From positions 1 to 54,326 of the forward strand of contig CALXLO010000002.1 in NCBI GenBank assembly GCA_944389235.1: 54,326 nt of DNA, read 5' to 3'. Below the pieces are notes generated by a model. It was not told the DNA's origin. It did not search any database and saw nothing but the letters and a program-made list of their open reading frames with translations. Source of the stretch: an uncultured Alphaproteobacteria bacterium. Lineage in GTDB: Bacteria; Pseudomonadota; Alphaproteobacteria; Rs-D84. The position numbers and the translations under genes were made by a program. Below, piece by piece: positions 1 through 54,326 of the stretch (the first letter of the stretch is position 1; each line of letters begins with the position of its first letter).

Positions 1-62
1 CAAACATCCCAGTTTTACGGGATTTTCTAGCGTTTTTTTTGATAAAAATTCCCACATTCTGC

Positions 63-91
63 TTGACAATTACGGGGGGCGTGGTTATAGT
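63..91 (+). promoter_or_regulatory. Sigma70-type promoter of the str/S10 cluster
   Basis: A perfect -35 TTGACA (63-68) and a -10 TATAGT (86-91) are separated by exactly 17 bases. Transcription would start near 98, leaving a leader of about 140 nt before rpsL. This is the best promoter match ahead of the ribosomal cluster and probably drives rpsL, rpsG and fusA and, by readthrough, genes downstream. Confidence 0.8.
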
Positions 92-239
92 ATATTAGCT
101 TTCCGTGTAAACAAGGAAAGAAAAAACACAGAAATCTGCGCTGTTTGACAGATTTATAATCGCGATTATATCGTTGAAATAAGTCTGGGGCCGGTTTTTG
201 TGCAGATAAAAAAGCAAGCAAAAAACAAAGAGATTTTGA

Positions 240-611
240 ATGCCAACAGTAAATCAACTGATTCGGAAGCCGCGCAAGAAAGTCGTTGTTAAATCAACGG
301 CACCTGATATGATGGCGGCACCGCAAAAACGTGGCGTTTGCACCCGTGTGTACACGACCACGCCGAAAAAACCTAATTCTGCGCAACGCAAAGTTGCACG
401 TGTTAAATTGGCAAATGGTCGTGAAGTTACGGCGTATATCCCAGGTGAAGGTCATAATTTACAAGAACATAGTGTTGTTATGATTCGTGGTGGCCGTGTC
501 AAGGACTTGCCAGGTGTGAAATATCATATTATTCGTGGTGTTTTGGATACCAAGGGTGTTGACGGCAGAAAGCAGGGTCGTTCGCTGTATGGTGCCAAGG
601 CGGCAAAATAA
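240..611 (+). CDS. rpsL: 30S ribosomal protein S12
   Basis: S12 sits at the decoding centre and monitors codon-anticodon pairing. The 123-residue product has the usual bacterial length and shows the hallmark blocks [11 protein letters not shown] (around residues 41-51), [10 protein letters not shown] and [11 protein letters not shown]. The lysines at the classical streptomycin-resistance positions (in PKKPNSA and RVKDLPG) are the wild-type residues, so this allele is predicted to be streptomycin sensitive. The start is the ATG giving MPTVNQ, with AAAGAG just upstream. It is the first gene of the str-S10-spc-alpha cluster and lies downstream of the promoter at 63-91. The region before it (1-239) otherwise holds only this promoter and a leader. 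Confidence 0.98.
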
Positions 612-694
612 TATGTGGTTAATTAATTACACGCAGTTTTGACTGTGTGAGTAATTCGGGTGTATCCGAATGAAGTAATAAAAAAGGAATAAAG

Positions 695-1168
695 ATGTCA
701 AGACGCAAAAGCGCAACAAAACGCGAAATTCTGCCGGATTCAAAGTATAATAACCCGGTGGTTGCAAAGTGTATCAATGTTGTTATGTGGGACGGTAAAA
801 AAGAAGTTGCCGAAAGTATTGTATATGGTGCATTAGATTCTTTGAAAAAAATCGCAAAAGATGGCGATGAATTGGCAGCATTCTTGGAAGCAGTTGATGC
901 ATTGAAACCATCTGTGGAAGTCAAGGGTCGTCGTGTTGGTGGTGCAACATACCAGGTTCCTGTTGAAGTCAGACCAGAACGGCAGCAGACTTTGGCGTTG
1001 CGTTGGCTGGTTATGTTTGCGCGTAAACGCGGTGAACGTTCTATGAAAGACCGCTTGTTCGGCGAACTGCGCGATGCGTTGGCCGGTCAGGGCGGGGCGT
1101 TCAAAAAGAAAATTGATACGCATAAAATGGCAGAAGCAAACAAAGCGTTTGCGCACTTCCGTTGGTAA
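695..1168 (+). CDS. rpsG: 30S ribosomal protein S7
   Basis: S7 is a primary 16S rRNA-binding protein that nucleates assembly of the 30S head and contacts the E site. The 157-residue product matches the family length and carries the N-terminal block [18 protein letters not shown] and the conserved [17 protein letters not shown] segment, with a basic C-terminal half ending in HFRW. An AAGGA ribosome site precedes the ATG. It follows rpsL after 83 nt and precedes fusA by 47 nt, the standard str-operon order. In E. coli S7 represses this operon by binding the rpsL-rpsG spacer. I saw no clear equivalent structure in the short spacer here. Confidence 0.98.
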
Positions 1169-1215
1169 AAATGTGTTAATTTATGGGCAATCTATAACAA
1201 TAAGGCGATAAATAA

Positions 1216-3297
1216 ATGTCAGTCGGAAAAACAGCACCTTTGGATATGTATCGTAATATCGGCATTATGGCGCATATTGATGCCGGAAAAACGACAACAT
1301 CAGAACGCATTTTGTTCTATACCGGTAAAACATATAAAATCGGCGAAGTTCACGATGGTGGCGCGACGATGGACTGGATGGAACAAGAACAAGAACGCGG
1401 TATTACAATTACATCCGCTGCGACAACATGTTTCTGGCGCGACCATCGTATTAATTTGATTGATACCCCGGGACACGTTGACTTTACTATGGAAGTAGAA
1501 CGTTCTTTGCGTGTTCTGGACGGTGCGGTTGCGGTGTTTGAATCTGTGTCGGGCGTTCAGCCGCAAACAGAAACTGTTTGGCGGCAGGCTGACCGTTATA
1601 ATGTTCCGCGTATTTGCTTTGTTAACAAGATGGATCGTATTGGTGGAAACTTTTTCCGTTGTGTTGATATGATACGCGAACGGTTGGGGGCAAATCCATT
1701 GATTGTGAATTTCCCAATTGGCGCAGAATCTGATTTCCGCGGGGTTGTTGATGTTATTGAAATGCGCGGTATTGTATGGGAAGATGATTTGGGCAAAGAC
1801 CCGCACATCGTTGATATCCCAGACGATTTGAAAGAAAAAGCAGCAGAACTGCACAATAAATTGATTGAAGAAGTTGTGACACTGGATGATGACATTATGG
1901 AAGCATATATGGAAGGTAAAGAACCAGATGTCGCAACAATTAAAAAATTAATTCGCAAGGGTACAATTGCACAGAACTTTAATCCGGTGCTGTGTGGGAC
2001 TGCGTTTAAGAACAAGGGTGTTCAGCCGTTGTTAGATGCAATTGTTGATTACTTACCCAGCCCATTAGATATTCCGGCAATTAAGGGTACCGCAATGGAT
2101 GGCGAAACTGTTATCGAACGCCATGCAGACCCCAAAGAACCGTTCAGTGCGTTGGCGTTCAAGGTTGCAAATGACCCATTTGTTGGTAATCTGATGTTTA
2201 TCCGTATTTATTCGGGTAAATTGGTTGCGGGGTCTTATATTTACAATTCTAATCGCGACAAACGCGAACGCGTAGGGCGTATGTTGTTAATGCACTCTAA
2301 CCAACGCGAAGAAATCAAAGAAGCGTCTGCGGGTGATATTATAACACTGGTTGGAATGAAGGAAACAATTACAGGTGATACACTGTGCGATGAATCTAAT
2401 CCGATTATTTTGGAAAACATCCATGTTCCAGAACCTGTTATGAGTATTGCGGTTGAGCCAAAAACCAAAGCCGATATTGAAAAAATGTCGTTGGGACTGC
2501 AAGCATTGGCCAAGGAAGACCCGTCTTTCCGTGTGTCTGTTGACGAAGAATCTGGTCAAACAATTTTGGCGGGTGTTGGTGAACTGCATTTGGAAATTTT
2601 GGTTGACCGTTTGTTGCGTGAATTCAAGGTTGATGTTAATGTCGGTGAACCGCGCATCGCATATCGTGAAACTTTCCGTAAACCGGTTACCGAAGAATAT
2701 ACACATAAAAAACAATCTGGTGGTTCTGGTCAGTATGCCCAGGTTAAAATTGAATTTGAACCGTTGGAACCAGGGTCTGGCTATGTCTTTGAAAACAAGA
2801 TTGTCGGTGGTGCAATTCCGAAAGAATACATCCCGGGTGTTGAAAAAGGGTTAAAGATAGCGCAGCAGACAGGTGTTCTGATTGGCTATCCGACGGTGGA
2901 TTTCAAGGCGACATTGGTTGATGGTAAGTATCATGAAGTTGACTCTAATGTATTATGCTTTGAAATTGCGGCGCGTGCATGCTTCCGCGAAGCAATGAAA
3001 AAAGCGTCGCCAAAATTGTTGGAACCGATTATGAAACTTTCGGTTAATACACCGGAAGAATATGTCGGTGACATCATTGGGGACTTGAACAGTCGCCGCG
3101 GGCAAATTAACGGGATTGAAACCCAATTCGGAAATCAGATGATTTCTGCGTTTGTACCGCTGGCAAACCTGTTCGGATATGTCAAGACACTGCGTTCTTT
3201 GTCCCAAGGTCGTGCAAATCCGTATATGGAATTGTCGCACTATGCCGAAGTGCCGCAGAATGTCGCAGACGAGGTTATAAAAAAGTTAACAAAATAA
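1216..3297 (+). CDS. fusA: Translation elongation factor G
   Basis: EF-G is the cytoplasmic GTPase that drives tRNA-mRNA translocation and, with RRF, ribosome recycling. The 693-residue protein has the full family length. GTP-binding motifs are visible: P-loop AHIDAGKTT at residues 19-27, the switch region with [15 protein letters not shown], and NKMD. The later domains are present, including the GVGELHLEI block of domain III and the domain IV segment with [16 protein letters not shown] single copy is seen in the window, directly before tuf. The gene shows no break or frameshift. Confidence 0.98.
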
Positions 3298-3321
3298 ATT
3301 AATAAAAAAAGATTGTGATTT

Positions 3322-3385
3322 TTGATTTCTGGTTTATGATTTGATGTGAAATCCAATGAATCGGAAATCAGATTTCAGAAATCAA
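3322..3385 (+). promoter_or_regulatory. Inverted repeats in the fusA-tuf spacer
   Basis: A perfect 10-bp inverted repeat (TTGATTTCTG at 3322-3331 and CAGAAATCAA at 3376-3385) encloses a second short hairpin (GATTT 3339-3343 with AAATC 3350-3354). The structure ends about 17 nt before the tuf ribosome site AAGGAG (3403-3408), and no T-run follows. It could be an mRNA leader element or a processing site. The structure is read by eye and was not folded. Confidence 0.4.
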
Positions 3386-3414
3386 TTAACAAGCCGAAGC
3401 CTAAGGAGAAAACT

Positions 3415-4602
3415 ATGGCAAAAGAAAAGTATGTAAGAACCAAGCCGCATGTTAATATCGGTACAATCGGTCACGTTGACCACGGTAAAACAACATTGAC
3501 GGCCGCAATCGTTCACTACTATGGTGTTGGTGCTGACCAAGCCAAGGGTGTTGACCAGATTGATAATGCGCCAGAAGAACGCGCACGCGGTATTACAATT
3601 AATACAGCACATGTTGAATATGAAACAGAAAATCGTCATTATGCGCACGTTGACTGCCCGGGACACGCGGACTATGTTAAAAACATGATTACTGGTGCGG
3701 CCCAGATGGACGGTGCGATTTTGGTCGTTGCTGCGACAGACGGTCCGATGCCACAAACACGTGAACACATCTTGTTGGCGCGTCAGGTTGGTATTCCGCG
3801 TATCGTCGTTTATTTGAATAAGTGCGATTTGGCCAATGACCCAGAATTGTTGGAATTGGTTGAAATGGAAATTCGTGAATTGCTGTCTGCGAATGATTTT
3901 GACGGTGCAAATGCCCCGATTATTCGTGGTTCCGCAGTTTCCGCACTGGAAGGTAAAAATGACGGTCTGGGCAAAGAATCTATTGATGCGTTGTTAAAGG
4001 CATGCGATGAATACATCCCGCTGCCAGAACGCCCAGTTGATAAACCGTTCTTGATGCCGATTGAAGATGTGTTCTCTATCACTGGTCGTGGTACCGTTGT
4101 AACAGGTCGTATCGAATCTGGCACGGTCAAGGTTGGTGATGAATGTGAAATTGTTGGTCTGCGTCCAACACAGAAAACAACAGTTACCGGTGTTGAAATG
4201 TTCCGCAAATTGCTGGACCAAGGCGAAGCCGGGGACAATGTTGGTCTGTTGCTGCGCGGCACCAAGAAGGAAGATGTGGAACGTGGTCAGATTATCTGCA
4301 AACCGGGTTCTATTACCCCGCACACAGATTTCGAAGCCGAAGTCTATATCTTGACCAAAGAAGAAGGTGGTCGTCACACAGCGTTCTTTAGCAACTATCG
4401 TCCGCAGTTCTATTTCAGCACAACGGATGTTACAGGCACAATTACACTGCCGGCAGATAAAGAAATGGTTTTGCCGGGCGATAATGTTCGCATCACAGTG
4501 CAACTGATTGCCCCAATTGCTATGGACGAAGGTCGTCGCTTTGCTATCCGTGAAGGCGGACGCACAGTTGGCGCAGGCGTTGTGTCAAAAATTATTAAAT
4601 AA
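3415..4602 (+). CDS. tuf: Translation elongation factor Tu
   Basis: EF-Tu delivers aminoacyl-tRNA to the ribosomal A site as a GTP complex. I start it at the ATG giving [16 protein letters not shown], which has an AAGGAG ribosome site 6 nt upstream. The open frame extends 23 codons further upstream, but that extension is not EF-Tu-like. The resulting 395 residues match the family. Motifs are G1 [24 protein letters not shown] and NKCDL, with domains 2 and 3 intact to the end at VVSKIIK. This is the only tuf copy in the window. Its position between fusA and rpsJ is the usual proteobacterial arrangement. Confidence 0.98.
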
Positions 4603-4615
4603 TGTATAATGTCGT

Positions 4616-4658
4616 GGGTCGGTGTATCTGGATGAAAAACGCCAGAGATTACCGACCC
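4616..4658 (+). promoter_or_regulatory. Stem-loop in the rpsJ leader
   Basis: A perfect 8-bp arm pair (GGGTCGGT 4616-4623, ACCGACCC 4651-4658) encloses an inner pair (TCTGG 4627-4631, CCAGA 4642-4646). Together they form a long interrupted hairpin ending 10 nt before the ribosome site of rpsJ. No T-run follows, so it is not a simple terminator. In E. coli the leader of the S10 operon is where L4 represses its own operon. This hairpin occupies the equivalent place, but I see no sequence likeness to that leader. Confidence 0.45.
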
Positions 4659-4683
4659 CGATAACGATAAGGAAAACGAACAA

Positions 4684-4995
4684 ATGGTACCAGCATCTAA
4701 AATTCGCATCAAATTGACGGCGTTTGACCACAGGGTCTTGATGGATTCCGTGGATGAAATTGTCAAAACTGCAAAGCGCACAGGCGCAGATGTAGTTGGA
4801 CCCGTTCGCTTGCCGACATTGATTAAGAAATTTACAGTAAATCGTTCGCCACACGTGAATAAAAAATCACGCGAACAATTCGAAATTCGCAATCACAAAG
4901 CGGTTGTGGATATTGTTAATCCAACCCCTCAGACTGTTGATGCATTGATGAAGTTGGATTTGGCATCCGGTGTAGATGTAAAGATTAAGTTATAA
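4684..4995 (+). CDS. rpsJ: 30S ribosomal protein S10
   Basis: S10 is a 30S head protein that, as NusE, also takes part in transcription antitermination. The 103-residue product has the normal length and contains [14 protein letters not shown], the GPVRLPT block and the [20 protein letters not shown] segment that includes the extended loop. It opens the S10 cluster. AAGGA at 4669-4673 sits 10 nt before the ATG. A stem-loop occupies the spacer after tuf. The following 73-nt spacer before rplC carries a tight palindrome around 5006-5018 (TTGGAC and GTCCAA with one central base), too tight to be a useful hairpin. Confidence 0.98.
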
Positions 4996-5068
4996 TGTGT
5001 TTGTGTTGGACGGTCCAAAATTAAGTGTGTACAGCCGACCAACCTACTAACGAATAAAGGCAAATAAA

Positions 5069-5809
5069 ATGAAACGCAGTGGTTTAATAACAACAAAATT
5101 AGGTATGACGCGTCTGTACGATGATGCCGGCGCAGCGCATCCGGTTACGGTCTTGGCTGTGGGTGATTGCGCAGTTATCGGTAATCGTACGATGGAAAAA
5201 AATGGATATGTGGCAAATGTGCTGGGGATGCGCGAAGCCAAGGCAAAGCATGTTGCCAAACCCCAGGCTGTGGCCGCAGAAAAAGCCGGTGTAAAACCGT
5301 ATCGCAAAGTTGTGGAATTCCGTGTATCTGATGATTGTGTTATCCCAGTTGGAACACCGTTGGTGGCATCTCATTTTGTTGCCGGTCAATTCGTTGATGT
5401 CCAAGCGACCAGTAAAGGTAAAGGATTCCAAGGGGCAATGAAACGCCATAACTTTGGCGGTAAAGAAGCGTCCCATGGTGTGTTAAAGGCGCATCGTTCA
5501 ATCGGTGGCACAGGTATGCGTGAATGGCCAGGCCGCGTATTAAAAGGTAAAAAAATGGCCGGACAGATGGGTAATGAAACTGTTACAGTTCAAAATCTGA
5601 AAGTGTTTGGCGTTGATGATGCGGAAAATCTGATTTTTGTAGAAGGCGCAGTACCCGGTGCGAATGGAACATTCGTGTTGGTTTCTGACGCAATAAAGAA
5701 AGAACACACTGATTTGCCAATGCCGACAAAAATGCCGGTGGCACCCGTGGCGACGGAAACAGCAGAACAACCAGCGGCCGAAGCCGAAACGGAAACTGTT
5801 GCAGAATAA
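5069..5809 (+). CDS. rplC: 50S ribosomal protein L3 with acidic tail
   Basis: L3 is an early-assembly 23S-binding protein whose extended loop approaches the peptidyl-transferase centre. Family blocks seen are GLITTKLGMTRLY at the N-terminus, the GKGFQGAMKRHNFGG loop, and GTGMREWPGRVLKGKKMAGQ. The protein is 246 residues against roughly 205-215 in many bacteria. The excess is a C-terminal tail of about 30 residues rich in Ala, Pro, Thr and Glu, ending in ETVAE. An acidic tail is odd on an rRNA-binding protein. It is in frame and ends at a clean TAA, so it looks genuine. Confidence 0.97.
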   Translation: MKRSGLITTKLGMTRLYDDAGAAHPVTVLAVGDCAVIGNRTMEKNGYVANVLGMREAKAKHVAKPQAVAAEKAGVKPYRKVVEFRVSDDCVIPVGTPLVASHFVAGQFVDVQATSKGKGFQGAMKRHNFGGKEASHGVLKAHRSIGGTGMREWPGRVLKGKKMAGQMGNETVTVQNLKVFGVDDAENLIFVEGAVPGANGTFVLVSDAIKKEHTDLPMPTKMPVAPVATETAEQPAAEAETETVAE

Positions 5810-5842
5810 TTTATAGACAACAGATAGAGCAAGGTGGAAAAA

Positions 5843-6463
5843 ATGCAAATAGATGTTATAAATTTTGATGGTAAAACAGTCGGTAAAGTTGAACTGGCTG
5901 ACCAGATTTTCGGTGTCGAACCGCGCGCAGACATTTTGCATCGTGTTGTCACATGGCAACGCGCAAAATCACGCGCAGGCACGCATGCAGTTAAAACAGT
6001 TTCTGATGTCGCAGGCAGCGGCAAGAAAGCATTTAAGCAAAAGAAAACTGGTAATGCGCGTCAGGGTGAAAGATATAATGTTCACATGCGTGGCGGTGGT
6101 GTTGTTCATGGACCTGTGGTTCGTGACCACAGCATTGATTTGCCAAAGAAAATTCGCAGTTTAGGTCTGAAAATGGCACTGTCATCCAAGGCTGGCGATG
6201 GTAATTTGATTGTTATTGATTCTGAAAAACTGTCGGCGGTTAAAACTGGGGCTTTGGCAAAGCAGTTAAAGAAATTAAATCTGGGGTCGGCATTGTTTGT
6301 TGGCGCTGATAAACTGGATGAAAATTTCCAGAAATCTGCGGCGAACATTCCAAATATTGATATGTTGCCGACAATCGGATTAAATGTTTTAGATATTCTG
6401 AAACATGATAAATTGGTTTTGACGGCTGATGCAGTCAAGGCGGTAGAAGCAAGATTGGCATAA
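5843..6463 (+). CDS. rplD: 50S ribosomal protein L4
   Basis: L4 binds 23S rRNA, and its long loop lines the exit tunnel at the macrolide constriction. In E. coli it also represses the S10 operon. I start it at ATG 5843 (MQIDVINFDGK) because the purine-rich AAGGTGG (5831-5837) sits correctly for it. An in-frame GTG at 5834 would lie inside that site. This gives 206 residues, near the family norm. The loop segment GNARQGERYNVHMRGGGVVHGP is recognisable, though the usual order of basic residues differs somewhat from E. coli. It has its standard place between rplC and rplW. Confidence 0.96.
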   Translation: MQIDVINFDGKTVGKVELADQIFGVEPRADILHRVVTWQRAKSRAGTHAVKTVSDVAGSGKKAFKQKKTGNARQGERYNVHMRGGGVVHGPVVRDHSIDLPKKIRSLGLKMALSSKAGDGNLIVIDSEKLSAVKTGALAKQLKKLNLGSALFVGADKLDENFQKSAANIPNIDMLPTIGLNVLDILKHDKLVLTADAVKAVEARLA

Positions 6464-6502
6464 TACAGTGCTAAATTGCAAATGACGAAAAGGTAAAACA
6501 AA

Positions 6503-6838
6503 ATGGCAGAAAAGAAAGTTAAGTCAGAGAAAAAAATCGTTGCGACCGCTGGTATTTATGATATACTGCGTCGCCCGATAATCTCGGAAAAGTCGGCAAA
6601 ATTGTCTGAAAGCAATGGCGTTGCGTTTGAAATTGCATCTGATGCAACCAAGGCAGATGTCATTCGCGCAATCCAGGCGATTTATGATGTAAAACCGGTC
6701 AAGGTAAACATTGTTGTCGTCAAGGGCAAAGTTAAATCTTTCCGTGGTCGCGGCAGTGGCGCACAGCGCACAGTTAAAAAAGCCTATGTGTCTTTGCCAG
6801 CGGATGCGAAATTGGATTTATCTGCAAATATTAAATAA
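6503..6838 (+). CDS. rplW: 50S ribosomal protein L23
   Basis: L23 lies at the polypeptide exit and is the docking site for trigger factor and SRP. The 111-residue protein has the core YDILRRPIISEKSAKLSE, a central helix with DVIRAIQAIYDVKPVKVN, and a basic loop SFRGRGSGAQRTVKKAYV. A short lysine-rich N-terminal extension (about 15 residues) precedes the core. The ATG follows AAAGG. It sits 39 nt after rplD and 71 nt before rplB. Confidence 0.97.
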   Translation: MAEKKVKSEKKIVATAGIYDILRRPIISEKSAKLSESNGVAFEIASDATKADVIRAIQAIYDVKPVKVNIVVVKGKVKSFRGRGSGAQRTVKKAYVSLPADAKLDLSANIK

Positions 6839-6909
6839 ACATGCGTCTTGGCAGAGAACCCAAATAAATATGGATGTTAGTGTCAAGACATAAATAAAGG
6901 TAAGAAAAA

Positions 6910-7743
6910 ATGGCATTAAAGCATTACAAGCCAAATACAGCAGGAACACGCGGGTTAACATTGATTGACCGCAGTGAACTGCACCGTGGTGCGCCAGAAA
7001 AGGCGTTAACTGTTGGATTAAAGTCCAAGGGCGGTCGTAATAATTTTGGTCATGTTACTGTTCCACACCAAGGTGGCGGACATAAACGCAAATATCGTTT
7101 GATTGATTTCGCACGCAAGAAAAAAGGTGTGCCAGCAACCGTTATTCGTTTAGAATATGACCCAAATCGTACAGCGTTTATTGCATTGATTGAATATACA
7201 GATGGTGCGCGTTCTTATATATTGGCACCGCGCGACTTAAAGGTTGGCGATGTGGTTATTTCTGGTGAACGCGAAGATATTAAACCAGGTAATGCAATGC
7301 CGTTGAAAAATATGCCAATCGGTACGATTATACATAATGTTGAATTAAAACCTGGGGCAGGTGGCCAATTGGCACGCAGTGCAGGTTGTTATGCTCAATT
7401 AATGGGTAAAGATGGTGCTTATGCCCAGATAAAAATGAACAGTGGTGAATTACGCAAGGTTCATTCTGATTGTGTTGCAACGGTCGGCAGTGTTTCTAAC
7501 CCAGACCAACGCAATGTCAATTTGGGTAAAGCAGGACGCGCACGCTGGTTGGGCATTCGTCCGTCTGTTCGTGGTATGGCCCAGAACCCAGTTGACCATC
7601 CAATGGGTGGTGGTAACGGTCATTCCAAGGGACATGAACCTGTGTCGCGTACTGGTATTCCGGCCAAGGGATATCGTACCCGTAAAAATAAACGCACTGC
7701 TAAGATGATTATCCGCAGCAGACATTTGGCTAAAAAGAAATAA
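6910..7743 (+). CDS. rplB: 50S ribosomal protein L2
   Basis: L2 is a large primary 23S-binding protein needed for subunit joining and peptidyl transfer. The 277 residues are near family length. The [15 protein letters not shown] start and the [12 protein letters not shown] block are clear, as is the [15 protein letters not shown] segment. The histidine of DHP, implicated in peptidyl transfer, is kept, but the second histidine common in HPHGGG is methionine. The C-terminus ([15 protein letters not shown]) departs from the PWG-KG form I know from E. coli. The gene is otherwise intact and in its usual place before rpsS. Confidence 0.97.
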
Positions 7744-7764
7744 AAAATAAAAACGGAGTAATTG

Positions 7765-8046
7765 ATGTCTCGTTCTGTATGGAAAGGTCCTTATGTTCAT
7801 CCGTCTATCTTGAAAAAGGTGGCGGTGGCAAATGAAAAAAATGACCACAAGCCGATTAAAACTTGGTCCCGTGGCAGTACAATTATACCGCCAATGGTGG
7901 GCTTGACTTTTGAAGTTCACAATGGTAATAAATTTATCCCGGTGTCAATCGTAGAAGATATGATTGGTCATAAACTGGGCGAATTTGCACCAACGCGTAC
8001 TTTCAAAGGGCATGCGGCAAATAAAAAAGCAGCAGCAGCCAAATAA
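7765..8046 (+). CDS. rpsS: 30S ribosomal protein S19
   Basis: S19 is a 30S head protein that pairs with S13 and forms bridge contacts with the 50S. I start it at ATG 7765 ([16 protein letters not shown]), preceded by ACGGAGTA. The in-frame TTG three bases earlier is not needed. The 93-residue length is typical. Conserved blocks are [27 protein letters not shown] and [18 protein letters not shown]. It lies 21 nt after rplB and 48 nt before rplV. Confidence 0.97.
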
Positions 8047-8094
8047 TAAAATTATCTGGTTTGCGCATAAAATCATAAATATAGGGTAATAGTT

Positions 8095-8511
8095 ATGACA
8101 ACGACAAGATATGGAATAAAAGATAATCAGGTGCGTGCATTTAACAAATTAATTCGCATCAGCCATCAGAAATTAAATCTGGTGTGCGATACTGTTCGTG
8201 GATTGCCAGTTGAACGCGCAATAGATGTCTTGAAGTTTTCTAAAAAGCGTGTGTCTGGCGAAGTTTTGAAAACTTTGTTGTCTGCAATCGCAAATGCAGA
8301 ACACAATAAAAAACTGCCGGCAGACAGCCTGTATGTCAAAGAAATTTGGTGTGGTAAAGCGTTAACGATGAAGCGTATTATGCCTGCATCCCAGGGACGC
8401 GCACGCCCGATTTTGAAACCTTTTTCTAATTTGACAATCATTTTAGAATCTGGGGCGGCACCAACAAAAAAGACTGCAAAAAAAACAGTAAAAAAGGAAA
8501 AGGCGAAGTAA
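8095..8511 (+). CDS. rplV: 50S ribosomal protein L22
   Basis: L22 spans the 50S and its beta-hairpin lines the exit tunnel beside L4. Recognisable parts are the N-terminal helices (RISHQKLNLVCDTVRGL, VERAIDVLKFSKKR) and the hairpin MKRIMPASQGRARPILKP. At 138 residues it is longer than the usual 110-125 because of a lysine- and threonine-rich tail (KKTAKKTVKKEKAK). GGGTAAT lies ahead of the ATG as a weak ribosome site. It follows rpsS in standard order. Confidence 0.97.
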   Translation: MTTTRYGIKDNQVRAFNKLIRISHQKLNLVCDTVRGLPVERAIDVLKFSKKRVSGEVLKTLLSAIANAEHNKKLPADSLYVKEIWCGKALTMKRIMPASQGRARPILKPFSNLTIILESGAAPTKKTAKKTVKKEKAK

Positions 8512-8518
8512 TATAACT

Positions 8519-8578
8519 GGCAAATGGTATGGGGGAACCCTGAATAAAGTCAACGCCAAGACTTCAAGAACATTTGCC
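8519..8578 (+). promoter_or_regulatory. Inverted repeat between rplV and rpsC
   Basis: Arms GGCAAATG (8519-8526) and CATTTGCC (8571-8578) form a perfect 8-bp pair enclosing 44 nt. Inside are smaller complementary pieces (AAGTC and GACTT around 8547-8564). It fills most of the 92-nt spacer and ends about 12 nt before the AAGGA site of rpsC. No T-run follows. It may be an mRNA structural or processing element. Confidence 0.35.
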
Positions 8579-8603
8579 GATAAAAATATAAGGAAAAAAT
8601 AAA

Positions 8604-9305
8604 ATGGGACAGAAAGTATCACCGATTTCATTGCGTGAATTTATAAATAAAATTACTGATTCGCGCTGGATTGCGGGTAAAAAAGACTATGCAAATCTGT
8701 TGGCAGAAGATATAAAAATTCGCAACTTTATTGAAAAAAAGTTGAAAAAAGCAGGTTTGGCCAAGGTTGTAATTGAACGCTTTGCAAAAAAGGTTGTGGT
8801 TACAATACATACATCGCGTCCAGGTATGATTATTGGTAAAAATGGTGCAGATATTGAAACACTGCGTAATGATATTAAAAAATTAGTAAAAAATGACCAG
8901 GTCGTTGTTAATATTTATGAAGTGCGTCGCCCGGATTTGAATGCACAATTGGTCGCGCAAAATATCGCACAACAAATCGAAGGTCGTGTTTCTTTCAAAC
9001 GCGCAATGAAAAAAGCTGTTCAAAACGCGGTAAAAGCGGGCGCACAGGGTATCAAGGTTATGTGTTCGGGTCGTCTGAATGGTGCAGAAATCGCGCGCAG
9101 CGAACAAATCCGCGAAGGGCGCATCCCATTGCATACTTTGCGTGCCGATATTGACTATGCGTCAATTCAGGCAAAAACAACATACGGTGTTATCGGTGTA
9201 AAAGTTTGGATTTATACTGGTGATGTCGTGAACAAGGAAAAGCTGGCATCTGAAATGGCACGTCCAGCCGAATATGCCGGCAGCAGCGAAAGAAAAAGCA
9301 AGTAA
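8604..9305 (+). CDS. rpsC: 30S ribosomal protein S3
   Basis: S3 lies at the mRNA entry channel and contributes to the ribosomal helicase. The 233 residues match the family. The N-terminal part, the KH domain with [17 protein letters not shown] (GxxG motif), and the C-terminal domain with [17 protein letters not shown] and [13 protein letters not shown] are all present. The start follows AAGGA. It lies between rplV and rplP, and a large inverted repeat begins at its stop codon. Confidence 0.98.
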
Positions 9306-9345
9306 TTTTTGTCGGCATCTATATGGTGTCGGGACGACAAAAATT
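9304..9345 (+). promoter_or_regulatory. 11-bp inverted repeat between rpsC and rplP
   Basis: AATTTTTGTCG (9304-9314) and CGACAAAAATT (9335-9345) are perfect inverted repeats with a 20-nt loop, starting inside the rpsC stop codon. The 3' arm ends in AAAAATT rather than a T-run, so on the + strand it does not look like a terminator. It ends 27 nt before the rplP start. A role in mRNA processing or stability is an inference. Confidence 0.4.
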
Positions 9346-9372
9346 AGGTACAGAAATTAAAAGGTTGTTATT

Positions 9373-9786
9373 ATGTTAATGCCAAATAAAACAAAGTTTC
9401 GCAAACAGCACAAAGGCCGTATCCACGGATTGGCCAAAGGTGGCAGCGAATTGGCGTTTGGGTCGTTCGGTTTGAAAGCCATGACCCCAGAACGCGTCAC
9501 CGCGCGTCAGATAGAGGCAGCGCGTCGCGCAATTACACGCCACATGAGACGCATGGGTAAATTATGGATTCGTGTTTTCCCAGATGTTCCGGTTACTAAA
9601 AAGCCTGCCGAAGTTCGTATGGGTAAAGGTAAAGGTGCCGTTGAATACTGGATTTGCCGCGTTAAACCAGGTCGCATTTTGTTTGAATTAGACGGTGTAA
9701 AACCAGAAGTTGCATATGAAGCGTTCGCATTAGCGGCGGCAAAATTGCCGGTAAAAACCAAGGTTGTTGAACGCAAGATTAATTAA
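9373..9786 (+). CDS. rplP: 50S ribosomal protein L16
   Basis: L16 organises the A-site and P-site tRNA elbows on the 50S. I keep the start giving [16 protein letters not shown], because the family begins ML-P-(K/R)xTK(F/Y)RK. The 137 residues match the norm, with conserved [19 protein letters not shown] and [22 protein letters not shown] lies upstream of the ATG. Downstream, rpmC follows after 41 nt. Confidence 0.97.
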
Positions 9787-9827
9787 TACCAATCCGGTAC
9801 CAAACAATTTGGCAAAAAGGTTAAAAA

Positions 9828-10022
9828 ATGGCTGAAAAGAAAGTTGAAAAAGAATCTTTGACAACAGAAGCATTGCAAAGTAAACTGGAAAATCTGAAAA
9901 AAGAACAGATGAACCTGCGTTTCCAGCATTCTGCGGGTCAAATGACAAAAACGCACTTGTTGCGCAAAACGCGTCGTGAAATTGCGCGCGTAAAAACGCA
10001 ATTAAATGCAACAAAAAAATAA
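9828..10022 (+). CDS. rpmC: 50S ribosomal protein L29
   Basis: L29 is a small helical-hairpin protein beside the exit tunnel, adjoining L23. The 64 residues fit the family: helices around [19 protein letters not shown] and the conserved FQHSAGQ and RREIARVKT blocks. AAAAGG precedes the start. It sits between rplP and rpsQ, as in most proteobacteria. Confidence 0.96.
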
Positions 10023-10162
10023 AAAATTGCTGATTTTGGTTGAGATTTCTAAATTTTAAGATATCATATTCCGAAATTGGTTAAAATATGGGCGGATTAA
10101 TTCGCGTAAATAGTGTTGTCTGGGTGCGCGGGTTAAGACAAAAATGTAAGGGAAAAATAGTT

Positions 10163-10432
10163 ATGCCAAAACGTATACTGCAAGGAACAGTTATCAGTAC
10201 AGCAAACGACAAAACTGTTGTTGTCGAAGTTGAACGCCGTTTCCGTCATCCGCTGTATGGAAAATTTGTTAAGCAGAATAAAAAGTACAAAGCGCACGAT
10301 GAAAACAACGAATACAAAGTTGGCGATATCGTCGCAATAGAAGAACATCGTCCTATTTCCAAGACAAAAACTTGGGTTGTTACGGGACGCGTCGGCGTTT
10401 CCAAAGACGATACGGTGGATGTTGCTGAATAA
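10163..10432 (+). CDS. rpsQ: 30S ribosomal protein S17
   Basis: S17 is an OB-fold primary 16S rRNA-binding protein. I start it at ATG 10163 ([12 protein letters not shown]), which has TAAGGGAA about 8 nt upstream. The open frame continues 25 codons upstream, but those codons lack family similarity and the upstream spacing would then leave no ribosome site. The 89 residues carry [21 protein letters not shown] and [12 protein letters not shown], the expected family blocks. It precedes rplN by 116 nt of structured spacer. Confidence 0.96.
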
Positions 10433-10438
10433 TATCAC

Positions 10439-10529
10439 CCAGGGTCTTTGAGGTTGACGGTACATGATATTGATGCCGTTGGACAGTCGGAACCTGGAAA
10501 ATAACAAAGCCACAGGGGATTGCCTTGTG
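10439..10529 (+). promoter_or_regulatory. Stem-loops upstream of rplN
   Basis: Two candidate hairpins fill the rpsQ-rplN spacer. CCAGG (10439-10443) can pair with CCTGG (10493-10497). CACAGGG (10511-10517) pairs with CCTTGTG (10523-10529) across a 5-nt loop with one G-T pair. The second ends about 8 nt before the AGGATAGGGG ribosome site of rplN, close enough to affect its access. Confidence 0.35.
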
Positions 10530-10548
10530 TGCAGGATAGGGGTAAAAA

Positions 10549-10923
10549 ATGATACAAAATGAAACAGTTATGACAGTTGCGGATAATTCAGGCGCACGCA
10601 AGGCGATGTGTATCAAAGTCTTGGGCGGTTCGCATCGTCGTTATGCCACGGTGGGCGACAAAATCGTTGTCGCAATCAAAGAAGCAATACCACGCGGCAA
10701 AGTTCAAAAAGGTACTGTGCAGCGCGCGATTATTGTTCGTACAAAATTTCCGGTAAAACGACCGGACGGTTCAATTATTCGCTTTGATGACAACGCAGTT
10801 GTGTTGATAAATAAAAATAATTTTGAACCAATTGGCACGCGTATTTTCGGTCCGATTGCACGCGAAGTTCGTCGCAAATACGATGTTCAAAAAATTGTGT
10901 CTTTGGCACCAGAAGTCATTTAA
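10549..10923 (+). CDS. rplN: 50S ribosomal protein L14
   Basis: L14 is a 50S protein at the subunit interface and the docking point of the silencing factor RsfS. The 124 residues contain [35 protein letters not shown] and [10 protein letters not shown], all typical. A strong AGGATAGGGG stretch precedes the ATG. It opens the spc group (rplN-rplX-rplE-rpsN-rpsH-rplF-rplR-rpsE-rpmD-rplO-secY). Confidence 0.98.
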
Positions 10924-10961
10924 TTTGCAGGCAAATGCGATTTAGATAAAGGATTGTGAAA

Positions 10962-11264
10962 ATGAAAATCAAAAAAGGCGACGAAGTCGTAGTTATTTCG
11001 GGAAAATACAAAGGCGTAAAAGGTAAAGTACTGGAAGCGCGCCCGTCTGAATCCCGCGTCGTAGTAGAAGGCGTAAATCGTCATAAGTGGCATATAAAAC
11101 CAACACAAGAACAAGCAGGTCATATCGCAGACCGCGAAGCACCGATACATGTTTCTAATGTTGCGTTGGTGGACCCGAAAACTAAAAAGGCGACACGCGT
11201 CGGATACAAAATTGACGGCGATAAAAAAATTCGCATTGCAAAAAAATCCAGTGCGGAATTATAA
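10962..11264 (+). CDS. rplX: 50S ribosomal protein L24
   Basis: L24 is one of the two assembly initiators of the 50S. I start it at ATG 10962 (MKIKKGDEVVVISGKYKG), spaced 8 nt from AAAGGA (10948-10953). An in-frame GTG two codons earlier is too close to that site. The 100 residues contain the KOW motif (GDEVVVISGKYKGVKGKVL) and the conserved GVNRHKWHIKPTQ segment. A short hairpin repeated elsewhere in the cluster follows it. Confidence 0.96.
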   Translation: MKIKKGDEVVVISGKYKGVKGKVLEARPSESRVVVEGVNRHKWHIKPTQEQAGHIADREAPIHVSNVALVDPKTKKATRVGYKIDGDKKIRIAKKSSAEL

Positions 11265-11271
11265 TAATTGG

Positions 11272-11289
11272 TTCCCGCTGTTACGGGAA
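11272..11289 (+). repeat. 18-nt hairpin, copy 1 (rplX-rplE spacer)
   Basis: TTCCCGCTGTTACGGGAA has arms TTCCCG and CGGGAA around a 6-nt loop. The identical 18-mer occurs at 13241-13258 before rplR. It lies 21 nt before the rplE start. No T-run follows it, so termination is unlikely. Confidence 0.7.
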
Positions 11290-11310
11290 TAAAAAGTTAA
11301 GGAATAAAAA

Positions 11311-11856
11311 ATGCAAAGCAGATTGCGTGAATTTTATGAAAAACAAATTGTACCTGAATTAATCCAAGAATTTGGGTATACTAATCCATTGGCTGTGCCA
11401 AAACTGACCAAGATTGTTTTGAACATGGGGGTCGGCGAAGCTGTTGCTGATAAAAAGAAACTGGATGCCGCCGCCGCAGATTTAACAGCGATTGCTGCAC
11501 AAAAATCTGTTATAACGCATGCGAAAAAGTCAATCGCAACATATCGTCTGCGCGAAGGTCAGGCCATTGGAACCAAGGTAACTTTGCGTGGTAAAAGAAT
11601 GTATGATTTCTTGGATAAATTAATCACAGTCGCATTGCCGCGCGTCAAAGATTTTCGTGGGTTGTCAAAGTCTAAGTTTGATGGACGCGGAAATTATGCG
11701 TTTGGTATCAAAGAACACTTGATATTCCCAGAAATTTCTGTGGATAAAATTGACGCAATCCGTGGAATGGATATTGTTATCGCAACAACCGCGAAAACAG
11801 ATGATGAAGCGCGTGCATTGCTGACAAAAATCGGCCTGCCGCTGGTGTTGAAATAA
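11311..11856 (+). CDS. rplE: 50S ribosomal protein L5
   Basis: L5 binds 5S rRNA and forms the central protuberance with L18. The 181 residues carry the family blocks [31 protein letters not shown] and [18 protein letters not shown]. The start follows AAGGAAT. The preceding spacer contains the repeated hairpin. In E. coli the rplX-rplE junction is the site where S8 represses the spc operon. The hairpin here does not resemble that S8 site by eye. Confidence 0.98.
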
Positions 11857-11871
11857 TAAAAGGTAATAAAA

Positions 11872-12174
11872 ATGGCTAAATTAGCGTTGATAAATAAACA
11901 AAAAAGACGTGAAAAACTGGTCGCAAAATACGCGAAAAAGCGTGAATCAATCAAGGCGAAAATGTCTGTAAACGCAACGCCAGATGAACGCATGGAAGCA
12001 ATGAAAAAATTGGCCAAGTTGCCACGCAATGCAAATCCGACGCGTTTGCATAATCGTTGTTCTGTAACAGGTCGCGCACGCGGATATTCGCGCTTGTTCG
12101 GTCTGTGTCGCCAACAGGTTCGTACCATGGCATCCGAAGGTAAACTGCCGGGTGTACGCAAGTCCAGTTGGTAA
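11872..12174 (+). CDS. rpsN: 30S ribosomal protein S14, zinc-free type
   Basis: S14 is a 30S head protein. This 100-residue form is the long type without the two CxxC zinc pairs, as in most proteobacteria. Conserved blocks are LINKQKRREKLVAKYAKKR, LPRNANPTRLHNRCSVTGR and GYSRLFGLCRQQVR, ending KSSW. It starts 15 nt after rplE behind AAAGG. The 89-nt spacer to rpsH holds a weak stem (CCCAG 12186-12190 with CTGGG 12206-12210, then TTTT) that could act as a partial terminator. Confidence 0.97.
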   Translation: MAKLALINKQKRREKLVAKYAKKRESIKAKMSVNATPDERMEAMKKLAKLPRNANPTRLHNRCSVTGRARGYSRLFGLCRQQVRTMASEGKLPGVRKSSW

Positions 12175-12263
12175 AATTTTAACCCCCCAGTTGTGGACAA
12201 TGCTGCTGGGTTTTAAGTGATGGAATAAAATCTGTCGCTTGACTTCATAAAAGGAGTATAAAG

Positions 12264-12662
12264 ATGTCATTATCACACCCAATCGGAGATATGCTGACCC
12301 GTATTCGTAATGGGCAGAATGCCGGTAAAGAATTTGTATCTGTGCCAAACAGCAAATTGCGTGCCGCAGTTTTGGCTGTATTAAAAGATGAAGGCTTTAT
12401 CACAGATTTTCGTAAAGAACAAATTGACGAACATCGTGCTAATTTAGTTATTGAACTAAAATATGTTGGCGGAAACGGTGCAATCCAAGATATAACTGTT
12501 GTTTCAAAACCAGGGCGGCGTGTATATTCTGGCAGTGCAAAAATGCCAAAGGTTTTGAATGGTTTAGGTATCGCAATTGTTTCTACGCCAAATGGGGTCA
12601 TGACTGACCACAAGGCGCGCTTGATGAATGTTGGCGGCGAAGTGCTGTGCAAGGTTATCTAA
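12264..12662 (+). CDS. rpsH: 30S ribosomal protein S8
   Basis: S8 is a primary 16S binder of the central domain and, in E. coli, the repressor of the spc operon. The 132 residues show SHPIGDMLTRIRNGQNAGK at the start and the C-terminal signature ISTPNGVMTDHKARLMNVGGE in slightly altered form (here IVSTPNGVMTDHKAR). AAGGAGT lies upstream of the ATG. It precedes rplF by 19 nt. Confidence 0.97.
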   Translation: MSLSHPIGDMLTRIRNGQNAGKEFVSVPNSKLRAAVLAVLKDEGFITDFRKEQIDEHRANLVIELKYVGGNGAIQDITVVSKPGRRVYSGSAKMPKVLNGLGIAIVSTPNGVMTDHKARLMNVGGEVLCKVI

Positions 12663-12681
12663 GATTAAGTGAGGTTTGAAT

Positions 12682-13233
12682 ATGTCTCGTGCAGGAAAAT
12701 ATCCAGTTAAACTGAAAGATGGCGTGTCGGCAGTAATCGCAGACAATGTCTTGACAGTCAAAGGACCCAAAGGCGAAGTTAAATTGCCGTTGGATACCAA
12801 AAATGCTGGTCTGGTTGATGTTGTTATTGAATCTGACCAGGTCGTCGTTACACCAAAAGATGCCGAAGATAAAACTTCACGCGCAATGTGGGGTACAATG
12901 ACACGCAATGTTCGTGCCGCTGTTCATGGGGTGTCTGATGGATTTGCCAAAGAAATGTATATGAAAGGTGTTGGATACAAAGCATCAGTCAGCGGAAATA
13001 AATTGGTATTGGTTGCCGGTTATTCGCATGATGTTGTAATGGAAATCCCCGCTGGTTTGTCTGTGCAGATGGGCGAAACACCAACTGAATTTATCATTCG
13101 CGGTATTGACAAGTGCTTGGTCGGGCAGTTTGCAGATAAAATCCATAAAGTTCGTAAACCTGACCCGTATAAAGGCAAGGGCATCTTTTACAAGGGTGAA
13201 CGCATACGCCGCAAAGAAGGTAAAAAGAAATAA
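12682..13233 (+). CDS. rplF: 50S ribosomal protein L6
   Basis: L6 lies near the factor-binding site of the 50S. I start it at ATG 12682 (MSRAGKYPVKLKDGV), which follows GAGGT (12671-12675). An in-frame TTG two codons earlier is too close to that site. The 183 residues include the duplicated L6 fold and the C-terminal signature GKCLVGQ-like DKCLVGQFADKIHKVRKPDP with YKGKGIFYKGERIRRK. It is followed by the second copy of the repeated hairpin. Confidence 0.97.
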   Translation: MSRAGKYPVKLKDGVSAVIADNVLTVKGPKGEVKLPLDTKNAGLVDVVIESDQVVVTPKDAEDKTSRAMWGTMTRNVRAAVHGVSDGFAKEMYMKGVGYKASVSGNKLVLVAGYSHDVVMEIPAGLSVQMGETPTEFIIRGIDKCLVGQFADKIHKVRKPDPYKGKGIFYKGERIRRKEGKKK

Positions 13234-13240
13234 TAATTAA

Positions 13241-13258
13241 TTCCCGCTGTTACGGGAA
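13241..13258 (+). repeat. 18-nt hairpin, copy 2 (rplF-rplR spacer)
   Basis: This is base-for-base the same 18-mer as at 11272-11289 (arms TTCCCG and CGGGAA). It lies 19 nt before the rplR start and overlaps the approach to its ribosome site. Both copies fall in short spacers just ahead of 5S rRNA-associated proteins (L5 and L18). Confidence 0.7.
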
Positions 13259-13277
13259 TGTGAAAAAAGGAAATAAA

Positions 13278-13634
13278 ATGTTAAAACATTTGTCATCAGA
13301 AGAAAGACGCACATTGGCAAATCGCGGTGCGCTGAAAAGAAAAAATCCGGGCAAAATCCGTTTGTCGGTTTTTCGTTCGGGTCGTCATATTGAAATTCAA
13401 GCCATTGATGATACACGCGGTCATACAATATGCGCGGCATCGTCCAAGGAAAAAGATTTCAAGGGCAAGGGTTGGAATGTTGCCGGTGCAGAATTGGTCG
13501 GCCAAGCGTTTGCAAAACGCGTTGTGGCGGCTGGGATTGCCGACAATTGTTATTTTGACCGCGGCGGATATCGCTATCACGGTCGCATAAAAGCACTGTG
13601 CGAAGCAATCCGCGCAGGTGGTGTTAGAATTTAA
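13278..13634 (+). CDS. rplR: 50S ribosomal protein L18
   Basis: L18 binds 5S rRNA together with L5. I start it at ATG 13278 (MLKHLSSEERR), spaced from AAAAGGA. A GTG six codons upstream overlaps the hairpin and has no ribosome site. The 118 residues carry RLSVFRSGRHIEIQAIDD and the C-terminal GGYRYHGRIKALCEAIRAGG. It continues into rpsE after 24 nt. Confidence 0.97.
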   Translation: MLKHLSSEERRTLANRGALKRKNPGKIRLSVFRSGRHIEIQAIDDTRGHTICAASSKEKDFKGKGWNVAGAELVGQAFAKRVVAAGIADNCYFDRGGYRYHGRIKALCEAIRAGGVRI

Positions 13635-13658
13635 GTCGTGAAATAACGGAGTTTTATA

Positions 13659-14219
13659 ATGGCACGTTTTGATGATAAAAAATTGCAAACGGATAACTTG
13701 GTAGATAAGTTGGTTTCTATTAACCGGGTTTCCAAAACGGTTAAAGGTGGACGCAATATGTCTTTTGCGGCACTGGTTGTTGTCGGCGACAAAGCGGGTC
13801 GCGTTGGTTTCGGCAAAGGTAAAGCACTGGAAGTACAAAGCGCTGTACAAAAAGCAACCAAGGCAGCCAAGGCAAAAATGATTCGCGTTCCGTTGAAAGA
13901 AGGACGCACTTTGCATCATGATATTTCTGCAAAATATGGTGCCAGCAAGTTAGTCGTGCGCAGTGCTGTTCCAGGTACTGGAATTATTGCGGGTGGTGCA
14001 TTGCGTGCCGTATTTGAATGCCTGGGCGTGCAGGATGTGGTTGTGAAATCCCAGGGGTCTAATAATCCAAATAATATGATTCGTGCTGTGTTTTCTGCGT
14101 TTTATAAAATGAATTCACCAAAAACAGTGGCGGCGCGTCGCGGAAAATCTGTGGCAGAAATTATCGCCGGTCGTGATGGCAGAAAATTAGAAAATGCAGA
14201 AGCAGTGGCTGAAAAATAA
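13659..14219 (+). CDS. rpsE: 30S ribosomal protein S5
   Basis: S5 contributes to decoding accuracy and to mRNA unwinding with S3 and S4. The 186 residues contain the double-stranded RNA-binding-like N-terminal domain ([34 protein letters not shown]) and the C-terminal [15 protein letters not shown] and [13 protein letters not shown] blocks. A short Glu/Ala-rich tail ends the protein. The start follows ACGGAG. Confidence 0.98.
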
Positions 14220-14254
14220 ATATTATTAGATGCCAATAAAAACGGAGATTGATT

Positions 14255-14434
14255 ATGGCAAAAATAATTGTTAAACAGGTAAAAAGTATTATCGGTCGCC
14301 CAGAATCACAACGCAAAATTGTTGCAGCACTGGGGCTGGGGCGTATAGGTAAACAAAAAGAACATGAAGATACACCATCTGTTCGCGGTATGGTGGCCAA
14401 GGTTTCACATCTGGTTGAAATTGTGGAAAAATAA
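14255..14434 (+). CDS. rpmD: 50S ribosomal protein L30
   Basis: L30 is a small peripheral 50S protein. I start it at ATG 14255 ([19 protein letters not shown]), with ACGGAG at 14242-14247 upstream. A TTG two codons earlier is too close. The 59 residues match the family, with [20 protein letters not shown] typical of proteobacterial L30. It lies between rpsE and rplO as usual. Confidence 0.96.
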
Positions 14435-14452
14435 ATTTATGTAAACCGAGTG

Positions 14453-14494
14453 CGCCATGCTGGCGTGCGACATAGAACTATGATAAAATAGTTC
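14453..14494 (+). promoter_or_regulatory. Two hairpins before rplO
   Basis: CGCCA (14453-14457) pairs with TGGCG (14461-14465), and GAACTA (14475-14480) pairs with TAGTTC (14489-14494) around an 8-nt loop. They occupy the 84-nt rpmD-rplO spacer, and the second ends about 11 nt before the AAAAGG ribosome site. Confidence 0.35.
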
Positions 14495-14518
14495 GCAGGA
14501 ATAAAAAGGATATATAAA

Positions 14519-14977
14519 ATGAAATTAAATGCTTTGATGGATAATTTTGGTGCACGCAGTAATGCTAAACGCGTTGGCCGTGGTATTGGTTCTGGGATGG
14601 GTAAAACATCTGGCCGTGGACACAAAGGTCAAAAAGCACGCAGTGGTTCGCGTAAGCAAGCGACTTTCCAAGGTGGACAAATGCCGATTTTGCGTCGTTT
14701 TCCAAAATTTGGTTTTAACAATCCGTTTGCCAAGGAATATGCAACAATTAATTTAGGTGATATTGAAAAATTTATTGCGTCTGGCAAAATTGATGCCAAG
14801 AAACCAATCACAATTACTTCTTTGATGGATGCAAAAATTATTAACCGTGCCAAAGATGGATTAAAAATATTGGCCAAAGGTGAAATAAAAACATCGGTTA
14901 ATATTATTGCTGATAAATGGTCCAAAGCAGCCGAAGAAGCCATTGTAAAAGTCGGTGGCACAATTAAAAATAAATAA
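14519..14977 (+). CDS. rplO: 50S ribosomal protein L15
   Basis: L15 is a late-assembly 50S protein with a long glycine- and arginine-rich N-terminal extension. The 152 residues begin MKLNALMDNFGARSNAKR and carry GRGIGSGMGKTSGRGHKGQK and FQGGQMPILRRFPKFGF, all diagnostic. The C-terminal part (KASPI-like domain) ends VKVGGTIKNK. It sits directly before secY with a 20-nt spacer. Confidence 0.97.
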   Translation: MKLNALMDNFGARSNAKRVGRGIGSGMGKTSGRGHKGQKARSGSRKQATFQGGQMPILRRFPKFGFNNPFAKEYATINLGDIEKFIASGKIDAKKPITITSLMDAKIINRAKDGLKILAKGEIKTSVNIIADKWSKAAEEAIVKVGGTIKNK

Positions 14978-14997
14978 TAAATTAAAAGTTTATACGC

Positions 14998-16314
14998 ATG
15001 AAATTTTTGAGAGAGTTTTTTGGCAGTATGTCCGATTTGCAAAAACGCATATTGTTTACAATTAGTGCGTTGATTGTATATCGTATCGGGTCGTTTATTC
15101 CATTACCGGGGGTAAATGCGTCGGCAGTATTACATTTGTTTAGTGGCGAAGGCAGCGGCATGATGGGTATGTTTGATATGTTTGCCGGTGGTTCTTTGTC
15201 GCGTATGTCTGTGCTGGCATTAAACATATTCCCATATATTTCTGCGTCAATCGTATTGCAGTTGTTGACAGCAACAAGCAAGACATTGGGTGAATTGCGC
15301 AAAGAAGGTGAATCTGGTCGTATCAAAATTAACCAATATACGCGCTATTTGGCGGTGTTCTTGGCGGTTGTTCAGGGATGGGCGGTTGTGCGTGGGTTGG
15401 AAGTCATGGCACCTGTTAATGGTGTCGCAGCCGTGGTGAATCCTGGTTTCGCATTTGAATTGTCTGCAATTATCGCATTGGTCGGTGGAACTGTATTTGT
15501 TATGTGGTTGGCAGAACAAATTACTGCGCGTGGTATCGGACAAGGGGCTTCTTTGTTAATCTTTGCAGGAATTATTGCAGAAGTTCCCGGTGGTATTGCG
15601 CGTTTATTCTCGTTGGGGTCTGTTGGGCAGATTTCGCCAGCAATGATTGCGCTGGTTGTTGCATTTGTTATTGGAATAATTGCGCTGATTGCGTTCTTTG
15701 AACAGGCGCAACGCCGTATACAAATTTTGTATCCGCGTCAAGTTATGGCAAACGGCGTTATGAATACAAATGCGTCTTATTTGCCGATAAAGGTTAATAT
15801 GTCTGGTGTTATGGGACCGGTGTTCGCAGCCAGTATCATGATGTTGCCGGCGTTTGTTCAACGGTTCGTACAAAGTGAAAATACAGTTGTTCAGGCAATA
15901 ATGGGATTCTTTACATACGGAACATGGTCTTATATTATAACATATACTGTATTAATTGCGTTCTTTGCGTATTTCCAAACGGCAGTGGTGTTTAATTCCG
16001 AAGAAACAGCAAATAATCTGAAAAATGCAGGCGGGTATATCCCTGGGGTTCGACCAGGTGAACAGACGATGCACTATTTGGATTCGGTCGTGTCGCGTAC
16101 AACGGCGATTGGTGTTGCGTACTTAGTCGTGGTGTGCGTGGTACCGATTATTCTAAATTCACATGCAGGTATGCCGTTGGCAATCGGTGGAACCAGTGTG
16201 TTGATTGTTGCAGGTGTCGTGCTGGATACTATGAATCAAGTTCAATCGTATCTGGTGGCAAAGCAATATAAAAGCGTTATTAAAAAAGCGCAAAAAAAAG
16301 GTCGCTTCCGTTAA
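14998..16314 (+). CDS. secY: Preprotein translocase subunit SecY
   Basis: SecY is the channel of the Sec translocon in the inner membrane, working with SecE and SecG and the motor SecA. The 438 residues give ten hydrophobic segments. Family marks are YRIGSFIPLPGVNASA near the start, NIFPYISASIVLQLL, and the cytoplasmic loop with KNAGGYIPGVRPGEQT. The ribosome site is weak, and translation may be coupled to rplO 20 nt upstream. In many alphaproteobacteria adk follows secY, but here rpsM is next. The numerous exported proteins elsewhere in the window would use this channel. Confidence 0.98.
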   Translation: MKFLREFFGSMSDLQKRILFTISALIVYRIGSFIPLPGVNASAVLHLFSGEGSGMMGMFDMFAGGSLSRMSVLALNIFPYISASIVLQLLTATSKTLGELRKEGESGRIKINQYTRYLAVFLAVVQGWAVVRGLEVMAPVNGVAAVVNPGFAFELSAIIALVGGTVFVMWLAEQITARGIGQGASLLIFAGIIAEVPGGIARLFSLGSVGQISPAMIALVVAFVIGIIALIAFFEQAQRRIQILYPRQVMANGVMNTNASYLPIKVNMSGVMGPVFAASIMMLPAFVQRFVQSENTVVQAIMGFFTYGTWSYIITYTVLIAFFAYFQTAVVFNSEETANNLKNAGGYIPGVRPGEQTMHYLDSVVSRTTAIGVAYLVVVCVVPIILNSHAGMPLAIGGTSVLIVAGVVLDTMNQVQSYLVAKQYKSVIKKAQKKGRFR

Positions 16315-16341
16315 TTTTATTAATGTGGGGCAAACAAAGAT

Positions 16342-16369
16342 TTGACTTTTGTTGCATTTTTTATAAAAT
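16342..16369 (+). promoter_or_regulatory. Promoter ahead of rpsM
   Basis: TTGACT (16342-16347) and TAAAAT (16364-16369) are spaced by 16. The surrounding string TTTGACTTTTGTT followed by TATAAAATT closely matches the rpoA promoter region at 17791-17821. It suggests that the rpsM-rpsK pair can be transcribed independently of the spc genes. Confidence 0.5.
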
Positions 16370-16390
16370 TATGCGGCAAAATAAAATTGA

Positions 16391-16407
16391 GTACGCCATT
16401 TGCGTAC
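16391..16407 (+). promoter_or_regulatory. Hairpin in the rpsM leader
   Basis: GTACGC (16391-16396) and GCGTAC (16402-16407) form a perfect 6-bp stem with a 5-nt loop. It lies downstream of the candidate promoter and about 13 nt before the AAAAGGAAAAG ribosome site of rpsM. In E. coli S4 represses the alpha operon at the rpsM leader, but no rpsD is present in this window. Confidence 0.4.
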
Positions 16408-16435
16408 CGCAGTAAATAAAAAGGAAAAGAAAAAA

Positions 16436-16813
16436 ATGGCACGTATAGCAGGTGTTAACATTCCAACGGAAAAGCGCATTGAAATCGCGCTGCAATACAT
16501 TCATGGTATTGGTCCGGCCAAGTCCGCGCAAATTTGCAAAGCTTTGAAATTAAAAGATGGGTTGCGCGCCAAAGACCTGACGGACGAGGAAGTTGTTAAA
16601 ATTTCAAAATATATTGAAGAAAACTTCAAGGTAGAAGGTGATGTTCGCCGTGAAGTTGCAATGAATATTAAACGGTTGCAAGATTTGAAAACTTATCGCG
16701 GTATTCGTCATCGTAATCGTTTACCAGTGCGTGGTCAACGCACACGGACCAATGCCCGTACACGCAAAGGCAAACGCGTTGTCGTCGCAGGGTCTGCGGT
16801 CAAGGGTAAATAA
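16436..16813 (+). CDS. rpsM: 30S ribosomal protein S13
   Basis: S13 is a 30S head protein that contacts P-site tRNA and the 50S. I start it at ATG 16436 ([19 protein letters not shown]), directly after the purine-rich AAAAGGAAAAGAAAAAA. The open frame extends 12 codons upstream without family similarity. The 125 residues contain [37 protein letters not shown] and a basic tail (RTRKGKR). It opens the alpha group. Confidence 0.97.
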
Positions 16814-16877
16814 TATTAATCAGGTAGAGATTAACACCATAGTTAATTGAAGACATCTAATTAAAAGGTAAAAAATA

Positions 16878-17261
16878 ATGGCAGTAACAAAAGCGAAAAA
16901 GAAAGTTGTTAAAAAAGTATCACATGGTATTGCACATGTGGTCGCAACAAACAATAATACACGCATCACTATCACTGACCAGTCTGGCGCAGTTTTGACA
17001 TGGGCAACAGCTGGGGCAAATAATTTCAAGGGTGCAAAAAAATCTACACCATACGCAGCAACTGTTGTCGCAGATGCAGTTGGTAAAAAAGTTGCTGAAA
17101 TGGGTATGAAAACTGTTGATGTTTTAATGCGTGGTATTGGTCAAGGGCGTGAATCTGCGGTACGCGGGTTGGCAAATGCGGGCTTGATTGTTCAATCTAT
17201 TACGGATACAACGCGTATTCCACACAATGGTTGTCGCCCGAAAAAAGTGCGTCGTGTTTAA
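16878..17261 (+). CDS. rpsK: 30S ribosomal protein S11
   Basis: S11 is a platform protein of the 30S near the E-site mRNA. The 127 residues include GIAHVVATNNNTRITITDQ, the ATAGANNFKGAKKSTPYAA block and the C-terminal TRIPHNGCRPKKVRRV. The ATG follows AAAAGG. Unusually, a strong hairpin terminator (17271-17298) follows the stop within 10 nt, so the alpha group is split here. Neither rpsD nor rpoA is contiguous with it. Confidence 0.98.
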   Translation: MAVTKAKKKVVKKVSHGIAHVVATNNNTRITITDQSGAVLTWATAGANNFKGAKKSTPYAATVVADAVGKKVAEMGMKTVDVLMRGIGQGRESAVRGLANAGLIVQSITDTTRIPHNGCRPKKVRRV

Positions 17262-17270
17262 TATAAATAA

Positions 17271-17298
17271 AAAAAATCCGCCAACGGCGGATTTTTTT
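17271..17298. terminator. Bidirectional intrinsic terminator after rpsK
   Basis: The stem TCCGCC/GGCGGA has a 3-nt loop (AAC) and is flanked by an A-run on the left and a T7 run on the right, so it works in both directions. It serves rpsK on the + strand and the convergent gene at 17300-17689 on the - strand. Confidence 0.85.
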
Positions 17299-17299
17299 A

Positions 17300-17689
17300 T
17301 TATCGGGCACAGGTGCCACAATGTGGGTTTGGCCCGTCAATATAACGACGGGTTGTATATGTCCCAGTCGGGCGGTATGTGATGACCGGTTCATATATTT
17401 GATAGTGGTCAATAACTTCTGTATATGTTTTGATGCGCACAGGTGCCAATCTTGGTTGCGTTTTTTTGCACCCGCATTTTTGTGCGACATTTAATGATGA
17501 TGCCGCGCGGCATGGTTTTGCACGCATTGGTTGTTTTGTGGGAATATAACTGTCTTCGTAAAAGCGAACAGTATCAATTGTTATGCGTTCGCGAACAGTC
17601 GTTGTTTCTGTTTCTGCAAATCCATCAGCGTATGCGCCAGTTGTTAATATTGCCCCAATCAGCGCGCTAAACAATACTGTTTTTTTCAT
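17300..17689 (-). CDS. Small secreted protein inserted between rpsK and rpoA
   Basis: I do not recognise a family. The 129-residue product starts with a clear signal peptide (MKKTVLFSALIGAILTTGAYA, cleavage likely after YADG or AYA). A Thr/Glu-rich stretch follows, then a region with five cysteines (KPCRAA, KCGCKK, HCGTC) and several tyrosines (YEPVITYRPTGTYTTRRY). It probably acts in the periplasm or envelope. AAAAAGG precedes the ATG, and a good promoter (TTGACA-17-TAGTCT) lies upstream. It ends exactly at a terminator shared with rpsK. Its cysteine content and export echo the accessory proteins later in the window, but no shared motif is visible. Its location inside the alpha ribosomal cluster, on the opposite strand, is the odd feature. 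Confidence 0.8.
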   Translation of the reverse strand: MKKTVLFSALIGAILTTGAYADGFAETETTTVRERITIDTVRFYEDSYIPTKQPMRAKPCRAASSLNVAQKCGCKKTQPRLAPVRIKTYTEVIDHYQIYEPVITYRPTGTYTTRRYIDGPNPHCGTCAR

Positions 17690-17716
17690 TTTATACCTTT
17701 TTGTTCAGTTGTTTTT

Positions 17717-17745
17717 AGACTAGGACAATATTCAGTGGTTGTCAA
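17717..17745 (-). promoter_or_regulatory. Promoter of the inserted secreted-protein gene
   Basis: On the - strand, TTGACA (17745-17740) and TAGTCT (17722-17717) are separated by 17 bases, placing the start of transcription about 20 nt before the ATG of the 17300-17689 gene. It is back to back with the rpoA promoter. Confidence 0.7.
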
Positions 17746-17791
17746 TTTTTTTATTGTATTATGATATCGGGTTATAAAAAACAATAAAAGT

Positions 17792-17820
17792 TTGACTTTT
17801 GTTTATTTGTGGTATAAAAT
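17792..17820 (+). promoter_or_regulatory. Separate promoter of rpoA
   Basis: TTGACT (17792-17797) and TAAAAT (17815-17820) are spaced by 17. The string TTTGACTTTTGTT with TATAAAATT is shared with the rpsM promoter region. Because a terminator and an opposing gene separate rpsK from rpoA, this promoter is needed to express rpoA. Confidence 0.65.
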
Positions 17821-17897
17821 TCGCGGGCGCGCGGGCAAGAAAAACACGCGCAGCCGCATTGGCGAAAATGATAAACTAAGCCTAATGGAGGAATTTT

Positions 17898-18926
17898 ATG
17901 ATTGAAAAAAACTGGGTTACATTGATTAAGCCCAAAAAACTGAAAATCACAGTTGATGAAAATAATCCAAATCAAGCGACATTAATTGCAGAACCATTGG
18001 AAAAGGGTTTTGGTTTAACATTGGGGACGGCATTGCGTCGTGTATTGTTGTCTTCATTACAGGGATGTGCGCCGATTTATATTAAAATTGACGGTGTTCA
18101 GCACGAATTTTCCAGTATCGCTGGTGTTCGTGAAGATGTGACAGATATTATATTGAATTTGAAAGGTGTTTATTTCAAAGCATTAAACGAAGGTCAGCAC
18201 AAGGCTGTATTAAAAGTCAAAGGTCCGGCCGTCGTTACCGCAGGTATGATTGAAACCACCGGCGGGGTAGAGGTTATGAACAAAGATGCAGAAATTTGCA
18301 CATTGGACAGTGGCGCAAGTTTGGATATGGAAATCACACTGGGGACAGGGCGTGGTTATGTACCAGCATCTGCACATGCAGACGGTTTGCCACTGGGGGT
18401 TATTCCGGTTGATTCAATCTTTTCACCAATTTTGAATGTCGCAACAGCAGTTTCTGAAACCCGCGTAGGGCAAAGTACTGATTACGACAAATTGGAAATG
18501 ACGGTCAAAACAAATGGTTCTGTTTCGCCAGAAGATGCCATTGCGTTGGCGGCGCGTATTTTGACAGACCAATTGGTTGTCTTTATTAACTTTGAAGACC
18601 CGGCGCAAATCAATGCACCAACCGAAGAAGAAAAGGCCAAAGATGCGTTGCCGTTTGACCCGAAATTATTAAAGCATGTTGATGAACTGGAATTGTCTGT
18701 TCGTGCAAACAACTGCTTGAAAAATGACAAGATTAACTGGTTGGGTGAATTAGTGCAAAAGACCGAAGCGGATATGTTAAAAACACCGAACTTTGGTCGC
18801 AAGTCTTTGAACGAAATCAAAGTCCAACTGGAAGCGATGGGTTTAAGTCTGGGAATGGAAGTTCCAGGTTGGCCGCCAGAAAATATTGCAGAATTGGCCA
18901 AGAAATACGAAGACCCGTATAAGTAA
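17898..18926 (+). CDS. rpoA: RNA polymerase subunit alpha
   Basis: RpoA forms the dimer on which beta and beta' assemble. Its C-terminal domain contacts UP elements and activators. The 342 residues include the N-terminal assembly domain ([37 protein letters not shown]) and the C-terminal helix-hairpin-helix domain ([37 protein letters not shown]). A strong ribosome site, TGGAGGA, precedes the ATG. It is separated from rpsK by a gene on the opposite strand and has its own promoter. rplQ follows after 205 nt of structured spacer. Confidence 0.98.
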
Positions 18927-18944
18927 AATTTGTAAATGATTGTT

Positions 18945-19038
18945 GCGAATGCCGTATTATTAATGGGCATTCGCATTCAATCGTTATATGAATTTTATTT
19001 CTTTACAAAGTGCATGCGATTGATATAATCGCATTGCA
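18945..19038 (+). promoter_or_regulatory. Two stem-loops between rpoA and rplQ
   Basis: GCGAATGCC (18945-18953) pairs perfectly with GGCATTCGC (18966-18974) across 12 nt. TGCGATT (19015-19021) pairs with AATCGCA (19027-19033) around a 5-nt loop and extends with flanking TGCA elements to 19038. No T-runs follow, so they are not standard terminators. A third small stem (CCCC 19096-19099, GGGG 19104-19107) precedes the rplQ ribosome site. Confidence 0.45.
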
Positions 19039-19131
19039 ATAAAAATCCGTGTTGCTGGAAAAATATTTTTTTTAGGGCGCGGCATATCAACAAATCCCCA
19101 CCAGGGGCAGAAATAATGCAAGGAGTAGTCA

Positions 19132-19686
19132 ATGAGACACATGAAATCAGGTCGCACTTTTAATCGCGATACTAATGCACGCAAGGCGATGTTTATCGGT
19201 TTGGCGAAAAATTTAATTGAAAAAGAACAAATCAAGACAACTTTACCAAAGGCAAAAGATTTGCGTGGCGTTGTGGAAAAATTGATTACCCGCGCAAAAA
19301 CAGATACTGTTGCAAATCGTCGTTTGGTCGCCAGTGCACTGGGCAACAATTCGTCTGAAACAGTTAAAAAGTTATTTACTGTATTGGGACCGCGTTATGC
19401 AAAACGCCCGGGCGGTTATACCCGTGTGTTAAAGGCTGGGTTCCGTTATGGTGATGCAGCGCCAATGGCGATAATTGAATTGGTTGACCGTGATGAAAAC
19501 GCTAAAAAGGTTGTAAAGCCAGCGGCGGCACCAGATGTCAGCACATCTGACAAAAATGCCGACAAAAAAGAAACGGCAACAAAAAAGACATCATCGCGTG
19601 CCAAGAAAGATGATGTGGCAACAGAATCTCAGCCGACCCAGAAAAAAACAACTAAACGCCGGGCGGCGACAAAAAAGGCCGAATAA
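19132..19686 (+). CDS. rplQ: 50S ribosomal protein L17 with lysine-rich tail
   Basis: L17 is a 50S protein next to the exit tunnel. The core (about residues 1-125) is clear: [38 protein letters not shown] and [20 protein letters not shown]. The full product is 184 residues, longer than the common 120-140. The extra 55 or so residues are a Lys/Thr/Ala/Asp low-complexity tail ending [10 protein letters not shown]. Alphaproteobacterial L17 is often somewhat extended, though this tail is long. The ATG follows AAGGAG. A strong terminator closes the ribosomal cluster just downstream. Confidence 0.96.
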
Positions 19687-19691
19687 AATCA

Positions 19692-19720
19692 CAGGCACCT
19701 TAATCGGTGCCTGTTTTTTT
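19692..19720 (+). terminator. Intrinsic terminator after rplQ
   Basis: CAGGCACC and GGTGCCTG form a perfect 8-bp stem with loop TTAATC, followed by T7. It marks the end of the ribosomal supercluster. The same stem core recurs in the terminator at 35303-35337. Confidence 0.9.
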
Positions 19721-19752
19721 GCTTTGTTTAACACATTTTCTGAAAAAAATTG

Positions 19753-19782
19753 TTTCAATAAAATCAAATAATGTGGTAAAAT
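19753..19782 (+). promoter_or_regulatory. Candidate promoter of the tandem Cys-rich genes
   Basis: TTTCAA (19753-19758) and TAAAAT (19777-19782) are spaced by 18, followed 13 nt later by AAAGGGG, the ribosome site of the gene at 19810. The -35 match is weak. Confidence 0.35.
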
Positions 19783-19809
19783 TAAACAAATTGGGAAAGG
19801 GGTTTGTTT

Positions 19810-22434
19810 ATGAAGCATATTGTTGTGTTGGGTGTGTTATTGGCACTGGTGTCTGTTGATGCGGATGCGGCAACGCGGGGACAGGCTGGGACTGTATCGC
19901 GTGGGGCGGCGGCTACGGCATCTTCTGGGCGCACCAGCAGCGCGGCGGCGCGCAGTGCGACAACCGCCCGCGCAGCAGCACCGGCGGCACCAGCGGTATC
20001 TGCGCGTGCAGCAACAACTGGGCGCACCACGGTCAGTCGCACATCTGCATCAACCACATCAACCCCGACAGTTGCGGCCCGCGCGGCATCAACCCAGAAA
20101 GTTTTGAATATGGGTACATCGGTTGCGGTGGCAAATGAAAATATTGTGGTCAGTGATGAATGCCGCCAGAAATATTACGGGTGCATGGATTCTTTCTGTA
20201 TGTTGGATAATGACAGTGGTGGCCGCTGTATTTGCAGCGACAGAAATGCCGAACTGGACGAAATATTGGATAAAATTCAATTGTTAGACCAGCAAACTTA
20301 TCAAATGGCGACATACGGCGTTGAACGCATAGAAATGGGTGCAGATGCCGATGCGGCAATTGCAAATGCAAATGCTGTTGCGCAATCTATTATGAATTCT
20401 GCGGCACAAAAACAAGAAGAAGAAAAAACATCACAACGGCGCAGTTTGGATTTATCTTTATGGTCATCAACCAGTATTTTTTCTGATTCATCAGATGTGT
20501 TTGGTACAGAGATGGTTGACCCGATTGAGGGTAAAGAAGGTGATGCACTGTACACTGCGTCGCACCAGATTTGTGCGCAATCAATCCCAGAATGCAGTGG
20601 TGAATTAAATATGTTGCAATTAATGTATTCGCAGCAAATTCGTTCTGATTGCAGTGCCTATGAAAATAGTTTGAAACAGCAACAAAACGCCAGTACGCAA
20701 AAATTATATGCGGCGGAACAGGCGTTGCGGGGCGCGGCACTGGAACAGTATCGCAGTGCAAATCGTTATGATTTAGGTCAATGCACGGTTGAATTCAAAA
20801 ATTGTATGATAACAACGGGCGGTTGTGGTGAAGACTTTTCTGGTTGCGCATCAGTTGTGGCATTTGATGCAACAAATACGCGTTCAGACAATAAAAATTT
20901 AGGAAAAACTTATTCAATCAAGGGCGCGGTAACCAGTATCGATATTCAAGAATCAACATACGATATATTGATGTCTAAAAAGCCATTGTGTGAATCTGTT
21001 ACCCGGCAATGTACAAATGTCGCAGACCAAGTGTGGGATACTTTCCTGCGCGAAGTTGCCCCCCAGGTCAAAGCTGCGGAATTAATTGCCGAAGATAATG
21101 CGCGTCAAAATTGCATTGGTAATATATCATCATGTTTCCAACAGGCGTGTCGTGATAGCATGGATGCCAATAATCCAGAAAGTTCATACGATATGTGCCT
21201 GACGCGGCCGGAAACAATGTTGAATGTATGCAGGGTGCCATTGAATGCGTGTGGTATTGATGCCAGCAGCGCAGAAAAAGCAGAAGAGTCTCAGATTTGG
21301 GATTTTGTTATTGCGCGGTTGCAGTCTATGCGGGTAAATTCATGTACGACCCAGGTTCGTAATTGTTTGCAATCCGAAGACAGATGTGGTTCTGATTATA
21401 CCCAGTGTTTAGGATTAGATACAGATACCATTATTCGTATGTGTCCCGAAGACTTGTTAATCGGATGTCAAGGCTATAACGGGGCAGAGGAAGCAGCAGG
21501 TGAAGAAGCGTTCTATGACGCATTGGAACCAATGATTCAGGGTATTATGCTGAATATTGATAATAATATGTTGGCAGAATGTCAAAAGGCGGCGGATACT
21601 GCGATGATAAGTGTGTGTGGTGATTCAGAAAATTGTAATAACTTGGCAGTTGATGAGAATGTCGGAACACATACACTGGAATACAAGCTGTGCAAGACAG
21701 GTACCAGTTCGTGTGTAACAGATGTTGAACAAATTTCAAATGCAGATTTGCTGAATAGTGCAGTAAGTTTCGAAGTTGTAATAGATGGCGAAATTAATTG
21801 GGGCAATATATCATTTGATAATAACGGCACGGTTACTTTGTCGGGCAGTAATAGTGCGGCTGTCAGTTCTGAATTACAGATATTGCAGAACAATATACAA
21901 AATGCAATCAGCACCATAGAAGCAGACCCCCAGGTTCAATTCTGTGTAACGGGTCGTTCTGTCCAGGGTGTCGTTGAACGGGGCAGCGAAGTTTCGCGTT
22001 TTGAAAACCTGACAACACAAATGCGTGAAAAAATTGCAGCCTCGGCAATCAGAAAGGCAATGGATAATTACTATGCAAAGTATGCAGAACTGGAACAACA
22101 GGGGATGAAAGATTATGTAAGAATTGCCGAACGCCGTGCCGAAGCCAAAAAGGAAAATGCACAAGCTGCGCGTTTGGTGGCGGCGCGAACATCGTGTGTC
22201 GGTGGTGGTGATACACCAACAAACACATCTGTTTCGTCAGATGCATTGGCCAGTTCAAATGTGGTCGTAGATGATTGGAATTATCGTGAAACGGTTACAT
22301 CAACATTTTCCGAAGAAACACTGGTTTGCCACAGATGTACACGCACACAAAATTGTTTGGACCCCAAGGGTGGCAGAAAAATGTGTAAAGAATGGGCAGA
22401 GGCAGTTGAAACATGTGTTGATATACAGTTCTAG
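19810..22434 (+). CDS. Large secreted cysteine-rich protein, paralogue A
   Basis: I do not recognise a named family. The 874-residue product starts at ATG 19810 (AAAGGGG 7 nt upstream). A TTG two codons earlier is too close. It has a signal peptide (to about residue 23, ADA-ATRG), then about 75 residues of Ala/Thr/Arg/Ser low complexity. At residue 118 comes the signature CRQKYYGCMDSFC-x8-RCICS. Thereafter 38 cysteines run to the C-terminus in repeated C-x6-C-x6-CGx2[FY]x2C modules (for example CGEDFSGC, CGSDYTQC), with ADQVWDTFLRE near residue 406. The C-terminus is LVCHRC...CVDIQF. Helical, Gln/Glu-rich stretches lie between cysteine pairs. The even cysteine number and export predict a disulfide-bonded envelope or surface protein. 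It is closely related to the next gene, three bases downstream. Confidence 0.88.
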   Translation: MKHIVVLGVLLALVSVDADAATRGQAGTVSRGAAATASSGRTSSAAARSATTARAAAPAAPAVSARAATTGRTTVSRTSASTTSTPTVAARAASTQKVLNMGTSVAVANENIVVSDECRQKYYGCMDSFCMLDNDSGGRCICSDRNAELDEILDKIQLLDQQTYQMATYGVERIEMGADADAAIANANAVAQSIMNSAAQKQEEEKTSQRRSLDLSLWSSTSIFSDSSDVFGTEMVDPIEGKEGDALYTASHQICAQSIPECSGELNMLQLMYSQQIRSDCSAYENSLKQQQNASTQKLYAAEQALRGAALEQYRSANRYDLGQCTVEFKNCMITTGGCGEDFSGCASVVAFDATNTRSDNKNLGKTYSIKGAVTSIDIQESTYDILMSKKPLCESVTRQCTNVADQVWDTFLREVAPQVKAAELIAEDNARQNCIGNISSCFQQACRDSMDANNPESSYDMCLTRPETMLNVCRVPLNACGIDASSAEKAEESQIWDFVIARLQSMRVNSCTTQVRNCLQSEDRCGSDYTQCLGLDTDTIIRMCPEDLLIGCQGYNGAEEAAGEEAFYDALEPMIQGIMLNIDNNMLAECQKAADTAMISVCGDSENCNNLAVDENVGTHTLEYKLCKTGTSSCVTDVEQISNADLLNSAVSFEVVIDGEINWGNISFDNNGTVTLSGSNSAAVSSELQILQNNIQNAISTIEADPQVQFCVTGRSVQGVVERGSEVSRFENLTTQMREKIAASAIRKAMDNYYAKYAELEQQGMKDYVRIAERRAEAKKENAQAARLVAARTSCVGGGDTPTNTSVSSDALASSNVVVDDWNYRETVTSTFSEETLVCHRCTRTQNCLDPKGGRKMCKEWAEAVETCVDIQF
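19993..20143 (+). repeat. Long direct repeat, copy 1 (paralogue A N-terminus)
   Basis: This 151-nt segment coding for the low-complexity N-terminal region and the start of the cysteine domain matches 22621-22771 in the next gene with only scattered differences and no indels by eye. Other nearly identical blocks are about 20560-20690 with 23130-23240, and about 20940-21070 with 23520-23620. Confidence 0.75.
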
Positions 22435-22437
22435 TTT

Positions 22438-25377
22438 ATGAAACGGATTAGTGTTTTATTTGCAGGTTTATTTATGATTGTATCGTTGCCGCCGGTTATG
22501 GCGGCAACGCGCGGACAAAGCGTAAATGTGTCAAGGGGTGGGGCGACTGCGTCCGCGACAACGCGCGCCACCACGGCGCGCAGCGCAACAACAGCCCGCG
22601 CAGCGGCACCGACGGCACCGGCGGTATCTGCGCGTGCAGCAACAACTGGGCGTACAACGGTCAGTCGCACATCTGCATCAACCGCATCAACCCCGACGGT
22701 TGCGGCCCGTGCGGCATCAACCCAGAAAGTTTTGAATACTGGGACATCGGTTGCAGTGGCAAATGAAAATACTGCAGTTGATAATTCTTGTCGTCAGAAA
22801 TATTACGGTTGCATGGATTCGTTTTGTATGTTGGATAACGAAAGTGGCGGTCGTTGTATTTGCAGTGATAAAAACGCAGAATATGATGCTATGCTGGCAG
22901 AAATAGAATTATTGGACCAGCAAAGTTATCAGATGGCAACATTGGGGGTGGAAAGTATTGAATCTGGATTTGATGTTGCGTCCGCAAAAAATTTAACGAC
23001 ATCTGTTGCCAACAGTATATCTGGGGGCGGGGTTGATTTATCAATGTGGAATATGAATCTGGACGATGGTGCAGAATCATCAAACTCACTGGATGGAAAA
23101 ACAGGCGACGCGTTGTTTGCTGCCGCGCACCAGATTTGTGCGCAATCAATTCCAGAATGCAGCGGTGAATTAAATATGTTGCAATTAATGTATTCGCAAC
23201 AAATTCGTTCTGATTGCAGTGCCTATGAAAACAGTTTGACGCAGCAACAAAATGCCAGCCAAGAAAAATTAGCAGCCGCACAAGCAGCCTTGCGTCAAGC
23301 ATCGTATACCCAATTGCGTGATGCAAACAAATATGATTTAGGTCAATGCACAGTTGAATTCAAAAATTGTATGATGACAACGGGTGGTTGCGGCGATGAC
23401 TTTTCCGGTTGTGCATCTGTTGCGGCATTTGATGCGACAAATTCAAATGGACGCGGTATCAGTGCGCGCCCACATTTAATTCATGGCAGTTTAACAGACA
23501 TTGAAATATCAGCATCAACATACGATATATTGATGTCTAAAAAGCCGTTGTGTGAATCTGTTACCCGGCAATGTACAAATGTCGCAGACCAAGTATGGGA
23601 TACTTTCCTGCGTGAAGCTGCACCGCAGATAAAAAATGCGGAATTAATTGCCGAAGATAATGCGCGTCAAAATTGCATTGGTAATATATCGTCCTGTTTT
23701 TTACAGGCATGTCGCGATACAATGGACCCAAATGACCCCGATGGTTCGTACGATATGTGTCTGACGCGTCCGGAAACAATGTTGAATGTATGCAAGGTCC
23801 CATTGAATGCGTGCGGTATTGATGACACAGACCCAGAAAAAGCAACAGGTGCACCGATTTGGGAATTTGTTGTTGCGCGATTGGCATCTATGCGGGTAAA
23901 TTCGTGTACGACACAATTCAAAGAATGCTTACAGGCCGATACATTATGTGGTTCTGATTATACCCAGTGTGTTGGACTGGATACAGATACCATTGTTCGT
24001 ATGTGCCCATACGATTCTTTGCCCGGATGCCAGCAGGTATATGCAGATACAGATATTCGCGGTGATGCAGTATATGATGAATTGTATAATATTGCCCAGG
24101 GTATATTCTTGGGAATTGATAATAATATGCTGGATTATTGTCAAAGTGCGTTAGATGAAGCAATTATTACCGCGTGTGGTTCAACCGAATCGTGTGATAA
24201 GTATTTGTTGGACCAAAATGTTGGTACGCGTTCGCTGAAATATGAACTGTGTGAATATCAAATCATAGATGATGGTGCAAATATCGGTTGGACAAATTGT
24301 CGTACAGATGTTTCGCAAATATCAGATGTTGAACTGGGGCGCGACCCCAATGCAGGTGCTGGAAAATTGGGACCAGTGGTGCCATTGGCGGGCGTGGTGT
24401 CTGGGACAATATATTGGGATGGTGTGGAAATTGATGAAAACGGTAATATCAGCAGTGTGGACGAATATTTCGCAAACATAGATGCCACAAATGCGTCGGA
24501 TATAGAAAAACAAGCCGTATCGGCAGAATTAACCGCACTGCAAAATAATTTGAATACTATATATAGCATAATTGATTCTGACCCGACTGTTCAATTCTGT
24601 ACCACGGGTCGCGAAGTGCAGGGCATAAAACCGTATAACGGTACCACTGTTCCGCGTTTTCCGGGGCTGGCAAAATCAGCCAAGTTGAAAATTGCAACAA
24701 ATGCAGTTAATACCGCGCGTGATAATTATTATAAACGATATGACGAAATAAATGAAAAAATGGCGCAAGACCAAGTTGAAATGTCTGAACGCATGGCAGA
24801 AATTAAGGGCGAAAATGGCAAAGATGCCCGTCGTGAACAGGCGCGCCAGGCGTGTGTTAACCTGGCCGAAGGTACAGCATTACCAAAAGTTGAAACCCCA
24901 AAGTCAATTGCAGGAATTATATTCGCAACAGTTGCGCTGGTTGCTGCCGCAGTTTTGATTACTGTATTTACTGCGGGTGTCGGGGTGGTTGGCGCAGCAG
25001 GCGGAATTGTTGTTGCGGGGTTGAAGGCTGGAACAATGACGGTCGCGACAGCAACTGGATTAATGACGGCAACACCGATTGTAACCAGTCTAAGCGCAGC
25101 CGGTGCCGGTATGGTTATCGGTGCAACCGCTGCTGCGGATTGGCAAGGTGTTCAGTCAAAAGATGCGGCAAATTTAGAACTGTCTGGGCGGTATGAAAAT
25201 GAACAGTGGAATTATCGCGAAACAATAACAACTGATTTTAATATGGATACTTTGGTGTGTCATAAGTGTATTACAACACAACAGTGTGAAGAAATCAGGT
25301 CGCCACTGTTTGGTGCAAAATCATGCAAACAATGGGCAGACGCGTCCCCCGCGCAATGTTCTGATATTCAATTCTGA
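22438..25377 (+). CDS. Large secreted cysteine-rich protein, paralogue B, with hydrophobic segment
   Basis: A tandem paralogue of the preceding gene, starting at ATG 22438 only three bases after its TAG and without a ribosome site of its own, so translation is probably coupled. The 979-residue product has a signal peptide (to about residue 22, VMA-ATRG), the same Ala/Thr/Arg region, the signature CRQKYYGCMDSFC-x8-RCICS at residue 118, and 38 cysteines in the same order as paralogue A. The main difference is an insert of roughly 85 residues near the C-terminus. It is strongly hydrophobic and Gly/Ala-rich (IAGIIFATVALVAAAVLITV, then VGVVGAAGGIVVAGL), just before the shared WNYRET...DIQF end. 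This form may therefore be membrane associated while paralogue A is soluble. Function unknown. Confidence 0.88.
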   Translation: MKRISVLFAGLFMIVSLPPVMAATRGQSVNVSRGGATASATTRATTARSATTARAAAPTAPAVSARAATTGRTTVSRTSASTASTPTVAARAASTQKVLNTGTSVAVANENTAVDNSCRQKYYGCMDSFCMLDNESGGRCICSDKNAEYDAMLAEIELLDQQSYQMATLGVESIESGFDVASAKNLTTSVANSISGGGVDLSMWNMNLDDGAESSNSLDGKTGDALFAAAHQICAQSIPECSGELNMLQLMYSQQIRSDCSAYENSLTQQQNASQEKLAAAQAALRQASYTQLRDANKYDLGQCTVEFKNCMMTTGGCGDDFSGCASVAAFDATNSNGRGISARPHLIHGSLTDIEISASTYDILMSKKPLCESVTRQCTNVADQVWDTFLREAAPQIKNAELIAEDNARQNCIGNISSCFLQACRDTMDPNDPDGSYDMCLTRPETMLNVCKVPLNACGIDDTDPEKATGAPIWEFVVARLASMRVNSCTTQFKECLQADTLCGSDYTQCVGLDTDTIVRMCPYDSLPGCQQVYADTDIRGDAVYDELYNIAQGIFLGIDNNMLDYCQSALDEAIITACGSTESCDKYLLDQNVGTRSLKYELCEYQIIDDGANIGWTNCRTDVSQISDVELGRDPNAGAGKLGPVVPLAGVVSGTIYWDGVEIDENGNISSVDEYFANIDATNASDIEKQAVSAELTALQNNLNTIYSIIDSDPTVQFCTTGREVQGIKPYNGTTVPRFPGLAKSAKLKIATNAVNTARDNYYKRYDEINEKMAQDQVEMSERMAEIKGENGKDARREQARQACVNLAEGTALPKVETPKSIAGIIFATVALVAAAVLITVFTAGVGVVGAAGGIVVAGLKAGTMTVATATGLMTATPIVTSLSAAGAGMVIGATAAADWQGVQSKDAANLELSGRYENEQWNYRETITTDFNMDTLVCHKCITTQQCEEIRSPLFGAKSCKQWADASPAQCSDIQF
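22621..22771 (+). repeat. Long direct repeat, copy 2 (paralogue B N-terminus)
   Basis: This is the partner of 19993-20143, in the same reading frame and at the same residue positions of the second gene. It shows that the pair arose by tandem duplication and may still exchange sequence. Confidence 0.75.
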
Positions 25378-25386
25378 TTTAGTAAA

Positions 25387-26379
25387 TTATTGTTTCAAAT
25401 CATCGGGCGTTGTTATAACCCGTATGCCGTCTGATTCCCACTTGGCGCGACGGGCATCAATATCCATTATATTTGTCTGGGCCAGATATAGTATCGGGGT
25501 TAAATGCTTTTGCGCAGCGATGTTATGCAGCGCAGCAATGGGTGATGGCTTTTGTCGGCCACTGGCAAACCATGTTTCTTCATCTGCAACCCAAAAATCC
25601 GAATCGGTATGTGATGCGATTACAGCAGTGTCTGTTATAATTAAATCGTTTTCTGTTTCAAATTTTATATCGTGCGCGGTTAAATAGTCTGATATTTCAG
25701 CATTTTCGTTTGGCGCAGTGTCGGGCGCAACATCAAAATCCAGGTCGGTAAACATCGGGGTAAATGTTGGGGCGGTAAAATCTGAGGTTCCGGCATTAAA
25801 ATCAAAGTCGTTTGGCATCGGTAATTCGCCCGCAGTTGTGGTATCTGGTGCGATATCAGGGGCACTGGTCGGCGGCACAGTTTGTGTGGCGGCGGCGCTT
25901 GGGTTGCTGATGCCAAAATTTGTCTGTTGTTGCATGCTGTGGTTTATGCCAGTGCGTGTGCGTATATACATCGGACGCATTTCTGGGGGTAAACCTGCGG
26001 GCAGTTCTGGGACAGCTGGTTGGTTATCTGGTGCGTTTTCTGATTTTGATGACGCGGTGTCTTTATCGGCTGATTTTTGTTTGTCTGCGGGTACGGGCTG
26101 CATAAACTTTGGTAAAGCAAGTTTTACTATTGGTGCGCCTTGGCGTATAGTTATAACAGTCGTTGCGATATACAGCGGTAATGATGCCAGTATCAATATG
26201 CCAAATACAAATCCTGGGAAACCGCGCAGTTCTGCATGCGCCAGAATTTGCCACTGGGTCCCAGAAAACATATTGAAATTAAACAGCCAATATAAAATTG
26301 CCCACATTATAAAAACATAGCATATTGTCCATATAAATGCGGGGCGTATGCGCCGGAAAAAATCAAAAACTTTGTTCAT
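25387..26379 (-). CDS. Inner-membrane protein with a conserved-looking C-terminal domain
   Basis: Unrecognised. I choose ATG 26379 (MNKVFDFFRRIRPAFIW). A TTG six codons earlier lies in the promoter. The 330-residue protein has two strong membrane helices (FIWTICYVFIMWAILYWLF, then GFVFGILILASLPLYIATTV, about residues 13-75) and a long Pro/Ala/Thr/Asp-rich linker (about 90-220). It ends in a compact domain of about 100 residues (residues 230-330). That domain contains HTDSDFWVADEETWFASG, KPSPIAAL, LTPILYLAQTNIMDIDARRA and DGIRVITTPDDL. The domain likely lies in the cytoplasm if both ends do. No ribosome site is visible, and the promoter places the transcript start at or within a base or two of the ATG. 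The gene converges on paralogue B with 9 nt between stops. Confidence 0.75.
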   Translation of the reverse strand: MNKVFDFFRRIRPAFIWTICYVFIMWAILYWLFNFNMFSGTQWQILAHAELRGFPGFVFGILILASLPLYIATTVITIRQGAPIVKLALPKFMQPVPADKQKSADKDTASSKSENAPDNQPAVPELPAGLPPEMRPMYIRTRTGINHSMQQQTNFGISNPSAAATQTVPPTSAPDIAPDTTTAGELPMPNDFDFNAGTSDFTAPTFTPMFTDLDFDVAPDTAPNENAEISDYLTAHDIKFETENDLIITDTAVIASHTDSDFWVADEETWFASGRQKPSPIAALHNIAAQKHLTPILYLAQTNIMDIDARRAKWESDGIRVITTPDDLKQ

Positions 26380-26386
26380 ATTATAA

Positions 26387-26414
26387 AGTATAGACAATTT
26401 ATATAATTTGTCAA
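26387..26414 (-). promoter_or_regulatory. Promoter with overlapping 20-bp palindrome
   Basis: On the - strand, TTGACA (26414-26409) and TATACT (26392-26387) are separated by 16. The -10 element lies 7 nt before ATG 26379, which predicts a leaderless or nearly leaderless mRNA. The spacer and part of the -35 form a 20-bp near-perfect palindrome (26393-26412, GACAAwTTATATAAwTTGTC type, mismatched only at one symmetric pair), a good operator candidate. Confidence 0.6.
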
Positions 26415-26480
26415 TATTTTATTAGTAATATACTATACGAAATAGTCTAAAAAAGACTTTCTTTTACCGGTTTTTTGGGG

Positions 26481-26486
26481 TATAAT
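26481..26486 (+). promoter_or_regulatory. -10 element of the gene at 26522
   Basis: TATAAT (26481-26486) lies 19 nt ahead of the AAGGGGGG ribosome site of the next gene. No convincing -35 is present at 16-18 nt, so an activator or an extended -10 could be needed. Confidence 0.4.
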
Positions 26487-26521
26487 ATACATAATAGAAA
26501 CAACCAAGGGGGGATTTTCCT

Positions 26522-28543
26522 ATGCCATATTTTTTGAAACGGTGTGGTGTTTCAGTTGTGTGCTTGGCCGCAGTTATTGGTACGGCGTGTGGCGCAGAAT
26601 CCACAGGGCGCGCATCATATAATGTAATGCAACTAAACAGGGCGGGAACGACAACCGCGCCCCAGGTTCAGCGTATGCCAACTATGCCGACATTGCCGGT
26701 AACGGCGGTGGGAAATCTGTCGCCAACGCTGCCATCGGGTGGTGGCGGAAACGGCGGTGGTGGAACCCCTGTTGACCCAGTTGACCCAACACCAGAACCA
26801 GAATGCCCAGATGGCGGTGTGAAAAATTCTGAATATACGGTCGAAAACTGTATGAACGATATTTTGGCATGTATTAATAATGGTGCGCTGGGTGGCGGTT
26901 TGAATGATTTGTTTAATGAAGACCTGCGGAATGCGATTGTTAATGGAATGGGAATCTGCACTGTCCAGGTTGAACGCTGTGTCAGTGAAGTGCGCCGTGA
27001 TTGTAAAAATATTTATAATTCCGCGTCTGATGTATGGATTGACTTTAATGCGCGCAAGGTTCAACCAGAATATTATAATTTTGTCTTGCGCAAGACAGGG
27101 CTGACACCAAATCAAGCGGAAAATACTTGTATGTTATTGGACAGAAATGTCTATGGTTCGTCGTTCAGTGCGGTTTCTAATGCAGGGGCGGTAACATCTG
27201 AATATAATAATCCTGTGGGTGCATATAACAGTCAAAATGGAAATGTGCTGATTAAAACAACACCCCAAGGGGTCCAGGTTAACAGCAATGATAATGCTGT
27301 TGATGGTCAGCGGGGACATTATGCGCGCTGGGACCCGACAACCGCAGAATGCTGGGTTCGTGTTGCGGCATATAACAAAGATACGCATATTAAAAACAGT
27401 TGGCTGTTTGGTGCCGCCGGTAATGACCAACCGGCCGAAGTATGGCGTTTAGCAGGTGATACTTTTACATGTAATCGCGATTTGTTCGGTTTTTCACTGA
27501 TGAACCAGACTAATACTGCCGCGGTTGTTGGTATTGGTGGGGGAACATTGGTTGGTGCCGGGATTGGTGCGATTGCAGGACATGGCGCGCGCGCGTTTGA
27601 TTGTGATATTAAAAATCACCGCGATATGCTGATGTCTGCGTTGAAAGAAAATAATGCAATCGGTCAACTAAACGGATTTTTAGCAGATAAAAATGTGCAA
27701 TTGTCCAGTACTGATAGTACGATGTCTGAATCACAATGTGCCGCAATCATAGAATTGTATGATAACGCAATCAGCAATTCAATGCTGGTGGACACTGTAT
27801 CTAATAACGAAGTTGAGCTTGGCATAAACTTTGCATGTGATGGTCAAAGTATTGCAGACTGCTTTAATGCAAATGCGCGCGTATGTGCAGAACAAGGCTT
27901 TACCACAATTGCAGAATGTAAAAACTATCTGGAAACCCAGGCATGTGTCAATATGACAACAGCAGATGATTGCATAAATTATTTAATAAATAATTTAGGT
28001 GTATCGGCTGGTGCTATTACAATGGAAACTGTGGCGACATCCAGTACGACAACAGTGGTTTCAACAGATGAAATTCGGGCAATATTTACCAGTGATATTG
28101 TTGACCTGTTGCAAAATGGCGAAGAATCTAATATGGGCAAGGCCATTGGTATTGGTGCCGGTGTTGGTGCTGGGGCCGGCGGGTTGGCAACGGCGATAAC
28201 GGCCTTTGTTGAACGCAGCAATATTAATTGTCGCGTGGGTGATGGATTGGCCCAGGTCGGATATGGCAAATCGTATTCTATCGAATCGTTAAAAGATTTT
28301 TATGTGAAATGGAATTTGCGTTTGCCGGATACGATTTCGCCAACGGCAACGGTTGTTGACTGTGATTCTTGGCGAAACGCATGTGGAACAATAACAGACT
28401 TGAACCAGTGCGCAAATGCCCAGATTAATTACAGACCGGTCGGTGCGTCAACAACAACACTGATACCGGGGGCATGTGTGGCATCGGGCAGTGCGTGTAT
28501 AGAAAACTATCCGGTGGCGAAATCATTTGGTGCATGTAAATAA
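26522..28543 (+). CDS. Secreted Cys-containing protein with two glycine-zipper segments
   Basis: Unrecognised. The 673-residue product follows a strong AAGGGGGG site and begins with a signal peptide (to about residue 24, GTACGAES). If the cysteine in TACGA were a lipobox it would be a poor one, so type I cleavage is more likely. A Pro/Gly-rich linker (PSGGGGNGGGGTPVDPVDPT) leads to a cysteine-bearing region (CMNDILACINN, CTVQVERCVSEVRRDC, ASDVWIDFNAR). Two glycine-rich hydrophobic segments follow, GIGGGTLVGAGIGAIAG (about residue 345) and GIGAGVGAGAGGLATAI (about 545), each followed by a cysteine. C-x6-C spacing recurs, and SASDVWIDF loosely recalls the DQVWD motif of the tandem paralogues. 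I infer an envelope protein with membrane-inserting hairpins. A terminator follows. Confidence 0.82.
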   Translation: MPYFLKRCGVSVVCLAAVIGTACGAESTGRASYNVMQLNRAGTTTAPQVQRMPTMPTLPVTAVGNLSPTLPSGGGGNGGGGTPVDPVDPTPEPECPDGGVKNSEYTVENCMNDILACINNGALGGGLNDLFNEDLRNAIVNGMGICTVQVERCVSEVRRDCKNIYNSASDVWIDFNARKVQPEYYNFVLRKTGLTPNQAENTCMLLDRNVYGSSFSAVSNAGAVTSEYNNPVGAYNSQNGNVLIKTTPQGVQVNSNDNAVDGQRGHYARWDPTTAECWVRVAAYNKDTHIKNSWLFGAAGNDQPAEVWRLAGDTFTCNRDLFGFSLMNQTNTAAVVGIGGGTLVGAGIGAIAGHGARAFDCDIKNHRDMLMSALKENNAIGQLNGFLADKNVQLSSTDSTMSESQCAAIIELYDNAISNSMLVDTVSNNEVELGINFACDGQSIADCFNANARVCAEQGFTTIAECKNYLETQACVNMTTADDCINYLINNLGVSAGAITMETVATSSTTTVVSTDEIRAIFTSDIVDLLQNGEESNMGKAIGIGAGVGAGAGGLATAITAFVERSNINCRVGDGLAQVGYGKSYSIESLKDFYVKWNLRLPDTISPTATVVDCDSWRNACGTITDLNQCANAQINYRPVGASTTTLIPGACVASGSACIENYPVAKSFGACK

Positions 28544-28548
28544 AAAAA

Positions 28549-28571
28549 ACGCCCCAAACGGGGCGTTTTTT
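28549..28571 (+). terminator. Intrinsic terminator
   Basis: ACGCCCC (28549-28555) and GGGGCGT (28560-28566) form a perfect stem with a 4-nt loop, preceded by A8 and followed by T-rich sequence. It ends the 26522-28543 transcript. Confidence 0.88.
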
Positions 28572-28628
28572 ATGTGCGCATTTGTTTGTACGCATTACAA
28601 AATCATTTGAAATGGTAAAAAACATCAT

Positions 28629-28766
28629 GTAATCCATTGGTTGATTACTAATGCGGAGGCTAGAAGTCTCTCCAACTGGGTGGAGGGGCGCGGAATAACC
28701 AATACGCGACACTATTTCTGTATAGTTGTTAACCTTTAACCGCCCTTTATCACGGCGGTGTTTTTT
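28629..28766 (+). ncRNA. Candidate structured small RNA ending in a terminator
   Basis: This gap without a reading frame holds consecutive hairpins: GTAATC/GATTAC (28629-28634, 28643-28648), CTCTCCA with TGGAGGG (about 28669-28687), CGCG/CGCG (28689-28692, 28705-28708) and ACTAT/ATAGT (28711-28726). The last is ACCGCC/GGCGGT (28739-28744, 28754-28759), followed by T6 (28761-28766), a standard terminator. It lies between two terminators, so it looks like its own transcription unit or an attenuated leader of the decayed gene that follows. No known RNA family was recognised and the promoter is unclear. Confidence 0.4.
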
Positions 28767-28791
28767 ATAAAAATAAAACAGGGGGTAAAAC

Positions 28792-29170
28792 ATGAATGTA
28801 ATACTAGTTATGGGCATGTATTAAAAGGCGCAAGAAAAACTGTAAGATTGGATAAAAACGATGCTGCAAAAATGTTTGGCATCAGTGCCAAAGAATTACG
28901 CAGTTATGAACGAGTGGGCTGAATTAGTACTAGCACGATTATTTACATACGGATATATGTTAATGATTGCCCGTAAAAATATTAAAAGAAAAGAACAAGA
29001 TAGTTAGCCGCTGGCGTGCTGGGATGGTTAATTGGTGCGGGTGTCGCGCAATGGCGCGTGTCCCAATACCACCCACAAAATTTATCAATTTCGCGAAACC
29101 TGGTTGTCAGAGGTGGGCGGTGTGTTTTATATCCCATCCAGTTGACGATACGACGGTGTTGGAAATTTAG
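28792..29170 (+). pseudogene. Decayed small HTH-like gene, possibly with membrane tail
   Basis: A good ribosome site (AGGGGG) precedes ATG 28792, but that frame stops at 28824. The neighbouring frame reads from about 28800 to a TGA at 28920-28922 and contains LDKNDAAKMFGISAKELRSY, which looks like the helix-turn-helix of a small XRE-type regulator. The next frame continues (ELVLARLFTYGYMLMIARKN) to a TAG at 29005-29007. A further shift continues with AAGVLGWLIGAGVAQWRVSQ, and other frames carry GGVFYIPSS and DDTTVLEI, stopping at 29168-29170. The simplest reading is one ancestral gene of about 125 codons broken by several small indels. The remaining 29171-29293 shows nothing I can interpret. 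Confidence 0.55.
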
Positions 29171-29293
29171 TATCTATACAAATGCAAACTGTATTTGTGT
29201 GGTATGATTGCGGATGCAGTTTTACATTTACGGGGAAATATTACCCCGTAATTCAGATAGCCACAACCAATGAAATAAATATTCTGGATTTAA

Positions 29294-31879
29294 TTATATG
29301 CTGCATGCAGTTTCAGAATATTGTATTTCAATCTTGCGACAATTTGGTTGATTGCCGTTTGCGGTGCATTCTTGGTCTGCAACCCCAATGGCGTGTATGT
29401 TTGATGCCGGAACGCCCGATTCTGTTAAAACATTTTTTACCGCATCTGCGCGTTTTTGAGACAAAGGTTGATTTATTTCTTTGGTTCCGGTTTTATCTGT
29501 ATGACCAGTTATTGTTATGCAATAATTTGCATTGCCGGTATTATCGCTTAGCAGTGTTGCGGCAAAATCTGTTATTGTATTTTTTGCGTTTTGGTCCAGT
29601 TCATATTCGTTTAATGCAAACAGTTTGTTGCTGGGGATTTCAATCTTGGACATTTGTTTTTCTTCAACAACAGATTCTGTTGATTGTTTGACACATTGAC
29701 CATTGGCGTTAACGGTGTATCCTTGGTCAGCGGGACATTCACAAGATTCTATGTATTCTGAATCTGTGGCGGAATATTTCGGTTGAAAACCATTTATGCA
29801 ATAACATTCACAAGTGTCTGGATTTGTTGTTATATTTTGCGCAGTTAATTCACATTTATATTGGCATGTTGGTATTAATGGATAGTCCAAAACAGATGCG
29901 TTGTCGTTGTCTGGTTGTTTATCTATGCACTGTGTTTTGTCTTTATTAGGAACCTGGTCTTTGCATTCTATACATTCATTATTATTAGAATCGAATACAG
30001 AATTTTCATCGGTACAAACGCAATTTGGATAATTACCCGCAGACCCATCTGGACATGTTGCGCCGTTATCCAGGTCTGGTAATAGCGCAATTGCATTTTC
30101 CAGTTTTTTTAACGGTTCATATTTTGCCAATATTTCATCAGACCGTTCTTGTGCAGCGTTTTTATTATGATTTATCGCCAGGTTTCCGATAATGCCCGCC
30201 AATGTACCAGCACCCGCAGTTATTAAACCTGTTTTTAGTTGTTGCGATGTTGCGTTTTGTTGTTCTGCCCATGCGGCGGCGGCATCGCTGGTTGGGTCTG
30301 ATAACGCCGCGGCAAGTGATATAAACGCGCCATCTACACGCCCAGATGAAACATTGTCGTACAGACCGCTTGTGGCGCTGTCCAGTATAACTTCTGATTC
30401 AATGCCGGGTGTCATGCCCAACGCGTCTTTGCGAACCTGTAAATCGGCCGCCAATGTTATGTATTCTGTATATAACGGTAATAATTGATTACCGCCCGGC
30501 AACGATATATCGCGTTCGCCACCGTTTATATTACGGCCGGCACCATAATCACAGCGGAATGTTGCCAGATATGCCGTCATATCACGCGTTGCAGCATTCG
30601 CCGCATTTTGTTCCGCCAGTGCGGACGCGGTTTGCATTAATCCGATGCCTGTTGCGCCAATACCAGCCGCCCCCAGCAGTTTGTTTTCTGTTGATTGTTC
30701 TTTTTCGCGCATTGCGTCGGCGTTTGCCCGTAATTCAGCAATTTGTTTTTCAGAATCTTCTTTGGATAAAATTGCCTTGATACAAGATTTTTTATCTGGG
30801 CTGGTGTTGTATCCGTCGGCGCATGAGTCAATGATACAAACCTCTGTATTAGTGGTGGTGTCCCATTCGCGATGTGCGGATGTGGCGTTTTCAGGCATGG
30901 GGTTACAGTCGCCAGAAATTTTTACGCATTTACCATCAACTACATCAAACCCAGGATTACAATCTGTTGCATAACATTGACCCTTTTTTAATTCGCCAGC
31001 GGTCGCATTTTCAATAGCGGCAATTTGTGCATCGGTACAGGGACCGTCGCTTCTTTCGCATGCGGTGTCGTCATTGATTGGCAGATATTTGGCATTACAT
31101 TTTATTTTACAAACTAATTCGCCATTAACCAATTCATATTTGCCAGATTTTGCATTTGCCGGCAGTTGTAAGCACTTATCACCAGCACCTAAACAATCAT
31201 TGTTTGCGGTATCCAGGATATGAGTGTTATCGCATGCGGTTATAAAACAAGATAAACCACCCTTGCTGTTTGTTCTATATTCGCCGGCGGTGGCATGTTC
31301 GTCTATCTTTTTGTAGTCGCATGGGTCGCCTGCACTGACACTGACAAGCGTTTCATCAATTGTCAAGACCTCTGGTGTTAATGTAATGGCACCCATGCTT
31401 TTCGATACCGGCACAGTTTTTGATTCATAGCCCTGGCTTTCGATTAACAAATCGGTTGTTATGTTGGTTATTTCCAGACTGAAATTACCATCGGCATCTG
31501 TTTGTGTATAAATAGTTGGCGTGTCTGGTACCATAACCATTACCCCAGGTATTCCGCCTTGGTCATCAATGATTTGACCAGATACAATCATTGTTGTTGC
31601 AGTTGACGGTGCAGATGCCACAGGTTCACTGGGTTCAGATGCGGTTGGTGTTGTTGGATTGCAATATTCTGTTAAGGCTTCTTTAACCATTGCGTCTGTT
31701 ATGCCGGTTTTATAACCCCCTGTACAATCTATTGTCAGATTTGCGCAAGAAATTTCGCCTTGATTTTGAAATCTGCATAATTTATTAACAATATCAATTG
31801 ATGCGTCTATTGAAAGACTTGCTGCCGTGGCGGGCAGGGTAAATAAAACAGTAAAGATTCCAATTAATAATTTTTTCAT
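29294..31879 (-). CDS. Cys-rich secreted protein with a C-terminal OmpA peptidoglycan-binding domain
   Basis: The 861-residue product has a signal peptide (to about residue 20, ATA-ASLS). A carboxypeptidase-regulatory-like beta-sandwich follows at about 97-160 (VSGQIIDDQGGIPGVMV, TDADGNFSLEI). Then come cysteine-rich repeats resembling EGF or growth-factor-receptor modules (residues 185-370), two Gly/Ala hydrophobic stretches (LLGAAGIGATGIGLM; GLITAGAGTLAGIIGNLAI) and a second cysteine-rich region. The last 110 residues are an OmpA-like domain (ITGHTDKTGTKEINQPLSQKRADAVKNVL is split here as ITGHTDKTGTKEINQ and LSQKRADAVKNVL) ending GVADQECTANG. OmpA domains bind peptidoglycan, so this is probably the cell-wall anchor of the operon. 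It is the third gene of a minus-strand operon, 6 nt after the one before it. No strong ribosome site is seen, so coupling is likely. Confidence 0.87.
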   Translation of the reverse strand: MKKLLIGIFTVLFTLPATAASLSIDASIDIVNKLCRFQNQGEISCANLTIDCTGGYKTGITDAMVKEALTEYCNPTTPTASEPSEPVASAPSTATTMIVSGQIIDDQGGIPGVMVMVPDTPTIYTQTDADGNFSLEITNITTDLLIESQGYESKTVPVSKSMGAITLTPEVLTIDETLVSVSAGDPCDYKKIDEHATAGEYRTNSKGGLSCFITACDNTHILDTANNDCLGAGDKCLQLPANAKSGKYELVNGELVCKIKCNAKYLPINDDTACERSDGPCTDAQIAAIENATAGELKKGQCYATDCNPGFDVVDGKCVKISGDCNPMPENATSAHREWDTTTNTEVCIIDSCADGYNTSPDKKSCIKAILSKEDSEKQIAELRANADAMREKEQSTENKLLGAAGIGATGIGLMQTASALAEQNAANAATRDMTAYLATFRCDYGAGRNINGGERDISLPGGNQLLPLYTEYITLAADLQVRKDALGMTPGIESEVILDSATSGLYDNVSSGRVDGAFISLAAALSDPTSDAAAAWAEQQNATSQQLKTGLITAGAGTLAGIIGNLAINHNKNAAQERSDEILAKYEPLKKLENAIALLPDLDNGATCPDGSAGNYPNCVCTDENSVFDSNNNECIECKDQVPNKDKTQCIDKQPDNDNASVLDYPLIPTCQYKCELTAQNITTNPDTCECYCINGFQPKYSATDSEYIESCECPADQGYTVNANGQCVKQSTESVVEEKQMSKIEIPSNKLFALNEYELDQNAKNTITDFAATLLSDNTGNANYCITITGHTDKTGTKEINQPLSQKRADAVKNVLTESGVPASNIHAIGVADQECTANGNQPNCRKIEIQYSETACSI

Positions 31880-31885
31880 TTTGTT

Positions 31886-33487
31886 TTATCTGGTTGACAC
31901 ATTGCGGCGTTGTATTACCGGTGTCGTGTTTTCAAGTTGATTTTCAACACTATGTATGCCGTTTTCCATTTGGTCTTCTTCCCATATTTTGTCAATGATA
32001 TCAGATGTTGTCTGGGACAGGGTGTCAGAAATTTCTGATTCAATATCTTTAATATCAGATTCCATTGTTGCGTCAACAAGTGCATTGGATTCGGCAAGAT
32101 TTTTAGATATTTCTTCATTCAATTTAGCATTTTCTTTGTTCATTTGATTTGTTGTTTTGGATTTTATATCAATTAATCCATCGCCGTCTTTGTCTTGCGA
32201 TTTTTTTAATGCGTTTGAATCAGAACCAGATACCTGTGTGCCATAGTTTTCTTCGTATTCTTCTTGGGCATTTTTCAGTGCTTTATCTGCCTTGGACCGG
32301 TCAACTGCGCGTTCAATTGCGCCAGATGTTATTGCACCAACACCAACACCCAACCCAGAACCCAATAATGCCGCCGATGCAGATGTTTGTGCACTGGTTA
32401 ACCGATACGCGTTTTCCATAAATGTTGTTATGTCAATGCCGAACCAATCGGGTGTGCAGTCAAATGAACTGCCGGCATAGGATTTCTTGGACGCATACAG
32501 TGTGCCGTCTTCGCCGGCATAAAATTCCACAGTGTATACGCAGTCCATTGTGCGTTCGTCAAACATCGCACCCAGGGTTGCACATGTTTCACGCATTTCG
32601 TCGCGTAATTCATACAGGCGTTGTTCGTCGCGTTGAACCTGAACCTCTGCATCCTGGCGCAAGATAGCAAATACCTGCATTGCGCGACTGGCCAGACCGC
32701 TGTCTTGTTCTAAACAATCGCCGGCGATTGTTTTGCATGCCGCAATTGCAGAATCCCCCGCAGATTTGCCCAGACACTTGCTGAATGTTGTGCCACATTG
32801 CGTAATAATGCAATCGTTATATAAATTTCCACAGTTTATAATTGAATTATATGATGCCAAACGCGCATTCATATCACGGTCAGCCTTGATTTCCGCAGAA
32901 AACAGTCTGTATTCTTCGCCGGTGCATTCAATATTCATGCGGCATAAATCCATTTTATTGCCCCATGCGGTATCAGTGTCGCCGCGACATTGTGAAAAAT
33001 CAGTGCCACATTTTTCCTGCATACATTGGCGCAGACCAATATCACATGCGTTTTGACCACGTGCCAATGCGGTTTGCATAGATTGATTTGCCGTTGATAC
33101 CGCGTCTGCTGCGTCCAGTGCCGCGCGTTGTTGCCGTATCATTTCAGCACGCGCTGCGTCCGATGCGTCGGTTGTTGCGGCGGTGCTGGATGTGCTTAAT
33201 ACCGAATCAAACTGTGATGTTTTGTTTTCTATGACTGGTTCTGGTTCCGCTGGTTCGGAATCTGTATCTTCTGTGGTTGCGGTGGTTGTTGTCGATTGCG
33301 TCGTCGTTGTTGTTGATGTTGATGCGCGCGCAGCAACATTTGTGCGCGATGAAACCGACGGGCGTGCCGCAGTTGTCCGCTGTGCCACCGCAGCATACGA
33401 ATCGCCTGCAAAACATGCCACCGCAAATACCATTACCGTAAATGCGATTTTTTTGTTATGGCAAAGATTTTCAAACAACTTGTTCAT
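31886..33487 (-). CDS. Secreted Cys-rich protein with glycine zipper and coiled coil
   Basis: I start it at ATG 33487 (MNKLFENLCHNKKIAFTV). Upstream in-frame codons overlap the preceding gene. The 533 residues give a signal peptide with a long n-region (to about 34, SYA-AVAQ), then a Thr/Ser/Arg low-complexity stretch rich in TTTT runs. Cysteine modules follow: CDIGLRQCMQEKCGTDFSQC and CGNLYNDCIITQCGTTFSKC, both C-x6-C-x4-CGTxFSxC. Later come a glycine-zipper segment (GSGLGVGVGAITSGAIE) and a charged helical tail likely to form a coiled coil (residues 430-520). A DKDGDGLID stretch resembles a calcium-binding loop. It is the middle gene of the minus-strand operon and shares the module with the tandem paralogues at 19810-25377. 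Confidence 0.85.
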   Translation of the reverse strand: MNKLFENLCHNKKIAFTVMVFAVACFAGDSYAAVAQRTTAARPSVSSRTNVAARASTSTTTTTQSTTTTATTEDTDSEPAEPEPVIENKTSQFDSVLSTSSTAATTDASDAARAEMIRQQRAALDAADAVSTANQSMQTALARGQNACDIGLRQCMQEKCGTDFSQCRGDTDTAWGNKMDLCRMNIECTGEEYRLFSAEIKADRDMNARLASYNSIINCGNLYNDCIITQCGTTFSKCLGKSAGDSAIAACKTIAGDCLEQDSGLASRAMQVFAILRQDAEVQVQRDEQRLYELRDEMRETCATLGAMFDERTMDCVYTVEFYAGEDGTLYASKKSYAGSSFDCTPDWFGIDITTFMENAYRLTSAQTSASAALLGSGLGVGVGAITSGAIERAVDRSKADKALKNAQEEYEENYGTQVSGSDSNALKKSQDKDGDGLIDIKSKTTNQMNKENAKLNEEISKNLAESNALVDATMESDIKDIESEISDTLSQTTSDIIDKIWEEDQMENGIHSVENQLENTTPVIQRRNVSTR

Positions 33488-33504
33488 ATATTTCTGTTTT
33501 GCCT

Positions 33505-34374
33505 TTAATTTAATGTGTCGCATGCAACACGATAAAACTGACATAACTGATTCGCCGCAGTGCGTTCTGAATCAAAGCCATCGCCGCATTTGTTCGGCAT
33601 GTTGCGTGCACATACCGTTTCAACACATTCATTATATGATGCGTTATTGTCGCACCCAGATTGCGCGGTTATTAACATTTGTTCGCGTGCGTTCTGATAC
33701 GACGCAACGATGTTTGCCAATAATGTATCTGCGTTTTTAATGGCATTGTCGCGGTCAGATGTTAATGTTGTGCGAATGTCCGCCAAGTATTCGTCGCACC
33801 CAGTGGCAGAAATACTGCATTCAGAAAAATATCTGTTAAAATTGTCGTCGGTTTCACATGCACGCCAATCTGGTCCGCAGCGCGCGGCATCAACAATACA
33901 TGCACGAATATCTGTCTGGCATGATGTCGCACTGGCTGTTTTTGTATTAGACGCTAATGATGCAGCGTATTGGGCGCTGACCCCGGCCGCACGGCATGAT
34001 TGTTCAATTAAACTGTCGTATGTGTCTGATACATCATCTGCGGTGCAACCGTCAACCTTGGCAATACATTGTTCAGTTGCCCATACATAGCGTTGACCTG
34101 GGTCGGTTGGCGCATCTTCCAGTTCGTCTTCGGTAAGTGTATATCGTGCCGATTGACCCAACGATAAACTGCGCATGCCGGTTTGTCCGGTTGGTGGTGT
34201 CCCAGCACTGGATGTGCCGCAATATTGACAACGCGCCGCCGGATTTGACGATACATTAATTGCGCACACAGAATCTAAACACCGGGTCAAATTCATCTGG
34301 GAACATGTCGCAGCCAATGTAATTGACGGCAACATAAAAACACTGCACGCAAAAAATATCGTGATTGGTTTCAT
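33505..34374 (-). CDS. Small secreted Cys-rich protein, first gene of the OmpA-linked operon
   Basis: The 289-residue product has a signal peptide (to about residue 21, TLA-ATCS). A short version of the family signature follows directly (CSQMNLTRCLDSVC, then RCQYC), then CQTDIRACIVDAARCGPDWRAC, the C-x6-C-x6-CGx2Wx2C module. More cysteines follow towards the C-terminus (CDNNASYNECVETVC, NKCGDG, LCQFYRVACDTLN). It lacks the long low-complexity region and membrane segments of its relatives. AAAGAGAGAA abuts the ATG. It is followed by the 31886-33487 gene after 17 nt. Probable role: a small partner or subunit of the same envelope assembly. Confidence 0.83.
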   Translation of the reverse strand: MKPITIFFACSVFMLPSITLAATCSQMNLTRCLDSVCAINVSSNPAARCQYCGTSSAGTPPTGQTGMRSLSLGQSARYTLTEDELEDAPTDPGQRYVWATEQCIAKVDGCTADDVSDTYDSLIEQSCRAAGVSAQYAASLASNTKTASATSCQTDIRACIVDAARCGPDWRACETDDNFNRYFSECSISATGCDEYLADIRTTLTSDRDNAIKNADTLLANIVASYQNAREQMLITAQSGCDNNASYNECVETVCARNMPNKCGDGFDSERTAANQLCQFYRVACDTLN

Positions 34375-34392
34375 TTCTCTCTTTATAAAAAG

Positions 34393-34420
34393 AGTATATC
34401 AAAAAACATGATGTCTTGAA
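34393..34420 (-). promoter_or_regulatory. Candidate promoter of the minus-strand operon
   Basis: On the - strand, TTCAAG (34420-34415) and TATACT (34398-34393) are spaced by 16, just before the first gene. The -10 is good and the -35 weak. It is divergent from the promoter at 34470-34498. Confidence 0.4.
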
Positions 34421-34469
34421 AGTAAAAAAGCGGTACAAAATGTATAAAAATATTTTTTGATAATCTGTC

Positions 34470-34498
34470 TTGACAAAATGTATATTTTTGTCTATGTT
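34470..34498 (+). promoter_or_regulatory. Sigma70-type promoter
   Basis: TTGACA (34470-34475) and TATGTT (34493-34498) are separated by 17. The gene at 34528 starts 29 nt downstream behind AAAAGGGGA. Confidence 0.7.
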
Positions 34499-34527
34499 GT
34501 GTATGTAATAACCAAAAGGGGATTAAA

Positions 34528-35271
34528 ATGGCAACTACAACGGGTGCAAAAACACCACGCAAGTTTAAGTTTGACAAGAAAATTTTGGCGCATACATCTG
34601 CGGCGATTGTTGGTGCGGCGTTGATTATATTCGGTATTAATCAGTGCAGCAATAAACGCGACGAACGCGCATTAAAAGAAGCGGCACAACGCAACTTGAC
34701 CGAAAAACAAGAACAGTATATCAGTGCGGCTGAAATAATAAAAAAAGCAGCTGTCGCAATTGATAGTTTATCGGGTGATAATCAAATCAAGGCTGATTCA
34801 ATTATCGTTCTGAATGATTCTATCAAAGTATTGAACGATTCGTTAGATTTGACTCAACGCCAATTGACAGATTGCAGAAAATCTAAAAAACGCCCGGCGC
34901 GTCCGTCTGTACCGGCAGAAAAACCACAACAGGCAAAACCACGCGTGATTGATGCGGTTGCAGCCGCGCCAGTTAATAATGAAACAATTATTAAACTGCA
35001 AGACAGTGTTAAGAATACTGGTGATGTTATTGTCGCAAATGGTGATGTGCGCGGAAATAACAAAACAGAAATTACACTGGGCAAAGGCGCAGAAAACAGC
35101 GGCACAATTGTTGTGAATAACGGCGGTAATGTAACAGTATATGGCAACAGTGCAGATTCTGTGAAAAATGATACTGCTGCTGATAAAGCACAACCGCAAA
35201 AGCAAGTTGATACACTGCGTGCAAAAGTTATCTGTGTTTGGACAGAAAAAACACGGACTTGGGTTCGCTAA
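34528..35271 (+). CDS. Membrane-anchored protein with coiled coil and Asn/Gly repeats
   Basis: Unrecognised. The 247 residues begin with a basic cytoplasmic stretch, then one membrane helix (AHTSAAIVGAALIIFGINQC, about residues 21-40), giving a single-pass anchor. A helical, probably coiled-coil region follows (about 45-120), containing repeated DSI/LND units (ADSIIVLNDSIKVLNDSLDL), then a basic Pro/Lys linker. The next part (about 150-215) is rich in Asn, Gly, Val and Thr (GDVIVANGDVRGNNKTEITL, GTIVVNNGGNVTVYGNS), compatible with a short beta-solenoid. The C-terminus is WTEKTRTWVR. It has its own promoter and terminator. Confidence 0.78.
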   Translation: MATTTGAKTPRKFKFDKKILAHTSAAIVGAALIIFGINQCSNKRDERALKEAAQRNLTEKQEQYISAAEIIKKAAVAIDSLSGDNQIKADSIIVLNDSIKVLNDSLDLTQRQLTDCRKSKKRPARPSVPAEKPQQAKPRVIDAVAAAPVNNETIIKLQDSVKNTGDVIVANGDVRGNNKTEITLGKGAENSGTIVVNNGGNVTVYGNSADSVKNDTAADKAQPQKQVDTLRAKVICVWTEKTRTWVR

Positions 35272-35302
35272 AAGTTCAGCGTATTGGTTGCTGAAATATA
35301 AA

Positions 35303-35337
35303 ATCAGGCACCGGCAATTTGGTGCCTGATTGTTTTT
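35303..35337 (+). terminator. Intrinsic terminator
   Basis: ATCAGGCACC and GGTGCCTGAT form a perfect 10-bp stem around an 8-nt loop, followed by TGTTTTT. The core is the same as in the terminator after rplQ. Confidence 0.88.
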
Positions 35338-35426
35338 ATATATTTATATGCAATAGTGGATTAAATTTTTCTAGACATATATTTCATAAGTGTGTTAAGA
35401 TATTTTTTGTACAGAGAGAATATTTA

Positions 35427-38400
35427 ATGAAATACATCAGAATTTTTCTGTTTGCACTGTTTTTTGCACCGGTTGCGGCATTTGCGGCAACACCCAGCAA
35501 TGAATTTATGATTGCGGCCCAGTTGTTATCTGCGGCAAAAAATGCCGATATTCAACAGGTTCAGCTGCTGATTAATAATGGCGCAGATGTTAATTATGTG
35601 GACAGCACAGGGTTATCACTGGTGTGTACTGCGTTGATGAATAATGATATTCGCGCGGCACAAATATTGCAAATGTATGGCGCAGATGCGTCAAAGTGCG
35701 ACCGACAAATAAAACAATACGAATCGCGAAATACCCCTGAAAGCAGCGGGGGGCTGTTCAGCGGACTATCTTCCGCCCAGAGTATATCATTAGCGGCGGC
35801 GGGGGCCGCCGTTGTCGTAGGTGGGTTGTTTTTATTGACTGACTGGCTGGACCCGGGGAATGAAAATAATAATGGTGGAACCGGCACCGGTGGCAATCGA
35901 CCAGGCCAGGGTGAAAATACAGGTGGTAATTCTGGCAGTGGTACCGAGGCTTTTATTACTGGTGTTGGACCGGCGTATGTCGCATCAGATAATACTGTGT
36001 CTTATAGCAAACAAAAATATCAAGAAAACTTAAAATTGTGGAACCCCAGTACCGGCGGTACAAATGAACTGGACTTTAATTATTTCAGACCAACTGTACA
36101 AACAACTAATAATTATTTATTAGATGGTTTGCCAGCTGGGATGCAGAATTATCTGTTGATTATGCACGGTTATTCGGCGTTTGCAAATGGATATATGGGG
36201 CAAACAACATTTCGTAATACGGATTCTTCACATTCACCGGTATACTTGAATAATGATACTGGTGGTGGTAAACCGATACTGACATCTGTAATAACAACAA
36301 ATGGTATTAATCCGGCGGGTTCGGCTTCGCGCGGGGATGGTATTTTGTATGCTGCCGGTGCTGGTGTTGGTGCAGCAACAACCAGGGTGGATAAATATGC
36401 AAATTATTTGTCGGCATGTACCAGTGATGGATGTGGCGCAGAAGTGGAAAAAGGTTTTGATTTATCAGGCAGTGGAACGGCAATGAACCCGTTTGCCAGT
36501 GCAACAGACAGTGCGCCCGCCAAGATAATTGGGGGATGGGCGGCTGGTGAACGCGCATACGGTGATTTATTCGGGTTTGTTCCAAATGGTCAATTGGCGA
36601 TATACAGAACCGGTGGTGGCTATGAATGGGTTGATGTAAAAAATCCAACCAGTGGCGCGTCTGTGGGAACAGTTAGCAAGGCTGGTACTGGTGATTCTGG
36701 TAATAATGTAATTGCCGTTGGCGATACAATAACCTTGGGTGGAAAAACTTATACTATTTCGTTGGCAAATTCGGGGGGAACAAATCCGACAATTACAGTT
36801 AATGGCACAGTGTACAAGGTTGGTGATAATTCAACTTTATTAAAAGGTGTTTGTACCAGCAGTACCCCCGCGGACTGCGAAGGTGTGTCTGATATTGCAA
36901 TTTATCAGGGAACAGACGGTTTCTATTATGTGAATACAACCGGAAAAAATACTTTTGATGCTGTATATGTTGTTGATAACAATAATATTTATACCCAAAA
37001 AACCCAGCAAGAAACAGATATCAAAACTTTTGAAGCAATATTTAATGCGCGTACAAATGGTGCAACTGTTGTTGCAAATGCAACATTGAATCCGGAATCA
37101 CGCAGTGCATCGTATGCTAAAATGAATGATTTGCCGTCTTTGTTCGCAACTGCGGGCAGTGCAGATAAAAAAATAGTATTTGCTGAACTGATTGATAAAT
37201 ATTATGAAAAAGACAGCAGTGGTTCAACCACCCAGGGTGGATTTGCAAATCGTATGTTTAATGGATACAGCAGTGGTCAGCCAATAATTGTTATGCCGGC
37301 TGGTGAATTTGAATTTGGTTTGGGTGATGGTAAATCAGTCGAAGTGTTAGATGCAACATTTGAAAATTATGCACCGGCATTATATGACCAAAATCTGGAA
37401 CGGATGTTTATGACAGTTGTTGCTGTTCAAAACGCAACAGGTACTGCCGCAGCAGATTCAATTGAAGGATACGGTAATGGTACCGGGTCTGCGTATGGAC
37501 CGTTGTATTTATCAGCATGGGTTGATAATAACGGTACAACAGATACCACAGATGATGACAAGACATATATGTCGCGTAAATGTGGTATTGCAGGATTGGG
37601 ATTAAATGGCATTGACCCGTGGTGTTTTTCGGCGGCGGGTCCGACTGCTGAAATGGCGACCGCATCTGCGGCGGGGGCGGTTGCGGCGATAAAAGGGGCA
37701 TTTAGTTATTTATCTAACCCAAAAATATTTGTGTTGTTGGCGTTAACAGCAGACGGTCCATATTTGGCAACAAATCCAAGTTCTGAAAATGGTACTGCAT
37801 GGACAAGCGTTAATGAATTAGTTGCTTATTTGCAAAAAATGTATTCTTTGCCGCCAGAATATGCACAGTTAAATTTAACAGGTCAAGAATATTTGGACAA
37901 ATTTGCCGAAGTTTATGGTTATGGCATGATTAATCTGGAACGGGCAACAACCCCAGGCAAAAGGGTTTATTTCTATGATGGAAATAATATTGTGTCTGAC
38001 AGTGGCAATGCGTATTGGCGTGCGGCGCAAAATACAACTTTTCGTGCATCGTCAGTATTTAGTTTGGCAAACGAAACAATCAGTGCACCGTTCTTTGATG
38101 TGCTGGAAAGTTTTGATGGGTCAATGACTTTGCCACGCGTGTGGAAAAATGAATTTGCGCTGGGGACAACATCAAAACGCGGATTGTATATGGGTGATGT
38201 TTTGGGCGAATTTAGAACGCGCACAGCACAGTCTAATCGTATACAATTTGGTAATTTTGGTTTTTCAATGTCTATGTCTGAAAAGCCGTATGCAGATAAT
38301 ATGAATGGTTTGGATGATATGCGGTTGGATTATACATCGGGTAATTGGAATTTTGCCGCCGGTTATCAACGGCATTTTACAGATGGTAATTCGCGCTTTG

Positions 38401-39188
38401 ATGGGATGTCTAATCCAATATTGGCGATGACATCGAATGCTGTTTTGTCGGATGTTGAATATCGGGCAGGGCGTTGGTCTTTTGGTGCGCGCGCGTTTTC
38501 TGGTAATATCACAGATGAAACAACATTAGACAATGACCCAACTATTTCATCGCAATATATGCCGGCGCGTCTGGGGTTAATGCAGGGCGCACAGTCTAAT
38601 GTTGCATGGAATGGGGAACAGTTCGGATTTTCTGCGTCGTTTGGTGCCGCACATGAAACAAATACTTTACTGGGGGCGGTGTCTGGCGGACTGTTGAATA
38701 TGGGTAATGGTGATACTGTATACGCGGATACAGAAATGTATTGGTCGCCAATGGAAAATATGCGCTTTACGGTGCGTTCAACTTTTGCGCGAACAAACAC
38801 AAATGCGACCGGTGATTTTGTTTTGGGCATGTCTGATATCGATTCGCGCGCATTTGCGTTTGGTATGGATATTGGCGGGTTTAGTTTCAGTGTCGCGCAG
38901 CCATTAACTATCAGTCGTGGCAGTTTGTTATATCCGTATGCTGAATATGAAATCGTTAATGTTGGCGATAATAAATATGATATAACAATTCAAAATGCAC
39001 ACATAGAAAGTTTGGATTTAAGCCCGACACAACGCGAAGTTCGGTTTACTGGTGCATATCGTCATAATTTGGGTGAATTTACAGATGGCGCAATTGGGTT
39101 TATATATCGTGTTAATCCAAATAATACATCTGAATTTGGAAATGAATCTATATTCATGATGAAGCTAACACATCGTTTGGGAATATAA
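35427..39188 (+). CDS. Ankyrin / subtilisin-like autotransporter, probably catalytically dead
   Basis: I start it at ATG 35427 (MKYIRIFLFALFFAPVAAFA), which gives a signal peptide and has AGAGAGAA upstream. The longer open frame begins in the terminator. The 1253-residue product has ankyrin-like repeats (about 25-95, with QVQLLINNGADVNYVDSTG), a hydrophobic helix (SISLAAAGAAVVVGGLFLL, about 119-137) and a Gly/Asn linker. A large passenger follows, then a C-terminal beta-barrel (about 970-1253). Parts of the passenger recall S8 subtilisin autotransporters (SRKCGIAGLGLNGIDPWCFS, later YGYGMINLERATTPG). The segment that should be GTSMATPHVAG reads PTAEMATASAAG, so Glu742 replaces the catalytic serine. 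The last residue is Ile rather than the usual Phe. An ankyrin domain at the N-terminus of an autotransporter is unusual. Confidence 0.75.
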   Translation: MKYIRIFLFALFFAPVAAFAATPSNEFMIAAQLLSAAKNADIQQVQLLINNGADVNYVDSTGLSLVCTALMNNDIRAAQILQMYGADASKCDRQIKQYESRNTPESSGGLFSGLSSAQSISLAAAGAAVVVGGLFLLTDWLDPGNENNNGGTGTGGNRPGQGENTGGNSGSGTEAFITGVGPAYVASDNTVSYSKQKYQENLKLWNPSTGGTNELDFNYFRPTVQTTNNYLLDGLPAGMQNYLLIMHGYSAFANGYMGQTTFRNTDSSHSPVYLNNDTGGGKPILTSVITTNGINPAGSASRGDGILYAAGAGVGAATTRVDKYANYLSACTSDGCGAEVEKGFDLSGSGTAMNPFASATDSAPAKIIGGWAAGERAYGDLFGFVPNGQLAIYRTGGGYEWVDVKNPTSGASVGTVSKAGTGDSGNNVIAVGDTITLGGKTYTISLANSGGTNPTITVNGTVYKVGDNSTLLKGVCTSSTPADCEGVSDIAIYQGTDGFYYVNTTGKNTFDAVYVVDNNNIYTQKTQQETDIKTFEAIFNARTNGATVVANATLNPESRSASYAKMNDLPSLFATAGSADKKIVFAELIDKYYEKDSSGSTTQGGFANRMFNGYSSGQPIIVMPAGEFEFGLGDGKSVEVLDATFENYAPALYDQNLERMFMTVVAVQNATGTAAADSIEGYGNGTGSAYGPLYLSAWVDNNGTTDTTDDDKTYMSRKCGIAGLGLNGIDPWCFSAAGPTAEMATASAAGAVAAIKGAFSYLSNPKIFVLLALTADGPYLATNPSSENGTAWTSVNELVAYLQKMYSLPPEYAQLNLTGQEYLDKFAEVYGYGMINLERATTPGKRVYFYDGNNIVSDSGNAYWRAAQNTTFRASSVFSLANETISAPFFDVLESFDGSMTLPRVWKNEFALGTTSKRGLYMGDVLGEFRTRTAQSNRIQFGNFGFSMSMSEKPYADNMNGLDDMRLDYTSGNWNFAAGYQRHFTDGNSRFDGMSNPILAMTSNAVLSDVEYRAGRWSFGARAFSGNITDETTLDNDPTISSQYMPARLGLMQGAQSNVAWNGEQFGFSASFGAAHETNTLLGAVSGGLLNMGNGDTVYADTEMYWSPMENMRFTVRSTFARTNTNATGDFVLGMSDIDSRAFAFGMDIGGFSFSVAQPLTISRGSLLYPYAEYEIVNVGDNKYDITIQNAHIESLDLSPTQREVRFTGAYRHNLGEFTDGAIGFIYRVNPNNTSEFGNESIFMMKLTHRLGI

Positions 39189-39205
39189 CAAAATTCGTCC
39201 GGCAC

Positions 39206-39231
39206 AAAAAACGCCCCACAGGGCGTTTTTT
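39206..39231 (+). terminator. Intrinsic terminator
   Basis: AAAAAACGCCC (39206-39216) and GGGCGTTTTTT (39221-39231) flank a 4-nt loop, closing the autotransporter gene. Confidence 0.9.
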
Positions 39232-39257
39232 GCGTTAATTTTGTGTTAATTGGACGC

Positions 39258-39285
39258 TTGATAAAATCTGTTTTTGTTTTATACT
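39258..39285 (+). promoter_or_regulatory. Promoter of the gene at 39313
   Basis: TTGATA (39258-39263) and TATACT (39280-39285) are separated by 16. The ATG lies 27 nt downstream. Confidence 0.6.
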
Positions 39286-39312
39286 GGTTATTGTTATACA
39301 AAGGTTGTCATA

Positions 39313-39702
39313 ATGAACATTTATAAAAATATAGTATATATAAAAAAGTTTTTTGCGCCAAACAAGAACTTTGTTGCACCGTTCGCAGAAGGTGATGCAG
39401 AAACATTATCGGTCATGGGTACAGACGCGCGATTTTTGCGTGCCAGAAATGGACGCGTATACTTTTATTATTACCCGCTGGATAATGCAAATTTAGATGT
39501 GGCGAAATATTTATTTGCCAGAAATGGATTAAAGGCAAAAATTCATAACAGTCATTATTATTTTTATAAAAGACCGGTGTTGCGTGTACCGCTGAAATGT
39601 ATTAATGAAAAACCAGAATATATGAAATTTGTTAAATCAATTGATGTTGCTAAAACTATGCCAGATTTTGATATGACTATTAAGAAAATAAAAACCAGAT
39701 AA
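39313..39702 (+). CDS. Small cytoplasmic protein of unknown function
   Basis: I choose ATG 39313 (MNIYKNIVYIKKFFAPNKN), with AAGG 8 nt upstream. The frame extends 13 codons earlier into the promoter. The 129-residue product has no signal peptide or membrane segment. It is basic and rich in Tyr, Phe and Lys (RVYFYYYPLDNANLDVAKYL, HNSHYYFYKRPVLRVPLKC). The mix of alternating hydrophobic residues suggests a small alpha/beta fold. I do not recognise a family. It is a single-gene transcript with a promoter and a terminator shared with ppiD. Confidence 0.72.
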   Translation: MNIYKNIVYIKKFFAPNKNFVAPFAEGDAETLSVMGTDARFLRARNGRVYFYYYPLDNANLDVAKYLFARNGLKAKIHNSHYYFYKRPVLRVPLKCINEKPEYMKFVKSIDVAKTMPDFDMTIKKIKTR

Positions 39703-39718
39703 AACAAAAATATGAATT

Positions 39719-39745
39719 AAAAATCGCCCATTCGGGCGATTTTTT
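39719..39745. terminator. Bidirectional intrinsic terminator
   Basis: ATCGCCC and CGGGCGAT arms around a short loop are flanked by an A-run and a T-run. It serves the gene at 39313 (+) and ppiD (-), which converge here. Confidence 0.85.
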
Positions 39746-41156
39746 AATTTGCAAAGAATCTGTTAAACACCCGTTCGTTTATTTCCACTGGATATTTACG
39801 AATCAGATATTCGTTGTAATCGTCAACAACCTGGCGATTTATCATATTTTGCAATTCTGTACGCAAATCTTTGGCGCGTTTTTCGTTATGCTGGGGTAAA
39901 ATTTCTTGTTCTATGTGCAGTACATAAAATTCATCGTCGCCAGATACAATAGAATTAGAACCGATTTCAGAATTAAATGTCGCGGTCAGAACATCCAGCG
40001 GGGCACCAGATGCGCGTGAAACAGTTTTGTTTCTGGCATTTGCTAGATTCCCGGTCTGATTCAAATCAACCAACAATTCATTTGCACGCACATACGCCTG
40101 TTTGCGCTGTTCGTTGCGTTTCCAATCCGATACTAAATTTTTCCGTACTGATTCAAATTCTGCGTTGTGCGATGGTATAATATTGTCAACGCGAACGATA
40201 ACAAAGCCATCATCTGTTTCAATTATTTCGCTTTCCAGACCAGATTCCATATCAAAAATGCGCGTCATCATACGGTCGGTCAGCAATTTGTCCACAGGAC
40301 GATTGCCAGCATCAAATGTGCCCAGCGCAACATATTTTGCATCATGACGCGCCGCCGCAGAATCCATTGTGTCGCCAGCAATGATATCGTCTTCAACCGC
40401 GATTGCGCGTTCGTATGCGGCATCATAACTGTCAGGTTTGTCCATGTCAGCAGGAATTAAAACATACGATACGGTGCGTTGTTCCGGAATGGTATGTGGA
40501 TTTTGTTCATAAAATGCGCGCAATTCTTCGTCGGTTGGATTGCCGGCACTGAAATCAGAAAATTTTACTGTGGTGTAATCGATTTCGCGTTCGGCATATC
40601 GTGCGTTATAGGTTGCGTCAACAGCAAATTCAGGAATTGTAATAGGCACTGACAACGCCCCCAGTGTATATTCGCGCATAATTTGATTGCGCAGAACATT
40701 TGCAAAGGCAGCCTCGCTATAACCGGTATTCATTAAAACTGCATCAAATAAAAACGGTGAAAATTGTCCATTGTCTTGAAATTCCGGAAATTCACGAATT
40801 TCACGCGCCACTTCGGCATCAGAAACAACAAAACCTAAATCACGCGCATGGGTTTCAGTCATTGCCTGGGTTGTTAATTTAGACAATACTGTTTGATTTA
40901 GTGCATTTGCCAATGTTTTATCAGAATATATTTCGCGTTGCTGGTCGCGCGACATCGCAGATAACTGTGCCGTGCGTTCCAGATTAAACTGTTGTATTGT
41001 GATTTCTGTATCGCCCACGCGTACCAGTGTTGTGTCGCCGCTGCTGCCACCAAAAATCCATTCAGCAACACCCCAGCCGATAAATGAAAAAGCCAATATT
41101 CCAATTAAAATCTTTGCAACAGGTTTATCTGCCGCGTTTCTTAAATATTCTAGCAT
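39744..41156 (-). CDS. ppiD: PpiD-like periplasmic peptidyl-prolyl isomerase / chaperone
   Basis: PpiD-type proteins are anchored in the inner membrane near the Sec translocon and help newly exported proteins fold. The 470-residue product shows the family start (MLEYLRNAADKPVAKILIGI), one membrane helix (ILIGILAFSFIGWGVAEWIF), a SurA-N-like domain (about 45-190, with VGDTEITIQQFN) and a parvulin-like region (about 210-345). A second helical lobe follows to the end. It is shorter than the roughly 620 residues of E. coli PpiD, as is common in alphaproteobacteria. AAGGGGA precedes the ATG. It is divergent from tpiA with a 68-nt gap. It is a plausible helper for the many exported proteins encoded nearby. 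Confidence 0.88.
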   Translation of the reverse strand: MLEYLRNAADKPVAKILIGILAFSFIGWGVAEWIFGGSSGDTTLVRVGDTEITIQQFNLERTAQLSAMSRDQQREIYSDKTLANALNQTVLSKLTTQAMTETHARDLGFVVSDAEVAREIREFPEFQDNGQFSPFLFDAVLMNTGYSEAAFANVLRNQIMREYTLGALSVPITIPEFAVDATYNARYAEREIDYTTVKFSDFSAGNPTDEELRAFYEQNPHTIPEQRTVSYVLIPADMDKPDSYDAAYERAIAVEDDIIAGDTMDSAAARHDAKYVALGTFDAGNRPVDKLLTDRMMTRIFDMESGLESEIIETDDGFVIVRVDNIIPSHNAEFESVRKNLVSDWKRNEQRKQAYVRANELLVDLNQTGNLANARNKTVSRASGAPLDVLTATFNSEIGSNSIVSGDDEFYVLHIEQEILPQHNEKRAKDLRTELQNMINRQVVDDYNEYLIRKYPVEINERVFNRFFAN

Positions 41157-41224
41157 TTAATCCCCTTTTGCGATACCATAGCAAAACGATATCAGAAAAA
41201 TCAACGAAAAAAAGGGAAATATGG

Positions 41225-41929
41225 ATGAAAATAATCGCAGGAAATTGGAAAATGAACGGTTCGCGTGATGCGCTGGTTAATATGGTGGCGGCATTACAAA
41301 ATTTGGATAGTAAAAATACTGTTGTTCTATGTGTGCCGTATACTATGTTATGTGTTGATGGTGGACGGGTAAATATTGGTGCCCAAGATGTCAGTGCGCA
41401 TGAACATGGGGCATATACAGGTGAAGTTTCAGCCGCAATGATTGCAGATGCAGGGGCGAAGTATGTTATTGTTGGCCACAGTGAACGACGCGCATATCAT
41501 AATGAAACAAATGATATTGTTCGCCAAAAGGCATCAATGGCAATTGGGGCAGGATTGGCCCCGATAATATGTGTCGGTGAAACAATGGATGAAAAACAAG
41601 CCGGAAAAACAATGACAATTATTGAATCTGGGGTGCGCGAATCTGTACCGTCTGATGCGCATGGAAATATTGTTATTGCATACGAACCGCGCTGGGCAAT
41701 CGGGGCAGGATTGACCCCAACAAACGCAGAAATTGCAAATGCCCATAAATTAATTACAGATACATTGGAATCAATGGGACTGGGCGGAACACCAATTTTA
41801 TATGGTGCCAGTGTCAAGGCAGCAAACGCAGCAGAAATTATGTCAATTCCAAATGTTGACGGTGTGCTGGTGGGGGGCGCGTCCTTGAAACCGGATGACT
41901 TCATACCTATAATAACCAGTGCTGAATAA
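41225..41929 (+). CDS. tpiA: Triosephosphate isomerase
   Basis: TIM interconverts dihydroxyacetone phosphate and glyceraldehyde 3-phosphate in glycolysis. I start it at ATG 41225 (MKIIAGNWKMNG), preceded by AAAGGGA. The upstream open frame overlaps ppiD and has no family likeness. The 234 residues are at the short end for the family (about 250). Catalytic residues are all present: Asn7 and Lys9 in AGNWKMNG, His85 in VGHSERR and Glu154 in AYEPRWAIGAG. The C-terminal phosphate-binding GGASL is also there. The YEPRW form (Arg for the usual Val/Ile) is less common. grpE follows after 38 nt, probably in the same transcript. Confidence 0.96.
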   Translation: MKIIAGNWKMNGSRDALVNMVAALQNLDSKNTVVLCVPYTMLCVDGGRVNIGAQDVSAHEHGAYTGEVSAAMIADAGAKYVIVGHSERRAYHNETNDIVRQKASMAIGAGLAPIICVGETMDEKQAGKTMTIIESGVRESVPSDAHGNIVIAYEPRWAIGAGLTPTNAEIANAHKLITDTLESMGLGGTPILYGASVKAANAAEIMSIPNVDGVLVGGASLKPDDFIPIITSAE

Positions 41930-41967
41930 ATATATAGTTATTAAATGTAAATAATAGGGAAATTGGC

Positions 41968-42519
41968 ATGAACGAAGATAAAAATGTAAAAATAGATGAA
42001 GTTTCTGTTAGTGATGCTGGGGCGGGGGCATCATCTGATGATGCGATTGTGCCCGCAGAATCAGGCGCTGACCGTGATGAAGTTATTGAACAATTAAATG
42101 CACAAATTACGGAATTAACAGATAAATATTTGCGTACTGCGGCAGAATTGGAAAATACGCGTCGTCGTGCTGCATTAGATATTGAATCCAGTGCGCGAAA
42201 TCGTGCAATGGCAATCGCCAAGAAATTTTTACCTGTTATGGATGCAATTGAATCTGCAAAAAAACTTAACCCAGATGATGACGGTATAAAGTCTATGGCA
42301 TTGGCAATGGACAGCGCGTTTACACAAATTGGTATTGTAAAAATAGAATCATTGGGGCAAGTTATGAATCCGCAATTTCATAATGCTGTCCAGGTTGCAG
42401 ATGCGCCATCTGATGCAAATCCGAAACCACAATCAAACACTGTTATCGAAGAATTGCAATCGGGATATATGTTTGGTGATACTGTATTACGACCAGCAAT
42501 GGTTGTTGTTGCTAAATAA
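41968..42519 (+). CDS. grpE: GrpE nucleotide exchange factor
   Basis: GrpE releases ADP from DnaK in the DnaK-DnaJ chaperone cycle. The 183-residue product has an acidic, disordered N-terminus, a long dimerising helix (EQLNAQITELTDKYLRTAAE, ENTRRRAALDIESSARN) and the C-terminal beta domain with HNAVQVAD and the family end GYMFGDTVLRPAMVVVAK. It is separated from tpiA by 38 nt. dnaK and dnaJ are not in the window. No heat-shock promoter is evident. Confidence 0.96.
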   Translation: MNEDKNVKIDEVSVSDAGAGASSDDAIVPAESGADRDEVIEQLNAQITELTDKYLRTAAELENTRRRAALDIESSARNRAMAIAKKFLPVMDAIESAKKLNPDDDGIKSMALAMDSAFTQIGIVKIESLGQVMNPQFHNAVQVADAPSDANPKPQSNTVIEELQSGYMFGDTVLRPAMVVVAK

Positions 42520-42520
42520 A

Positions 42521-42548
42521 AAAAATCCCGCAATTTGCGGGATTTTTT
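42521..42548. terminator. Bidirectional intrinsic terminator
   Basis: ATCCCGC and GCGGGAT form a perfect stem with a 5-nt loop between an A-run and a T6 run. It is shared by grpE (+) and the convergent DUF1015 gene (-). Confidence 0.9.
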
Positions 42549-42549
42549 A

Positions 42550-43788
42550 TTACGACAGTTTATGTATTACTAAACCACTGCGCAGTTTTGGTTCAAACCA
42601 TGTCGTTTTTGGCGGCATAATGTTGCCTGTATCGGCAATGTCAATAATTTGACGCATTGTAACCGGATACAATGCAAATGCCACTGCCATTTCACCAGAA
42701 TCAACACGTTGCTGTAATTCGCCTAAACCACGGATGCCACCAACAAAGTCAATGCGCTTGCTGGTGCGCAAATCGCCCAGATTCAGTATCTTGTCAAATA
42801 CCAAGTTGGACAGCACGGTTACATCTAGTACACCAATTGGGTCATTATCATTGTATGTGCCGGGTTTTGCGGTCAAAGAATACCATTTACCGTTCAGGTA
42901 CATACCAAAATTGTGCAGTTTTGTTGGCTTGTATATTTCTGTGCCTTTATCTTCTATATCAAACGATTCGCCCAGTTTCGATAAAAATTCATCTGGGGTC
43001 AGACCGTTCAAATCGCGAACAACACGATTATAGTCTATGACCTTTAATTGACTTTCTGGGAATATAACAGCCAAGAAATAGTTATATTCTTCATTGCCTG
43101 TGTGATTCGGATTTGCGTTGCGTTTTTCTGCACCAACCAGTGCCGCCGCCGCAGTTCTGTGATGACCGTCGGCAACATACAGCGCAGGAATATCACGGAA
43201 TATTTCTGTTATGCGCGCATTGATTGCGTCATCATCAATCTTCCAGAATTTATGACCAAAACCATCAGGGGCAACAAAATCATATTCTGGTTCGTGTGAT
43301 GCGACATAGTCCGCAACAATTTGATTCATTTCTGCAACATCTGGGTATGCAAAAAACACCGGTTCAATATTTGCATTTTGAATGCGAACATGAATCATAC
43401 GGTCTTCTTCTTTATCTTTGCGGGTTAATTCGTGCTTTTTTATTTTTCCAGTCATATAGTCTTCTACGCTGGCAGCTGCAACCAAGCCGTATTGCGTACG
43501 ACCATCCATTGTTTGTGCATAGATGTAATACATTTCTTTGGGGTCTTGGACCAACCATCCGCGTTCTTGCCACAGTTTGAAATTTTCAACTGCTTTGTCA
43601 TATACCTGCTGGCTGTGTTCATCAGCAATTGGGTCAAAGTCAATTTCTGGTTTAATTATGTGCAATAATGATTTTTCGCCAGCTTCTGCTTTTGCTTCGG
43701 CCGAGTTCAAGACATCGTATGGACGCGATGCAACATCTGCTGCGATTTCTTTTGGTGGGCGAACGCCTGCGAATGGTTTGATTTTCAT
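42550..43788 (-). CDS. DUF1015 family protein
   Basis: I start it at ATG 43788 (MKIKPFAGVRPPKEIAADVA), which has AAGGAG 8 nt upstream. The frame continues 26 codons further without similarity. The 412 residues match the DUF1015 family, conserved in many anaerobes and of uncertain biochemical role (often annotated as a possible kinase or phosphatase without proof). Family marks are RPYDVLN near the start, KKHELTRKDKEEDR, ALYVADGHHRTAAAA with its HH pair, and the C-terminal IDFVGGIRGLGEL and NIMPPKTTWFEPKLRSGLV blocks. It is cytoplasmic with no signal peptide. It is probably a single gene, next to the secreted hydrolase upstream. Confidence 0.85.
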   Translation of the reverse strand: MKIKPFAGVRPPKEIAADVASRPYDVLNSAEAKAEAGEKSLLHIIKPEIDFDPIADEHSQQVYDKAVENFKLWQERGWLVQDPKEMYYIYAQTMDGRTQYGLVAAASVEDYMTGKIKKHELTRKDKEEDRMIHVRIQNANIEPVFFAYPDVAEMNQIVADYVASHEPEYDFVAPDGFGHKFWKIDDDAINARITEIFRDIPALYVADGHHRTAAAALVGAEKRNANPNHTGNEEYNYFLAVIFPESQLKVIDYNRVVRDLNGLTPDEFLSKLGESFDIEDKGTEIYKPTKLHNFGMYLNGKWYSLTAKPGTYNDNDPIGVLDVTVLSNLVFDKILNLGDLRTSKRIDFVGGIRGLGELQQRVDSGEMAVAFALYPVTMRQIIDIADTGNIMPPKTTWFEPKLRSGLVIHKLS

Positions 43789-43878
43789 GTTATGTTCTCC
43801 TTGGGTTTCATAAATTTTATAATATACCCCAGTTATTATATATCTATAAAACCAAAAGGCAAACAATAGCCAAAAATT

Positions 43879-44985
43879 TTATTTTGTTGTTGGCATACTG
43901 CGTGTTATTTGAACAGGAATAATTGTTTCAGATTTTGTTTCATCCAATGGATGTGATTGAAATGATACTGTCGCAAAATCAATTTTATCCAAATCAATAG
44001 CACGCAATGTGCGATTATACATTGTATGGTAATATATAACGCGGTCGTGCATGTCTGTGGCAACTGTCCACTGGGTTGCAGACGGCATATCAACCGGCGC
44101 ACGCCCCACAGGAAATTCTGTTCCTAATGGTACATCAAAATTATTCAAAATATGAAATGCCTGCATCGCTGCGTCAAAAGAAGTGTCTTGCTGGATAGAA
44201 TATGTTTGTAAAAAAGATGCCCGAACGAATCGTGATGGCGGGGTAAAATCACCCGGTAACCCTAAAAAACCAGAACCGGCCCCAAATGCACGCAATGTTA
44301 ATGCGCCCATATTGACTGGACCAGCGGTACCAGGAATTAAATTAACATAATTATTCAGATTCTTTAATTGCCATGGATAATCTGGTGAATTAGTCAGTAC
44401 CCCTAATTGACTGTCATATACCTGGGCGCGTCCATCAACAAATTCTATTATTATTTGTTTGCCAGATGGTTCCGTAACACGCCAGTGCGCAGTTGATGCA
44501 CGCGGGTCAATGCTGGCAACACGAATATCTTTGATTGCGTTTTTTACTTGGTCAACAGTTGAAAAACGCGATAAAATCCATGATACTAATTGAAAGTCAG
44601 AAATAGTATTTGCCTTGTCATCTGGGTCATATTGTGGATATTCGCCGTATCCAGGAAAATAAAACAGACCAGCTGATAAACCGGCTTCGTTCATGCCGTC
44701 AACAACCCAGCCCGGTTCCACCACCGCCAGACCAACATAGCCGTATAATGCAGAAAAAGTCATGCCGCCTGTATCACCACCTGGCAACATTGATTGCTGG
44801 ATATAGCCGCGCGGGACAATCGTATACATGTTATCCATTTCCGATTCGCCCCATTCAATAGTGCGCGCAGCGACAACGCCTTTGTCTTTGGATACCAGGG
44901 TAATACCAGTACAGGCATCGGCCCCGTTTGCACTGATTAAGCCAATAATGGCGGTCAATGCGAAAAATAATTCTCTCTTTGCCAT
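43879..44985 (-). CDS. Choloylglycine hydrolase family enzyme (bile salt hydrolase / penicillin V acylase type)
   Basis: This is an N-terminal-nucleophile amidohydrolase of the CBAH family, which cleaves linear amides such as conjugated bile salts or penicillin V. The 368-residue precursor has a signal peptide whose removal after ADA would expose Cys25 as the nucleophile (CTGITLVSKDKGVVAARTIEW). Other family residues are visible: Arg41, Glu44 (Asp in many bile salt hydrolases), Asn199 in LTNSPDYPWQL and the Arg residues in PSRFVRA (252-255). Export to the periplasm is usual in Gram-negative members. Substrate cannot be told from sequence. It suggests contact with bile or acyl-amide signals in a host. 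No ribosome site is present and a -10 lies 6 nt before the ATG, so the mRNA may be leaderless. Confidence 0.88.
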   Translation of the reverse strand: MAKRELFFALTAIIGLISANGADACTGITLVSKDKGVVAARTIEWGESEMDNMYTIVPRGYIQQSMLPGGDTGGMTFSALYGYVGLAVVEPGWVVDGMNEAGLSAGLFYFPGYGEYPQYDPDDKANTISDFQLVSWILSRFSTVDQVKNAIKDIRVASIDPRASTAHWRVTEPSGKQIIIEFVDGRAQVYDSQLGVLTNSPDYPWQLKNLNNYVNLIPGTAGPVNMGALTLRAFGAGSGFLGLPGDFTPPSRFVRASFLQTYSIQQDTSFDAAMQAFHILNNFDVPLGTEFPVGRAPVDMPSATQWTVATDMHDRVIYYHTMYNRTLRAIDLDKIDFATVSFQSHPLDETKSETIIPVQITRSMPTTK

Positions 44986-44991
44986 GATTTG

Positions 44992-45020
44992 ATTATGGTA
45001 TGTTTATTCGTTGTTTTCCA
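44992..45020 (-). promoter_or_regulatory. Candidate promoter giving a leaderless mRNA
   Basis: On the - strand, TGGAAA (45020-45015) and CATAAT (44997-44992) are spaced by 17. Exactly 6 nt separate the -10 from the ATG of the choloylglycine-hydrolase gene, so transcription would begin at the start codon. Confidence 0.4.
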
Positions 45021-45124
45021 CAGGAAAGATATCAAAAGTTTGTTGTTGTGTGTGCGCCAGGGGGCTTGTTTTCGTTTACTCATTGTCGAACCCGGCGACA
45101 TTCGTCGCATAGCGTGAACTGCGC

Positions 45125-45370
45125 TTATTTCCAAAAATGTTTATTTGCAAATGCTTGGCCAGACCCAGTTTTTAAATATTGCTCAAATTCAGCGGCAGCG
45201 TGACGATTAGAAAACGCAAAATAATTTACCAGTTTCCATGGTTTGTATTTTGCAGTGTGAAAGGAGTACCCCGCGTTGTGTTGTTTTAATCTGTTTGGTA
45301 AATCATCTGTCATGCCAATATATTTTTGACTAGGAACAGAAATGCTTGCTATCAAATAAACGTAAAACAT
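45125..45370 (-). CDS. GIY-YIG superfamily (UPF0213-type) small nuclease-like protein
   Basis: The 81-residue product is a stand-alone GIY-YIG domain. It begins MFYVYLIASISVPSQKYIGM, with Tyr-Val-Tyr and Tyr-Ile-Gly in the two motif positions. The catalytic Arg region NRLKQHN follows, then a Glu in AAEFEQYLKTGSG and the usual end AFANKHFWK. Members are widespread, and some are structure-selective or dispensable nucleases. Physiological role is mostly unknown. No ribosome site is seen. TTGACG and TATAAC lie shortly upstream, and the leader would be very short. The flanking spacers (44986-45124 and 45371-45549) hold short palindromes such as GCGAC/GTCGC at 45095-45108. Confidence 0.85.
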   Translation of the reverse strand: MFYVYLIASISVPSQKYIGMTDDLPNRLKQHNAGYSFHTAKYKPWKLVNYFAFSNRHAAAEFEQYLKTGSGQAFANKHFWK

Positions 45371-45414
45371 AGTTGTATGTTATACTAACGATGTAATTTC
45401 GTCAAGAATCCTGT

Positions 45415-45437
45415 AAAAAAAAACCGCCAAATGGCGG
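45415..45437 (-). terminator. Terminator of the tRNA-Gln transcript
   Basis: On the - strand, CCGCC-ATTT-GGCGG is followed by a run of nine T. It lies about 110 nt past the tRNA 3' end, so the primary transcript would include the palindrome-rich trailer at 45455-45543. Confidence 0.8.
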
Positions 45438-45454
45438 GATAGTATATATTAAGT

Positions 45455-45543
45455 GCGTCTGCCGCACTTCGTTAAAACTTCGTGTGGCACTCCTTCGCGT
45501 GAACTGTTCCGCTTCGGCTTGCCACCCGAAGCGTCGCAGACGC
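45455..45543. repeat. Compound inverted repeat downstream of tRNA-Gln
   Basis: The outer arms GCGTCTGC (45455-45462) and GCAGACGC (45536-45543) enclose CGCTTCGG/CCGAAGCG (45510-45517, 45526-45533). They also enclose the partly overlapping pair TGCCGCAC/GTGTGGCA (45460-45467, 45482-45489). The whole is markedly GC-rich relative to its surroundings. It could be a mobile palindromic element, or a structured RNA released from the tRNA trailer. Confidence 0.6.
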
Positions 45544-45549
45544 GAAGGG

Positions 45550-45623
45550 TGGTTGGGGCAGCTGGATTCGAACCAACACTGACGGAGTCAGAGTCCGGAG
45601 TTCTACCGTTAAACTATGCCCCA
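45550..45623 (-). tRNA. tRNA-Gln (anticodon CTG)
   Basis: On the - strand a full cloverleaf is present. The 7-bp acceptor is TGGGGCA with TGCCCCA, the T arm is GTTGG-TTCGAAT-CCAGC, and an encoded CCA end lies at 45552-45550. The anticodon loop CTCTGAC (45593-45587) gives anticodon CTG, reading CAG. In the anticodon stem (CCGGA with TCCGT) the outermost pair 27-43 is C-T and does not pair. The remaining four pairs are good. The gene has its own promoter and terminator. Confidence 0.93.
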
Positions 45624-45634
45624 ATGCGCGGCAC

Positions 45635-45663
45635 ATTATATATTGCTTTATCTGATTTTGCAA
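45635..45663 (-). promoter_or_regulatory. Promoter of tRNA-Gln
   Basis: On the - strand, TTGCAA (45663-45658) and a perfect TATAAT (45640-45635) are separated by 17, with the tRNA 5' end 12 nt downstream. Confidence 0.75.
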
Positions 45664-45677
45664 TCTATTTTTTGATG

Positions 45678-45705
45678 TTGAAACTTTTGCTAACTGTGCT
45701 ACGCT
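45678..45705 (+). promoter_or_regulatory. Promoter of the GGAI-repeat autotransporter
   Basis: TTGAAA (45678-45683) and TACGCT (45700-45705) are separated by 16. The ATG at 45752 follows behind AAGGAG. Confidence 0.45.
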
Positions 45706-45751
45706 GTGTGTTGTAAAGGGAATTTTTCTTGCTGGATAAAAAGGAGAAAGT

Positions 45752-48700
45752 ATGTCGGTTGCCAATAAATATTTCTTGGATTTATTAAAGGTTTGCTCTG
45801 TGTTGCCTGCGCTGGTGATTATACCGGCTTATGCCACAGATACAGAAAATAACAATCATCAACCGGCAACAAGTCTTGATGATGTTGTCAGTTGGAGCAA
45901 TTTGAATTATACCGCGCCGGCAAATACTGATGTTTATGGTGGTATATTGAAAATTTCTGGCAATACTTATGCAGATACTGATATTGACATGGGTATCGCA
46001 GAAAATAATCACATATTTTTATCCAGAACAGAAGATGCGCAACTAAACAGTGCAGGCGACGATAAAGATGTCCCAGGACAGGGCAGTGTTTTATATAATA
46101 ATGGTGCGATAAAGTCTATATCGGGGACTTTCAGAAATAATACTATAACAAATATATCAAATTTCGCGGCCAAGGCATCTGTTAATGGCGGTGTGTTTGC
46201 GCTGTACAGGGGTACAAATATTGGTACCATTAATGGTGATTTTACTAATAATGTTATTACATCAAAATATAATGGTTCTGGTGAAACAGAATATAAATCT
46301 GGGGGACAGATTTCCGCCGGTGGTGGTGCAATTCATATAGAGGGGCAATATGGTTCCGGTAATGCGACCGAGGCGCATATTGGTACCATAAACGGAAACT
46401 TTGCAAATAATGCGGCTGTTGCAAATGGTTATGCAAATGGTGGCGCAATTTATATCAAAGGTGGCGCAGACCGCGATGGTCAGACAGGGGCAGATACCAG
46501 CATCGGTTTGATAAACGGTAATTTTACTGGCAACTATGTTCAGGCAACTACTAATACGACAAATTATAAAAAGGCATCAACCGGTGGCGCAATATCTGTC
46601 AAGCGTTCATCTGGTGCGCCGAATGGTGCGTCTGTTAATGTCGTTGGTAATTTTGATGGAAATTATGTAAAGACCAATGGTACGGATGCGTTTGGTGGCG
46701 CAATCTATAACGAAGGCACAACACAAGTTACCGGTAATTTTGACAATAATTTTGTGCAATCGGAATCTGGTGCAGGGTGGGGTGGTGCTGTATATAATGC
46801 CGCTGATGCAACTTTTACAATAAATGGTGCGTCGTATATTCGTAATAATAGCGCGGCATTTGGTGGTGCTATTTGGAACGATGGTACATTGGTGCTGAAT
46901 AACGCAGACCGGCAGATTTCGTTTTATCGCAATATTACAACTGGTGGCGGTGGGGCGATTTATAATTCTGCAACTGGATATATAGAAAAAATTAACTTGG
47001 CATTATTTCAATCTAATCGCGGCAATTTTGGGGGTGCAATAAATAATAGCGGAGATGCGTCTTCTGGTGCCAAGGGTAAAATAGATTCTATTACTGGTTC
47101 TTCGTTTATTGCAAACAATGGTAAAAATGGTGGTGCGATTCGCAACCAGGGCAGTATTGGCGCGATTAACGGTGTCTTGTTTATGGACAACAAATCGGAA
47201 AATGGCGGTGCGTTGTGGAACGGGACATTGGGTGATATTGATGAAATAGATAGTCTGGAAAATTTGGGCAAAATAACAAATACACAGTTCAAAAATAATA
47301 GTGCGATAAATGGACTGGCCCAAGGCGGCGCAATTACAAATGCTGGGGTCATAAGTGATATTTCTGATGTTTCATTCAGTGGCAATTATGCTGATAAATT
47401 AGGTGGCGCAATTGCAAATGTAAATCCTGGTGGCAGTGGCAATCAGTTAATAAATATAAATGGCGCATTGTTCAGTGGTAATTCGGCCGGTGAAAATGGT
47501 GGTGCGATTTATAATGCAGACCGCGGAATAATATCGTTTACAGGCGATAATGTTTTTGCATCAAATATTGCTGCTGGGGTTGCGAATGATATTTATAACC
47601 TGGGGACAATTAATATCAAGAACGGTACAACCAAACTAAGTGGTGGTATTAATGGTACCGGTTCATTAAATGTCCAGGCAGATGCAGTATTAAATATTGG
47701 TACCACGATTATAGAACAAGAACATATTAAAATGGATGGAACGCTAAACGCGACAATTATTAATGCCGATGCATACGGTCGCTTGGTATCTGATGATGTT
47801 CAGTTTGGCGCAACTGGGCGATTGAATTTAACTGTTGGTGCCGCAGGGCGTTATAATGTACTAGGAAACGCGGTAATCGATATAGATAATATAGATTATA
47901 ACAAGACAATGTATAATATATCTGTGGATGGTCAGGATATTATTGTTAAAACAAATTCTGTTACAGATATTGCAACCGATTCGAATATTTCAAATACAGC
48001 AGCAGCGGTGCTGGTCGGTTTGGCCAACAGCAACGACTATGCAATGAATTTTGCGTCTTTGAATGCACAAACCGCAATGGCAAATAATGATGTTGAATAT
48101 ATCGAATCTGAAACATCTAAATTAAGTGCGGATGAAAAGCCTGTGGTCCAGGCTGCATCTGCGTCTGTTCAGAACCAGATTGCAACCTTGGCGGCGAATC
48201 GTATGTCTGGCGGTATTGGGCGCAGTGGTGGTGATATAACAAATGTTGGATATGGCGTATGGGCCCAAGGCATGATTAATCAGTCAAAGTTTGCTGACAA
48301 ATTCCGCGGCAATACATTTGGGGTGTCTGTGGGTGCAGATTCATTGATTAATAAACAATATATTGTTGGTGTTGGGTATGCGTATAATAATTCAGATGTT
48401 GATTCTGGTTCGCGTAATATAAATATTGCCAGCAACAGTATATTTGCATACGCACAATATCAGCCATCGCAGTGGTATTTTAATGCGACATTGAACTATA
48501 CCATGTCAGATTATACCGAAAATATAACTGTGTTTGGTGCACCTTTTGAAAGCAGTTATGATGTTTCATCATTCGGTGCTCAAACAATGACAGGGTATGA
48601 TTTTGCAACTGGTATAACACCATCGGTCGGGTTAAGATATCTGTATGTATCGCAAGATGCGTATAATAATGGTATGGCAGATATCAGTGCCACAGATACT

Positions 48701-49015
48701 GATTACTTAACCGGGGTCGCTGGGTTAGAATACGCTTTTGAAATTCAATCTGATTATGATTTGAAGTTCAGTCCAAATATCCGTGCAGCTGCGACATACG
48801 ACTTTTTATCCGATGCAGTGGTGGCAAATGTAGCAATGCCGGGTATGGCAGCGTATGTGGTTAATGGCGAATCTTTGTCGCGCTTTGGCAGCGAATTTGG
48901 TATCGGGTTAACAATGACATATCGGGGTGTCCAAGTGTCTGCAAATTATGACTTGGATTTACACAAAAATTATACATCTCATACAGGTATGTTAAAAATC
49001 AGGTATAATTTCTGA
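45752..49015 (+). CDS. Pmp-like autotransporter with GGAI/FxxN repeats
   Basis: A type Va autotransporter. The 1087-residue product follows AAGGAG and has a signal peptide (to about residue 29, AYA-TDTE). A passenger (about 40-780) follows, with many GGAI(Y/W/S)N and F-x-x-N units, such as FGGAIYNEGTTQVTGNFDNN and NGGAIRNQGSIGAINGVLF, predicting a right-handed beta-helix. These repeats resemble chlamydial polymorphic membrane proteins. A linker helix (about 785-815, ASASVQNQIATLAANRMSGG) leads to a 12-strand beta-barrel domain (GYGVWAQGMINQSKF onward) ending GMLKIRYNF. The terminal Phe is the usual outer-membrane signal recognised by BamA. It is probably a surface adhesin. It is a single gene with its own promoter and a strong terminator. 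Confidence 0.9.
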   Translation: MSVANKYFLDLLKVCSVLPALVIIPAYATDTENNNHQPATSLDDVVSWSNLNYTAPANTDVYGGILKISGNTYADTDIDMGIAENNHIFLSRTEDAQLNSAGDDKDVPGQGSVLYNNGAIKSISGTFRNNTITNISNFAAKASVNGGVFALYRGTNIGTINGDFTNNVITSKYNGSGETEYKSGGQISAGGGAIHIEGQYGSGNATEAHIGTINGNFANNAAVANGYANGGAIYIKGGADRDGQTGADTSIGLINGNFTGNYVQATTNTTNYKKASTGGAISVKRSSGAPNGASVNVVGNFDGNYVKTNGTDAFGGAIYNEGTTQVTGNFDNNFVQSESGAGWGGAVYNAADATFTINGASYIRNNSAAFGGAIWNDGTLVLNNADRQISFYRNITTGGGGAIYNSATGYIEKINLALFQSNRGNFGGAINNSGDASSGAKGKIDSITGSSFIANNGKNGGAIRNQGSIGAINGVLFMDNKSENGGALWNGTLGDIDEIDSLENLGKITNTQFKNNSAINGLAQGGAITNAGVISDISDVSFSGNYADKLGGAIANVNPGGSGNQLININGALFSGNSAGENGGAIYNADRGIISFTGDNVFASNIAAGVANDIYNLGTINIKNGTTKLSGGINGTGSLNVQADAVLNIGTTIIEQEHIKMDGTLNATIINADAYGRLVSDDVQFGATGRLNLTVGAAGRYNVLGNAVIDIDNIDYNKTMYNISVDGQDIIVKTNSVTDIATDSNISNTAAAVLVGLANSNDYAMNFASLNAQTAMANNDVEYIESETSKLSADEKPVVQAASASVQNQIATLAANRMSGGIGRSGGDITNVGYGVWAQGMINQSKFADKFRGNTFGVSVGADSLINKQYIVGVGYAYNNSDVDSGSRNINIASNSIFAYAQYQPSQWYFNATLNYTMSDYTENITVFGAPFESSYDVSSFGAQTMTGYDFATGITPSVGLRYLYVSQDAYNNGMADISATDTDYLTGVAGLEYAFEIQSDYDLKFSPNIRAAATYDFLSDAVVANVAMPGMAAYVVNGESLSRFGSEFGIGLTMTYRGVQVSANYDLDLHKNYTSHTGMLKIRYNF

Positions 49016-49023
49016 TAAAAATA

Positions 49024-49050
49024 CCCCCAATAGTTTGGGGGATTTTTTTT
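49024..49050 (+). terminator. Intrinsic terminator
   Basis: CCCCCAA (49024-49030) and TTGGGGG (49035-49041) form a perfect 7-bp stem with loop TAGT, followed by ATTTTTTTT. Confidence 0.92.
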
Positions 49051-49065
49051 ATCAGAAACTTTAAT

Positions 49066-49776
49066 TTATTTTGTAAAATACTTTGCGCGTTGGCGTTCAG
49101 ATACAGATTCCATATTATCAAATATACTGTTCGCAGCATTTTTATCAATCGGTGCGCTGGTTGTGCCTGTTATATATTCTGCGCCGTTTAGAATGATTAT
49201 GCGACTGGGGGTAAATGAATCAGAATTTTCATCGCATTCAATGTAATATTTTGTATAATCATACGGTCGACCATAGCAGCCGTTTTCTTGCAATCCGATA
49301 TAACCAATATCTGCCAATTGCCGACATGTTGGTTGTTTTTGGTCGGTTATTTCGCCGTTGGTGGTATAATCATATACGCTGCTGACAATGCCGTTGCACC
49401 ATACGGGAACCATCGTTCCATTAATTGATGCCATTGAACCATCGGCGGATGTCTTGCGTTTACCGAAACAGTCGCCATTTAATATATTGGTGTCAAAATC
49501 AGAACTGATGCCAGTGCCTTTTTTAATCGCATCTTTTGTCATTGCGACCGGCATAGAACCGCCGGATGTTAATGCTTCGGGGCATATTAATTTTTGTCCC
49601 CAGCATTGACCAGTGGCATCCCATTTTTCCCGTTCATATCCGGCACCCATTTTTGAATAGCATTCGGATGTATCCAGCTTGCACACGGTTGGTGTCATCA
49701 TTAACCAATAGTCTGCACCAAACGCAGCATATGCCGCCATTGTACATAACAAAGATACTGCGAATGTTTTTTTCAT
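49066..49776 (-). CDS. Secreted Cys-containing protein beside the 839-residue family member
   Basis: Unrecognised. The 236-residue product has a signal peptide (to about residue 20, AFG-ADYW). About ten cysteines follow in a compact mature domain (TVCKLDTSECYSKMGAGYER, GQCWGQKLIC, GDCFGKRK, PVWCNG, NGCYGRPYDY). It lacks the family signature and the C-x6-C module. AGAGAGAA lies 4-11 nt ahead of the ATG. It follows the 49844-52363 gene by 67 nt on the same strand and probably shares its transcript. A disulfide-stabilised periplasmic or surface partner is a reasonable inference. Confidence 0.78.
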   Translation of the reverse strand: MKKTFAVSLLCTMAAYAAFGADYWLMMTPTVCKLDTSECYSKMGAGYEREKWDATGQCWGQKLICPEALTSGGSMPVAMTKDAIKKGTGISSDFDTNILNGDCFGKRKTSADGSMASINGTMVPVWCNGIVSSVYDYTTNGEITDQKQPTCRQLADIGYIGLQENGCYGRPYDYTKYYIECDENSDSFTPSRIIILNGAEYITGTTSAPIDKNAANSIFDNMESVSERQRAKYFTK

Positions 49777-49843
49777 CTTATTCTCTCTATCTATTTTATT
49801 CTATAATGACATTTTATGCAAGCCAATGTTGCATATATGATAT

Positions 49844-52363
49844 TTATCCACTGATTGTTGACGCAACACTTTCTTTGGTTGCGCAGTATCCCCACTTGGT
49901 ATTGGCACCAGTTTCATCATAGAAATATGTAAATAGTTCACCATTATTTTTTGCATTTTCATCTGTGTTATATGGGGTGTTTATCCATGTTCCGCCCAAT
50001 CGTTCGCATTCTGCCGCTAATACGGTTGCCATATTTGCACGAACAGTATCCATTACCATATTTACATCCTGCATGATATATTGCGGGATTTTGTCATCTT
50101 CGTCTTGCATTATTTGTAAATCAGATGGTCGTGCACATACTTGGATGGCATAACGTACCATTTGTTGGTATAAACTGCCGGCATAGTCAGTACCACATAC
50201 GCTAGGATCTGAATTGGAAGAAGATGACGAAGGTGCTTTTGTGCCGCCATCGCATTTATACCCGTCCGGACATGGAATACATTTTGGGGCGGTGTTTGGG
50301 GCGGTGCAAGAGTTGGGGGTCGCTACCCATTCTTCTTCTATTAGACATGCTAAATAATAATCTTTATTACAAGATGTATATACTTTGATTCCCGCCGCAT
50401 TTGTACACTCGTAATCAGGGTGGTTTGTATCTTCATAATCTGACCATTGGAATCCCATTTCATCGCCAGAAACATAATTTATATCTAGTTTATTACATGC
50501 GGCAATTGATGCATAGCGTTGTTCGCCAGGTGTATATACGCGACATCCGTACGGATATGTGTGTAATGTATCATTACTGGGGACTGCACATAAATCTGCG
50601 GCAAAATCGGTTAACAGTTTATTACAATTTTGTGCAATCTTTTGGTCGGTTATATCTTGCATTGCCTCTACTAATAAATTTATACCGTCGCCTTCGGGGT
50701 CGCCGTATAGATTACTGCATGCGTATAGTTTATCACGACAAAACTCTTCGGACAATTCTAAACGCGAACCCAATAACAATTCTTCTTGGATATTACTAAA
50801 ATCTTTTAATGATTGGGTTTGTGTGTCATAGCACGCGTTTACGACATCCAAGCATTCATTTTTAACATCACGCACGCGGCTTTGTTGACCCTGATATATT
50901 TCTGTTATTGCTTGGCGCATAAATTCGTCCCACACTTGGTCGGCGATATCCCTGCATGTATCCAGACTGCCTTGGGCATACATTTTTTTGCTGTTTAATT
51001 CAGCAACAATTAAACGATTTGTAGAATTTTTTAATACATCGCCAGATAAAGATATCTGTTTTTCTAGTTGATAAAATTCAGGTGAATATATTGGTTCGCC
51101 AGTATCGCGATTTAAGTATCGACCCGTAATATCCAAACAATGCACATAGCCGGCACCACACGCTGTATCTGCGGTTATATCGGCACGAACATTTGCGATA
51201 CAATCATTAATAGATGTTGAATTATGCACATTATAATTATCCAAGCGTGCGGTTTGCATTTCGCGTTCTGTGTTGCGAATAGTGCTGTTTGCCTGAACCA
51301 ATTGTGAATCCAGTGCATTTGCCAATGCGGTACAATCATTTTCAATGTACATACCGTACGCAGAAACAACCATGTTTAATGTTGCTTGGGTTGAACAACT
51401 GCTGGCGACCAGTTCCAGACATTGGGCATGAACGGCGTTATATAATGCTTCGCCGGTTAAGTTTGCTATGTTTTGACCAGATGTTAAATCTGTTGTTGCC
51501 CATATTTGATTTATATCGCCTGCGATGTCCAATGTACCAGATGTTGACAGGGCGTTTGTTTTTGTTGCGCCAAGAACTTCGCTGATGCCGTTCAACATTT
51601 GCGCCGATGCAGATGTGTCTGTTTTTAATGCCGTTTCACCTTCGCTGGCAGATATCATTGCATTAACTTCACCGGCTGTTTTATCAATAACCGACATGTT
51701 CAAGCTGTGGAAATCTTGCAATTGACTGGATGCCTGGGCCAAGGCGCGTTCGCGTTCTTGGATATCTGTTAGTCTGGATGAACATATACAACGACGATAG
51801 GAATCGTTTGCCGTTGCACAAAATTGGTCCATGCAAGTAAAGTACGCATTACGACATTGATTGTATCCTGTGCCAAATGTGTTTGTTGCACTTGATGCTG
51901 TCAGTGTTGTTGCGCGCGCAGTAGCAGCGCGTGATACACCGGTCGCAGATGTGGTGTTATTGATTGTTCGGGCATTTGTCGCACTGCGTGCAACAGCGTT
52001 TGTTGTTGCTGCGCGCGATGTTCGTGCAGATGTCGCAGCAACAGTGCGTGATGTTGGGGTTGCATTGCGTGTTACAGTTTGTGATGCGGCTGCGCGCGAT
52101 GTAGTGGTTGGTGATGCGGTGCGTGAAACAGTATTTTGCGAATTGCGTGAAATACTGTTGCTGCGTTGCGAAACAGATTGTGATTGTGTGTTTTGCATTC
52201 GTGGGTTTGTCGTCGCGCGTGCAACAACCGTTGTGCCACCGGTATTACCCCCCGAATCATTACGACTGATAGAGTTTGTTCCACGAACAGCAGCATCCGC
52301 GTGCATAACGCAGACACAGCACATCATGATAATCAGCCAAACCTTCCTCATCCCGTTGGTCAT
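49844..52363 (-). CDS. Large secreted cysteine-rich protein, third family member
   Basis: Member of the same family as the tandem paralogues at 19810-25377. I give the ATG at 52363. ATG 52351 (MRKVWLIIMMCCVCVMHADA) would make a more typical signal peptide and is a real alternative. The product is 839 residues. After the signal peptide comes a long Ser/Thr/Ala/Arg/Asn low-complexity region (to about 165). The signature CRNAYFTCMDQFC-x8-RCICS follows, then cysteine modules (CGAGYVHC) and IADQVWDEFMRQAI, matching the VADQVWDTFLRE of the paralogues. A Cys-rich part with CIPCPDGYKCDGG and a Ser run lies near residue 720. It lacks the DIQF end. No ribosome site is visible, and TATAAT ends 6 nt before the ATG. 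Confidence 0.86.
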   Translation of the reverse strand: MTNGMRKVWLIIMMCCVCVMHADAAVRGTNSISRNDSGGNTGGTTVVARATTNPRMQNTQSQSVSQRSNSISRNSQNTVSRTASPTTTSRAAASQTVTRNATPTSRTVAATSARTSRAATTNAVARSATNARTINNTTSATGVSRAATARATTLTASSATNTFGTGYNQCRNAYFTCMDQFCATANDSYRRCICSSRLTDIQERERALAQASSQLQDFHSLNMSVIDKTAGEVNAMISASEGETALKTDTSASAQMLNGISEVLGATKTNALSTSGTLDIAGDINQIWATTDLTSGQNIANLTGEALYNAVHAQCLELVASSCSTQATLNMVVSAYGMYIENDCTALANALDSQLVQANSTIRNTEREMQTARLDNYNVHNSTSINDCIANVRADITADTACGAGYVHCLDITGRYLNRDTGEPIYSPEFYQLEKQISLSGDVLKNSTNRLIVAELNSKKMYAQGSLDTCRDIADQVWDEFMRQAITEIYQGQQSRVRDVKNECLDVVNACYDTQTQSLKDFSNIQEELLLGSRLELSEEFCRDKLYACSNLYGDPEGDGINLLVEAMQDITDQKIAQNCNKLLTDFAADLCAVPSNDTLHTYPYGCRVYTPGEQRYASIAACNKLDINYVSGDEMGFQWSDYEDTNHPDYECTNAAGIKVYTSCNKDYYLACLIEEEWVATPNSCTAPNTAPKCIPCPDGYKCDGGTKAPSSSSSNSDPSVCGTDYAGSLYQQMVRYAIQVCARPSDLQIMQDEDDKIPQYIMQDVNMVMDTVRANMATVLAAECERLGGTWINTPYNTDENAKNNGELFTYFYDETGANTKWGYCATKESVASTISG

Positions 52364-52442
52364 ACATATATTATATTAATGATAACAAAAATATTTTTTT
52401 ATGAAAAGCGATTTGTTAATATAATTTAATGTGATTGTTTTC

Positions 52443-52472
52443 AAAAAAATAACCGCCGTTGGCGGCGATTTT
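52443..52472 (-). terminator. Terminator of infA
   Basis: On the - strand, CCGCC-AAC-GGCGG is followed by TTATTTTTTT, directly after the infA stop codon. Confidence 0.8.
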
Positions 52473-52723
52473 TATATATTTTGTGGTTGGTCATTGCTGG
52501 TACGATTGCGTTCAACAAATGTTATGCGCCCTTTGTCCAGGTCATATGGTGTCATTTCAACGCGTACGCTTTCACCGACATTGACCCAGATGCGCAGTTT
52601 GCGCATTTTGCCGCATACAGTTGCCAATATTTCATGACCATTTTCCAATTTAACGCGAAACATAGTGTTCGGCAGTTTATCAATAACTGTGCCGTTGAAA
52701 ACAATAACATCGTCTTTTGCCAT
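52472..52723 (-). CDS. infA: Translation initiation factor IF-1
   Basis: IF-1 is an OB-fold protein that occupies the 30S A site during initiation. The 83-residue product has the family sequence [40 protein letters not shown] and the end [13 protein letters not shown]. About ten extra residues ([11 protein letters not shown]) extend past the normal 72-residue length. AGGAAT precedes the ATG. It stands alone here with its own promoter and terminator, between two cysteine-rich family genes. Confidence 0.96.
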
Positions 52724-52761
52724 ATATTATTCCTGCTTTTATTTAGAAAAATCACGACATT

Positions 52762-52790
52762 ATGATATAGTTTTGATAAAATAATTTCAA
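52762..52790 (-). promoter_or_regulatory. Promoter of infA
   Basis: On the - strand, TTGAAA (52790-52785) and TATCAT (52767-52762) are separated by 17, leaving a leader of about 30 nt before infA. Confidence 0.65.
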
Positions 52791-52805
52791 GATATTTTTA
52801 TATGC

Positions 52806-52834
52806 TTGCACGATAGTTTATGTTTTGATAAAAT
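52806..52834 (+). promoter_or_regulatory. Promoter of the last family member
   Basis: TTGCAC (52806-52811) and TAAAAT (52829-52834) are separated by 17. AGGA at 52853-52856 and the ATG at 52865 follow. Confidence 0.6.
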
Positions 52835-52864
52835 TATAAATAATTTATATGTAGGACGGTTTTT

Positions 52865-54326
52865 ATGAAACTAGGATATTTTTTAGCATTATTATTGGTT
52901 TTCCCATGTGTTGCAGACGCTGCCACCCGTGCAGATAGTACTGCGCGTGTTGGTACAGGACGCGCGTCCCAGGTTGGCGCACGAATGCCAACAATGACTG
53001 CAAATACGGCGCAGGTCGCTGGGACTGCGTCAACATCTGGAACCACATTAACGACACCAACATTAACCGCGACAGTCAGTGGTAATACAACAACAGATAC
53101 CACAACCACTGCGACAACAGAACCTGCGGCGACAACACCGGCTGTCGTGCAAAACAGTCAATCTTGCCGTGAAGCGTATCGTGCATGTATGGATGAGTTT
53201 TGTTTGCTAGATGAATCTGAGGGGAACCGTTGCGCATGTTCGTCTAATATAAATCAGTCAAAATCTTTAATCCAAGAAATTCAAAAAATCCAAGAAGAAG
53301 CAGATTTGTTATATACCGAAGGGGTTGAACGCGAACAATTGGGTGCCCAAGCGCGCCTGGTCTTTGGCGAGAGTGAGGCTGCGCAAAAAAGTTCCCGCGC
53401 GTCTGGTATCAGTTTTTCTGATTGGATTAATATGGGAACCGAAGAAGAAGCCAGTCTGGGCGCAGACAGCGATATTGGTGATGGGCTGTATATGATGGCG
53501 GCAGAATTTTGTGCAGACCGTCTGGATGCGTGTGGCGACGATGCAGACATGGAAGAAATTTTGTATTCGCGCTTGATTGTTCAAGATTGTAAAAACTTTG
53601 AATCTTATTTGAATGACCAAAAATCTATTGCAGAGGCAAATAAGCGCACTGCTGAATCTGCTGTTCGCCAGGCGCGATTGGCTATGTTGGATACAACAAA
53701 CAAATATAATCGTGGCGAATGTTTGCTGGCGTATCGGTCTTGTATCGCAGACAAGGGCGGATGTGGCGTAAACTTTGAAAATTGTTTGGATGCAGATTTG
53801 CTGCAACGCCGTGCTAATGCGTGCGAAAATGTGCTGGATCAATGTATGGCGGTGCGTGATTATGTCTTGCAAGATTGGGAAGCCGAAGCAGAATCTATCT
53901 TGGCGGATGCGGCAAAATACGCCGACAGATACGCGCGGCAAACTTGCTTGTCCAGAATACAGTTATGTTTGGAAGATGGATGTTCAACCAGTACAAATTC
54001 TGCATGCTTGACTGATGTTAATGTTGCGGCTGGTGTTTGTCCGGTTATTGACGAATGTGAAGAAATGATACCGGGAATCAAGGCCGTTGTGAACGACAAA
54101 CTGGGGTATCTGCGTACACAGTTCTGTCAAAATGATATTGACCAATGCTTGCGCGACAGATGTGGTGAAAACTTTACCGCCCCAGAATGTGTCGGCAAAA
54201 GTGCAATGGAAATCGCAGATTTATGCCCGCAAGACATGTTCCCGTCATGCAGTAATGAAACACAATTTGATATTATTGTCCAGGCGGCAATGTTGCAAAT
54301 GGATTATCAGATGTTGCAAGGATGCT
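52865..54326 (+). CDS. Large secreted cysteine-rich protein, fourth family member (truncated by window end)
   Basis: The frame is open from ATG 52865 to the end of the window (487 codons seen, no stop), so the gene is incomplete here. A signal peptide (MKLGYFLALLLVFPCVADA) is followed by a Thr/Ala-rich region. At residue 101 comes the signature CREAYRACMDEFC-x8-RCACS. Repeated modules follow, including CLLAYRSCIADKGGCGVNFENC and CQNDIDQCLRDRCGENF, which fit the family pattern C-x6-C-x(4,6)-CGx2F. A helical Glu/Ala region lies between. The divergent infA is just upstream. It has its own promoter. The missing C-terminus would show whether it carries a hydrophobic insert or the DIQF end. Confidence 0.87.
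   Translation, partial: MKLGYFLALLLVFPCVADAATRADSTARVGTGRASQVGARMPTMTANTAQVAGTASTSGTTLTTPTLTATVSGNTTTDTTTTATTEPAATTPAVVQNSQSCREAYRACMDEFCLLDESEGNRCACSSNINQSKSLIQEIQKIQEEADLLYTEGVEREQLGAQARLVFGESEAAQKSSRASGISFSDWINMGTEEEASLGADSDIGDGLYMMAAEFCADRLDACGDDADMEEILYSRLIVQDCKNFESYLNDQKSIAEANKRTAESAVRQARLAMLDTTNKYNRGECLLAYRSCIADKGGCGVNFENCLDADLLQRRANACENVLDQCMAVRDYVLQDWEAEAESILADAAKYADRYARQTCLSRIQLCLEDGCSTSTNSACLTDVNVAAGVCPVIDECEEMIPGIKAVVNDKLGYLRTQFCQNDIDQCLRDRCGENFTAPECVGKSAMEIADLCPQDMFPSCSNETQFDIIVQAAMLQMDYQMLQGC

Follow-up and report, generated by a model that had tools for sequence, protein, structure and literature searches.

A putative envelope operon of reduced-genome gut Alphaproteobacteria carries a recurrent internal domain that evolves in concert

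Introduction

What kind of system is encoded by three tightly spaced genes, the first two for cysteine-rich proteins and the third for a large protein with a C-terminal OmpA domain? The genes lie in the stretch of DNA analysed here as a whole, which we call the window (positions 1-54,326 of contig C2 of genome G000, 54,326 nucleotides; the source genome comprises 823 kb in 22 contigs and is 97.9% complete). The initial annotation proposed a wall-anchored envelope complex. The order Rs-D84, in which Enterousia is placed, consists of gut Alphaproteobacteria with reduced genomes, and the make-up of their envelope matters because these bacteria have none of the usual transporters of sugars, amino acids or peptides and are presumed to depend on partner cells (PMC12306168). 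Nearly all of the sequences that we compared are metagenome-assembled. Searches with PHROGs and Rfam gave nothing useful except OmpA and one tRNA. Elsewhere in the window, 43879-44985 on the minus strand encodes a choloylglycine hydrolase family protein (a bile-salt or acyl-amide hydrolase), which fits a gut habitat.

A conserved operon for three exported proteins

The open reading frames bore out the three-gene run on the minus strand: gene 1 (33505-34374), gene 2 (31886-33487) and gene 3 (29294-31879), in that order of reading, with spacers of 17 and 6 nt. All three products begin with signal-peptide-like N-termini, hydrophobic in the case of gene 1. Gene 1 encodes a 289-residue Cys-ladder protein, predicted to be exported, and 20 of its 21 cysteines are invariant in an alignment with 14 relatives. 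The gene 2 product, 533 residues when read from MNKLF, is likewise predicted from alignments and hydropathy to be exported. It has the parts that had been described for it: a Cys-ladder core, one Gly-zipper stretch (ALLGSGLGVGVGAITSGAI) and a variable coiled part at the C-terminus. Gene 3 encodes an 861-residue mosaic protein, also predicted to be exported. The large Cys proteins, gene 1 and gene 2 have a Cys-ladder motif in common, though the likeness is weak (hhalign probabilities of 50 and 64), and a low-confidence AF2 model of the gene 2 core (pLDDT 68.6) had no fold relative in the PDB.

Using a gene 1 profile, we fetched 80 operon loci. Gene 2 lies right behind gene 1 in every one, with a gap of at most 27 nt in 79. 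Ten of these contigs end at or within gene 2, leaving 70 loci at which gene 3 could be checked: it is the next same-strand gene in 63, and in the other 7 it is missing behind gene 2 or lies out of place. The gap between genes 2 and 3 is at most 54 nt in 49 of the 63 loci, and in the other 14 there is another ORF or a gap between them. Of 201 genomes of the order, 173 have gene 2, all in one family (f1) save for one weak match; the gene is found in 0 of 286 other genomes of the class and is single-copy in nearly all family f1 genomes. Each family f1 genome searched also has the large Cys proteins, so the suggested co-occurrence holds. Given the conserved adjacency and the family-wide distribution, the operon is not a chance arrangement, and it is restricted to a single family of gut Alphaproteobacteria with reduced genomes, the one containing Candidatus Enterousia. 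A promoter scan of the operon did no better than shuffled sequence, so the case for co-transcription rests on spacing and conservation.

Two neighbours of the operon deserve mention. On the plus strand, 26522-28543 encodes a 673-residue Cys protein that has in common with gene 2 a Cys/WFG-type segment followed by a Gly-zipper (hhalign probability only 20). Also on the plus strand, and divergent from the operon in most relatives, 35319-39188 encodes a 1289-residue protein with ankyrin repeats, a TM stretch, a long passenger and a beta-rich C-terminus; its GPTAEMATASAAGA stretch recalls the subtilase serine motif.

Gene 3 is a mosaic with an OmpA-type tail

The carboxypeptidase-regulatory-like fold that had been assigned to gene 3 is supported by a match to CarbopepD_reg_2 (PF13715) at residues 99-177 (31349-31585, minus strand, like all the segments below), which scores 38.1 bits over a cut-off of 32.2. 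The cysteine repeats that follow (residues 187-366; 30782-31321) were called EGF-like; the region is indeed Cys-rich, with 20 cysteines in residues 1-370, but its match to CPL1-like (PF21671) reaches 18.4 bits, under the cut-off of 27.4. A second Cys-rich region, recognised by its cysteine positions, spans residues 609-729 (29693-30055).

The C-terminal OmpA domain (residues 753-846; 29342-29623) is unambiguous: it matches PF00691 with 67.6 bits over a cut-off of 27.2 and also has matches in the PDB. Its D795 and R810 are unchanged in 39 of 39 aligned tails, and we take these to be the residues with which OmpA-type domains bind the peptidoglycan peptide, as known from OmpA/Pal structures. The domain thus carries the wall-binding signature, and peptidoglycan binding is predicted. 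The tail is conserved where present but not universal, which the initial annotation had overlooked: 40 of 51 gene 3 proteins have an OmpA match and 11 have no such tail. With CarbopepD_reg_2 matched in 38 of the 51 (E<=0.01), a carboxypeptidase-regulatory-like domain plus OmpA is the usual layout in family f1.

A recurrent hub domain in the middle of gene 3

Between the two Cys-rich regions lies what we refer to as the hub domain (residues ~371-596; 30092-30769), a discrete segment of about 210-226 residues delimited by its recurrence and by alignments. It has two Gly-zipper helical stretches and a single cysteine, C443, which is invariant. Conservation in gene 3 peaks in the hub, where all 18 columns that are invariant among the 51 proteins fall. 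The glycine-rich hydrophobic stretches had been noticed before, but not that they belong to a discrete, recurrent and gene-converted domain; this central domain is what the wall-anchored envelope proposal missed, while its export signals, conserved operon, co-occurring Cys proteins and invariant Asp/Arg pair all hold up. The hub appears not to have been named previously. Pfam families matched at most 5 of 52 members each, with a best E of 0.0011, a PDB sequence search found no relative below E 0.3, and the AF2 model, which is poor (pLDDT 61), had no fold relative in the PDB. Kinship of the hub to gene 2 or to the 673-residue Cys protein was considered and is unsupported by profile comparison.

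The hub domain is found in 172 of the 201 genomes of the order, at 1-6 copies each and in family f1 only, and it is absent from the 286 other genomes of the class. Its carriers are unlinked exported proteins whose heads and tails are otherwise unrelated, and those that we inspected have hydrophobic, signal-like N-termini. They include trypsin-like, apparently secreted proteins with the hub at the C-terminus (L196 in G043, L045 in G016), proteins with a second OmpA-type tail, OmpA-2 (L198, L202, L205 and L055), a protein with a CarboxypepD_reg/EGF head and no OmpA tail (L200, in which the CPL1-like match is over the cut-off at 39.6 bits), Cys-rich proteins of 1300-2400 residues, and near-bare hub domains of ~245 residues. 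In the source genome itself we found the operon copy, another on contig C4 that is frameshifted, and an apparent single OmpA-2 carrier in parts, divided between contigs C17 and C7.

The hub domain evolves in concert

Hub copies in different loci of one genome can be nearly identical. Copies on one contig of G173 are 100% identical over 738 nt; those of G141 are 99.8% identical over 656 nt, sharing up to 623 identical nucleotides, those of G145 98.4% over 613 nt (up to 431) and those of G043 95% over 503 nt (up to 306). In the last case the chromosome is a single 1.0-Mb contig and the copies lie ~114 kb apart. The 150-nt flanks of same-genome copies are unrelated or nearly so (22-53% alike), and across genomes the median identity of hub copies is 67% (alignments of at least 300 nt).

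A further comparison is that between G157 and G173, whose hub domains are 85% and 100% alike inside each genome, while orthologues between the two are 72-73% alike. Both the operon gene and a second carrier have flanks that are orthologous between these species and unrelated within each genome, so both loci predate the species split. Near-identity within genomes, set against ~73% between orthologues, shows concerted evolution of the hub domain through gene conversion. Fresh insertion of the hub was considered as an alternative to conversion and is ruled out, as orthologous carriers have the domain at the same place. For 41 of 68 hub copies the closest other copy is one from the same genome, compared with a mean of 1.3 and a maximum of 7 in shuffles; because sampling leaned towards genomes that have several strong copies, this count is no population estimate. 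A protein tree of the hub mixes operon and other copies, requiring 14 changes for 15 operon rows. In the source genome, homogenisation is weak and older: its hub copies are 77% alike over 237 nt, compared with 74% to the nearest orthologue, and of the other copies available for this comparison one has a frameshift and the others are truncated where their contigs stop. Of the 80 operon contigs, 21 break off at gene 2 or gene 3 or within one of them, which is what repeats would probably cause in short-read assemblies.

The ends of gene 3 behave differently from the hub and have been swapped between close species. In G168 and G170 the domain is 97-99% alike and most of the N-terminal 750 nt 43-52%. 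The tail is 55-64% alike in G126 and G171, where gene 1 is 98% alike; in G043 and G145 the tail is 95-99% alike and gene 1 78%, and this excess of tail over gene 1 shows a recent transfer of the tail between species. G142 and G166 have hub domains 93% alike and tails that align over 138 nt only. Finally, carriers in G128 and G143 are 97-98% alike up to the hub domain, after which one has OmpA-2 and the other OmpA-1. In the operon loci of these same two genomes (L106 and L100, respectively), gene 3 is missing behind gene 2, the 673-residue gene and its neighbour are inverted, and the contig has a hub carrier at a separate site; this arrangement hints at inversion via hub copies.

The large Cys genes also show signs of rearrangement. 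A tandem pair of paralogues (19804-22434 and 22438-25377) has successive stretches of 93 to 41% DNA identity, which suggests that gene conversion occurs there too. Just beyond the end of the window (L237:3094-6391; C2:55093-58390), another large Cys-ladder gene has an alternative 3′ end behind it, in inverted orientation. The gene and the inverted copy have a common 373-nt arm (99%), then differing tails, and both end in a FNRDTRxCHxCT...CEDIVM motif, so that inversion would switch the C-terminus. This inverted cassette was not found in 20 relatives and could be an assembly effect.

Interpretation

An envelope location for the operon products is well supported by their predicted export signals and the wall-binding signature of gene 3. 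Beyond that, we think it moderately probable that they belong to a family-specific, wall-anchored, disulfide-rich envelope assembly with the hub as interface, OmpA domains as anchors and the products of genes 1 and 2 as partners. Gene 3 is one of several exported multidomain proteins built around a common helical Gly-zipper hub, with variable heads (CarboxypepD_reg/EGF, trypsin-like and others) and variable tails (OmpA type 1, OmpA type 2, long Cys-rich, or none). The hub may serve for membrane insertion, for mutual assembly of its carriers, or for both, and we infer that its copies are kept matched because the carriers meet in one assembly, which the OmpA-tailed members would fix to peptidoglycan. 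Genes 1 and 2 would supply dedicated disulfide-bonded partners, and the lone invariant cysteine of the otherwise Cys-free hub could form an inter-chain disulfide or face the cytoplasm. The contig that bears the Cys cluster also encodes a DsbA-like protein (C2:63903-64733, L237); no match to DsbB or VKOR turned up in the source genome. It is speculative to assign the system a part in partner-cell contact or the capture of nutrients.

A fuller picture, which we offer tentatively, is a modular envelope display: interchangeable heads (beta-sandwich, EGF-like or trypsin-like) and tails on a conversion-matched hub for membrane insertion or oligomerisation, with the large Cys proteins joining the products of genes 1 and 2 in a peptidoglycan-anchored scaffold. 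If it is true, identical hub copies would let all carriers co-assemble on that disulfide-rich scaffold. Nearly every member of the family has the operon and its partners, we found no matching described system, and concerted evolution of one internal domain offers a testable handle on which proteins act together.

It is also possible, if doubtful, that the hub is mainly a recombination handle in a diversity-generating system (antigenic variation or phage escape), in which homologous recombination at the shared hub exchanges heads and tails between loci and between species and gene 3 is a variable surface protein. The replaced heads or tails in the close species pairs examined, the change of tail type right after the hub in G128 and G143, and the inverted 3′ end beside a large Cys gene of the source genome are all in keeping with this. 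The breakpoints, however, are not confined to the hub (G168 and G170 break upstream of it), most of the other copies are long genes, each with an N-terminus of its own, and not silent cassettes, surface exposure is presumed, and the inverted cassette is peculiar to the source genome in our comparison. Surface-head variation and assembly through the hub may coexist.

We regard as improbable that this is an ordinary lineage-specific periplasmic structural operon, with RecA-dependent recombination between any long paralogous stretches homogenising the hub copies as a neutral side effect. RecA is encoded, and the tandem large Cys paralogues (19804 and 22438) are likewise patchy, at 41-93% identity; yet the hub is the part of gene 3 that is conserved most strongly, and proteins with otherwise unrelated heads and tails keep it. 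Least credible by far is a selfish in-frame repeat residing in unrelated genes in the manner of Rickettsia palindromic elements, which the alphaproteobacterial host and the recurrence of one sequence, with its frame kept, in unrelated contexts might suggest: those elements are short palindromic inserts, whereas the hub spans ~226 codons, there is no inverted repeat of at least 60 nt in 29200-35300, orthologous carriers hold the hub at the same place across species, its residues are strongly conserved, and the characterised carriers look exported.

Comparison with known systems

At its C-terminus gene 3 resembles YiaD (NF053611), an exported protein with a Gly-zipper stretch and a C-terminal OmpA domain. 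YiaD is its top NCBIfam match, at 76.6 bits (below the cut-off of 175) and over the OmpA part only, and gene 3 is far larger, with CarboxypepD_reg, EGF-like and hub domains. At the other end, gene 3 and other carriers have, over cut-off, the PF13715 domain found at the N-terminus of SusC-type proteins; unlike these, gene 3 is without a TonB-dependent barrel, its PF13715 domain being fused to EGF-like, hub and OmpA domains.

For the mode of evolution, one parallel is Msp2 of Anaplasma, also a reduced-genome alphaproteobacterium in which envelope protein genes are altered by gene conversion (PMC2789410). There, functional pseudogene cassettes provide the variation (PMC2789410), whereas here long carriers with unrelated flanks homogenise one domain; an expression site with silent donors is not the layout seen, since the other hub copies are mostly long intact ORFs with their own N-termini. 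Another parallel is provided by prokaryotic paralogues that evolve in concert, in which paralogues within a species are likewise closer than orthologues between species (PMC6053082). That work concerns genes, whereas here the unit that is kept matched is an internal domain of ~600 nt, set in genes whose heads and tails are unrelated.
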